Shown here in pieces: positions 1-64,000 of a stretch of 64,000 bases of DNA. The notes beneath the pieces are model-generated. The model worked only from the letters and a program-made list of their open reading frames with translations, searched no databases and had not been told where the DNA came from. A program made the position numbers and the translations under genes. Location: contig OZ005702.1 in assembly GCA_963930775.1 (NCBI GenBank), positions 3,348,001 through 3,412,000 of the forward strand. The letters are read 5' to 3'. This DNA comes from Cliona cf. orientalis. Taxonomy: Eukaryota > Porifera > Demospongiae > Clionaida > Clionaidae. Position 1 is the stretch's first letter, and the number at the start of each line of letters is the position of its first letter.

Positions 1-205
1 CAAGGAGCAACTGAATAACGTAATAGCACAAAAATTAATAATAACAAACATCAAGTGTGTCCATCACTCTATTCTTTGTATCAGTTGCCACACGCCCATT
101 GTGAATGCGCTGTGTAAATATTGACTATCTTGACAACATTAAAAAGTAGCATGCCATGGACCTAGCTATACTTAATAAAAATTTAATGGTGTGGATTTAT
201 ACTAA

Positions 206-620
206 AACTAGAGCTCTGTAGAGCACATACCCCGCGCTCTCTGTAGCCACTGTAGCGTAGTACTGCAACGCTCTGCAGCAGAAATGTTTCATGACCTGAC
301 GACCCTTTCCAACACTGAGCTTGAGCATGCGCAGTCGCATCAGCATGCTAAAAGAGTGGGTGTGGTTGATAAACCACAGGCATGCTGAACAGAAAATGCA
401 CGATTTGTAGCCCTAGTAAGCCTTTTTAAGCAATTCGAAGCCCGTACAAATCAGTTTTTTATCGATATCTATCGATTGGATGTGCTTATAGTACGCACAG
501 ACGCCTAGAACTCGAGATCTGGCGATTTTCGTGCCAACAACAACAACGACAGACGGACAAACCGATTGCTTTACCCCTTGCGCGCATGCGCGCGGGGTAA
601 CTAAGGAGAGAGGTCAAGGC
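206..620 (+). repeat. Dispersed repeat R1, copy 1
   Basis: It begins with AGAGCTCTGTAGAGCACATA and ends near a palindromic segment at 574-603 (TTACCCC...GCGCATGCGC...GGGGTAA). The same start occurs at 54786 and, more diverged, at 57981. A long reverse-complement match lies at 3640-4015. No protein-coding content is seen, and the 69-codon frame over 531-740 belongs to the repeat. Confidence 0.6.
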
Positions 621-1290
621 AGTTTTGAGTTAGCCCTGGAAGAGGTGAAGGAAAGAATATCAAAATGCACTCTTACAAAGAGGAAAACAGCTGGTTTAGG
701 CATACCTGATTGTTTTCATGGATGTTTCGAGGCTTGTTAGCTATTTGGTGTAGATCACAACTATGAAAGTTAATAATCTTGAAATTCGAGTTGCTGTGAG
801 TTATTAGCAATGCATTACATGCATATCCGGACCATCCCTACATAATACTTAAACAGTTTAGGAGACTTCTAGAAGATTGAAGGGCTCTCTGTGGAATCCC
901 AAGCAAAGCAAGGGTTCTACTGAGCCCTGAGGTATTCTAAATCACGTAGAAACCGACTAAATAGTATCTAACATGTTTCCCAAAAGTTTAACATATAAAC
1001 TGCTGCTTAGCAACAATCCTAACCATATGCAAGAAATTTTACATGATTTTCTACAGAGCTTACATGATTTGTATGAAGGATAGATACTACAATCAAATCA
1101 TAGTATTTGTTAAAAGTAAGAATCTAATTATAGCTACACTCTGTGATAAGTCATATTGCAGTAAATTGCAAATTGGAGCTGAAAGCCCCCAATAAACTGG
1201 TCTGTCTATCAAGTTATAAACTGAGGTCATCGAACATAATTATGATATTATTATCACGAGGTGTCTTTGCATAACCACGAAGTGTATCTC

Positions 1291-1707
1291 CAGTGGCGGC
1301 TCCAGGGCAGTTTCTGGGTTTCTGGAAACTGGTCACTGAGCCATCCTAGCAGGCACTAGCAATGCTGTCAAAGGCAGCCATGGTCATAGCTAGCTATGAG
1401 CAAGATGACTGTGCGGGCATACTAGTGTGACAACTAATACCAGTAAATGGCATACAGAATAGACTCAGAAGGATAGATGCAAGCAGCTCATAATGGAACA
1501 AAGGTGCCAAGTGATTACCATGTGCTATGCAGCGGTTAATGAGGAGAATATGCATGCTACAGAATATACTCAGGTAGCCAGCTATAGGATGTCTCAAAAT
1601 TAATGGTCCTGGAACGGAAAGCCTTTCCAACATTTTGTGGGCGAGTACCCCCCAGATCCCTTACTTTGGACAATAAGGTGTCAATAATTTTTCAGGAGCC
1701 GCCCATG
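1291..1707. mobile_element. MITE with CAGTGGCGGCTCC-type ends
   Basis: The left end CAGTGGCGGCTCCAGG and the reverse complement of the right end (CATGGGCGGCTCCTG) match almost perfectly, giving terminal inverted repeats around about 415 bp of non-coding sequence. CAGTGG-type ends resemble hAT non-autonomous elements, but I could not find a clear target duplication. Confidence 0.5.
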
Positions 1708-2266
1708 ACCTCAGAAGTGTGTAGTTCGTCTACAGCTGTAGTTTAACATAATTATTATCATCTATTGCTGATTAAGCATAGCCCTAATTGGCAGTTGGAT
1801 TACATCTTGGTGGTCTAGAACACTAGGCCTTGCCTTTGATGCACCCACGCACTGTAGTACCAAATAATATTATGCCAGCTAGAAACATACACAATAATAA
1901 TATAATTATTGTATACCGATACCATTAATAGACCATTGGTTGCTAATACTACAGTATATATATGCAGTATAGCTAAAGTATCTTGTGTAGTAATCACTGA
2001 TTCAGGCTACTCTATCACTTGATTTTGCGTATCAAACACCTATTACATACACTTGTAAGCTGTGCAAGTAAACTGTTTGATTTGTTTAACGTGTGTGTAG
2101 TTTCATGATTGTTATAATTTAAGGTGACCATCTTTGCAGATCTGATAGCTTAGTATTCTATTCAATATGAATCTCTGGATATGCCCATAACATACATAAT
2201 ATAGTAATATTGCCCTTGCAAATATTATTATACCTTTAATAATGATACAATCCACACAACCAGAAA

Positions 2267-2761
2267 CAGTGGCGTAAGAAGATATTTTGGAGTAGGGGGA
2301 TGAGAATTGGCAATTAAGTAGGTATGGCCACCAAAATCTAGGCAGGTCTGGGGGCATGCTCCCCCAGGAAATTTGGATTTTCACACCTTTTTAGAGCGAT
2401 TCTGATGCATTCTGAGCACATTAATTGATAAATAGCTATTATTCGTTTTGTACCATTTTGTTGGGCCAAAGTTCAACTGGGACACTCCAAATTAAAGTGT
2501 GCTCATCCAAACCATTAAATTTTGAGACAGCCACGTTACAGAAAATTATGTGTACAGAATCAAGGCTGCATGCATGTTATAATGTCCTAACACAGAACCA
2601 ATGTAAATCCTATTCTATTCAAGTGTGCAAGAGTAAAATTTCTGAGGGTGTAGATAGTACATGATTACTGGTTAGGCTAGGGGGCTGAGCCCCCCTATAT
2701 TTTGAATTGGGGAGGGGGGGGGCTGAAGTCCCCCTAGCCACCCCTGGTTCTTACACCAGTG
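2267..2761. mobile_element. MITE with CAGTGGCGTAAGAA ends
   Basis: Terminal inverted repeats are CAGTGGCGTAAGAA on the left and CACTGGTGTAAGAA (reverse complement of the right end). The interior has the G/C-run text (GGGGGCATGCTCCCCC) seen in other elements of this genome. The pentamer AGAAA flanks both ends. No coding content. Confidence 0.5.
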
Positions 2762-2834
2762 AGAAAGCTGTGCAAATTAGTACTTGTCAATGAGCAATTT
2801 GGCTTGCATAATAGCTATACGGTGAGTTCACCTA

Positions 2835-3036
2835 TACTGTATAGCCAGAAATTTGGCAGTTTGGCGGTCTATATTACAACCGCCAAATTAAAATCCACCA
2901 AAATTTCCTACTCGCATATATATGTATGGAGATCCCGTACTGAACCACCAAATTTAAATTCACCAATATTCTTGCAATAGTGATTTGGGGCTCAACCGCC
3001 AAATTTAATTCCCGCCAATATTTCCGGCTATACGGT
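2835..3036. mobile_element. Short TA-flanked MITE, TACYGTATAGCC ends
   Basis: The left end TACTGTATAGCCAGAAAT pairs with the right end, whose reverse complement is TACCGTATAGCCGGAAAT. The element is about 200 bp with several internal GCCAAATT/AATTTGGC motifs. The outer TA pair is consistent with a Tc1/mariner-type TA target. Confidence 0.6.
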
Positions 3037-3190
3037 AGCTATCAACCTAGAAATGACCAACTGGACTAATAATTATGCATACAACTCGATTCTCTACACT
3101 GTGAACCTGTCATCATGTTCAGTTAGGTAAAGGTACTTGGTGACGCTGATATTGTGTGCAGCTTTTTTACTTCTTTAGGTATACCTCTAA

Positions 3191-3600
3191 GGTCACTCCA
3201 AATGAGAACGTAGTTTCCCATCTACCGCCCGCCCCTATCTGATGCTACCGCTTCATTTGACCATTATGTCCATTATTTAGCTAGCTAGGAGTACTGCTTC
3301 ATGAATAACATTATTTGAAGCTAGCAACCCACAGTGATGTGTGTACTTACCTTGCTTTCATGATAATAATGCCCCTTCTTGTCAAGGTGCTGCTATCAGC
3401 ATGCACTAGCTAGCGGTAGCGCTGGTTAGCTGTCCATGCTCTCCTTGTGTGCACATGCACAGTTGTGGGATGAAGAATTTTCGTTATATTCATTGTGCTC
3501 ATAATGAGATTCATAATAATGGTTAATGGTAATGGCCGCCCGCCCGCATATAAAATGCAGGAAGCCAGGACGGGAAACTATATTCCCATTTGGAGTGGCC
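3191..3600. mobile_element. PIF/Harbinger-like MITE (TAA target duplication)
   Basis: Left GGTCACTCCAAATGAGAACG and right reverse complement GGCCACTCCAAATGGGAATA form inverted repeats of more than 25 bp. The trinucleotide TAA borders both ends, matching the 3-bp TWA duplications of PIF/Harbinger elements. A related copy sits at 42970-43216, also between TAA trinucleotides. Confidence 0.6.
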
Positions 3601-3639
3601 TAAGATATACTAAACTATAAACTGTAGCACTTGTATACA

Positions 3640-4015
3640 AGATTTTTCTACCCCACGCACATGCTCAAGGGGTGAAGTATTGGTCATGTCGTCGTGCGTT
3701 ATCGTCAACTTGTCGTCATCGTTTACACAAAAAGCCATATCTTGAGATATAGGCTGGTAAAGATCGTCGAAATGCTTGTGATATCTACTATCCAGATCCG
3801 TTGGCGGGGCTAAAATTTAAAGCCCTATGGAACCAAATCATAATGTAAGATATATAGCTATACTATGTTGGTGGTATCAATTTATATCTTCCTAGTAGAC
3901 TAGGTCTGGTGCAGAGAGTACTTTTGTCACCAGGACCCCGGTAGCTACGTACAACTAAGCAGCATTTCCACTATTTTTCTGAAGTTCACAAAATTATAGC
4001 CCATGCACACAAACT
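3640..4015 (-). repeat. Dispersed repeat R1, reverse copy
   Basis: The reverse complement of this stretch matches 54850-55125 and onward: first the segment with GAACTTCAGAAAA and CTGCTT, then the segment ending in CGACGATCTTTACCAG. Base changes and small indels are frequent, so it is an old copy. Confidence 0.55.
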
Positions 4016-4388
4016 TAAAGGTATATTTACCATTCTTTATGGCTACCTGGAGATTATCATCTGCAGGCACTAGACCTAGGTACAGAGCTCAACACTATAT
4101 TGTGCGACACTGCCTATGGGCATGGCTATCATCTGTGTGACTTATTCTATGGAAATCCCATGATATTCAGAGTATAAGATGCACCCTGGATAAAAGTAGC
4201 AAGAATGTGTGCTATACTGCAACATACATGTATATTCCAACAAATATGGTATACAGTGTTGGTATGTATTAATATGAAAATTTCTGGTAATTTTATATAC
4301 AACATAATGATAGCATATTCAGTATGGTACTGAGTCTCTATCATCTACCTTCAACATCAGGTATCACAATCATTTTACATTTTTAGAT

Positions 4389-7300
4389 ATGCCTGATACC
4401 GTGTCAACAACAAGACTGCTAGAAGCTTGCAAAGCTGGAGATTTGAAGTCTATCAAGCAGTTGTTGGAGCTAGGAGGAGATCCCTCACAGCTAGTCAAGT
4501 ATGCATATGAACGTTCTCATCCTACAATGATTAATGCTTTACACTTTACCTGCATGCTTGGAAAACTTGATGCATTAAAGATCTTAGCTGACTATTGTAA
4601 GAATCATAGGTTTGAGATAAGGGGTGACCAGTTAGGACTAACCCCATTGCATTATGCCTGTCGTTATGGTCACTTTGACATAATTCAATATCTATGTTCT
4701 AATGCAAAGTGCAATCCACATGGTAAAACATTTGATGGTAGTACTGCACTGCACATGGCATGTAAATGCCCTTTGCTGGATGCAAGCACTCTTAAAATAG
4801 TGGTATATTTGGTAAAAGTTGCTAATTGTGATGTAAATGAAACAACTATCAATGGTCTCACTCCCCTGATGGTGCTTTTACAACATGGGCCGTGTATCAC
4901 TGTTGCAAAGTATTTAATTTTTGAATGCTCTTGCAGTCTCTTAGTGCAAGATAAGCAAGGAAATACTACTTTGCATATTGCCAGCTCATCAGGTGATTGT
5001 ACTATCATTCAAGAACTTGTCAAACATGATGATGGGCTCCACAGTACTATGATTACCAATGAGCAGGGCAATACTCCTCTACATCTGGCTTGCTTGCATA
5101 ACCATGATAAGTGTGCTGAATTACTTGCAGAAGCTAATCCAAAAGGGTTGCATGCAAATAATAATGCCAATTTAATACCATTACAGTGTGCCTTGCAAAA
5201 ATCTCCACAAAGTAAACTGACTCATATGCTAATAATGAAAATGGAAAAATCCTTGGATAAAAGTGGAAATTCTCCTCTTCACATTGCGTGCTTATTATCA
5301 GACATCACCTTAGCAAATATTGCAGCAAAATTATCCCACAACCCCAATATAGCTAATCATGATGGTGATACACCGCTCCATCTGGCATGTAGGTACAACC
5401 AACATAGGATATCTGAAATTGTTTTGAATCTAAAAAGTGATGTGAACATTACAAATAAAAAAGGAGAAACAGCCCTTACGGTAGCTTGCACAGGAAATAA
5501 AGTATGGTTAGTCAAGCTATTCCATATGAGAGGGAAAAGGAGTACCAATGGTGAAACTCCTTTCTTTATTGCTTGTAAACTTGGAAATACTGAACTGGTT
5601 AACCAAATGATAATGGCAGGTTTAGACTTTTCTGAAACTAATGATGCGGGTGAAACACCATTGCAAACTGCAATCAATCATAGCCATATTCAGATAGTGA
5701 AGCTGCTCTCAAAGAAGCCTAGTGAACTAAGTCGTATAGATGAGGTAACCTGGTATTACAAAAGGGGAGTTAATCCTACCCTAATGTTGACTGCACACGA
5801 ATATTTACTTCAGCTTGAATGTCATGAACTAAAGGGTACTTTAATACTCAAAGATATTCCACTAAAATACTCTGAAAAAACAAGGTTAAATCCGTTGCAT
5901 TGTGCATGCTACTATGGTCATGTTTATGTTGCAAAATATTTAGTGAATACTTTACTTTGTGATCCCAATACAAAGATACTTGATAGTGGATTAACCCCTC
6001 TACATCTTGCCTGTATGGCTGCTTGTTCAATGGAAAACTCATTAAAAATTGTAAGATTTTTGACAACAGAAGTTGCTGGCAATTGTAATTCTAAGGCAGT
6101 AAGTGGTGATACTCCTTTAATGGCACTCCTAAGCACTCACAGCAGCTGGAACGAACTTGTACAGTACCTGGTTAACGACTGTCTCTGTGATCTTGGTATA
6201 AGGAACAACCACGGAGCAACTGCACTTCACATTGCTTGCGCAAAGAGTAGTACAGAAGCAGTTAGGATAATCATCAAAGCAGGTGCAAATTTGGACATAA
6301 GAGATAAAGCTGGTAGTACACCACTACATATAGCATGCAAAGAAAACAATGAAGATCTGGTGAAAGTTATCCTAAGTCAATTACAGAGTAGAGTGGATGT
6401 TGTTTTGGACATTTTGCAATGTTTCCATGATAGGCAACCAGTTATAGCCTCTGTGACTAAAATCATGCATGCCCACAAAGATATCAATGGAAATACTCCT
6501 CTACATATTATTTGTATAAAAGATGATATCAATTTGGCTAGAACTGTGGCAAATACAATATGTGCTCCAAATGTACAAAATATCGAATATGACACTCCAC
6601 TTCATATAGTATGCAGAAATAGCTGTTCTACGATGGCTGAGATAATTTTAAGCATAAGAAACTGCGATGTTAACATCAAGAACAACAATGGTGATACTCC
6701 ACTGCATCTAGCTTGTAGAAATGGTGATATGCAGATCATTGATATGCTTTTAGAGAAACTCCCTGACATTCTTTTAAAGAATGCCAGTGGACATACCCCC
6801 ATCAACGAAGTTCTTCATCCCCACTGCTCTAACATAGAAATAGTTTGGCACATATTACGCCAAAATCACAAACTTAATGATTCAAAGATATGTGACATAT
6901 CTATGTTGAAATACTTGGTAGTGAAAGAAATCATTGATGTAGCTGAATTTTTAAAGCCTGATATAGCCCATGAGAAGAATATTTTACATGTACTATGTGG
7001 CCAAGCTGGAGATATACATGCTCTAAGGTTTTTTGTACAAATGCAAGTTAATAGTAGCTTCATGATAATGCAAGATAAACGAGGATGGACTCCACTACAT
7101 TATGCTTGTTATTATGGTCGCCAAAATATAGTTGCATACCTTATAAAAGAGCACAACTGTAACAGTCTAAGTCAAACAATTGAAGGAGAAACTTCACTAC
7201 ACCTTGCATGTATTGCAGCTTGTTCAGAAGAGAATGCTTTGCAAGTGGTAAAGTTTTTGACATTGAAATGTGAGCATGATGTCAACATGAGATATGAGGA

Positions 7301-10300
7301 TGGCACTACGTTGCTGATGTATCTATTACATCACAGACCAGCTGCTGTAGACATTGCATACCACCTAATTGAAGAATGTCAATGTGATTTATCACTTACT
7401 AAAAACAGCACTGGTGATACAGCACTTCACATTGCCTGTATAATTTGCAATAGGGAGGTTTCGAGGCTCATTATCCAAGCAGGAGGGAGTTATGTTGCTA
7501 GTGTTACAAACAAGAATGGAGATACTCCACTTCATTTAGCTTGTAAGTTTGGTTGTGAAGACATTGCCCAACTACTTATCACATCTCAACCACACTGTTT
7601 GTATGAGGAGAATGAAGCATCACATACACCACTAGAAGTGGCAGAAGCTCACAGTCAACATGACATTATTGCTCCTATTATCTATGCCATGTATGATAAT
7701 CCAGCTGTCAATCGAAACACTCCACTTCATGTTGCTTGCTATTCTCAAAATGTCTATCTAGCAAAGATGATAACAGATATGAAATTCAACGTAACAGCAA
7801 CTAATATTTTTGGTGATAGCCCACTGCATGTTGCTGCTAGAACTGGTAACTTCGAACTTGTGAAGTTGTTATTAGATTCAGGTAATTGTGATGTGGATTC
7901 ACGTAACAGTGATGGTGATACACCCCTCCACGAAGCAAGCAAAGCTGGTCATTTGACCATTATTAAATCAATTTTAAAACAAAGCATGTTACCCGACATA
8001 AAGAACAATGCTGGCCTGAGTCCTATACATTGTGCAATTATTCACAAAAAATTTGATACTGCACTCAGTCTATTGATGTTTCCAGGGAAGGGCAAGCGTT
8101 CCAGTAAGAATTTGTCCATGGAAAAGATACTTGTGAAAGTTAAACGTCTCATCAAGGAAGGAATTGAACCTGTGGAACTTTTACAAATCAAATTCGATGA
8201 GGATAGGAAATCATTTCTACATACCGCATGTATATTAGGAGATTTGGAGGCTGTTCAGCTTCTGATAACTCTCAGTCATGATTGTAACAGCAATGGGTGG
8301 TCTCCCCTGCATTTTGCATGTCACCATGGCCACTGTGACATTGTTCAATATCTAGTTGAGGAGGTTGAAAGCAATCCCTATCTAGCAGCAGTTGATGATA
8401 TCACACCATTGCAATTGGCATGTTACTCTGAGAACATAGATATTATTTCATATTTGCTAACTAGAGAAGTGTGCAATCCAAACCTCCCTGTTCTTAACGG
8501 AGAGACGTTACTGCTAAGCCTAGTAAAGAACACTAACCAATGTCCTATGAGTGTTTTACAGTATATTGTAATAGACTATCACTGTGATTTGTCAGTACAA
8601 GATACTGAAGGTAATACAGCTTTGCACATTGCTTGCCAAGAAGCATCCCAGTTGGACACAGTGAAACTGATTATTAACAGGAATGATTGGCCATCCCATG
8701 TCAAAAACAATCAAGGAAACACAGCACTCCATATTGCGTGTGAATACGGGCACACTGAAATCGTGAAAGCTATCCTTTCCACCAAGAAATGTGATTTTTA
8801 TGAAAAAAATGTAGCAGGGTGTACTGCACTTGAAGTTACAAGTATTCCCGACATAGTCATAGTGTTAATTCAAGAGATGTTCATTTTCCGTGACAGGTAT
8901 GGAAATACACCTCTGCATACTGCATGTGAGAACCAAAATTATCAACAGATTCAGTTTGTTATTGATAAATGTTCGGATGTATCTGTGACAAATTATAATG
9001 ATGACACACCATTGCACTTGCTCTGCAAGAAAGAAAATTGTTCAATGGAATGTATAAAACTACTGATTGCTTCAAACTGTAATCTCAGTGCAAAAAATAA
9101 ACATGGGGATACTCCTTTAAGTGTGGCATGTAAAGTTGGTCAGTACAAAACTGTAGAATTACTCTTGGCAGGTGAAAGTCTTACTGCTCTCAGTACTAAG
9201 GATATCAATGGTGATACTCCTCTTCATCTGGCATGCAGATCGGGGAACGTATTCTTAGTGGAATTTCTCTTAGAAAAATGCTCAGTACATCACATTAAGG
9301 AACCAAATAAAAGTGGTCATGCTCCTCTTCATGAAGCTTATCATGCAAAAAATTCAGCAATAGCCATTTTGATTCTAAAGTCACTGGTAGTCAAAAAACA
9401 CTTCCATTCATCCAAAAGGAATCATAATGTTTCTAACGATGATTTACTATGGGAAGTGAAGCAGCTTGTGAAACAAGGAGTTGATCCAATGTATTTAGTA
9501 TGGATACCACTAGATGAGACCAAAATGGAAACGTTTCTACATATTTCCTGTAGTAAAAATGATATTGAAGCTGTCCAATTACTTGCTAAGAAAGGAAATT
9601 CAGAAATTAGAGATGCTAAGGGGTGGACTCCACTAAACCATGCTTGCTTTCATGGAAATTTAGAGATTGTTATTCACCTTATTATTAAAGTCAACTGTAA
9701 TCCTTCTCTACCAACACTGAATGGTATTTTACCTCTGCAACTGGTATGTTCTGCTTCAGAGGAGTGTGCTTTGAAAATAGTAATGTTTCTAATCAACACA
9801 GCAAAATGTAACCCTGATGCCACTATTTATGGCATTTATGGCAAAGATACATTACTAATCTATCTTCTTAAAACAAATAATATGAAAATGAGTATCTTAA
9901 ACTTCCTGATTATGGATTATCGTTGTTCTCTATCAGTAAGAAGCCACAATGGTAACACTGCTTTGCACATTGTTTGTAGCTACATGTCACTAGAATTGGA
10001 ACCACAAGCATTGGAAGTGATCAAGATGATGGCTGCCAGAAATGATTGTGATGCAAGTATTACAAATGACTTATTTGATACACCACTACATTCAGCTTGC
10101 ATGGATGGAAAGCTGTTAATCATTAAAGCGTTAGTATCAAACTTTGGAAAGAAATGTGGAATTTATGCAATAAATAATGCTGGTCACTTACCACTGTATA
10201 TAGCTTTTAATTTAGGTCACCACTTAATCGCATCCTTTCTTATCTCTGTGATGTACTCGATTCTAGACGAGCATGATAATACACCACTTCACATTGCTTG

Positions 10301-13300
10301 CATCAATGAAGATATTTTGCTAGCCCAGTACATTGTTAACAATGAGCACTGTGTCATTTCTGCTACCAACAGTGATGGAGACACAGCTCTTCACATTGCA
10401 GTTCGGACAGGCAATCATATACTTGTCAATGCTATCCTTAAAGTCTGTGATAGTACCACTCTTCAACTCTGTAATCATAGTGAAGAAAATTCCCTGCATA
10501 TTGCATGTAAAGTCGGTGATAGTTTATTGTTTCAAAAGCTACTGATGATAAAATCAGTCCATTGGGACAAAAATGATGATAGCGTGTTTCACTTAGCTTG
10601 TAAGTACAGCCACACTCACATTGTTGACATTATTTTGAGTGAATTAGTTATAAATGTTAACAGTAGAGACAATAATGGAGAGACTGCTCTTCATGTTGTG
10701 TGTAGAAGTGGAAACAACAAGATATTCACATTACTGCTTGGTAAAGGAGCTGATGTAACTGTTACAGATAAAGATGGTAATACTCCTCTTCATCTGGCAT
10801 GCCAGACTGGTAGCTTAGAAATTTGTCAGGAAATTCTGAAGAAAGGTTGCGATATCAATGCAAAGAATAAAAATGGTGATACTCCTCTATTCATTGCATG
10901 TAAATACTGCCATTTCTATATCCTTCAGCTACTGATAAATGAACCTGAAATCAAAATCAGTGAACGTAACGATAATGGAGATACATTACTCCATGTGCTG
11001 TGTCGATCACCAGGTTGTGATTCTGCCATGGTTCGATATACATTAGAGATCACTCAGATTGATCCAAGTGTATCAAATGTAGTTGGCGAAACTCCAATTC
11101 AGCTCACGTCTAACCATCACATTATATATGAGCTAATTAGATTTGGTGCCGATCCAACCGATGTGTACGCAAGCAAAGTTCGGATTGATGTTAAGAATCC
11201 ACCACAGCCAGTCGTCAAGGTCTTTATTGTTGGAGATCCTTCAGTGGGAAAGAGTACTTTGACTGCAGCATTGAAAATTGAACTTTCACGTCTTGCTAAG
11301 GTCTTCACACCAACCAAGCGAGTTGCAGGAGTTGAACAAGGGACTGCTGGCATCATTCCTCATGACTTTGATAGCAGAAAGTTTGGATCAGTCACCCTAT
11401 ATGACTTTGCTGGGCACAGAGAATTTTATAGTAGCCATTCTGCTCTTCTACAAAATTCAATTCAGTCATCCCCTCCCATTTTTGTTATAGTTGTTGATCT
11501 GCGGGAGAGCTATCAAAACTTGAAGTCCAACATCCTCTACTGGTTGACATTTATAGAGAATCAGATTAATGCAGTGAATAAAAAGCCACACATTATTATT
11601 GTTGGCAGCCATGCAGATATCATAAAGCTAAATAAGCAAGAGTTACTTGAAAAGGAAGAGATTATTGAACATATCAAGGGACTAGATTACCTAACAAGTG
11701 TGAAAGTACATGGATTTGTTTCAATGGATTGTCAGTATTCACAGTCACCAGGTATGTCTATCCTTCGTCATTACATAAAGGAAAGTTGTGAAGATGTTCG
11801 TGTTGACAGTAACATCAAGTTTAATGCTCACTGCTTCTTAGTATACCTCTATGATAGGTTTAAAGATTCTACAGCAATCAAGCTTGACCAGATTGTGCAA
11901 ATTATTCACAAAGATAAAGAAAATGTAGTTGCTAACAATCCCTTATTCTTTTTACCAGAGAGTGTACAGCATCTATTTGATCTCTGTTATGAATTACATG
12001 ATAGGGGACATATTCTTCTACTCAAGGACAAGCATACCCCTTCAAATAGCTGGATTGTAATTGACAAGGTATTGCTACTTAGTGAAGTAACGGGGAGCAT
12101 TTTTGCTCCTGAAGGGCTTAGGCAATACTGCAATCTTGCATCAAATACTGGGGTAGTTCCTTTAACTAAACTTTCAGCAATGTTTTCTAAGTATGACACT
12201 GGGATGTTAGTTGGTTATTTAGTTCATCTTGAGTTTTGCCATGAGATATCTGACGGTGAAATTCTTCAGCTTATTGACAAAGATATTCAAAATTACACCA
12301 GCACTGAAGTGTACTATTTCTTTCCTGCTTTAGTCCAACTTAAAGCCCCAAGTAATCTATGGGCACACAAGCCTCACCATGTATATTATTGTGGTTGGAT
12401 TCTAAAATGCTCCAGACCTGGGCAGTTCTTCACTTCTAGGTTTATTGAAGTACTAATCTTAAGACTCGCTTTTTCATTTGCCCTTATTACAACCTATGAT
12501 GACACAGATACTGCCATTCCTGTTTTACAGCGAAAGTGTTCAATTTGGAAGAATGGCATATTTTGGGGTGATAACAGTGGCATTGAGACTCTCTTTGAAG
12601 TAGTTTCTGATAATAAAAGTGTAGTAGTGCTAATGAGGTGCACAATGAGACAAGCATTAAAGCATTTTCTTCAACTTCGTTCGAGCCTTATTCGTAAGAT
12701 CCTAGCAGCATTTTCTGAGTTTTGTGCAAAGGTTGATGTATCAGAATGCTTTATTGATCCCACTGAAGCACAGCAATATCCAATCACAATCGGTCAATTC
12801 TACAACATTGAAGATATTTCATCAATTATCATTAAAAATGAAGGTGGATCCATTTGTATAGTTTCTGGTACTGGTGAATCGTTGCCACTTGCTTCTGTCT
12901 TGATATTTGAGCCCTACACCTTATTGAGCAAAACAGTAATTGCCAAAATATTTGGAAGCAGTGATGCAGCCATAAAAGAAATTCCTGATCATGAACTTTC
13001 TAAATTGGCACATACAATTTCAAGCAATGATGGTGCACTAGCCTTTGCAAACATGTTTGATGAAACTTTCACCTCCCCTCCCAGTTCTAGTCAAGTGCTA
13101 TCAATGCTTAAAATATGGAAGGCTACAGCCGATGGAACATACTTAAGTCTTCATCAGAAGTTGGATCCCTTCAGCATCTTTTCAACCAGAAATCCTGGTA
13201 TATTATAGTTTTTAAACGCTGTATATTATGTTTTCAATAATACTGGCTACTGTTACAGTACATATATAGCCATCATATTTCAGCTAAATAGCTAGACCTA

Positions 13301-13999
13301 GCCTAGCAGCTCAATAAACTGGATTAGATCAACAGTATTGCAAGTGGCAACATCCATTCCAATTAAAATAGGTCCTTCCTAAATTTAATTGACTAATTAT
13401 GCGAAGTTGCCACTAAGTTAGAAAGAAAAACATGCACCCACAAATCTGAAAGAGTATATGATTAGTTAAGGTACACCTAATATAATATTATTATTAGACA
13501 TTTTTGACATATTCATAGGAACTCTGGCAGGCATTTCATTATCAGAAATCTTAGATCAAATATATATTGACGAGAACAAAGCTTTTCTACAACTAAAAGG
13601 TATTGCACACATTGTGGGCTGATATATGCCCAGCTGCATGATGCCTGTGTTAATTATTATGTTGCAGATCAACAGCCTCATCTTCATCAACTAGAGCAAC
13701 TAACCGGACCGGATGGTTCAAAATCAGTGCAGGTTATTACTAGCGTCGCTGCGAAATGGGAGGAACTCGCCATTGCCTTGGGTTTTGATGCTCCAGCCAT
13801 AGCTGTTATCAAAAGAGATTATTCCTCTGACTGTAGAGAAGCTTGCTCACAAATGTTACAAATGTGGCTCAAGATGGAGTTTAGTGATGTGAGTAGATCT
13901 ATCTCATGGGCTACACTTATTCAGTCTTTGAAAGATGCCGAATTTTCTAGTGTAGGTATAGAACTGGAAGAAATTTTGAATCTTGAGTGTGTACTGTAA
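4389..13999 (+). CDS. Giant ankyrin-Roc-COR-Death protein
   Basis: Three exons: 4389-13197, 13519-13599 and 13668-13999. All joins are GT-AG with phase 1, giving about 3073 residues. The first 8.8 kb encode about 60 ankyrin repeats (motif DTPLHLAC, residues about 40-2250). A Roc GTPase domain follows with P-loop GDPSVGKS (2282-2289), switch DFAGH (2339-2343) and SHAD (2407-2410) in place of the usual NKxD. A COR-like region comes next, then a Death domain (about 2985-3070) in the last exon. Order ANK-Roc-COR-Death is that of DAPK1 after its kinase, but no kinase is present and the array is many times longer. The frame at 13198 runs only into GTATATTATAG, a donor followed by a stop, so I prefer splicing. 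The ATG lies just after a possible splice acceptor, so an upstream exon is possible. Likely a GTP-regulated Death-domain scaffold; the role is inferred. Confidence 0.85.
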
Positions 14000-15170
14000 G
14001 CCTGAGATGGTTGTGCATTTTATATGTGAACAATGATAATGCTTTAAAAAAAAAACAAGCAGAGATTCTATAACACAGTACTGCAAAGAATTTATCTGGT
14101 GTTCATTATCATGCATGCTATATATGCACATAAGCAGAAAGCATTATGGCCAGCAGTGGGCTTTCACATGTGCAGGGATTAAATCATGTCTATGAATAGG
14201 TATTGTTCATATACTAGTAGTACCTTGATGATTCAATAGTATATTCTGACCAACCAGCAAGCAGTGCTAGATTAATAAATATTTATTATAGACAGTACCT
14301 AAATCCACAATGGGTATTAATAATTATCGTAATAATTATTATGACGCCAAGCAAACTTGAAAGTATCAAGAATAAGTTGATTCTTGGGTTGCTGAGAATA
14401 TTAACCACAAACAGGAATTCAAAGAATATAAAAAACATGGCCCCTGCTATAGCTACCATACTTCATCATGCATGCAAGGGTTTGATAGTGTCATTAACTG
14501 ATCGATCTAGATGGAGTCACTTTTAGTTTCAGCATCATAATAATATTATTATGTGAGCACTTACTAAATTTTGGAAAACAGGGCTGCACAAAATTGTGAA
14601 TGGAATTGTTAATAAAATTAATTAAAGCATGTTCTATACCGAGAAATATCAGACTTCCAAGGGCATTCATCCATTCCTAATTATGGCCATCAAACAATGG
14701 CTCAAGGAATTCCCAAATGGGTGTTGTAGTTTTATGTAAGAGGTAAGTAAGAGTGTTGCAAGTATAGGTCTAGAACTTGCCACAACTTGTAAAGGAATAG
14801 GAAGTTTGATTATGCTCACTAGTAGCTAGTGCGGACTTGGCTATTAAATTTAATACAGACAGCTAATAATTGTCACACCAAACTCACCATATATGCATAT
14901 TGCAACAGCCATTTCTTGTATTATAATAATAATTATTATAATAATTTTGTACCGATCCCATACTCCATTCAAATCCAAACTCCAAACGTGTGTTCACATG
15001 ATTCCCCCCCCCCCCCCCCCCCCCCCCCACACACACACAAACCACAACAGAAGTGGCTTAATAATAGTATATATTCGCTTTATAAGCTTAATAATAATAT
15101 TATGTGCTTATCTGGGAATTGTTCCTTGTGCTGTTATAATATTATGATATGACTTAGGATCAAGTATGTA
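14000..15170. other. Intergenic, low-complexity tracts
   Basis: No gene recognised. It holds an A-run just after the ankyrin gene stop (about 14046-14055), AT-rich microsatellite text around 14915-14950, a run of 25 C (15004-15028) followed by (AC)n, and ordinary non-coding sequence. The proline- and isoleucine-rich open frames here are products of these simple repeats. Confidence 0.6.
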
Positions 15171-15241
15171 CAGTGGAACCCCTCTATAACGGCCACCATT
15201 GGGGAATGAGGTAGGGGTGGCCTTAACTCTGCATCAACGTC

Positions 15242-16246
15242 ATGCCTCCGAGAAAGAACGGACGCAAACAGCCGACCGCCGCTACCATCAGCAAGCCGGG
15301 CAACAAAGGCTGCAGCTCGGCCCGATCCTCTACTAGTCAAAGGCGTCAGTGCGATGGGTGCTCAGATGACATCTCAGCCACTGCGGACGCCCTGAAGTGT
15401 TGCGTGTGCCAAGTGTGGTTACACCGCTACTGTGCCGGCGTTCCAATGAGCCGCTACGCTACTATAGCATCTACATTTGTGTGTGTAGCTTGCTCCATCA
15501 CGGCCAGCTCTTCAATCGTCTGTGAGTTAAGAGATGAAATAACAGCCTTAAAAACAGAAGTATCCCAGTTAAAAAGCGCTCTGCATGCAGCCAATCTCAA
15601 ATTAGAGCACTGTGAAAAAGTGGCCACAGATGCACAAGATATGCAGAGGGCGTCCACAATGAAGGGTGACAAGGATAATGTGCCATCCGCGGGTCAACGT
15701 GGTCGCTCTAATAGGAGATCTAATGGTCGTCATAAACAAGCTACAGCTTCCACTGGCTCTCAAGCTATCCATGCTGCACCGGCATCAGCAGCCATAAGAA
15801 GGAAACCAAGTGTACCGGTGCAAGGGAAAAGAAAACTTTGGGGAACAAGGAAGACTACAACTACCGAGGATGTCATTCGTACCATTAATACTTATACTAA
15901 CGTTAAGACTGGTCTGACGGTCAAGCGCAAGTACAAATCTACTCCAAGATACCCACATGCAATTACTAAATGGTGGTTTGTTGTCAGTGGAGAAGAAAAT
16001 CTCCTCCAGCAACTGCATGGGGAATGGTCAAAAATCACCCAAACAGAGGGTAAATGGTCTCTTGAGTCCCTTCTTTGCTATCCTGAATCAACCTCAACTG
16101 ATTCCAGTTGCCATGATGGAGTGTCTCCTGCTAATAATATGCATCCGTCCCCCAACCCAAGCCAAGAATCTGACTCCACTACATTAACCACTATGGACCC
16201 GAATGCAGTAACACCTGAAATTACTGATCCTAGCTCCAACCAGTGA
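15242..16246 (+). CDS. LINE ORF1 protein, PHD-type zinc finger and coiled coil
   Basis: 334 residues. The N-terminus is basic (MPPRKNGRK). A C4HC3 PHD-like finger spans about residues 37-84, with Cys37, Cys40, Cys53/54, Cys56, His61, Cys64, Cys81 and Cys84. A heptad-like helix (about 94-134, ELRDEITALKTEVSQLKSAL) probably forms a coiled coil, and a basic stretch then leads into a charged C-terminal half. CR1-group ORF1 proteins with PHD fingers are thought to bind nucleic acid or chromatin and to assemble the ribonucleoprotein. The TGA stop is followed 18 bases later by the ORF2 ATG in the same reading frame, with no other stop between. Confidence 0.8.
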   Translation: MPPRKNGRKQPTAATISKPGNKGCSSARSSTSQRRQCDGCSDDISATADALKCCVCQVWLHRYCAGVPMSRYATIASTFVCVACSITASSSIVCELRDEITALKTEVSQLKSALHAANLKLEHCEKVATDAQDMQRASTMKGDKDNVPSAGQRGRSNRRSNGRHKQATASTGSQAIHAAPASAAIRRKPSVPVQGKRKLWGTRKTTTTEDVIRTINTYTNVKTGLTVKRKYKSTPRYPHAITKWWFVVSGEENLLQQLHGEWSKITQTEGKWSLESLLCYPESTSTDSSCHDGVSPANNMHPSPNPSQESDSTTLTTMDPNAVTPEITDPSSNQ

Positions 16247-16264
16247 CTGGGCCCCGGCGCCCCG

Positions 16265-19069
16265 ATGGGGAGTACTTGCTCCCAGCTTGCCCCTAATGCC
16301 CCTGATAATAATACTTTAAAGATTCTCTACTATAACGTTAGAAGCATTGTTTACAAAATTGACGAACTGTCCACTAATTGCTCCTTGTATAGCCCAGACG
16401 TTGTTTGCATAACAGAAACTTGGCTCAATGAAAGTGTGTTGGACTCCGAGGTTTGCATTGCAAACTATCAGCTTGTAAGGTTAGACCGAGATCGGCATGG
16501 TGGAGGAATTGCCCTTTACATTGCCAATTACTTATCATTCACACTAATTTGCTCTCGGCCTGATACCCTAGAGTTCTTAGCAATTTCCATCAAGCAGCCT
16601 CGGGGTGATGTGGCAATTGCACTTCTGTATAGACCACCATCATCTCCGACCTCCTATTTTGACAATTTGTCCAAAGTTCTGGAAGATATATGCATCCCCA
16701 TGTACTCAATGTTCTTACTCGTTGGTGACTATAATGTCGACATCTCCACCCACAACCATCTAAGCCGTAATCTCCTCAATTTAACTAGCCAACATGGTTT
16801 GTCAGCCATTCAAACAGACCCTACTCGTGTAACAAGCTCATCTGCGACCACCATAGATCTAGTGTTCACTACATCACCTTCAGCTACTAAATCATGTGAG
16901 ACAATACCTCCTATTGGGTCATCTGATCATCTTGGGATCTTAGCCACATTCGCACGCAACCCAGGCCAACCAAACATCCAAGTCCCTAGGAGAGTATGGC
17001 GATATAAATATGCAGACTACGACTTGGCTAATGATATGCTGCTAGCACTGGATCCTTCAGTTACTATTGTGGATGAAGATGTTAGTGCATCATGTAGAAA
17101 TTGGAATGACGAATTTATGAGGGTGATGGAGCTGTGTATCCCACATGGTAGGATTCCTAGGAGAAAGAACCTACCCTGGTTATCCAAATCAATTATCCAA
17201 CTTATCAGGAAGCGAAATCTTCTCTTCAAAAAGTCTAAAACTTCACCGAGATATGTTCAAAAGTATAAGCATGTCAGGAATAAAGTAGTGACCTTGCTTA
17301 GGAACTCCAGGAAAAATTTCTTTAAGAATTTAAATCCTAGGAAGAAGGCATTCTGGAAAGCTGTTAAAAGTGTATCACGTAATTCTTCTGAAATTCCAAC
17401 ACTCAAATCAAACAATGTTACAGTGGCAACAAATGATGCTAAAGCAACGATGCTTAGTCACACCTTTTGTCAGAACTTTAACAAATCTGCTTTACCGCTC
17501 ACACATGCTGATGTAATACCAATCCCTAGAACTTCACATACGTATATAGACAGTAACCTACTCTGCACTGAACCCGAAGTTTTCGATCTCCTAGCATCTT
17601 TGGATATCTCAAAGGCCACTGGTCCTGATGGCATATCCGCTCAAATGCTGAAGTACACAGCTGAAAGTATCACCCCTATCATTACAGCCCTGTTCAATCA
17701 GTCAATTTCGATGGGCATCGTTCCCGACCAGTGGAAAATCTCGTTAGTAGTGCCCATCCATAAGCAGGGTGAAAGAGCCGATCCATCTAATTATCGTCCA
17801 ATTTCCCTATTACCTATAATTAGCAAAGTCTTGGAACAGCACATTGCCAGCAAACTTCGATCGATACTATCTATATCTGACCAACAGTGGGGCTTCATGC
17901 CTGGGAGATCAACCACCGGTGCCATTCTCTCTGCTATGCATGACTGGCATGAACATCTAGATAAAGGAGCTGATGTTCAGGCAATATTTTTTGATCTACA
18001 AAAAGCGTTCGACAGTGTGCCCCATGGTCCCCTGATTGATAAGTTAATATCTCTGAATGTCCCTACAGCATTAGTATCCTGGATCTCTAGTTACCTCTAC
18101 AATAGAAAACAGCAAGTGGGAGTATGTGGAGTTAATTCTGATCCAGTCAATGTAATATCTGGAGTACCGCAGGGCTCAGTGCTTGGACCCCTACTGTTCC
18201 TGATTTACATCGATGGTCTCACTAGTATCCCATTAAATGGTGGCAGTCTGGTGATTTTTGCTGATGACCTGCTCTTGCACAGGGTCATCTATTGTGCTGA
18301 AGACACTCTTGCTCTACAGAAAGATGTAGATTCATTAGCCAATTGGATTACTTTCCATCATCTGACACTGAATGTACGCAAATGTAAATCATTACTTGTG
18401 TCAAGGAAGCACTCGTACCTCAGTGGTCAGTCAATATATGTCTTTGGACAAGTTCTTGAAAAGGTTGAATCCTACAAGTACTTGGGAGTGGTCATCAACT
18501 CCACTCTGACTTGGAGTGACCACATTTCTAGAGTTTGTTCAAGAGCACGTCAACAGTTGGGTCTACTCTATCGTCAGTTCTATCGAGATTCTAGCACCTC
18601 TACTCTCAAAGCATTGTACATTACACAAGTGCGTCCACACCTTGAGTACTCCACCCCTGTCTGGGATCCACATCTATCAAAGGATATCAATGCACTTGAG
18701 TCAGTACAACGATTCGCATCCAAAGTGTGTACGAAAAAGTGGCGTGATGTGAGCTATGACGAAAGGCTCAAATTACTGAATATAGACACTCTCCAGTCCA
18801 GGCGGTCGCAGCTGAAACTGTGTTATTTATACAAAATCATTAATGGGCAGGCATACTTCATGAATTCACCACTCTCTTTATTTTCTTCTGTACACGACAC
18901 AAGGTCTCACAATTTAACATTGAATGTTCCTTTTACTCGTTCAGTAAGTTCTTTTAATTCTTTTTTTTGTCGAACTACACGAATGTGGAACCAACTACCT
19001 TTTGAAGTTGTTTCCAGTCATACGTTTCTATCCTTCAAGAAAGCACTATGTAATCATACATTTACTTAA
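16265..19069 (+). CDS. LINE ORF2: endonuclease-reverse transcriptase
   Basis: 934 residues. The N-terminal third is an AP-like endonuclease with start ILYYNVRSI, the ITETWLN acidic motif, GDYN and SDHLGI. The reverse transcriptase follows with KATGPDGIS, NYRPISLLP, GFMPGRSTTGAI, FFDLQKAFDSVPH, SGVPQGSVLGPLLF and the catalytic FADD at residues 665-668. The C-terminus (RRSQLKLCYLYKIING) is the conserved tail of CR1/L2/Rex-type elements. It nicks target DNA and copies the element RNA at the nick. No frameshift or internal stop is visible, so the element may be active or only recently silenced. Confidence 0.88.
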   Translation: MGSTCSQLAPNAPDNNTLKILYYNVRSIVYKIDELSTNCSLYSPDVVCITETWLNESVLDSEVCIANYQLVRLDRDRHGGGIALYIANYLSFTLICSRPDTLEFLAISIKQPRGDVAIALLYRPPSSPTSYFDNLSKVLEDICIPMYSMFLLVGDYNVDISTHNHLSRNLLNLTSQHGLSAIQTDPTRVTSSSATTIDLVFTTSPSATKSCETIPPIGSSDHLGILATFARNPGQPNIQVPRRVWRYKYADYDLANDMLLALDPSVTIVDEDVSASCRNWNDEFMRVMELCIPHGRIPRRKNLPWLSKSIIQLIRKRNLLFKKSKTSPRYVQKYKHVRNKVVTLLRNSRKNFFKNLNPRKKAFWKAVKSVSRNSSEIPTLKSNNVTVATNDAKATMLSHTFCQNFNKSALPLTHADVIPIPRTSHTYIDSNLLCTEPEVFDLLASLDISKATGPDGISAQMLKYTAESITPIITALFNQSISMGIVPDQWKISLVVPIHKQGERADPSNYRPISLLPIISKVLEQHIASKLRSILSISDQQWGFMPGRSTTGAILSAMHDWHEHLDKGADVQAIFFDLQKAFDSVPHGPLIDKLISLNVPTALVSWISSYLYNRKQQVGVCGVNSDPVNVISGVPQGSVLGPLLFLIYIDGLTSIPLNGGSLVIFADDLLLHRVIYCAEDTLALQKDVDSLANWITFHHLTLNVRKCKSLLVSRKHSYLSGQSIYVFGQVLEKVESYKYLGVVINSTLTWSDHISRVCSRARQQLGLLYRQFYRDSSTSTLKALYITQVRPHLEYSTPVWDPHLSKDINALESVQRFASKVCTKKWRDVSYDERLKLLNIDTLQSRRSQLKLCYLYKIINGQAYFMNSPLSLFSSVHDTRSHNLTLNVPFTRSVSSFNSFFCRTTRMWNQLPFEVVSSHTFLSFKKALCNHTFT

Positions 19070-19586
19070 TAAGTTTTATGTTATATACTGTATATAAGTT
19101 TTGTACGTAAGATATAGTCCGTGTACTAAACTGTAATATCATACTATTACATCTATGTATTACCTCTACGGGTTATATCATTTCTCTTGTACTGTATTAT
19201 TTTATTAGTTCTTTGTATAGCAAGGGTGCTCATTTGTGTTAGCATAATATCTGCTATTTGTGCATCCTTTGTCGTAACCTTGGACATGAAATATTATATA
19301 CAAAAAAAAAAAAAAAAAAAACTCAGGGGTTTTTTTCCATAAATTGATAAAACAACAACACAACTTGAATTATGCAATAAAATATTAAGTAGGATTAAAA
19401 TATTCTTTAAGTGTGCTCTGCCTAGCAGAGTTAAGGCTTGTACAGTGAAGGAAGGTTAGCCTGCATGCAAATACCACTTTTACGGATCTACATTATACAT
19501 CGAGCGACTGAAAACTATAGTACATAAGCTAATCTCAGATGGCCTATTGTAAACTGTACTGACTGATGATTATTAATAAAAAAAAA

Positions 19587-19697
19587 GTAGGTGGAGCTGG
19601 CCGTAGTATGAGATCATGCGCACTAATGATCGTTAAAGTGGGTGGAGCTGGCCGGTGACGACCTTTACCTTGGCTAAAGTGGGTGGAGCTGGCCGTA
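19587..19697 (+). repeat. Three spaced copies of GTGGGTGGAGCTGGCCG
   Basis: Copies start near 19587 (GTAGGTGGAGCTGGCCG), 19638 and 19679, with spacers of about 30-35 bp. They lie in the right part of the inverted-repeat element that hosts the LINE. Origin unknown; this could be a subterminal transposase-binding array or a short tandem repeat. Confidence 0.5.
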
Positions 19698-20352
19698 GTG
19701 CGAGGTCAATACGTATTGGTGAGCATCATTTGGGGCCACAATACGTGGCCGTTGTACGGAGTAGAGGGGTGGCCGCCAACCAGGGGTTTCTTAAGTACTA
19801 TCTTATATGGTAGGGTATCCAACGAAAAAATCAAACTTTCCAAAAACCGCTCATTTTGCGGCATTTAGCTAGCCTACTGGGACGGTCCCTAAATCTCGAA
19901 TGACACTGTGCAAAATTACTCGTACGTGGAGATACAAAAATTTTGCGTTTTTTGGCGAAATTGTCGCGCCAGATGGTTAATATGCTCCAACCTGTGATTT
20001 ATTGTGGCTGCCTTACTAAATTGATCGTCCTCATCCAGTGACAACATGAGGAAGCGTTTACCTTACTATATAACGATGGTACCCCACATTTTGGCGAATT
20101 TTGCCAAAATTTGGAGAATAATTAATTAAAGTCTCGATATCTCGGCAAATGAACATGGGGGCGTGACCTGGAGTGAGAATTAGTGTTAGTTCAAGAACAT
20201 CTTCGCCCTACCAGAGTTTTGAGAAGTTTTGAAAAACTTCATTTTTTTGTGTGGAAACCCTATATATGGAGATGCAATCGGGACCAAGGTGAGTGGCCGT
20301 TATAGACAGGGCGGCCGCCCATCAGGGGTGGCCGTTAAGAGGGGTTCCACTG

Positions 20353-20897
20353 TAGTGGTTTCACTGTATCCTCAATATAAAAATATTATTATGAAATCTA
20401 TACTCGCCAGGCTCCAATACAATTTTAGTGGTCTTGCCTTATGGTGCGTGCTGACTGAAAATTCCCAATCAGCATTGCTATACCAAGCCCAGAACAATCT
20501 CTAACTATCTGGATGTAGATCACACTATGCATGCCAGGGGGTTGGCTACATCATGCACCAGGGTGCAAAACCTAGTAGACTGTAGCTAAAATGCATATGA
20601 ATAATATAACGGTGCTGTAGCACTGCAGAGATATATACCCAAAACAGTCGGATTCCAAATCTTATAGCCCATGCAAGCACCTCAAACAAAGCTGAAGTTC
20701 TAATTTGACTAGTGTGGCCATTTCACAGGACAACAATAAATTAAATATGTTCCAGCTATATAGTCCTGAGATTTTCCACTCTGTGGCTCTTTCACTTAAA
20801 AAAATTGCAACATTAATTTTCAGCTATGGCTGTACCATAGCCTAGTACTCCTCCATATTTCAAGGTCTTGTTTGTTACCCCATCACACTTTCATCTG
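20353..20897. other. Intergenic downstream of the NLR gene
   Basis: Between the right end of the inverted-repeat element and the NLR stop codon. AT-rich, with no open frame or repeat that I recognise. It should contain the NLR 3' UTR and polyadenylation site, read on the minus strand; no strong AATAAA was picked out. Confidence 0.4.
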
Positions 20898-23800
20898 TTA
20901 AAAAAATTCACTTTCTATTTTTATGGATGGAAGTCTAGCTCTTCTTGTTTTATTGATAGTCTTTTGAGCTGCACTTGACAAAGATTTCAAATTTGCTGGG
21001 AGTCGAAGTTCACTAATCCTGGAGTTCTTAGATAGAGCTTCAGTTAAGGATGTCAGTCCATGTTCAGTTAGTACATTGCTTCCAGATATGTAGAGCACCT
21101 TCAAGGTAGTATTTATGCACAAAGCATCAGCAAGTAAAGCTACTCCAATATCAGTTATATCACAAGATCGAACGTCCACATACTTAAGAGTCTGGTTGTG
21201 TTTAAGACCTTCAGCTAGGTGAGCTACACCTTCATCACTAAATAAATTGTTATGAATTAGTAATCTCTTTAATGAAGGATGTTCTGTTATTGCCACAGCA
21301 ATATCTTTTACACCTTTCGAAGTAATACCACATTTGGATAAACTTAATGTTCTAAGAACATTATTCTGCTGGAGACTCCTTGCAATGAGTGTTGCTCCTG
21401 CATCAGATATGCCAGGATTGTTCTTTACACTAAGGTTGCGCACCATCCTTGTTTTGCTCAGCATCTCAGCAATATGAGAAGCTCCTTCTTCACCAATGTC
21501 ATTATCATTCAAGTACATAATAATGTAGGTATGTATGGTAGTGCAAGGATTCATATCCTTACAAATACTTTGCATTAAACTCCTAGTACCATTATCTCCA
21601 AGGGAACAGTTGTCAAGATCCACTTGAAAAACCTTAGCGCTATTGATGCACACTGACAATGAAGAGAGAAAATACCCTATGGCTATGAAATCCACTGTGT
21701 AGAGGGAGCATCTAGACTCACCAAAATTTAGTCGTTTTCCTAGCCTTCCTGCAACAAAATGGCAGAGTGACAGGTCTTGAGCTTCATACAAGCAGTGAAG
21801 AAGAGATACCAAGAGAGGTCTTTGTTCAGTGTATATAAGGTTCTTTTGTTTGATGATTATATTACCTACAATATCCAGCACACTAGATGGGCTGGGATTT
21901 AGCATACGAGGAACTCTACTGAGAAGCGGTCTTGCAGTACGAAGCTTTGTAATAGCAGAATAAAACTGGAAAACTGCACTAAACCTTGTGTTACCAAACA
22001 ATGACTGAAATGTAAATATCTGTTCACTTGCTGACATTGTTGATATATAATAAGCTGCTAGCACCTCTTGCACAGATAAGTGAAGAAAATGATAAAAAAA
22101 TGAATTTCGATTAGAAAGTAGACTGGGTGTAGCCTGGAGTAAACCTATCTCACAAACATCACGGAAAGGTGTCAAGTCTTCAGTGGAAAACGTTACCCTA
22201 TTTTCTCTAACTCCCAGGAAGGCCAACTTGCAAAGGTCATTGAAAGGGGCTTGCAATTCTACAGGTATGGTATTTAAGGAATTGAAACTGGCTTCATCTT
22301 GCGTTTTACCTAGCCGATCATGCATATAACGAGACAGACAGTGCTGGACAAGAGAAGAAAAGATACCATGTGCAGTAGTGGGGAGAGATCCAGCTGCTAA
22401 ATAGAGGTGTGCTACAATGGAAGCATTCAGTGGAAGGTAGCAGCTACCTTCCATAGCTGGATTTTCTTTAAGCCTCTCAAGTAGTGAGGACACACTCTTC
22501 ATATTTCCATTCAAGCACTCAGTAAAGTACTGTTGTTGAATTTCTTCTGTGAAACCCAAGACTTCAATTCTTGCAGATACCAGTTTGCAAAGTTCACCAG
22601 ATGAAATTGGACGGGATGTTACTATCACAGAGCACTTAGCAATGGGAGATCTGAGCGGTGGAATAATGATGTCTCTAAGCAATGATTGCTTTTGAAGATG
22701 TGGTGGCAACTCATCCCAGCCATCCAGTATCCATAGCACATCCTTACCATCATTGGTTCTTATTGTACTGGCTATTTGACGTGCCATTTCCTCATCACGA
22801 CATGGCATTAAGTCAGTGATTGCTTGTGCACTTTGCACAGCTGGATCACGTAACTGAACTAGGATTACAATCGTATATTCCCGAAATAGTTCACCTTTGC
22901 TCCATTTCTGGCAAATATGTATTGCAAGTGTGCTCTTGCCACTGCCAGGAGCACCATCAATAAGAACCACTTTTCGGGCCTCTTCAATACTATCAAGAAT
23001 GTCTTCAAGAGCAATGGGTGATTTCTTCAATAAAATATCGTCAACTTGCCCTCTGATTGTTTTACGTACAAAGTCATCATCAATCTTACCACGATTAATA
23101 ATCTCTTTCTTGATAATGGCCAAGTTAAACACTTTATGTGTTGGTGATGGAAGCCAACTGCACGACGATCTGCTGATGTGTAATTGTTCATGTCGCCCTT
23201 TTAAGTAAGAGCTGTACCAAGAAAGTTCATTTCGACGAATGCACTCCGAGTCAGAAGAAATGATGCCACATAGACCATCAATCACGCTAGCCATATTAGC
23301 TTGATACAGAGCAAAAATTAATCTCCTGCATGAACAAGAAGTCATTGTTCACTGTGAATGGATGTCAAGCTATTAGGATAATGCGGTACAGGGTCATTTA
23401 AATTCCAAAATGTGAAAATTATCACACGAAATATTCATTATTTATGGTATATGTGACCGGATTTGGGAAAATCCTCCGTATGGGATTTTTTCAGAAAATT
23501 GAGTTTGATGCATGGTTGATAACCTCTACCATAGAGCTAACCCGCGTTCAAGTCTTAGGCCGATCGCGCGCTTCGTTGTTGAGATACAGTGCTTTGTTTG
23601 CGATCGCGCCACACCCCCAATAATCAAGAAATTACAGTCTAAAGGCATTGCTATGCACGCGTATGGCGTTTCCGCATACTACGCGTGACCCGGAAATCAA
23701 TTAAATGGACCTGGGTGGAGCCGTTCGGAATGAACGTAAAGATCGAGCAAGAGTTGAATTTCGTTGTTGACAACGACAGACGATTGTTCTTAGATGCCCA

Positions 23801-26800
23801 AGAAGCTAAAAAGGTGAGCGAACGTACAGTAGTTCGATGAATCTAGCTGTATCTAGGTAGAGAATTCTAATTACCGCCCATAGCAACGGGCTCCGTGTAC
23901 AGTGGCTGTGCCGACTAGGTGGGTCAAAATGAAGGCTTATTTCGCCTTCGTATAGCACGACTAGCCTCCGTAGAAGACGGCAACAGTTAGAAGAAGGGTT
24001 GTTCGACATGTATATGACAAAATCTGGACTTTGACAAATTTCAACCTGAGCTACTAAAAACGCGCATTGCGCGAATTGCGCGCGGATCCCATACAGAGGG
24101 TTTTCCCAAATCCGGTCACATATATCCCCAGAATGTCCTCTCACTATAGTTGTCTTCTCAGACCACTTGCATGGTCTTCGAATGGCAGCCATGATAATAA
24201 GCTTGAAATTGACACAATGATGATAAATTGTACCAGGTGATGATAAATGGTATTGTGATGCTTCCTCATAAGTGCTCATAGCTCAATGATTAGTAGGCCC
24301 CACCCCACCTCCCTTGATTCTATAGCTATAATTATTATTATACTATATACAACAAAAAATATTTTTCAGACGGTCATTTTTCTTATATAGTCCGTGTCAT
24401 CACATGAGGGCATGGATGCATGTCTTGGGTGCGCCCGGTTGCTATAAACACGCGGTGCGGGCAGAAAGAAAGCCCGCACTAAAAGGCTCAGGATTGGTCA
24501 AAACTGTAGGGCCATGTGCACAAAGAAGAGTGGCCTTAATGCATCGGGCCATGGCTACAGCTAGAGACGCATTGTGGAATGATCAGTGCGAAAGCGCTGC
24601 GTGTTTCGAGAGGCCTGCTAAGCAGGCGTTTGGCGCTAGCCATCGAGCCTCGAGCGAAGCGAGAGGCGAGGTCTATTCTTTGTCATACCTGTCAGTAGTC
24701 CAGTAGCGATGTTTAAGCAGAGTGAGAACGTCGCCATTTCATATTTCGTGTCAAAAATATTTCTTATGATAATTTTCACATTTTTGGAATATAATTAACC
24801 CTGTACCGCATTATCTTTAATACTCTGCATGTATTTTTGCGCATTTAATCTTCGCATAAGCCAGGCTGTCCGAACATATATTCACAATTTACGATATTTA
24901 GAATTTTATGGCTAGTAAAGCAGCAGTAAAAGGTTTGAAAAGGCCAACAATGTGGAGTGCTTGAATGTGCCTACAGTGAATCAGTTGAGTTATAAAGACT
25001 ATCACTAGAGTTATGCACTACTAATCTCAAGATGAAGTGATTGCTGTCGTCAAGAAGGCTGTGGTGGTCAGCAAATGTCACCACAATTATGTCAATGGAA
25101 TCCAAACAATTTATATCTTGAAAATACCATAGTTTTCAATGTATAAACCAGGTACGTAGCAACTAGCGTGGTAACAGACATACTGACACACCTTATAGAA
25201 CGACTACCATACTGAGCTACGTAGCCGTGCAGTGGTATTACCGTACACTGGTGTAAAGGACCGCGCAAATACACAGTTAGCGTGAGCGTTGGTGGGTACA
25301 ACTACAATGTGGCAATAGGGTTGGATGCTAAGAGCTGACCACACCTTCAGTGGTTGGACTTTGAACTTCAAGGGTCATGACGAGTACTAATACCAATGCA
25401 CTATATTTGTCAAAAGGCATTGTTCAAGCGGTATGGATATTAACTCTTGGCACATGTGCAAGGGGATTAATCATGCCAAGACATAGTTGTCATCACTATT
25501 GGTATCATACTGCATCAAGGGGAGGGAAGGTACCCTCACATTCATGGACATAGGCTTTAAGTACATGAAAGGTTTCTGTTGGCAAATATGAGTGTGATTG
25601 TGAAATTCCTTTATGATAAGCAGGAAGACTAATGGCTACTTACTACTACTACTACTACTACTACTACACTTGAGAAGCCCATACACCTTACAAAGAGCAA
25701 ACCAAATATGCTCGAATAGAGGCCTCCCCCAAATAAATACTGTTCTTATTTAGAAGCCAGGGGTTTTCCAGTGTTTCAAAAATATAAATGCCGGGTCTCT
25801 AATAGAGGCCGGGTGCCTCGAAGGGGGCATGGCACCCACCACACTAGGTGATTAGTTAGGGGTGTGGTCTTAGTAGTCACACTCGCAAATGAGTGTAGAC
25901 CTTTTGTAGCTGCTTCTGTATAGTAAGCTTTGTCAACCCAGTGGCCCAGAAACGAAATGCATTCATGCCAGGTAAAAGCTATACAGGAAGCAGAAACTCT
26001 ATCTGCTAGATTACAGTGTGCCGGTGCGCCATGCAACCAGGAGTCAGCACAATACTGCATAAATAAACACCAGTCCGATTTAAAGGCCAATCTCATTTTG
26101 TAGCTAGGTTTCGAGAGCCAGGAAGACTTGGCTTGTATTTGAGCATGTACGGTAATGAAGTATATTATCACTGCCACACAGCTATGTTCAAAGTGTACCG
26201 TGTTTATGCTAATAGAATGCAAGCAAAAAAAATAATTTCAAATCTGGTTTGCGCACAATTAGAGTCAAAACAATTCCAGGAAGTGAATTTTCTTGCGTTA
26301 ATTAGATGTTGCGTTGTAATAGAACAATTAGCATAGCTTTGAGCGACGACGAATAGTGGCTATCGATGGTATCGTACCTGTGCCCCTGGCCCCGATCATC
26401 ACGAGGGTAGCCCGAGAAAGGCCTTCTAACAAAAAAAGCCGCGACGCATGGTTAGCGATGCCACTGAATTGTGCTGATAGCAGCCTGAGGCCCTGGCTGC
26501 TGGACTTAGTGCAGTTCCAACTAAGGTCAGTCCCAAGTGTAGTTTAGTACCCTCATGAACGACGAACGACACTTGCGATTTGGTTAACTATAGCTAGCAA
26601 CGAGTCCGAGAGACAGAGCGAGATATAGTATAGAGGATTCCAGAACGGTTCATTACTAAGCAGGTGTGGTTTAACGGTGCAGCACACGGTTTGAGCATGT
26701 GCAATAGCCTCACCTTAGCATTATTGCACTAATTGGATTCATAGAAAATAATTACAGACAGTCGCTTCCGTTCTAATAGAATACAAACAATTCCTGGAAT

Positions 26801-28397
26801 TGAATTTTCTTGCGGTAATTGGATCATGCGTTCTATTAGCATAAACACGGTATATACAGTGTGTCCTTGATAGCTTATTGGTAACCTCGCTTCCAGGCTC
26901 TCCCTCACTTTTTGCATGTGCAAATATTACTGAAGGAAAGGTACAGAATCCCGTCCACCCGCAGCCAGCCATGCAATGCACTCTATTGTGCACTGTACTT
27001 CTCCCACACTGCCTTATGGATCATGATAATGTCGCTAATAGGTCATAATATAGATGAATGGGAAGGTTTGGGTTTGGGTCACAAAGATACTAGTCTCGTG
27101 GACCAAATCACTCCCTCCGCAGTGCTGGATGTATTGCATCACCAGCACAGCATTGCAGAGGGAGTGGTCTGGTCCATGAGACTATTAGGCCATGCAAAGA
27201 TAGTCTTCTGTTTCTCGTCCCCACCCGCATGTACATCAAACCCTCCGTGTGTACTTTTGATATTCTGATTTTGGCTGGATGACGTCATCAAGCCATAATT
27301 AATTAATCAATAATTAACATTCTGGGGGTGTAGTCTCATCGTTAGTCGCTCGAGGCCCGAGTAGATACTCTACAAATGTAAAAAAATTGATTGAATGCTC
27401 AGTCTCTACCAACAAAGTTGGTCAGCAATGATCATCAATAACTGCTGTGACACTGGAAATGGAGCAGATATATAAGCATATAAAGCTAGTCATTGTTGGA
27501 GTTGCCGTTTCAGTTTGTTAGCAATTAATGGGGGTGAGGCTAGGGTGTGGTATCAAATATCAAAATCATCCGTGTCCCTTATGTGCTTTGGAGCATTCTA
27601 TAAGACGAGAAACAGAACATTTAATTTAATTGAAGATACTCGATTTGTCGTTGCCACGATGGCCATCAGAGCAGCAACTTCGTAAGTGAAAATTAATTAT
27701 ATTTAATCTAAAAATGACCCATAGCGCTCAACAGGCACACAGTTACCATGTGACCTTGGAAACTTAAAGAGGCTATGTGTGATCATCACAATAATAGCTG
27801 CATTTGAACTTAATGCACATGCATTGCCCCATCTAGCTGCCACCCCACTTGGGGATTTGATTGTATTTGACCAATAAACATGCCCTGGATCAGGGGGATT
27901 TGATCAATATTTACAGATAATAGGGGAAATATACAGTCCTATGATGGGGGAATTTGATCCTAGTATTTGCTCCAGGGGAGAGGCAATTGATTTCATATAG
28001 GTCAAATCTCCCACCCTTCTCCATGGGGTGGTACCTGGGGCAATACATTGATAGGTGCATATTAATACCTGTAAGTTGCCTGCGAGTTCATTTTTCCCTT
28101 CCATTTTCTAAACATCTCTACTCGCTGTCTTGCTGTATCTCGAGGCCAGTTGAACTCAATATCTTCAACTTCCACAGACGTCAGTCCAAGGTTCGTTGAA
28201 AGATGGGCTTGCCACTTGGAAAAATGATCCGTTAGTTTGACAAGATGAGATTCAGCGCAGGGGTCATCGAGAACTTCGGGAGGGAATTTAGAAAGTTGTT
28301 CCCGAAAGCTAAGCGGCTTAACAAGGACGAAATATTCTTCAGCCATCATCGATTCTAGTCTGATCTGACGAGGCTCACGTACTGTCGCCGTGCGCAT
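20898..28397 (-). CDS. NLR receptor: Death-NACHT-LRR, two exons
   Basis: Exon 1 runs from 28397 (or the likelier ATGATG at 28349/28346) to 28069. Exon 2 is 23325-20898. The donor after ACT TAC AG joins the acceptor CATGCAG in phase and restores one Death domain across the junction (QATYRRLIFALYQ). The product is about 902-918 residues: Death domain (1-120), linker, NACHT with Walker A GAPGSGKST and Walker B VLWILDGWDELP (about residues 218-226 and 290-301 from the 28349 start), a helical region, then ribonuclease-inhibitor-type LRRs (about 660-890, e.g. LRTLSLSKCGITSKGVKDIA). Sponges are known to hold NLRs with Death or CARD domains; these are cytosolic sensors. The alternative acceptor 20 bp upstream would hit TGA at once. 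The 4.7-kb intron is full of transposons. Confidence 0.85.
23449..24123. mobile_element. Inverted-repeat element in the NLR intron
   Basis: Left ATGTGACCGGATTTGGGAAA and right reverse complement ATGTGACCGGATTTGGGAAA form terminal repeats of about 35 bp with few mismatches. Inside, 23729-23812 has an ATG-led open stretch of 28 codons ending in a splice-donor-like AAG/GTGAGC. The element interrupts older repeat DNA whose halves are at 23373-23453 and 24735-24900. Confidence 0.6.
24344..24715 (+). repeat. Hairpin-rich dispersed repeat R2, long copy
   Basis: Starts AACAAAAAATATTTTTCAGAC after a TA-rich tract. Related copy at 44207-44390 (about 80% alike by eye). It holds several perfect GC-rich stems: GTGCGGGC/GCCCGCAC, GCCTGC/GCAGGC and GCCTC/GAGGC. 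The 100-codon frame over 24404-24706 is not supported as a gene. It may be a SINE or another RNA-derived element, but no clear A/B box was identified. Confidence 0.5.
24735..24900 (-). repeat. Copy of the TACCGTAAATCGCG element family
   Basis: The reverse complement reads through GGACAGCCTGGCTTATGCG and GATAATGCGGTACAGGG, the same order as in the complete element at 32744-32934. A partial forward copy with GATAATGCGGTACAGGG is at 23373-23453. Both lie in the NLR intron, in opposite orientation, around the 23449-24123 element. Confidence 0.55.
25636..25668. repeat. (CTA)n microsatellite
   Basis: About eleven tandem CTA/TAC units in the NLR intron. No further structure. Confidence 0.85.
26196..26335. 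mobile_element. MITE with TACCGTGTTTATGCTAATAG ends
   Basis: Left end TACCGTGTTTATGCTAATAG, right end close to its reverse complement but decayed. The interior has AAGTGAATTTTCTTGCG, shared with 26740-26852 and with the outer element at 36535-37080. Non-coding. Confidence 0.5.
26740..26852. mobile_element. Second copy of the TACCGTGTTTATGC MITE
   Basis: The right end TCTATTAGCATAAACACGGT is the reverse complement of the family terminus. The interior GAATTTTCTTGCGGTAATTG matches the copy at 26196. The left end is diverged or truncated. Located in the NLR intron. Confidence 0.5.
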
Positions 28398-28546
28398 GCG
28401 CTTTGCGGGGTCAAAATCTAGCGGTCAAAACTTAAAACAGTTGATGTAGAGGCAGCTTGCAGAGAGGCTGTATATATCGATATAGAAGAGGTAACCTGAA
28501 AGAGCTAAAAAGAAGACTGCATAAAGAGAATGGGTCTGAACAGTTG

Positions 28547-29110
28547 CAGAGGGGTAGGAGCGGGGGGGGGGGGGGGGGCATATATAGCCCCTCCACTTTT
28601 TGAGTTATAATATAAAATTATACTAATTAGCTAATTTAGGAATTCATTGTGTATTTTATATCATGCATTGTTGAAGTAAATTTTCGTACTGCCTGAATGA
28701 GCCTAATTACACAGGCATAATTAATTGATTCAAATTTTAGTCCCCAAAATGCCTCAGAAAGTATCTGGCAATACCTAAAATCTCAAACTTTTATTGGGGA
28801 GCATGCCCCCAGACCCCCCTAGGAGAGCTGCAAGCAGCATGCAGGGGCCTTCGACCCCAAGCTACCGTATAGCGGGAAATTTTCGAGGGAGAAAACTTTC
28901 GCGGATCCGTAGGAAAGGAGCATTTCGCGGAACGTTAAAACTGGTCGCATAATGGGTGTGGCATGCCTAGAATTTCGTGGAGAAAACCTTCGCGGATGTC
29001 TAAAAAATCGCGAAATTCGTGAAAGTTTTCTCCCTCGAAAATTTCCCGCTATACGGTATTCTGCGTCGGTTTGTATGCCCCCCACTTCTTTATTGCTTCC
29101 TACCCCTCTG
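28547..29110. mobile_element. MITE, CAGAGGGGTAGGA ends, 7-bp target duplication
   Basis: Terminal repeats CAGAGGGGTAGGA on both sides in inverted orientation, with an exact direct repeat ACAGTTG at 28540-28546 and 29111-29117. The duplication length fits hAT, P or Dada-type elements better than TA-target families. It carries a G-run and a second nested element at 28863-29058. Confidence 0.7.
28863..29058. mobile_element. Nested MITE, TACCGTATAGCGGGAAAT ends
   Basis: Left TACCGTATAGCGGGAAATTT and the exact reverse complement at the right end, with longer pairing into TTCGAGGGAGAAAACTTTCG. It sits inside the 28547-29110 element, so it inserted later. It resembles 2835-3036 at the outermost 18 bases. 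Confidence 0.7.
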
Positions 29111-29350
29111 ACAGTTGTAGGGAGAATTTGATCCATCTGCATGAACACACTGATGCAAGGGATAAAGAAGCAAAATTATTGTGGTTAGAGCACAAGGCCT
29201 TGGAGGTGATCTGGGTAGCTACATATTATGCATGTTACCAACATTGAACCAAGAGCATGTGGGAACCCAAACGGCAACTGTTGAATCAGACAAATGATGA
29301 TGAATCTTATGTTTCAAGTACAAGGGATGTCACAAAAATACACACTAGTA

Positions 29351-34347
<4,997 letters not shown>

Positions 34348-34497
34348 ACTGCAGTAGGATCACGGATTCTAATTAGACCGCATCATCTTGCTGGGCACTA
34401 TTTGGAATTCCCTTCTCACAGCCTCCACGTGCAAGTGATCCCTGGCCTGGTAGACTCACGTACGTAGACTAGACCGCTGGGTCAACATTTTAGCAGG
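34348..34497. promoter_or_regulatory. Bidirectional promoter, SLC30A5 / NSA2
   Basis: Only 150 bp separate the two start codons, pointing away from each other. The gap holds one CACGTG E-box (about 34425-34430) and CACGTACGTA (about 34458). No TATA box is evident. Promoter identity is inferred from the head-to-head layout. Confidence 0.6.
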
Positions 34498-37186
34498 ATG
34501 CCGCAGAACGAATACATTGAACAGGCCGTAAAGCGGCATGGACACCGTCTTGACTACGATGAAAAAAGGTGGGGTGTGTAATTAAACGTATAGAAGTTGA
34601 ACAAATCAGCGAGTAGATTTATTTTCAATCTTTATCCCTTAATTTTCAGACGTAAGAAACTATCTAGAGAACCTCATGCAAGAGCTGTGTACATCAGAAA
34701 ATTGCATGGCCTCAAGTAAGCATCAGTACCTGTCATGTACATGTGTGTGAACTTCAGAAGTGCATGTATACATGGGGTCAAGTGGCATAAACGGCACCCA
34801 AATTTTTGCGTGCTATTGTGACAGCGTTTTAGGTCATTGGTATCTTCTATGGTTGAAAATTTTCACGGTGCCGTTCTTGCCACTTGATCCTATACATGTA
34901 CATGTATCATTGAGATTCAGAGTTGATGTGGCACCCAGGGTACTTATTATGATATTCTGTATCTAGGGCCAAAATCTATAACAAGAAACGTTATGCAGAA
35001 AAGATTGAAGTCAAGAAGAAGATAAGGGTGCATGAAGAGCGACAGACCAAGAACAAAAGGGAGGATGTGGTACCCAAGGGAGCAGTACCAGCATACCTCT
35101 TGGACAGGTACCAGCATGGCTTTGATGTACCGTATTTCCTCGAATAAACGCCTCCCTCGAATAAACGCAGGCCCCGTTTATACGCCGGGGGTATCAGGTG
35201 CTGTGTACATAATAAACGCCGGGTCATTACGGAGTGGGCGTGGCGCGAAGCAAAACAGGGCCACGTGTACGCTTGTGGGTGTGGCGATATGCTAGTCTAG
35301 TCTCGGTATCTGGCTACATGTACGATGGCGCAGCAAAGAAAAAGGTGCTAGGCTCATACGACCTAAGTTTCGGTTACAAGACTCAGCTCTTCGCCTACCC
35401 CAGGAGTCCACACGCTCTTGTATTCATGATGCCCACGAATAACGCTGGCTTCCTCGTGCCTGTCCTCGCTAACGCTGCCCTGGCTCACCATTCTGCTATC
35501 AATACATATGATTTCGTCGACCAGTACCAGCTGCGGTTTAGCATGTGCGAAGAAACATAAACATTAAACGCCGGCCCCGTTTTAACGCTGGGTCAAAGAA
35601 CTCTATTAATAAATAAACGCCCGGGCGTTTAATCAAGGAAATAAGGTACATGTAGACGTATGTATGGATAGTTGTAGTTGAATTGACAATGTATGTTTAA
35701 TGGTAAACAGGTTTATTTGCAAAGCCTAGATTAAAATGCTGCTTAGATGGCTATTTGGGAATATCATCACACCCACCCTGGGTGGCCCATTAGTCCACCT
35801 GCCCCCCCCCCCCCCCCCCCCCCCGGTGATGTGCACTATATTACAAGTTTAGTTTACAAAAGTGCTTAGGCACAAGAACAGGCTCAAGTTCTATCTGAGA
35901 TTCCCTGTACAACCAATTTTCATATTGGAAATATTTTTCATCATGCATGATAATGCAGCCATAATTATTATGACATTGTGCTAAGCTTTATATAACTGGA
36001 CCTATTTAATTGCTATTAGAGAGGGTCAGTCTCGAGCCAAAGTTCTCAATAACATGGTGAAGCAAAAGAGAAAGGAGAAGGCTGTAAGTAATCTTGATTG
36101 TTAAATATTTGTTCTTTCTCTATGCATACTTCAATTCACTTGCTAATGCAGGGCAAGTGGACAGTACCTCTTGCCAAGGTAAAGGCCGTGGGTGAAGATG
36201 AAGTATTTAAAGTGCTAAGAACTGGCAAACGAAGAAAGAAGGCCTGGAAGAGAATGGTTACCAAAGTGACTTATGTTGGCGAAGGTTTCACAAGAAAGCC
36301 ACCAAAATACGAGCGGTTTATCAGACCAATGGGTTTGAGATTCAAAAAGGCCCATGTAACTCACCCTGAACTAAAGGCAACATTCTGTTTGCCTATTATT
36401 GGAGTGAAGAAGAACCCCCAATCTCCCATGTATACTCAGCTGGGAGTCATCACCAAGGGAACAGTTATCGAGGTCAATGTTAGCGAACTAGGCCTCGTTA
36501 CACAGAGTGGAAAAGTAGTCTGGGGTAAGTAAACTACTGTGTTTATGCTAATAAAACGCATGATCTAATTAGCGCAAGAAAATTCACATTCTAGGATTTT
36601 TTCGTTGTTTATCTTAGTGGAGCGTGTAACGACCTTTACCAGAAATCGCGAAATTTAAAATACAGTCCAACCTCGATTATCCGAACCCCTTTGGCCAAGG
36701 GGAAATTTGGAACCGTTCGGATAAGCAAAAAGTTCGGATAACGTTGACCACACCCACTAGATCGATCATGCATGCAAAAACGTATCATTGACAGATTTAT
36801 CGAGCATTTTGACGATTTTAATCCATCCTCGATTGATAGAACGCTTACCATGCATTTCTTTTACTTCTTTGAGCGTTAAAACTATATTTGATAGCAGTGC
36901 AGCAGCTGGTTCTCGCGTGGCAACGACGCGACGTAGGTTTACTGCGCATGCGCAATCCAGTCATGTGGTCACAATGTGTACTTTGACCCTGAATGTTCTT
37001 TGCATCTTGAGTTCGGATAATCGAGGTTGGACTGTACTAATTATTTTTTAGCTTGCATTCTATTAGCATAAACACTGATACAGCTCAGATTGATCCATGA
37101 CTATTTTTATAACTGCAGGTAAATATGCCCAAGTTACAAACAATCCAGAAAATGATGGATGCATTAATGCTGTTTTATTAGTATGA
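34498..37186 (+). CDS. NSA2: Ribosome biogenesis factor NSA2 (TINP1)
   Basis: Six exons: 34498-34568, 34650-34715, 34967-35107, 36020-36083, 36152-36524, 37119-37186. All sites are GT-AG and the phases match, giving 260 residues, the same length as the human protein. Hallmarks are the start MPQNEYIE, the basic N-terminal half, [24 protein letters not shown], the highly conserved core [20 protein letters not shown] and [17 protein letters not shown], and the end [18 protein letters not shown]2 is an eS8-like nucleolar factor bound to pre-60S particles and needed for 27S pre-rRNA processing. Expression is probably linked to the divergent promoter shared with SLC30A5. Introns 3 and 5 carry mobile elements. 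Confidence 0.96.
35128..35648. mobile_element. MITE in NSA2 intron 3 with internal ORF
   Basis: Left TACCGTATTTCCTCGAATAA and right reverse complement TACCTTATTTCCTTGATTAA, with AAACGCC motifs inside each end. It begins 20 bp after the exon 3 donor. The middle (about 35316-35560) is GC-richer and open in the forward frame, with a balanced amino-acid composition (e.g. [20 protein letters not shown]) and no known match, so it may be a captured coding fragment. A decayed relative lies at about 45067-45175. Confidence 0.65.
35802..35824. repeat. Run of 23 C
   Basis: Homopolymer tract in NSA2 intron 3, after a CCACCCTGGGTGG palindrome. Confidence 0.9.
36535..37080. mobile_element. Outer MITE in NSA2 intron 5
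   Basis: Left TACTGTGTTTATGCTAATAA and right reverse complement TATCAGTGTTTATGCTAATA belong to the family also seen at 26196 and 26740. A different element (36661-37036) is inserted in its middle. The whole assembly lies within intron 36525-37118. Confidence 0.6.
36661..37036. mobile_element. Pogo/Tigger-like MITE nested in another MITE
   Basis: TACAGTCCAACCTCGATTAT on the left and its exact reverse complement on the right, with TA at both borders. Ends of the type CAGT..ACCTCGATTATCCGAA are typical for Tigger/pogo elements. About 376 bp, no transposase. Confidence 0.75.
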
Positions 37187-38590
37187 AATACTGTGTTCAT
37201 GGCATCAATACAACCCATTATTACAATAACATTGTCATTGTAATTAATACCGGTACCAGCATGAAATTTGCAAGTGATCCAGCTTTCACAGATAATTATT
37301 GACTAAGCACAAAAAATTGCATACTTGTTTGTATTTAATAAGATGTGTGGATGTGAGTGATAGGAGGGGCAAGCCCAGGTGGATGATAATAGGGGGGGGG
37401 GGGTTGGAATTATCGGAGTGCATGGGCAATGAATGGAGGGAATGATACAAATATGAGTATGAGATGTGGGGGTACGGGAAGGGTGAATAATTATGTATAT
37501 GAAACGATTGGCACATCCCTACTAGCTCCCTTGTATTATGGAGAGGGTCACTGTACGTAAGCAAGTTACATAATCATCAAAATTTAATGTTTTAAAGTGG
37601 CATAACTTGAAAATGAAAGCAGATGACAAATTTTAAAGACAGTATTAAATTTTACATGTACAGAACCATTTTCCATATTCACCCATGTACATGTACATCT
37701 GTGCCAAATTTCACAGTTCAATACTCTTACTAATTAAGCAAATGTGAATGCATCAAGTAAAAAGGAAACTTTAGGCATAATAATTTATACCTGGCATACT
37801 ATACCTAGCATGATTATGATATTATTTGACCAGCTGTGAGAAAAGTGACTGTTTGGGATTGTTTTGTTTGTACGTATGTAGCATATAATGTACTGTTTAG
37901 TTGCAGTATGCAGAGCTCTGTGTTTATGGCTAAATTTAAAGCTACACTGGTCTGCTACAAGACATTATAGTAGTAGCTTGTATACAGTATGATTGTACCT
38001 TCAAACATTATTATGTACCATGCAATGTACTCTATGTGTAGTGGATTTACTCTGTGTTTGTGGTAATAGCTATACTCTGGTACAAGTATATCTACTCACA
38101 ACAATTTGTAGAAAGCATGCAAGTTGGATGTTGAGGTAATAAACAGAAATGGTCCTTTAACCAGAACTGTTGGTTTTCTCAAAATTGAAACTGTGCTTTA
38201 AGTTGCCTTTTTATTTGATACATTCACAAATATAAATTTAATAACGCTTGTTTCAGAAGAGTAAGTTGCTACTAGGGATGTAATGAGATATGGATGATGG
38301 GTTGGGGTGTGGAAAATCAATTCAAGTACAAGATATGGCGATATATTATATAGAAGACTCACTATGCTATACCTCACACAGTATCACTATGAGTATTAAG
38401 AGGGTTCTAGGCCAGTAAAACTTTGGGTTACCTACTTGGTCAAAATTAGTGTTAATTACGCATGCACTATGATAATAATATTATGATCTTGGCTGAGCCC
38501 AAGTAGAGACCTCGCTTTGCTCGGAATATTTGCGCATGAGTGATTGATTGTGTATGGCTTGATTATTAAAAAAATTTTCCACAATGTGAT
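37187..38590. other. Intergenic between convergent NSA2 and MSTO1
   Basis: Both genes end here. The stretch contains a short G-run (about 37393-37402), (ATGTAC)-like text near 37685, and otherwise plain AT-rich sequence. No gene, no clear element with paired ends and no strong polyadenylation signal was recognised. Confidence 0.5.
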
Positions 38591-41500
38591 TTAATCCGAA
38601 TCTGTATCCTCCTCTAAACTACTAGTTCTGTAACATTCTGTGAGCATTTTCAGTCTATGCATCAGCTCAGTGTAGTTATCTGGCTCCAGACAGGTTGACA
38701 TGAAAGAAGGATGCTTTCGTATGTTGACTGTGTTAAGATTGGCAGTAAGTGCTGTAACCAACTCCCCAACTCCAGAGTCAGATTGAAGTGAGCCACAAAC
38801 AGCAGCTGAGAAATGAGAAATGGAAATATGGCAGGAAACGTATAATTAATCACATGTTTCAGAGTGCAATTAGGGCAGTAATCAGTACTCTTACTAGTCT
38901 CGTGGCCCAGCCCCCTTAAACGCACGCGAAAAAGGGGTCTGGTAACATTGTGCACAACGAGTTGTCGCAGCGGAATGCAATAATTGCGTACTTGCAGTTT
39001 CGCGTTTTAGATTCGAAAACTAGTCTACTTTTTGCTGGCCAAAACGACCTGTTTTATGATCGCTATCGTTTCTACGATAGTTTCGTTGCCTCTATCACTC
39101 ACCTTTTCGAAGTAAATCTTCAGAGTTTGAGCAGTCTCTTTTTCGCGTGCGTTTAAGGGGGCTGGGCCACGAGACTATACTCTTACTTGTATGAGTATGG
39201 TTAGTAATAGAATGCATGAGCGACAGCAAGTGCTATTTGGCTGTATGAGTACATGTAAGAGTACTATTGTTGCCCTTTTTGCACGAGGATTCAAGTGTGT
39301 GATTAATTGATAACAGTTTTCCCTAGGCTATAGCAGGAGTACCAATTACAGAGTAAGAGTACAATTACAGCTGTAATCCCTACTCTTGCCTATGGGAATG
39401 ATGTATCTGTTTTATGATCGCTATCGTTTCTACGATAGTTTCGTTGCCTCTATCACTCACCTTTTCGAAGTAAATCTTCAGAGTTTGAGCAGTCTCTTTT
39501 TCGCGTGCGAGACTATACTCTTACTTGTATGAGTATGGTTAGTAATAGAATGCATGAGCGACAGCAAGTGCTATTTGGCTGTATGAGTACATGTAAGAGT
39601 GCTGTTGTTGCCCTTTTTGCACGAGGATTCAAGTGTGTGATTAATTGATAACAGTTTTCCCTAGGCTATAGCAGGAGTACCAATTACAGAGTAAGAGTAC
39701 AATTACAGCTGTAATCCCTACTCTTGCCTATGGGAATGATGTATTGTGACTAATCACTATACTATTACAAGGGATATGGTCATGTGTGTGTTTAATTTTC
39801 AATTTTAAACACTTAAATTTATGAATTTTATGTTATCCCCTATCAAGTTCCTGGAGTGGTATAATGCAACCTCGATTATCCGGATCTCATTTATCCAGAA
39901 CCTCGATTATCCGGACTAGCTGGACACCAGCAAATACATGTACATTATATTACCTCGCATATGCAGAAGGCGTGAACAATGTTCTGTGGGTGTGGTTACA
40001 TGATGAGCTACGGGCTCTATACAACATGTAGGCTTTGCCTTGGTCAAAACTGATCATGAATGACCTTTTCTGAACACTGCTGGCCATGACCATATTATAC
40101 AGGTATCATTGATAGGTTAGGCATCCAGTATGGTAGCAATCAGCCTGTGGATAAAGGGTCCAGATAATCAAGGTTGCATGATACTCACTAGCTATTCAAC
40201 AAAGATCAGCTCCACTGTCACATTAATGTTCGATTTGTACACTGGAACTCACTGATTCTCAGTACACACCACGTCATACATACCTTTCCCATTCATGTGC
40301 AATTCCTCCGGTAGTATTTTGGGAAAGGGTAAGGACAGAGTGAGTGGTTTATTAACCACAGAAAAGTTAGTGGTGGTTAGTGCTGGAGGAAAGTAGTGAG
40401 AGAGATGAAGACCAATTGCCAGGGAGCTATTACCGGCACACAGAGAGTAGCGGTTATCTTGGGGAAAGCTAGAGTGAGAGAAAAATTCCTATCACAGTCT
40501 ATTGTAATTTTAGTAGTTTTTAGCACAAGGGGAAAACTTAATGGTAAATAGTACGTACATGCGTACACAGCATTTTTACTTAATTATTATAGTGGATGGT
40601 AGCTTCATGTACCATACATATACTTATAAATTTCAAACACTGCATGTAGGTATATACATGCATGTAGCTACCTCTGTTGAAATTACTACTTTGGCTCATG
40701 GAAATCACTACAGCAACTAACAGCATGCAACCTCCTACTCTCTCCATATAAAGCAGTGTTTGAAGCCAACCATCATCCATTGAACATTACCAGGATGGGT
40801 AGGTAGGAGGGATTCCCCTGACAGCAATGGCCTGACTCCACCGCACATCAATACTGGGATTACAGAATGGAGTTAGTGGGCGGAGCCTAATATGTAGAGG
40901 AGTGTGGTCTAGTTCTGTTAATATCGAACTCTCCAAAGGTAGTTCAAAGGGAAAACAGAGTCCAACACCACACACCTAAAATGACAATACAATACATGAT
41001 CAACTGCTTAGTTATAATGTGCATGTACACCACTAGTCACTAGGCAAGGCCTCATAAAGAGGTACAGTCATGTAAGTTTAGAACTCGGTCTTTCAGGTAT
41101 GAAATGTATGATGCATATGGCAAAGGGTCGTCAACGTAGCACGTAGATGCTATTATATACGTTACGCATGTATATCATATCTATGATGCCAGTCTCAAAA
41201 GAGCTCTATTGAGGCCCTGAATTTTCCTATAAGTTTATGTTATATCCCCAGTAGCAATTTACTTTATTGAAGATATTACAGTAACCTGTATCAAAATTAT
41301 AGGAAAATTCAGGGCCTCAATAGAGCTCTTTTGATACTGGCGTCATGGTTACTGTAATATCTTCAATAAAGTAAATTGCTACTGGGGATATAACTTATAA
41401 ACTTAAACCACATATGACAGCTTGTGTGCATGCAAGAAATACATGTAACTTGCACTCATATTTTTAGGAAATAATTATGATATATCGCTGCTAGCACCTT

Positions 41501-44500
41501 TGTTTGCTACACAATGAACAAAGTGGATTCCATTTTGGTCAGTTGGAAAGATAAGAATGCTTGTGAGGGAGCCCATGACATTTACATAGCTTTGCAATAA
41601 TATCGTATTTAGCCGATATAGCTAGGCACTGTACCCCCTCACTCTTTCAGTGATGGTAATAATCATATCCTTAGCATGAGTTCAACTGTAGTGATTGGTC
41701 TTATGATTAATGTGAAGTTACCTTTCTTCCTCTCTGAGTGAGTGAGTCGGTGAGGGAGCCAAGAGTATGAGGAGACTGGACCACCCTGTAGAGCAGAGAA
41801 GTCGTCTCCAAGGCTGAGGCCATCACTGATGAACTGTGGTAGGCCAGGGATACCTAAAATAGCAAACAGTGATTCAGAATCTGTACAAATTATAGGGAAG
41901 AAGAGACAAGAATACTCAGAGTGGTACATAACATACCTCGTAGTTTCGCAGATGGAAGTCTCTTAAATTGTGATCAGACATGGTTGGTGTTTGGGGAACA
42001 GTTCTCCATGGATTTGTGAGCAAAGAGAGAGGAAAGAATGCAGAGCAGTGAGAGGACAGACAGTCGAGTGATAGAGCATGGTTCAGCAGTGATGAGTGAA
42101 AGGTCTCAGTCTTGTCCAAGGGCACGGTGAGAGGTGAGGCAGCAACAGCCATCACTGACTTTCTGCCAAATTCATCAGAGAGTTCCTGAGCCAAGCAGCT
42201 GGCAAGGCCTCCAAACCCATTGTCCCAGTCTATCATAAGATGGAAACCTTGGAGATGATCACACTCCTCAGCAAAGAAGTGAAGTCTGTCTTCAAAGTCA
42301 TCTCGAAACTAAAATAATATCTGTAGATAAGCTAATGAGTTATCATAATAGGAATTATGCTACAGAGCTCTAGCTCTCTAAAGCACGTATCTGCATTGAG
42401 AGCTAATTAGCCTTGTCCCCAGCCTTTTACCCACTTTTCAATATTGCATACAGAAAAGTGGGTAAAGGACTGAGGACATTGAGCTAGCAGAAGTAGATGA
42501 TGGCCTCTACAGTGCAGAAACTTTTGGTGTTGAATTACTTCAATACACAAGGTAATCTAACATGGGTAATACAAATACCGGTAGTACACTTTTCATCAGT
42601 GAATCCGACTACATAGCTTTAAGCAACGACTAGGAATCCTAGCCAGAGGGGAATCCTTGGATGCCCACGTATTGTATATAGCCCCTCCATAGCCATAGGC
42701 CTGCTGAAAGTACCCTAATTACTAATATACATGTACGTTTATAATGAAGACATACCTGTCGCTTCTCCCAGACTTGTAGTCCAGCAGGATAAATATCAAA
42801 CCTACCACTGTCACTGTTATATGCATGTTTGATTGATTCATGAAGCAATGGCTAATACCGTAGAATCCCGCGATAATGTGGGGAGGGGGCTTATACGCGG
42901 GATCGTTACATTTCCATGTGACGACCATTACCCACCATTGAATGCCACATGGGCGCGCGATCTCTGTAAGGCCAATGAAACTACATTATTAGTTTCTCGT
43001 CCACCCGTTTTTGTATTTTCATGCGGGCGGGCGGTCATTATTCATTATTCATTATTCATTATTTTGGCATTTTGGGGGTGTGGCTTCCTGGAACCGCCCA
43101 ATTTATTAACAAAATGGAGGCGTGGCTGGCATTTCAGGGCAATAATGAAGGCAGATGCGGTAGGTTGAAACAGACGCGGGCGGGGACGAGAAACTAACAA
43201 TCAAGTTTGTGTGGCCTAATCTCTCTGGCTGTTTGGTGGGCAAAACTCGAGAAAAACAACAAAGTAAGGCATAATATGACACACATAGCGAGTTTACTAG
43301 CTGTAGCTACTATTTTTATTGGCTTTAATACGGACTCTATTTTACAGTCAGGGAGGGAGGGCTTATACGCGAGACAAAATTACCTATGCAGGAACTTGAG
43401 CTAAAACTGCAGAGCAGTGTTTCATACAGAATCATGGCTTTTGAGATAACTATGTTGGGGAGCTGATGCCATTTGGGGTGGGAAAGTAATACAAAGTATA
43501 GCAGTGAGAGAAAATCTTGAGGGGGGAAACTTGAGCTTTGGGGTGGGAAATCCCAGGGCACCCCACCCTCTGTATGAAACACTGCAGAGGGGGGGGGGGG
43601 GGCTAATGCGCGAGGAGGGGGGGCGTAATCACGGGATTCTATGGTATAAGTGTTTAAATTTTCCAGTAATGGAATAGGATACATAATAAAGATTGGAAGA
43701 GTTTGGGCATATGGCACCGTGGCAATAGGAGGCCAGCACTGACGTTATTGAGTGAAGGGGACAGGGGTCACTATGCCAGTGCGACACTGAGTAGGTTAGG
43801 ATTATTTACACATAGGCCAGCCTATTGTTACAAGATACCAGTAGTAGCATACTTTTCTGGAATGGCAATCATGCAGGGCTCGAGCTTGAGCCAGACACAG
43901 ATCACCTGCCAGCTGCTACAAACAATTGACCGGTCTCAGAACTGGGGTCTCCTACGTACTTCCATAAAGAATCCATGGACACTTTTGACATGGCTTATCT
44001 CTAATGAATACACAACTGTGAGTTACGTATTTGATATCACTTAACTCGTTATGGAAGTATCCAGGAATCATCAATAGAGACTTGGGATGGAGATGTAACT
44101 TTTGAAAATCTGACCAAACTTGAACATTTGACTTCAAGTCATACTGTCGACATTCCATCTCCTAAAATGGAATTTGTTATACTATATATATAATATATAT
44201 ATATATATATACAACAAAAATATTTTTCAGACAGTTGTTTTTCTTATATAGTCCATGTCATTACATGAGGGCATGGATATGTATCTAGGATGCGCCCAGT
44301 TGTTATAAGCACGTGGCGGAGAGGAAATCCGCACTACAAGGCTCAGGATCGGTCAGAACTGTAGGGCCGTGTGCCCAAAGAATTGTGACAATCAATACAG
44401 TATCCGTCTGTCCCCCTCAAAAATCATAGTATAGGAATTTCACCCACCTGTATAATACTATTATAGAGGAGTCAAGAACGTTCAAAGGATAGCTAGCACT

Positions 44501-47500
44501 AGTATAGTGTATGCGACTATCCCTACAAATCTTGTCATACATGTATATAATTCTTACTTGATGTTCTAATTGTGCAGTATCATGATGATCTAAATCTGTC
44601 AGAAACTTATTTTTCATAGCTGGCTCAACAAGATGCTCCTCCACATCACCTGTCCTGCAAAAGATGTGATTTTGAAGGGAAAGTTGTTACCACTCATTCA
44701 GCAATTAGAGAAAGTCCTATAATATTATATATATACACTACGTACTTTTCTTATTCAATACCCTTCATCAAATTACTTTTGTTCCCAGACCCACCTTCAA
44801 GGAGGGATGGGCGGCCTGGTATATATACATTGGGGCTTGATGTTACGGGATCTGTCTCACCAATAAGATTCACACCATGTGGTTTACATAAATTATGATC
44901 ATCATGCAATACCACTGTATTGCTGAGAGAGGCTGATGCACTGTCCTGCCAAAACGATGTCTATCACTCAATGTATACTGTATTTGCTCAGCAAAAGGGC
45001 CAGAATCTCCTAGATCAGTTCTGTCAATGGACAGTTTCTCTAAGAATTGCCTCTCTGGCAGCTACTGGTATTAATAAACGCCACTCTCGAACAGTCGCCG
45101 CTCTCAAATAAATGCCGCACAAACTCGGGCTATGAAATAAATAGTAGCCGCGGCGTCTGATCGAGCGAATACGGTACCCAGACCTACATGTAGCCTCGTC
45201 TCCAGGCCACTCCCATATTTTCAAAATATGGGAGTGGTCTGGGGACGAGGCAATACCAGACCTGTTCCCTCCTTGAGACTGGGATCTGGGAACAAGTCCC
45301 GCAACAGATTTCAATTCTCAGTAAAGGTCACCACATGTAGAATATTTTATAAACAGAATGGATTACAAATACTTGCCTCTAAAGTTGGCTGAAGCTTGAT
45401 TACACATTTTCAAAAAAGCAGGCTCACGCATCTGGTGCGTACTATTGCCATAAAGAGATTATTTAGCTAGGTGAATGGCGCATCCAGGCAGATTACTTAG
45501 CAATATTCTACAAGCCATTAGCCAATTTACTTATTTTCTATCATGGACACTTTATATGCATGTACATGTATCTGGTAGACGGACTGGAAACGCGTGCTGC
45601 ATTAACGTTGACGTATGGGTGTGACGGCACTTAACTTCCACTGATACCATCCTCGTTGCTTGTAAACTATGGCGGTGCAGAGATAGTAACCACATCACTA
45701 GTGTCAACAGTGTCGGCTATTTTGTAACGTTTGCCTCTCTTTCAAGTATGCCATAAAAATTTCCCAAAGGCAAATGGTCTTTATCTATGTAACCAAATCT
45801 TAGAAATCAAAGATTCTAACATTTAATTGTCAATAATATTATATTACTGTAGAATCCCGCGATTATGCCCCCCCCCCCCATATGCTAGCATTGGGCAAAA
45901 GTGGGGAGGGGGTTTATACCCGGGATCCTTACATTTCCACCGACTACCGAATGCCACGTCGGCGCGCTATCTCTGGGAAAAACTCGAGAAAATCAACAAA
46001 GTAAGGCATACTATGACACAAATAGCTACTGTTTTTATTGGCTTATGGACTCTAATATTACATTTTACAGTCAGGGAGGAGGGGGGCTTACAAAACTACC
46101 TATGCAGGAACTTGAGCTAAAATTGCAGGGGGGCTTATGCGCGGGGGGCGTATTTGCGGGATTCTACGGTATTATTATTATAAAAGAATTAACTAACATC
46201 CTACTGGCAGATATAATTTTCATGATTCTGACACACTCAGCGACTTCAATATTTGCTGTTTAGATGGAATAATGCCAAAGGTTAAAAAGAATAGAAACAC
46301 ATCTGTTTGACAGGAAGAAAAATGACACCAGGCGCTAGGAAAAAAGCACCAAGGAGAAGTTGCATCTGCTCTGATATGTACTGGAAACCCTGATCCTAGT
46401 TTTATAAGTCTTACTTGAACGTAAAGGGGGAGCTTTAGAGGGGAGAATAAGGAGATTGTAGCAACACTTGATGATACGTACAATGTAACAGTGAGTGGAT
46501 GCTGGACAGTCAGAACGCACGAGTGTGACTTCCTTGCAGCGCTGGTGAAAAGCGAGTGATATAGCAAAGATGCAGTTATTTCAGGGCACATTTATGAGCA
46601 AAATGAAGCAGATACAACAATTCTGACCCTCATCATCAACAGCACACAACAACCAAACAAACTACAACCATTGAGCAAGGGTAAATCGATTGAAGAATGT
46701 ACAGAAGTTTAGTAAGGTCATCAGAGGAAAATACAAGAAATTGGCAAAGAAAGGAAGGAGTACCTAAAGATCAGTGAAGAAGATGAAAGTGAAATAAAGA
46801 TGTTGGTAGATGATGTTATACCAGAGATCAGAAGGAACTACGACAACGATTCTCCCTTTGGCAGGAGCAGACGAAATATAATTCACTTTTAAATTAGAAC
46901 AAGCGTCAGATGCGTTGGCACCCACTTGTTATTCAGTTTTCACTACATCTCTTCTATTCCTCCAGAGTAGCTTATCCAAATTTTACGAACTCTGGCTTTC
47001 TGACTCTACCCTCAGAATGGAAACTGAGGGACTACACTCATTGGTGCTCTGCTCACAGTGGTGTGTAGTTTGAGTACCGGTATTGAGCAAGCGAGGATGA
47101 AAGTGAAGGGTGGACTAGTGTTCCAAAAAAGCATAGGGTGACTTGTTGGATTTTGTGACCTTGGTTAAGCAAATTACAAGATCAATCGTCATCCCCTTGT
47201 GAAGGCAGTGGTGGTGATCAAATCCCTCAGTTGACTAAAAACATGCTAGCATTTACGATCAGGCCAATCTTCCATCCATCACTTGCTTTCATGATAGGTG
47301 CATTGTTCAATTGACAGGCTTCCAATGGTCTGAAATGTCATTGAATCCCCTGAGCTCAGTGACCTACCAGTTGTTGCGGTGACAGCAGATGGTGCTTCAC
47401 ATAACTGGAATTTTTTTCAACTCCGCTGCTTTAGCAAAGATGGAAAAAATTACCCATTCCATTTATCACCAACAGCTACACAGATGGCATGATAATATTA

Positions 47501-50500
47501 CTGTACAATTTCAGAAAAATGATCACACAATATCCAGAGAGCACATTGAAGCACTATCTTTTGGAAGCGGGACACAAAGACTCCAGATGTTCGGCTATGC
47601 CATGAACTTAAGCGAGATTTTATGGCTCAACTCATATTCAAAAATGTAAGTTAACCTTGCAGCTCAAGTAAAATACTACAATCATGCATGCATCTCACTG
47701 TCTCTTGGTTTCAAATTATTGTATATTTAGGTCCTCAATGAATCTGTAGCCAGTGCACTCCAGTTCATGGACAGGGAGGAGACATAAGAGATGTACAAGT
47801 TGATCTGGACAATGCACATATTCTTTGACGGTTTAAATTTCAAATATCCTTCGTAGTTCAAGTTAAAAAGAAAAGACAGCCGTGCTCCTATCACAAACGT
47901 AACGATTGGCGTTTTCAGATGAAAAGTTGTATTTTTAGAACATAAAAAAAATTTATTGCAGTGGTTAAAAAGAGATTTTGGGCTACCTGGATGAGTTGTA
48001 GTTAGAAATAATATTAAGATAATGAAGGAACTTTCTTTGAGTGCAGAAACTCTTGAGGGTTTATGCACCACTGATCGGTTCATGCATATACAAAATATTG
48101 TAACATCTATAATAGGCTTCAAATTTATACAGTGAACTCATTTTTGTGCTCTGGCACCCATTCTTTTGAAGAACAGTGCGCTACATGTTAAGTAAAGTGT
48201 TTTTCCAAGATCCAATTGAAAGATACTTTTCAAAGCAGCAGCACATGGGAGGAGGAAATGAGAATCCTACCGTTGAGCAGTTTCACTCAAACTCAGCTAT
48301 ACTGCGACAGCAAGTACAAAGTGAGCTAAAACAATGAATGTAGAGCTAACGACTCTCACGCCAACCAAGATGCTTCCAAGCCCCTGAAAGACGTCGATAC
48401 CAATAGCAGCTGCTATAATAATTTTGTCAATGCAGTAACAATTGATTTGGTACACATGTATCATGCATTCATCAGGAGCTATCTAAAGATGGCGATAACA
48501 AGTTGTGTTGCCTTCTCAGTACCAATACTTTTTAATGTTTTATGAGTGCCATGATCAAACCTTTTATGCATTACATCTTCCCACAAACGAGTGGGCTCTA
48601 ACTGTATTCCACGTAGTACGGTACAATATTATACTGGTATTGGCGCTGTCAGTTCCCTCCAGATAGATGGCATCGATTAGAATTTTATTGATGTCTTCTC
48701 CCTGTAATACCGAAAGATTTCTCACGTTGAGATGTTGTCTCGCTATTTTCACCACCATCAAGAGCAATTTGTATACCTACAACAATATTATTATATATCA
48801 CAACAGTTAAGATATTAGTGGTAACTCCTCTCAGGTTTCATGTGGCAAAGACCTCTATCAGTTTGTTTGCTCCATGCTTTGGTGTAGTCCTCCACCACGT
48901 CATTGCATAGAGGCTGATCTTTGATTTCATTTCACTCAAAGTCCTCATTCTGCCAACTGTACTTTTGAAGGCTAGAAATTGTGCTTGATTTGATTTAATG
49001 ACGTGATCAAATAGCTCTAAAATGAATGTTCCTCGACTAGTGTGCGTAAATACTTGGTCATTCTTCATTTCTCCTAGTACTTTGGCAAAGGTATCAATTT
49101 TTTGCATTCATTTCCTAATACAGGTACTTAATAATGCTACTCTACAGATAAAGTTCTGGTGGTTTATATGACCAAACTGTAAGTTACATATACACAAAAG
49201 GATGGCACTTTATAGGTGACATCAGCTTTCTGGTAAAGGGTTATATCTGCATACCTTTTACAATCACAACATCTATACTAAAGTACCATAGAATCCCGCG
49301 ATTATGCCCCCACCCTTTTGTGCATGCAAAAGTGGGGAGGGGCTTATATGCGGGATCATTACATTTCTATGTGCGACCATTACTGACCATCGAATGCCAC
49401 GTTGTTGCGCAATCTCTGTACTTTCTCTGGCTGTTTGATGGGAAAAATTCAAGAAAAATGACAAAGTAAGGCATAATAATTATTATGACACAAATATGTG
49501 TAGCCAGTTAGCTAGCTGTGTAGCTCGACTATTTTATTGTGGACTCTAATATCTACACTTTATAGTCAGAGAGGGGGAGGCTTATACATGAGACAAAACT
49601 ACCTATATAGGAACTTGAGCTAAAAGTGCAGGGGGGCGAGGGGGGAGCATAATTGCATAATTCTACGGTAAATGTTTTGCATCCAGTAACAGCACCAGAT
49701 TCGTCATCACTGCTAGAACTAGTGCAGATACTACTAGCCTCTGAGCCATTATTATCACTGGTGTTATCACCACTGCTACTAGCAGAGCTAGCCTCGGACC
49801 TGTAGCCTCCAGCTGCCATTTCAGCTCAGCTGCATACCAGTGTAAAATTCATAAAGACCTGCACTGATTTTGCATGTGCATATCACATATTTATATTACG
49901 CATTGCGCGTGCGGTGGCATGACATCACTTCCTCGTAACATGGATGGTGTATGTACACTTCCAGTCCATCTACCAGATATTGTATTGTCCATGCTTTCTA
50001 TTTAAAGCTGAATGTGATATTAATAACTATTTTTGGCCGTTTAGATAATTAGAGCGAGTATGGTACATCTCAAATCTAAAAATGATCTCAAAGCTCCATA
50101 GTTGCCAACCTTGTAAGAAATGGATGTGGGACAGATGAGCTAACGTGCGCAAAAAAATTGGAGCCATGCCCATTTTTGCATTGCCACACCCACTATTTCG
50201 TCAACGTCCGCGACCACGCACAAAAACCACCTACCACGCCCACTAAATCTCGAGATATACGGACAAAAACAGGGTAGTATACCAAGGTTAGGCTTACGCC
50301 ACACCCCTTTTGTGTATCATACGTAGTGACGTACTATGATGTCAGCATGCCAGCAGAGGTGGAATTCAGGACAAGAGCGGGACATATCCAATATTTTCGG
50401 GACTGTCCCGCCAGTTTCGGAACAGCTGGCAACTATGAAGCTCAAAATATTCTACCACTGCATTAGTATATCAATAAAATTATCCAATTATTATCTATAA

Positions 50501-53500
50501 TGAGTATCATAACGCACCATGCTGGCACATCCTTAGCTCCAGTATGGGTGTCATAGAGTGTGCCTTCTCGCTTTAGTGTCTTCAAAGTACCTGGCAGGTC
50601 CAGTGCAATGAGCCGAGGGGTATAGGTCTGTTCCCCCTGTGATACAATAATAAAAATGAAACATCTTAAAAATGTACTGCAGGCTTGTTTCTTGGAATGC
50701 TATCCCATAATTTCTAACATGAAGTGGGGACTCACTTTGTTCGCACCCAATTTGTATCGCATAGCTGCATACCTGCAGATATGCTACAGGGTATTATAAA
50801 CAGGGTTGTGAAAGGCCTTGTAACCATCTGAAGTCCCTGCCTAAATCAAAAGAATGGTACACCCAAATTGCCATAACTTGACAAGCACAAAAAGAACAAA
50901 AGTTGTAGAATTGCATTGTCAGATACAGGCTAAAACAATATCTGTGTAGAAATGACCAGCTAGTATACACTATTCCTGTCCGAATACCGACATGGGTTTT
51001 AAATATGTATACGTAGTCAAGTGGCCATGGGTTGTCATTTTGCTACTTTTCCCCATCAAACTTCGCTCAACAATATGAGTTTAAGAGGGCTCAGTTTCAA
51101 TTTATCAACAGCTATTTGCGGACAAATGAGCTGCTGAAATTCTCTCTCAGATGCAATTGCCACTTAAGTGCATATGTTATGAAGAAGTATGGGCACGAGT
51201 ATTTGTGACTATTTAGTGAAGATATTGATGAACTTGTCCAGTGAATCTACAAAGTGAGGGAGACGTTTCCTACTGAGGGACGGACGCTATTTGAGATATC
51301 AACAGGCATATAAATATCAATTCATATAGTCTGTACGCTGTGTTAATATGGATGATTGACCATTGATATTACATTATTGTAGTACGTGGCAGAAGCAGAT
51401 CCACCTGTGGAGGAGCCTGTAAGTACCTCCTCATCACTCGTGTTGTCGAAAAGAGATGCAGTGAATCACAGCTAACCAGTGAGAAATCAAAGCAGTATAA
51501 GAAGGTCAAGCCTGAGTTAGATGCAATACAGAGAGGAGAGTGGCTGACAGATACCCATATATCAACTGTCAAGGAGATCCTGAAGAAGCTATTTCCTTCG
51601 ATTTTTGGCCTTCAGAATCCTGTTTATGGTCAGAATTTGAGTTCTAAGCACTTGCCATGAATGGGCCATTCATACAAATCCTGCATGCCGATGGTAATCA
51701 TTGGCTGGCAGTAGGAGTTCACCGATCATTTATCAGGGTTTATGATCAATTTTACAGGACACACAAATGCAGATAGCAAATTTGATAGTGCTGTGAAAAA
51801 GCTATTAATGTCCATACAGTGTATACAATATCAGACTGGAACATCTGACTGTGGACTGTGAGGTTGGGGATGCCCAAAAATGGGGGGTCCCCATATCCCT
51901 ACTACACGTTTAGCCCATTTGCACTAAGCCCGAGGCACAAGAAAAGGCATGAATACGGGGTGCATCACATCACCTCACGCTAGCTCAGTTGGCAAGAACA
52001 TAATGTACAGTCGCTTATGGGAATAAATTCAATATTGGCGTTTCTTGGCGTTTCTTGAGCAAGGCTATCAGCAGGCCAGACCCCAGGCCACATACAAAGA
52101 CCTTATACCATATTGCCTCTAATTTAACGGACATCTCTAATTATCTGGACACCATTTTGAATTATTTTTTTACCTCTAATTATACTGGACAGTCAACAAA
52201 GTTTGAATTTTTGTTGTTCTAATTATCTGGACATCATTGTTCTAATGAGGTACTCACGGCACCTTCGTGATCAGAATCCAAACTTGTCTTCCTGCACTTA
52301 GACGGGATCGAGTCCAACCGGTCTCTTTGCTGGCCGCTTTATTGGTGTTGATTGGAGACTCTGAAGCGATCGTCTCAGTGGAAAATGGCTAAAGCGTGGT
52401 ACTGCTTGAGCAAATTTTGAAATGGACAGCTGCTTGTTTGGTGGTACTGAAGGAGGCGAGTTGTTCTCTTTCCCACCATGAGCAGGGATCGAGCTCCAGG
52501 TACCGTCTCATTTCTCAATCTCTGCAGCTGCTCGATCGCACGTCCATTTGACCGAATGCGCATACGTGAAAGCGTGTTCTAATTCATCGGACACTTCGAA
52601 CGCCAACTATTTTCGTGTGCTCTAATTATAGCGAACATTGTCCAAAATAATTATTTTTCTGGTGTCCGTTAAATTAGAGGTAATACGGTATACTTCTCAC
52701 TACTTGAGCAGATGCATATATGGACCTAGAAGCATCATTTCATTTTTCTGATGGGTGGTTTGATGGCTTCAAGAAGCGACACAGAATCAGCATTAGACGT
52801 TCTATGAATGTATCTCAAAGACCAGCCAGTGACAAGGAGAGTGCAGTGAGATCATTTCACAAAAACATTCGCCACATTGCTCTTCAAGGTGAGCAAACAG
52901 GGAAGGTGGTCCAACCTACACTGATACTGGAGACAAAACTGTTTGGGTTCAAGGGGGTGGATCTGGACTAGCTGGAGAAGCGGCAATGTACTGCATGCCC
53001 AGATTACCTTGTTTATGGATGGCAAGGCCAGAGTCAAGCCACTACTGATTTTTAGGGGGAAAGGAAAACGAATCTCGTTTAGAGAAAAGGTTAGTCACAT
53101 TCATGATGCATGCAACTATCAAACATTACATTTTAATACGCAATGCTGTCTGTCTACTTGTAGCTTCGCTATGATCCTAAAGGACGTGTGGCATTTCAAG
53201 CTAGACAACGCTTGGTGTGATGAAAAGGTGATGCGTGAATGGATTCATCAGCAGTGGAAGCCAGCTTGCAGTGGGGATATGCTCCTTGCTCTTGATGTTC
53301 ATAAAGCCCAGACAACTGACGCAATTCAAGAGTGCCTCAGAAAGGATTGCAAGATCGAACCCGTCTTCGTACCAGCTGGTACTACAAGCTTGGTTCAGCC
53401 AGTGGATGTCGTTTTCAACACTCCATTTAAGGCAGCTGTGGAAAGGGAGGCAACCAAGCACTTCCAAGAAAACTTGAGCAGCTATGTGGAGCGAAGAATC

Positions 53501-56314
53501 AATGCTAGTGAGCGCAGAGTCCTTTTTACCAAGTCCATGGGTTGGGGCTGCAGAGTATATAGCTAAGATTGAACTGTTACTTTCTGTAGGACTAGTGCCT
53601 CGACTATAACCACCTTTTAACCCATTCACACACAACTATCTAGCTACTGGTCATGCATAGTTTATTTTTCTTTTTTTAATACTAGTCAAGGTTGAAATCT
53701 TTTGTGATTGTTGTGGCTTTTAAAAAAGCTGGTTGATGTCAAAAAATTATTATGAATGGGGTGTGCTAGTGCGTCTGCTTTTCACATGTAGCATCTCCTT
53801 CATCTTCATTATCATTTTCTCACGACCAGTAATAGTGTACACACATGGTACCTCCAAATCCTTTACTGTGCTTTCTTCTTCCAGTAACTTCACAAGATAT
53901 TCTTCCACCACATCCCAGAAAGAACCAGAAAATTCTAGAAAATTCTCTGGGAACGTGGCCGATGATTGTATTGGATTTCAGTAGGCACACAGCTCAATAG
54001 TCGTGCTCATTTTCTAGCTCTCTCTGCACTTCTAATATCTCTCCTGTCATTGGTGTCCAGATATCTTTGTACACATGGTGCCCTCAAACGATGCTTTTGT
54101 AAATCACGATCACATCTTCCCCACTTGCCATGGATTGGTAGATCGAGCTGCTAAAAGTGGGCGAGACTAATGGGAGGTGCTAATAATCGCTCTTCTATAA
54201 GCACACTTTTCCATAAGCGCACATTTCCTTATCGCTCAGACTTATAAGTGCATGCGCTTAATAACCCAAGTCTACGGTATACTGTTTATCCAGTAAAGCA
54301 AGATTAGGGCTTACTACTCATGCTGTATGTGTAGAATTAACCCCATGAAGGCTTCACTTTCTGAGCTAATCACCAGCACAAAGTGTTGGCAGGACATGAA
54401 ACGCAGCGTTTTCATTCATCGAGTGCACTCAGAAGTACACTTACCACAAAAATGGCTTTCAGCACATTGTACTACGACTACAATCTACTGTAGACACCCT
54501 TATAGACGCTGACTCCATTGTCAGGTCGACCACTGTTGGTGGTTTCCAAGCAACCTTTGTAGCTTCTTACCGCTTACGATATTTTTTACCCGTAACGATG
54601 ATTGCAGAAATGGAAATGTACACTTTATAATAGGGCTGCGTGCGCATTTCCAGTCCATCTGCAAGGACACCCGAATAGGTGTCCAAACATTGGAATTAAA
54701 GTCGGCTAGAGAAAAGTGAAACGCCTCTAGTTTATAGGAGGTATGCTGCTTTCAGTACAGTGTTCTCTAGATCTCATAGATTATACTAGAGCTCTGTAGA
54801 GCACATACCCCGCGCGCACATTGCGCAATCTATAGAGTTATTGTTGTGTGCATGGCTATAATTTTGTGAACTTCAGAAAATTCGTGGAAACGCTGCTTGA
54901 TTGTACATAGCTACCGGAGGTCCCAGTGACAAAAAGCACTTTCTCTACACCAGATCTAGACTACTAGGAGATATGAACTGATACTTTATTGTAATAGTAT
55001 AGCCTTGTTACATTGTGATTTGGTTCTATAGGGCTGCAGATATGAGCTCCGTCAGCGGATGCAGATAGATTTCACAAGCATTATTAGTTTCGACGATCTT
55101 TACCAGTCATAATATTATTCTTGGCTACTTAGTTGTGCGCATGAGCAGAAAACACAATGGGTATGCATTGTGCATTGAGTAGGCACTGTCGATAGGCGTG
55201 GCTACGTTAGCCAATAAAAAGGCACTAATTATGACGTCTGTGGACCGTGTCCATCGATTTGACGCACACTGAAGCTAGTTTTTCGCCGAATTGGATTGTT
55301 TCATTGTGCTTACGAATCGCTTAGGTGCCTACATCTCGATATATGGCGATTTTTGTGCTCACGACGACGACAACGACACGACCGATGCTTTACCCCTTGC
55401 GCCTGCGCGTGCATGGGGCAACAGGCTTTTGCCAACCAAGAAAGACACGAGTGGGTGTGACTTCCACCTTCAATCTTGGCACTAACAAGGTACATACACG
55501 CAAACGTTGATGCCAGAATTATGTACAGGGCAAGACTAAGGATATATATGACCCTCATATGGTCTGGTATGGCCGAGGGGGAACACACCACTCATGCACC
55601 CATGTGTCTACATCATACTTACCAACCCTCCCGATTTCCCGGGATTATCTCGAATTTTGGCTTTCAATCCCGAGCTCCCGATTTTAGCACCAAAAATCGC
55701 GAGAAATCCACCTCATCTGGGACTATGGCATTTTCTAGCTAGGTAGACACTTCATAGGTGGGCTTTTATTAGAGTAGCACACTATAAACAAATTATGTCA
55801 TCAGTCGATCATGCGACCTTCATGATGCCTACAGAACTCAGCAGCAATACTGAGCTTCATAGCTACTGTTTTTCAATTGATATTTCAGTAAAATATTATT
55901 TTTTGATAACAAATATATGCTTAGTACTGATGATCCCGAGAAATCCCTAAAAATCCAGAGAAATCTGGTATGAAATCCAGATATCTACAGCAGAGGGGTT
56001 GGTAAGTATGCTACATGCACTTTCATATTGGCCAATATTTTTATTATTGAATAATGTGCTATGTATTTGCAACAAATGTAGTAAGACTAGTGCACTCACT
56101 GTAAGGGTAAGTCCCTCCCGAAACATACAATCATTAAGTACTTCCAACGGTTCCTTTGCTGTCGGGTCATAGCAGAATCCAGATTCCTGCAGTGAATGGA
56201 ATTAAATACGGGCTAAATGGTCACAGTAGGTCTCACCTGGAGATTCCACCAATGAGTGCCAATAAAGTTGGAGTAGTGACCACACTGAACCGTTATCACT
56301 TCTCGAGCAGACAT
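38591..56314 (-). CDS. MSTO1: Misato homologue (MSTO1), tubulin-like protein
   Basis: Twelve exons (minus strand): 56314-56237, 56186-56100, 50636-50518, 44654-44558, 44161-44046, 42813-42756, 42308-41937, 41853-41722, 40975-40791, 40734-40690 (start may be 40731), 40468-40284, 38805-38591. The phases join cleanly to about 562 residues; the human protein is about 570. Diagnostic pieces: MSAREVITVQCGHYSNFIG and THWWN (start), LTLTGEQTYTPRLI, VQVWSDFQKLHLHP, FEDRLHFFAEECDHLQGFHL, DWDNGFGGLA, SSSVMASALETTSLLYR, and the C-terminal segment HPSFMSTCLEPDNYTELMH. Misato/DML1 has a split tubulin/FtsZ-like fold and acts in mitochondrial distribution and fusion. The start of the small exon at 40734 is the weakest call. 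The coding sequence is 1.7 kb within 17.7 kb; introns 2 and 3 (5.5 and 5.9 kb) are filled with transposon relics. Confidence 0.92.
38896..39176. mobile_element. MITE with about 38-bp perfect inverted ends
   Basis: AGTCTCGTGGCCCAGCCCCC at the left, with continued pairing through TTAAACGCACGCGAAAAA, and the same in reverse at the right. It lies in the last MSTO1 intron. Its right half is part of the tandem duplication 39049-39744. Confidence 0.7.
39049..39744. repeat. Head-to-tail tandem duplication, unequal copies
   Basis: Copy 1 is 39049-39406 and copy 2 is 39407-39744, both starting CTGTTTTATGATCGCTATCG and ending GGGAATGATGTAT. Copy 2 lacks about 20 bp of the MITE terminus (TTTAAGGGGGCTGGGCCAC region) and is otherwise nearly identical, so the duplication is recent. 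Confidence 0.8.
39865..40178. mobile_element. Tigger-like MITE, TGCAACCTCGATTATCCGG ends
   Basis: The left end TGCAACCTCGATTATC pairs with right GATAATCAAGGTTGCA. A second CCTCGATTATCCGG occurs 35 bp inside. It is related in its ends to 36661-37036 but more decayed. In an MSTO1 intron. Confidence 0.55.
41182..41408. repeat. Two interleaved inverted repeats (A-B-A'-B')
   Basis: Segment A (about 41184-41231, ends CCTGAATTTTCCTATA) recurs inverted at about 41299-41346. Segment B (about 41232-41287, with CCCCAGTAGCAATTTACTTT) recurs inverted at about 41347-41400. Only a few mismatches are seen. The order is A, B, A inverted, B inverted, so the two stems cannot nest. Located in the MSTO1 intron 40976-41721. 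Confidence 0.8.
42856..43646. mobile_element. MITE TACCGTAGAATCCCGCG, copy 1 (with insert)
   Basis: Left TACCGTAGAATCCCGCG, right reverse complement TACCATAGAATCCCGTG. It shares GGGAGGGGGCTTATACGCGG and AACTACCTATGCAGGAACTT-type text with 45845-46171 and 49284-49670. It is longer than those because of the insert at 42970-43216 and extra sequence near the right end. Begins 43 bp upstream of the 42813 exon on the minus strand. Confidence 0.7.
42970..43216. mobile_element. Harbinger-like MITE nested in 42856-43646
   Basis: GGCCAATGAAACTAC at the left and GTGTGGCC at the right, with TAA at both borders (42967-42969 and 43217-43219). Both ends carry GTTTCTCGTCC-type subterminal sequence in inverted orientation. 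Same family as 3191-3600. Confidence 0.55.
44207..44390 (+). repeat. Hairpin-rich dispersed repeat R2, short copy
   Basis: Starts ACAACAAAAATATTTTTCAG after an (AT)n tract and tracks 24344-24530, including ACATGAGGGCATGGAT, GTGCGCCC/ATGCGCCC and ACTGTAGGGCC. The central hairpin is present with different stem bases (GGCGGA/TCCGC). It stops before the second half of the long copy. Confidence 0.55.
45845..46171. mobile_element. MITE TACTGTAGAATCCCGCG, copy 2
   Basis: Left TACTGTAGAATCCCGCGATT and right reverse complement TACCGTAGAATCCCGCAAAT. About 327 bp in MSTO1 intron 3, with C- and G-runs near each end. Confidence 0.7.
47367..48320 (+). pseudogene. Relic of a P-element/THAP9-like transposase
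   Basis: Conceptual translation with several frameshifts gives recognisable blocks in order: VVAVTADGASHNWNFFQL near 47370 (the P-type catalytic Asp motif), a KRKDSRAPITN-like block near 47865, LSAETLEGLCTTDRF near 48037, and near 48199 FFQDPIERYFSKQQ, MGGGNENPTVEQF and SNSAILRQQ. The last blocks are the conserved C-terminus of THAP9/P transposases. Stops and frameshifts make it dead. It lies in MSTO1 intron 3, opposite strand. Confidence 0.7.
48564..49107 (-). other. Two unrecognised open segments, possible relic
   Basis: Minus-strand frames 49107-48838 (89 codons, e.g. KVLGEMKNDQVFTHTSRGTF) and 48767-48564 (67 codons) have a protein-like composition and lie in the same order. I do not recognise the family. 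They sit in MSTO1 intron 3 next to the P-element relic but on the other strand, so a second transposon remnant is the simplest guess. Confidence 0.3.
49284..49670. mobile_element. MITE TACCATAGAATCCCGCG, copy 3
   Basis: Left TACCATAGAATCCCGCGATT and right reverse complement TACCGTAGAATTATGCAATT. Interior text GGGGAGGGGCTTATATGCGG and ATAGGAACTTGAGCTAAAA is shared with the two other copies. In MSTO1 intron 3. Confidence 0.7.
50097..50437. mobile_element. MITE CATAGTTGCCA, 6-bp duplication, copy 1
   Basis: CATAGTTGCCA at the left and its reverse complement TGGCAACTATG at the right. The hexamer AAGCTC occurs exactly at both borders (50091-50096 and 50438-50443). The interior contains CCATGCCCATTTTTGCATTG and TTTCGGGACTGTCCCG, also seen in the copy at 59547-59849. 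Confidence 0.8.
51370..51870 (+). pseudogene. Relic of a C48/Ulp1-like cysteine peptidase
   Basis: With frame changes the blocks LDAIQRGEWLTDTHI, FIQILHADGNHWLAV, VYDQFY and QTGTSDCG appear in order. These are the His, Asp and Gln/Cys motifs of Ulp1-like (C48) peptidases commonly found in eukaryotic transposons and some host genes. At least two frameshifts and several stops are present. Located in MSTO1 intron 2, opposite strand. Confidence 0.6.
52106..52690. mobile_element. MITE, TACCRTATTRCCTCTAATTT ends
   Basis: Left TACCATATTGCCTCTAATTT and right reverse complement TACCGTATTACCTCTAATTT, then AACGGACA. The motif CTCTAATTATCTGGACA-like text is repeated near both ends. It ends 30 bp before the transposase relic at 52720. 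Confidence 0.75.
52720..53566 (+). pseudogene. Pogo/jerky-like (DDE_1) transposase relic
   Basis: The first part (52720-52968) has a CENP-B-type DNA-binding block (FSDGWFDGFKKRHRIS). After a stop and frame change near 52950 a longer frame (to 53566) gives ITLFMDGKARVKPLLIF, WCDEKVMREW, LLALDVHKAQTTDA (second catalytic Asp) and VFVPAGTTSLVQPVDV (third). These are DDE_1 motifs. The N-terminal HTH, part of the first Asp region and the C-terminus are missing or shifted. It may have come with one of the TA-flanked elements, but no matching ends were found around it. Confidence 0.75.
54786..55440 (+). repeat. Dispersed repeat R1, most complete copy
   Basis: Begins AGAGCTCTGTAGAGCACATA, continues through ACTTCAGAAAATTCGTGG and CGACGATCTTTACCAG, and ends near TTTACCCCTTGCGCCTGCGC. 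It covers both the 206-620 and 3640-4015 copies. In MSTO1 intron 2. Confidence 0.6.
55614..56010. mobile_element. MITE CATACTTACCAACC, 6-bp duplication
   Basis: CATACTTACCAACCCTCC at the left and the reverse complement of right GGGGTTGGTAAGTATG. The hexamer CTACAT lies exactly at both borders (55608-55613 and 56011-56016). The interior has CCCGATTTCCCGGGA-like text. It ends 90 bp before MSTO1 exon 2 on the genomic map. Confidence 0.8.
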
Positions 56315-57498
56315 GCTCAAGCAAAGTGTGCATTGGCTGACGACCATGTGGTAAATCTTAATCATGCGTGGGCGTTTACCCGGAACAGTCACGTGTTTTC
56401 CATTTGAAGGGAGGATCCCCAAGTCAGAAACGAGAGGAGTACAAATCTCAAGCTTTACTTTCAAATCTCACTGTATAGGCGTTCATCGTGAGTTACTATG
56501 GCATGTGTGGGAAAGTGTGTCATGTATCATACCTTTACAGTCACTTAGTTTGGTTTAAAGCTTGTACCAAAAACTCTCCGGGCAATAAAAGCTAGTTCCG
56601 TTGGGCCGGGCTCTGTACACATGATATACGGTTAGTTTCGCTGGCATGTTATGCTTGGTAGATCTAGAGTAGATTGGAATCTATGGCCTATAGTCGCTAG
56701 GACTGGCACGTTATGTATTGTAAAGTATGAAATTATCGTGAGAGTATTGATCTGTTGTTTGTCCCAAGGAGTACTCACATAATTTGTATCTTAACAACCT
56801 TACTGCACTGAATGGCTACTGACAAAAATATGACATACCGGGGTATTTATGCTTGTATACCGGTGTGCTTGTATCGGGAGTGAACAACCAACTTTCATAA
56901 GGGCTGGAGGGGGTGGGTACAGAACCAGCAATATGGAATAAAGGTCATAAATTAAGTGAAGCAAATAATATCCATCTTCAGAACGTTGTCAGTGCTGGTG
57001 CATATATACAGGTAGTCTCATTCAACTGTGGGGGGTTATACAAAAGTATTAAAGTAATCAGCATCCACCAAAATCACCAAAATTAATGATTTGATATCCT
57101 AGCAAGTGGTAGTGCCATTAATATTATGAATTAAAACATACAAAAACTTGTATTCTGTGGGCTTTGAAATTTGCATCAACGAAAATTTCCTGCTAGACGA
57201 TATGACTCAAGTAAGGAAGGGCATTGGTGGGGTGTAATTTGTGTGATTTAGTGTTAATTACATCAATCAAGTGCTATACCTCTTTATTGAGAGCTCTAGT
57301 CTATTGGCTCTTTTATGTGCATGTATCTACAAGGGAAATATTAACACTTGAGATGCTTAAAGCAACCCTTGTGTTTGATAATTGTGAGGCTGCAAACAAT
57401 GCCTTGACCGTATATGGTTACAACAGTAGCCTTACTTATCCATCCACATTTTGAATCTCCTATGGGCTGATTCATCAAAACTGGTGCTACTATTGCAG
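56315..57498. promoter_or_regulatory. Divergent spacer between MSTO1 and SNX27
   Basis: The two genes start at its edges and face away from each other, so both promoters should lie in these 1.18 kb. A CAG directly precedes the SNX27 ATG, which could be a splice acceptor of a 5' UTR exon. No TATA box or strong known motif was identified, and no mobile element with clear ends. Confidence 0.45.
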
Positions 57499-60400
57499 AT
57501 GTCGTCTCAAGAGGATGCTGATGAAAAGGGTGGTGAAGAGTTGGAAGAAGAGGCACCAATTCAGAAAGGCCCCCATGACGTCATTGTTATCAAGAATCAG
57601 CAAGGGTTTGGGTTCAACGTGAGGGGTCAAGTGTCGGAGGGAGGTCAGCTCAAGTCCATTGGGGGAGACCTCTATGCTCCAATGCAGTACATCAGTGCTG
57701 TGCTGGAAGGTGGACCAGCAGAGGCGGCTGGACTCAGAGTGGGGGACAGAATATTGGAAGTGTAAGAGCTACGTGTACATGTATGTAGAATGTTATGTGT
57801 CTATATTGACTGCTCAATCTCCACTATTTCCTGTTCTACTTACTTGCCTGTACTATCAAGTCAATATGTACAGTGAGTCAGGTATTAGTACATGTACCTC
57901 CTGATAGATGAAGGTACATGAAAAAATTGAAGCTGATTCTTGCAAGCTTGCATTATTGTCGGTTCCAATATCTCTTATAACCAGAGCTCTATAGAGCACA
58001 TACCCTATGCACCCTGTAATGCGTATAGCATTCACTTGGCTATCAACCTATTATGACTTGATATCCCTTACCTATGTTGCACTCAGTGGCAACAACGTAC
58101 TGCCTTACTACATATAGGTGTGGTCAATAGGCGTGGCCAATCAAAGCAACAATCTGTCACCATATTCAATATCTTGACAGCATTGGCCACTTGCTAAGAT
58201 GCCTAGATCTTGAAATCTAGTGTTTTTTGTGTCCACAGCGATGATAGCATAACTGATTGCTTACATTGTATATGCAAAGGGATGTGTATGTGATTACCAG
58301 GTTGTACTAGCATGAGCACAGCTGGTGTGGCAAGTCACTCAGTGCGTTATCTCATATACCACTACAATGTGTGCACATATCACGTGTGCTCTACACGAAC
58401 AGTCGTTCATATTGTCAGTACCCGCTTGCTTGTTGATCAATCATTATGCTTATGTATGCATTGAATGTGCAATATGATATTACACATTACCTTTGACTAT
58501 TGATTGTTGTGGATGGCGGTGTGGTCGTGTGTGCCATACACACACTGCCTACCTAGTAGTGAAGACCATCAAACTATTGTAACGATACACTCACACGGTC
58601 ACATACATACATGTACACAGCAACCACCAAGTAGTGGAGGGTGCAGACCATCAAACTGTTGTGCAGCTGATTCGCAACAGTGGCTCCCAGGTTCACCTGG
58701 TGGTGGTCAGTGTGACTGCGGATGAGTCCAGGAAGCTTGAACCAGAGAACACTGGCATGTCCGCCATGGACTACTTTGAGCGTCGTTCTGTGCCTGTCTC
58801 CGTACCTGATACAGAGAAGATGAGAGACGACGCTGGCAAGGAGTACGTTGTCTACAACATCTACCTAGCCAACAAGCACACAACCTCACGGAGATACCGA
58901 GAGTTTGATGCTCTCAACAATAATGTAAGTGATGACAATAGTAGTCAGGGGGCATCTCAATACGTACATGTACATGTATTTGTCATATGACATGTATAAT
59001 GAAGGAGTGTTGCATTCCACTGAGACAGTAATTATACTATACTACTGTGATATTATGCATTTAGTTGTTAGCATTATTGTTACTTTTCCAGGGGGGGGGG
59101 GGTGCATGTCATTTGGGCTGGGGATATTTATAATCAAGGTTGCACTGGATACGATTTTACTGTTATGACTATAGTAACAGGATTCATAGCATCCACTTAT
59201 AAAAATCATAATCACGTACACAACATTGATGATCATGAATCACCAGGAGGAAGTACATGCACATGTGCATATGCATGTTAGGCATATCATAAAATTTTAT
59301 TAAGTACATATACATTGTACAAGGTTAAGTGGAGTGCCTTAATTTCTTGTTTGCAGCTGAAGAGACAATTTAATGACTTCATCTTTCCCAAGCTCCCTGG
59401 TAAGAAGCCATTTACTCTGAATGCTGCTCAGGTGGACCTGCGTCGGAGGGGCTTGGAGGACTACATGGATAAAGGTATTTAGTGGAAATTATGTCGGCCA
59501 AGGCCCATGGTGGCATAGGAAGAGAAACCCATTGACATGCCCATAGCATAGTTGCCAAATTTAAGAGAAGAGAGCCCAGGACAAAGGTGAAAATATGCAT
59601 AACGCGAGAAAAATTTGGGCCATGCCTACTTTGATTGCCCACACCCACCATTTGGTAATTCCGACTACCATGCCCAATAAATGTCGAGATACACTGGATA
59701 CTTATGATTGTGCCATACCCCATAAAATTTTGTACAAGCGAGCTGTATTCTCGGACATTGCTACTCAATCAGACAATCCTTTACACAACTTAGACATAGG
59801 GCCAAGTTCCAGGACTGTCCCTGCCATTCCAGGTTGATTGGCAACTATGCCATAGTCTTTCCATCTTCAGAGCTCTTCCTACATGTATATATACATTCAT
59901 GTTCCTAGGTCATTCTCCTGAACTGATATTAATTGTTGTCTTTGCTTACAGTGTGCTCGGCTCGAGTAATCTTTGAGAGTGACCTGATGCAAGACTTCCT
60001 TGACCTAAAGCAGGGCAGTGGATTAGCTGGTGCTGCCGCTGTTGTTGTTGCCAAGGGAAATAAGACCACACCTCCTCAGGGACGCAAGGTGGAACGCAAG
60101 GTTGATCTGAGAGTGTTACTTCCTGACCATTCTCTTGTCACTGTGCCCATCTCAGAACACTGGAGGGCCACGGAAGTCTTTCAGGTTTGCTGAATCAATA
60201 TTCATTTATATATCTTGAGTAGTGTTAGGCTACATGTACATGTACATGTAATTGTATATGTACATGTTTAGTTTTAACATTAAATTTACCTATCAATATT
60301 CATTCTAAATAGTATTTAACCCTCGGCGCATGCGCGGGGGTTACGGTAGACGTTCTATGTGTGTGTCTGTATATTTGTGTGTCGGTTACCAAGCTAGCTG

Positions 60401-63400
60401 CTACATTCCTCATTTGCAAGTCCAAAGTACAGTTTTGTAAAGTTCCTTGCAGCGTTCCAAACGCATGTATTGTATGGATTTCGCTGAAAACGCTTTATTC
60501 TTCAGTTTTGACGTCACTTGCTGATGCTAAGCTTCTTGACTTTTTCCCAGCTAGCAGTAGCATGACTTTACGTATAAATAGACCATTGTGTGTCACGCAC
60601 TATACAGTATGTAGTAAAGTGCTTTAGACATGATGGGTCGACTGGTCACCACCATCACCTTCCTAGCTCAGCTCACTGGCAAGCTCTCGACAGATGAAGC
60701 CGGCGACGGTGGCTTCTTTTCAACTCTAAGGTTTAGCCGCCATGCCATGTGCATTCTTGCTTAGCTAGCCAGAGTGTCGAAGCTTGTATGCATGCATGCA
60801 GTGCTTGGACCCAAGTGAGCAACTTGCAGCGATAATAGTGGACATGCAGTACTGCTCAGTGTATATGTAGTCATGCTAGATGCACGTACGGTGTACTTAT
60901 AGGTGTTGTCAATACTCACCTACTGTTACATATTTATGCAGACGGTGGCCAAGAAGGTTGCATTATCTGAAAGCAATAAGAAATACTTTGCCCTGTTTCT
61001 CAGAACAGAACATGATTTTGGTAAGACAAACCACTGCACAGTACAGTGCATGTGCCATGACCATCTCATATCCTACATGTACATGTATTGTTCTCTCCAC
61101 TGTAGATCGTAAAATTCAGGACAATGAATTTCCCCACCAGCTCTACGTTCAGAACTACTCATCAAAAGGAGGAGCTTCTGACAGCTGCATCCTGCTCAAG
61201 AAGTGGATCTTTAGTCGAACTCATGAGGTCCAAGCGTCTACTGACTCTGTTGTACGAAACCTCTTTTATCACCAAGTGAGTATGCATACGGCTTGTGCTG
61301 GTTGGGGTCTGCACACGTTCTCCCTCATGTTGTGTATTCAGTGACCACACTTGTAGGTGTAGGTCGTGGTGGATAGTTATTGGTAACTGGCATCTGTTTA
61401 CTACAGCCAATCCAGCCGTACAGTGTACATGTACGTGTGCATTTGTCATTTTCTAGGCATTCCCAAATGTTAATGTTACATAATAATATACCGTAAATCT
61501 GGAAATTTTCGTGTAATAAAACTTTCGTAATAAAAAATTTCGTGTTTAAAAATTTTCGTAGGACGACTCAGCCTACGAAAATAATTTTACATCGAAATTT
61601 TATTAGCAATGCTTTTACTTACGAAGAAGATCACGAAAAGGCCTACAATCTAGTGAGCAGCCGTCGACAACAAAACTGAGATAGGTAGGCAGCAAGGTTG
61701 ATCGACTCTTGAACACGCGGACCGCCCCGTACTGCACTGCTGGCTGTAGCTGTACGTACGTACGTTCGCGCATGCGCACACGCTCTAATATTTCGCTGCT
61801 TTAAAATTTCAACGTAGAAAATATTTCGTGATATTTAATTTCGTAGTCGACAGGGACTACGAAAATATTTCAACAACGAAATTTTCCAGATTTACGGTAT
61901 TTCAGATTCACGTATGTACTCTTCCCATGCTATCAAGAGTAGCCTTATCCTTAGGCTCTCTAAGCCCCTCTTCCTAGTCTCCAATGCATACATGTACATG
62001 TATTAAGGAGGACTCATGGATCATGCCATAGAGTGTAGATGAGCCAATAAGAAGAATGTTGATCAACCAACCAAGAAACTCTCAACGAAACATACCATAT
62101 TTTCATGTTATTAGGCGCATTTCAAGTATGAGCGCATGCCATTTTGCTGGCCTAAGCACTCGCTATATTATACATATTAGGCACATTTTGCATATAAGCA
62201 CAATGAAATACTACATGTACATGTACATGTGAACCTTGTTCTCAATATCTACACGCTTACTTGCTAGCCCAGGGTTCCAGCCTCAGTTAGTCGAAATCTC
62301 AATGACCGCTTTCGATCCTCAGGTTCTTTAAGCAGTGAGTGCCATTTCAAGCTGGGAAGAATGCAGCAACAAAGCGAATGTCCATGCCTCTTAAATAGGG
62401 CCATTGATACCGCAAGCGTGCATGCATACTTGGATGTAGCTATTTTTAATGCAGGGCTAGAAATAAGGCTCATGTTTTGGTCGGACATTGATAGGACACA
62501 GTACAAGACTTTGTGGAGTTGCATGGGGAATTTGATCGGTCATTTCAACAATTTGGTCGGAAAATGTCCGATGACCAGCTGTTATTTCTAGCTCTGTTAA
62601 TGAGGCACAAAAATATGGCATCTCATTAAAAAAGGCATGGAAAACATTAGAAATTTTGTGCTCTGAGAAGGAATTAGCCAGTAGTCCAACTACACATGAC
62701 ACTAGAGGCAACATTACTCAAATATAGGCCCTACTATCAGTATTTTCTTGTGAATACTGAAATATTTATGGGGAGAGATTTTCCGTTTCTGATTCTTGTG
62801 AAGAATTCATGGGGTGGGGTTGGGGAGGGGTGCAAAGGATCTGTGATGCTCTAGTACAGTTTGACTGCTATTAATTAACACAGATGTGACTACTTTTATT
62901 TTTGATATTTACATGTACGTGTACATTGTATCAATTCTAGGCTGTTGAAGATGTAAGCAAGGGGCGAATTAATGCTGGAGAGCAACTAACACAACTAAAA
63001 ACACTGAAGGCACAAGATAGAAAGCAGCAGGTTAGAGTCAACCAGGAGCCCATGAACTGCCTAAGGACACACAAGCTCATGGGCTCCTCAGATAACCCCC
63101 TATGCATGAACCAACAAATATAATTTTATTCAGGCTTTGTTTGACACTTTGAAAGCAAATATTCCACATTTCAGCTGTGCACATGTTAAATTCCAGTTAC
63201 ATGGTGGGTAATTTTTGTGATTGACTTGGCAATCACAAAAATTTCCACCCACGAAAAGTAATGCCTACAGTGAGATCTTGCTATTGATTTTCTTTGTCAC
63301 TGCAAAGAGACTTGGACAAATAGCATGATAGAAGAATATTAGTGTCGAAGATGCCATTAATAGATGATAACTGTTGCTTGCTAACACTAAGAATAGTTGG

Positions 63401-64000
63401 CCGCGCTGCCATGATGTTTTGGCCACACCCATCATCTATAATATGGACTCTACATCGATCGAGTGTGTGTATCGATTACATCATAGATTGTGCAGTGCCA
63501 TGTCCCTGGACTGGGTTGCTGTCACGGTTAAAAACTATGAAAATTAATTCTAATGGTCTTCTCTGACTTTTCACAAAAGTAGTACCCCCAAAAATTATCT
63601 GTTGTACGGTGCATCCCATGAGCTAAGTGTTGAAATTAGAAACTATTTAAAGTTTAAAAGAAGGCAGTGTCTGTGAATAGTGTAAATTGTGTGCCACCAG
63701 CCATTAAACTGTAATGATTCGTGCTTGCTTTCCCGCACACATTAGTACCTGGATCTTGTTCGGTCATTCCCTGATTACAACACAGTGACATTCCCTCACT
63801 GCAAGTGTGATGCCCGTAAAGTGGGTCATGTTATAGTCACCATCTGCCTGAGCAACCTCAAGCTGAAGGCCTGCACAGTAGAGGGAGAACTAGAGTCTCA
63901 GGAGCACACGTTCACCTGGGACATGATCTCCAATTATGAAGCAGACCTAGAAGAACAAGCATTTACCTTTCAGTATGCCAAGGAGGGAAAAGAACCCAGA
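57499..64000 (+). CDS. SNX27: Sorting nexin 27 (PDZ-PX-FERM), 3' end cut off
   Basis: Eight exons seen: 57499-57761, 58621-58924, 59357-59474, 59952-60184, 60942-61020, 61106-61275, 62941-63030, 63746 to the window edge. Phases agree and encode 504 residues, compared with about 540 in vertebrates, so only the tail is missing. PDZ (about 27-120) has the ligand loop GFGFNV and the insertion [13 protein letters not shown] that in SNX27 contacts retromer VPS26. PX (about 145-230) has the RYREF phosphoinositide motif (179-183). The FERM-like module follows with [12 protein letters not shown] and [19 protein letters not shown]27 links PDZ-ligand cargo to retromer on early endosomes for return to the plasma membrane. 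Introns carry four repeat elements. Confidence 0.94.
57981..58300 (+). repeat. Dispersed repeat R1, diverged copy
   Basis: Begins CCAGAGCTCTATAGAGCACA and later has CTAAGATGCCTAGATCTTG and GTGTTTTTTGTGTCCACAGC, which follow the order in 54786-55440. SNX27 intron 1. Confidence 0.5.
59547..59849. mobile_element. MITE CATAGTTGCCA, 6-bp duplication, copy 2
   Basis: Same ends as 50097-50437, bordered by an exact CCATAG on both sides (59541-59546 and 59850-59855). Interior GGGCCATGCCTACTTTGATT and CCAGGACTGTCCCTG correspond to the first copy. SNX27 intron 3. Confidence 0.8.
60316..60348. repeat. GCGCATGCGC palindrome
   Basis: TTAACCC then GGCGCATGCGCG then GGGGTTA: a near-perfect hairpin of the same design as the one at 574-603 in repeat R1. 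SNX27 intron 4. Confidence 0.6.
61489..61899. mobile_element. MITE TACCGTAAATCTGGAAATTT
   Basis: Left TACCGTAAATCTGGAAATTT and the exact reverse complement at the right, about 410 bp, TA at both ends. The interior includes a GTACGTACGTACGT tract. SNX27 intron 6. Confidence 0.75.
62452..62596. mobile_element. Short MITE CAGGGCTAGAAATAA, 6-bp duplication
   Basis: CAGGGCTAGAAATAA at the left and right reverse complement CAGAGCTAGAAATAA, only 145 bp, with TTAATG exactly at both borders (62446-62451 and 62597-62602). Inner TTGGTCGGACATT and its inverse TGTCCGA pair too. SNX27 intron 6. Confidence 0.75.

Follow-up and report, generated by a model that had tools for sequence, protein, structure and literature searches.

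Among the Roco proteins, DAPK1 makes up a third group that is marked by a Death domain (accessible part of PMC6337361), and its kinase precedes Roc-COR (accessible part of PMC6320773). In other animals, Trichoplax Roco proteins carry CARD, Death, TPR, LRR or AAA parts (according to the sections at hand of PMC4104024), proteins resembling TLR and MyD88 that contain Roc and COR are mentioned for Aplysia in excerpts of PMC9334734, and sea-anemone genes that combine kinase, Death, TIR and Roc/COR appear in those of PMC5094078. In the Roco papers cited here, attention is mainly on human LRRK2 and DAPK1, whose kinase resides in the same chain. In the literature searched, mostly non-subscription papers represented by parts of their text (including PMC8195603, PMC11378527, PMC8242945, PMC3386278, and PMC6321704), a kinase-less ankyrin-Roc-COR-Death family of sponges was not described, which is weak evidence of novelty.

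A stretch of 64,000 nucleotides from the sponge Cliona cf. orientalis, located on a contig labelled C14 of a 217 Mb assembly and referred to below as the window, was analyzed in this regard. Its gene at positions 4389 to 13999 (Table 1) is interpreted as an intact gene encoding a kinase-less Roco-type protein with a giant ankyrin array, Roc and COR-like regions and a C-terminal Death domain, and as a divergent member of a dispersed family. Taken as a whole, with the mechanism proposed below, this explanation is considered probable, the domains being better established than the mechanism.

Table 1. Exons and domains of the window gene; positions are those of the window.
Feature	Position	Strand	Content and basis
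Exon 1	4389..13197	+	ATG, entire ankyrin array, Roc, COR-like region; ends ...FSTRNP(G); open frame, spliced translation
Ankyrin array, residues 10-2207	4416..11009	+	Pfam Ank_2 1.3e-260; home-made profile
About five superunits, each ~400-450 aa	4536..10488	+	Limits by eye near residues 50, 470, 866, 1273, 1714, 2034; superunit alignment
Roc GTPase domain, residues 2277-2410, with GDPSVGKS, DFAGHRE, SHAD	11217..11618	+	Pfam Roc
COR-like region	11802..13190	+	Profile alignment past Roc in LRRK2 chains; match to L001/L009
Exon 2, 81 nt, TLAGISLSEILDQIYIDENKAFLQLK	13519..13599	+	GT..AG, phase; counterparts at start
Exon 3: Death domain (Pfam match 13739-13942), stop codon	13668..13999	+	Pfam Death

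The forward frame 4314-13208 is open over 2964 codons from stop to stop and gives 2939 amino acids in one frame when translation starts with the ATG at 4389. Given the base composition, 2939 stop-free codons would be expected by chance with a probability below 1e-90, and each of the five remaining frames contains 126 to 319 stops. The GC content by codon position is 0.47, 0.34, and 0.31. Joining of the three exons produces a coding sequence of 9222 nt (3073 aa) with a single stop, at its end, in which both introns are bounded by GT..AG and the phases fit. In the predicted spliced product, the ankyrin array is followed by Roc, the COR-like region and Death. Two claims of a first-pass annotation of this DNA, namely that one exon of ankyrin repeats runs into Roc and that the Death domain lies on a separate small exon joined in phase, are thus borne out, the former by a single frame with Pfam matches to ankyrin and Roc, the latter by the GT..AG borders, the phases and, in outline, the counterparts of the joints in relatives.

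Using a home-made profile, 47 ankyrin repeats were detected at i-E < 0.05 and 50 when weak ones were included, and the number of slots rises to 66 once gaps are filled by spacing; therefore, the earlier count of about 60 is a fair one. In composition shuffles searched with the same profile (i-E < 0.01) no repeat was found in 19 of 20, and a single one in the remaining shuffle. The ankyrin array of DAPK1 is much shorter. When the array was compared with itself by local alignment of blocks, stretches of 200 residues mostly aligned best at offsets of ~395-455 or 818-855 residues, the exceptions being the blocks that start near residues 241, 341, 1441, and 1941, and the mean best block score was 269, whereas 30 arrays in which the repeat order had been permuted averaged 188 and reached 207 at most. 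The alignment of the superunits, cut by eye, contains shared stretches beyond the repeat consensus. The array has probably grown by tandem duplication of blocks of ~400-450 residues with ~12-13 ankyrin repeats each, and such a block-duplicated array represents a simple case of growth of a recognition surface.

The first-pass annotation had proposed an HMM check of Roc, COR and Death. Two of these exceeded their Pfam cut-offs, Roc in exon 1 with 1.7e-7 (31.9 bits vs 27) and Death in exon 3 with 5.2e-7 (30.1 bits vs 22.6). The assignment to the Roco proteins is based on this Roc domain and on its best relatives among PDB sequences, which are LRRK2 Roc (1.2e-4 with the single sequence and 3.9e-11 with a family profile). 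Pfam models that fit the P-loop domain above or near the cut-off are Roc, MMR_HSR1, and Ras, AAA and ATP-binding models match it only below the cut-off, and NACHT gives no Pfam match to it; besides ankyrin and GTPase-type families, Pfam detects no other family in exon 1. The NCBIfam matches to Roc-COR are to GTPases, all of them under the cut-off. The P-loop reads GDPSVGKS in the window gene and GNPSVGKS in three relatives from the same genome (L023, L028, and L031), and the lysine-serine of this motif, DFAGHRE and SHAD are common to the four genes at an overall identity of 42-46%. The occurrence of SHAD in place of NKxD had been read as a sign of altered nucleotide specificity. This proposal is rejected: SHAD is ordinary in the family, being present in all four close relatives that cover the site (the three mentioned and L024; L022 does not cover it), the VGSHAD of the window aligns with VGTHLD in LRRK2, and a more distant gene, L001/L009, has SFAD at this position.

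The region that follows Roc is considered COR-like based on relatives. Pfam COR-A gave no match on the window gene up to E 10, and a COR-only family profile retrieved no Roco chain from the PDB sequences, its best hit being an unrelated protein (E 0.069). A Roc-COR family profile (A1) aligned over positions 48-345 with long LRRK2 chains, vs an end at ~245 in Roc-only chains, meaning that the alignment extends ~100 positions beyond the end of Roc into a part of LRRK2 that we take to be COR. In addition, the L001/L009 gene aligns with residues 2556-2752 (26% identity; hhalign probability 91%), and its matching part scores 1.7e-4 and 22 bits with Pfam COR-A, below the cut-off of 35.3. The earlier COR-like assignment has indirect support from the relatives and the LRRK2 profile alignment and none from direct Pfam recognition. 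Structure prediction of Roc-COR from one sequence with AlphaFold was useless (mean pLDDT 35).

Compared with PDB sequences, the Death exon produced weak matches (RIPK1, 0.007; PIDD, 0.51), and NCBIfam gave no match to it. Ten Death stretches from relatives share 30-37% identity with the window Death domain, and that of L001 shares 19%. A second Death stretch in the window was considered and rejected, as both Death queries from L023 matched only 13676-13984 at E below 1. The best match among the fetched loci was found in L029 (about 9574-9855, 36% identity, 5e-17), a stretch with neither Roc nor COR match at E <= 1e-3, and therefore the Death domain of the window may have a history of its own, separate from and wider than that of the Roc-COR part. 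A search of the genome recovered at least 150 Death matches over the Pfam cut-off from 1292 candidates; the window's own Death domain was absent among the matches listed. Many of those listed are clustered on C6, C10, C18, C4, and C8, and some lie on open frames of 800-960 codons. A short open frame of the window, at 28065-28424 on the minus strand, appeared faintly Death-like by eye; it gave no Pfam match at E <= 0.001 and a hhalign probability of 6%.

Various other features were observed in the window. Immediately downstream, the gene is followed by a LINE-type retrotransposon (15227-19069, plus strand), whose first frame gives a sub-cut-off PHD match (5.9e-4) and whose second contains endonuclease plus reverse transcriptase (RVT_1, 1.4e-32). 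On the opposite strand, ~7 kb away from the Death exon, an NLR-like open frame contains NACHT (6.8e-19) and LRR together (20901-23348, minus strand). A DDE_1 transposase-type frame (52925-53566, plus strand, 1.6e-14) and two ordinary genes, encoding a cation efflux transporter (30112-30870, minus strand, 2.5e-47) and a ribosomal S8e-type protein (36098-36529, plus strand, 1.3e-25), were also detected.

A search for paralogues, also suggested in the earlier annotation, was carried out within the same genome on 20 Death matches picked by hand, not at random, for each of which 10 kb reaching upstream were fetched. Five of the 20 stretches match the window COR at 37-51% identity, in pieces (E <= 1e-3), and four of these also match Roc, at 52-58% apart from a short piece that reaches 64%; the other 15 match neither. 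The five relatives, L022 (COR only), L023, L024, L028, and L031, are distributed over C4, C7, and C15, and share with the window gene the COR-like region and Death (five of five) and Roc (four of five). Over Roc-COR they are 46% (L031), 45% (L028), 44% (L023), and 42% (L022, later part only) identical to the window protein. Ankyrins, Roc and COR occupy one open frame of 1537-1786 codons in L023, L028, and L031, in which Pfam Roc falls short of its cut-off of 27 bits (23.7-26.0) and the first and last detected ankyrins are 770-960 residues apart, vs 2197 in the window gene. The main copy in L024 is broken over several frames, by introns or decay, and this stretch also holds the tail of an apparent further relative. 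The stretch L022 (1-10000) contains no Roc and, upstream, a long run of repeats with VYTTLDY...HKSK-like translations. The relative in L023 is preceded by an unrelated gene with Chlam_PMP-type repeats (7.4e-18) at 1-1934. Among bacterial and archaeal contigs, 27 pattern matches were obtained, none of them a relative.

Two Death-type frames follow COR in each of the five relatives vs one in the window gene, a count to be read as at least two, as the fetched stretches stop there, and under the assumption of one shared transcript. The dN/dS values over Roc-COR for the six pairs among L022, L023, L028, and L031 range between 0.25 and 0.34 (NG86), and therefore the relatives' proteins seem to be kept; values vs the window gene are unreliable, with a dS of 2.1-2.9 (saturated) or undefined. 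Since the window gene has one Death domain and a far longer array, the function of the family may not carry over to it. A more distant gene, L001/L009 (C14, about 953-961 kb, minus strand), also presents ankyrin pieces, Roc (1.5e-10), a sub-cut-off COR-A and Death (2.9e-15), with no kinase found upstream to the next gene. It differs from the window gene in that its ankyrins are spread over several separate short frames and in its low identity (Roc 32%, COR 26%, Death 19%), and no meaningful pairwise BLAST match was obtained between the two Death domains.

The joints of the window gene can be compared with those of its relatives. The end of exon 1 has counterparts in all five (...RN-V/I-L before GTAAGT vs ...STRNP(G) in the window gene), and the intron that follows is in phase 0 in the relatives and in phase 1 in the window gene. 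The small exon starts with TLAG in the window gene, with ELAG or DLAG after AG in L022, L023, L024, and L028, and with LARYQY in L031. The acceptor of the Death exon has counterparts at the matching place, no counterpart was assigned to the donor at 13599, and L028 and L031 show, by eye, an apparent further exon before Death. Judging from the splice sites and the relatives, the Death domain is probably encoded in the same transcript as exon 1.

With respect to the kinase, no Pfam family was found at E <= 0.1 in the three forward frames of positions 1-4388 of the window and the preceding 4.9 kb (L013:5101-10000). A pattern screen for kinase motifs, run in both orientations on the window, on the 30 kb that precede it (L013-L015), and on L009-L012, produced three matches, none of them kinase-like on reading; this screen is crude, motifs split by introns would escape it, and the 30 kb upstream were covered by patterns only, with Pfam extending over 9.3 kb. 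Within these limits, the earlier reading of the gene as kinase-less agrees with what was found. Upstream of L023, L028, and L031 no kinase was found in three frames over 2.7-3.4 kb each, and therefore the absence of a kinase may be the normal state of the family. Likewise, a Pfam scan at L001/L009 that began with the first ankyrin pieces, reached the neighbouring gene (a DUF1674 match in L010) and continued for ~1 kb past it revealed no kinase, meaning that the second ankyrin-Roc-COR-Death lineage of this genome is also kinase-less nearby. A recent loss of the kinase in the window gene alone was considered and is less likely, since neither the three relatives scanned upstream nor L001/L009 show one nearby.

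Other explanations of the locus can be weighed on this evidence. That the gene is a DAPK1 whose kinase exon lies further upstream and was missed would agree with the order kinase, ankyrin, Roc, COR, Death (accessible part of PMC6320773) and with a possible splice acceptor, judged by sequence (tacatttttag), that immediately precedes the ATG at 4389 and therefore leaves room for an upstream exon; nevertheless, the Pfam and pattern searches upstream and those of the three relatives speak against it, and it is regarded as highly unlikely. Equally little credence is given to the view that the gene makes exon 1 only and that the Death exon belongs to another transcript. Exon 1 reads in frame to a stop at 13206, eight bases past the donor, and an unspliced transcript would therefore end without Death; against this, the relatives contain equivalents of the exon 1 end, of the beginning of the 81-nt exon and of the Death acceptor, and the phases fit. 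A decaying copy of the family that has lost expression would account for the divergence from the relatives (42-46% identity), for the single Death stretch vs at least two, and for a relative, L024, that is itself broken over several frames; however, the uninterrupted frame, the GC values by codon position and the presence of the GTPase motifs render it very improbable.

A rival of somewhat more weight, unlikely in our estimation, is that of a static scaffold, in which Roc is a structural relic and Death a contact surface only, with no switch. Ankyrin arrays act as scaffolds in known proteins, no kinase was found, and the Pfam families of exon 1 are limited to ankyrin and GTPase-type ones, all of which would fit such a role. 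Conversely, the P-loop lysine-serine, DFAGHRE and SHAD are shared by the window gene and three relatives despite their divergence, which argues against a mere relic.

Returning to the kinase-less Roco-type protein with a switch, its anatomy is consistent with a role as sensor or scaffold. The ankyrin array would bind cytosolic ligands or partners, and Roc-COR would alter its dimer state according to the nucleotide (GTP/GDP), a behaviour that has been proposed for other members of the Roco family. This change could expose or cluster the Death domain, which might then recruit, in trans, Death-domain adaptors or kinases; the output that DAPK1 carries within its own chain would thus come from a partner. 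On a wider scale, and tentatively, this animal may possess a class of cytosolic receptors, counterparts of the NLRs, that join an ankyrin array, a Roc-COR switch and one or more Death domains and have multiplied in the lineage, the window gene being a giant whose array was enlarged by ~12-13 repeats per block duplication. If this is true, a kinase-less, multiplied family amid many Death domains offers a natural setting to address the role of Roc-COR alone, and to ask whether in early animals it acts as a switch for immunity or cell death.

In DAPK1, the kinase is followed by a calmodulin-binding autoregulatory segment. Of the features of the DAPK1 group, the window gene presents ankyrins before Roc and a C-terminal Death domain, and an N-terminal CaMK-type kinase was not found within the searched range. 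DAPK1 and the window gene share ankyrin, Roc, COR (COR-like in the window gene) and Death in this order (accessible part of PMC6320773), while DAPK1 has a kinase and none was found here, a comparison made with the description and not the sequence of DAPK1. The first-pass annotation's reading of the gene as the DAPK1 domain string minus its kinase is thus retained for the order of the domains and the lack of a detected kinase, and is not supported as a lone derivative of DAPK1, as the closest relatives found are other genes of the same genome, and the three of them scanned upstream show no kinase either.

The Trichoplax Roco proteins share with the window gene Roc-COR with Death-type domains and lineage-specific multiplication, and no kinase is named in the part list given in the accessible text of PMC4104024; they differ in that ankyrin arrays are not named there, again a comparison by description and not by sequence. 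The NLRs (NACHT-LRR plus Death-type domain) show the same layout of repeat array, nucleotide switch and Death-type domain, with NACHT where the window gene has Roc-COR and LRR where it has ankyrins, which is an analogy of layout and not homology. Altogether, a Roco-type protein with a Death domain is known, and what appears new at this locus is that no kinase was found and that the gene carries a giant, block-duplicated ankyrin array and belongs to a multiplied family.
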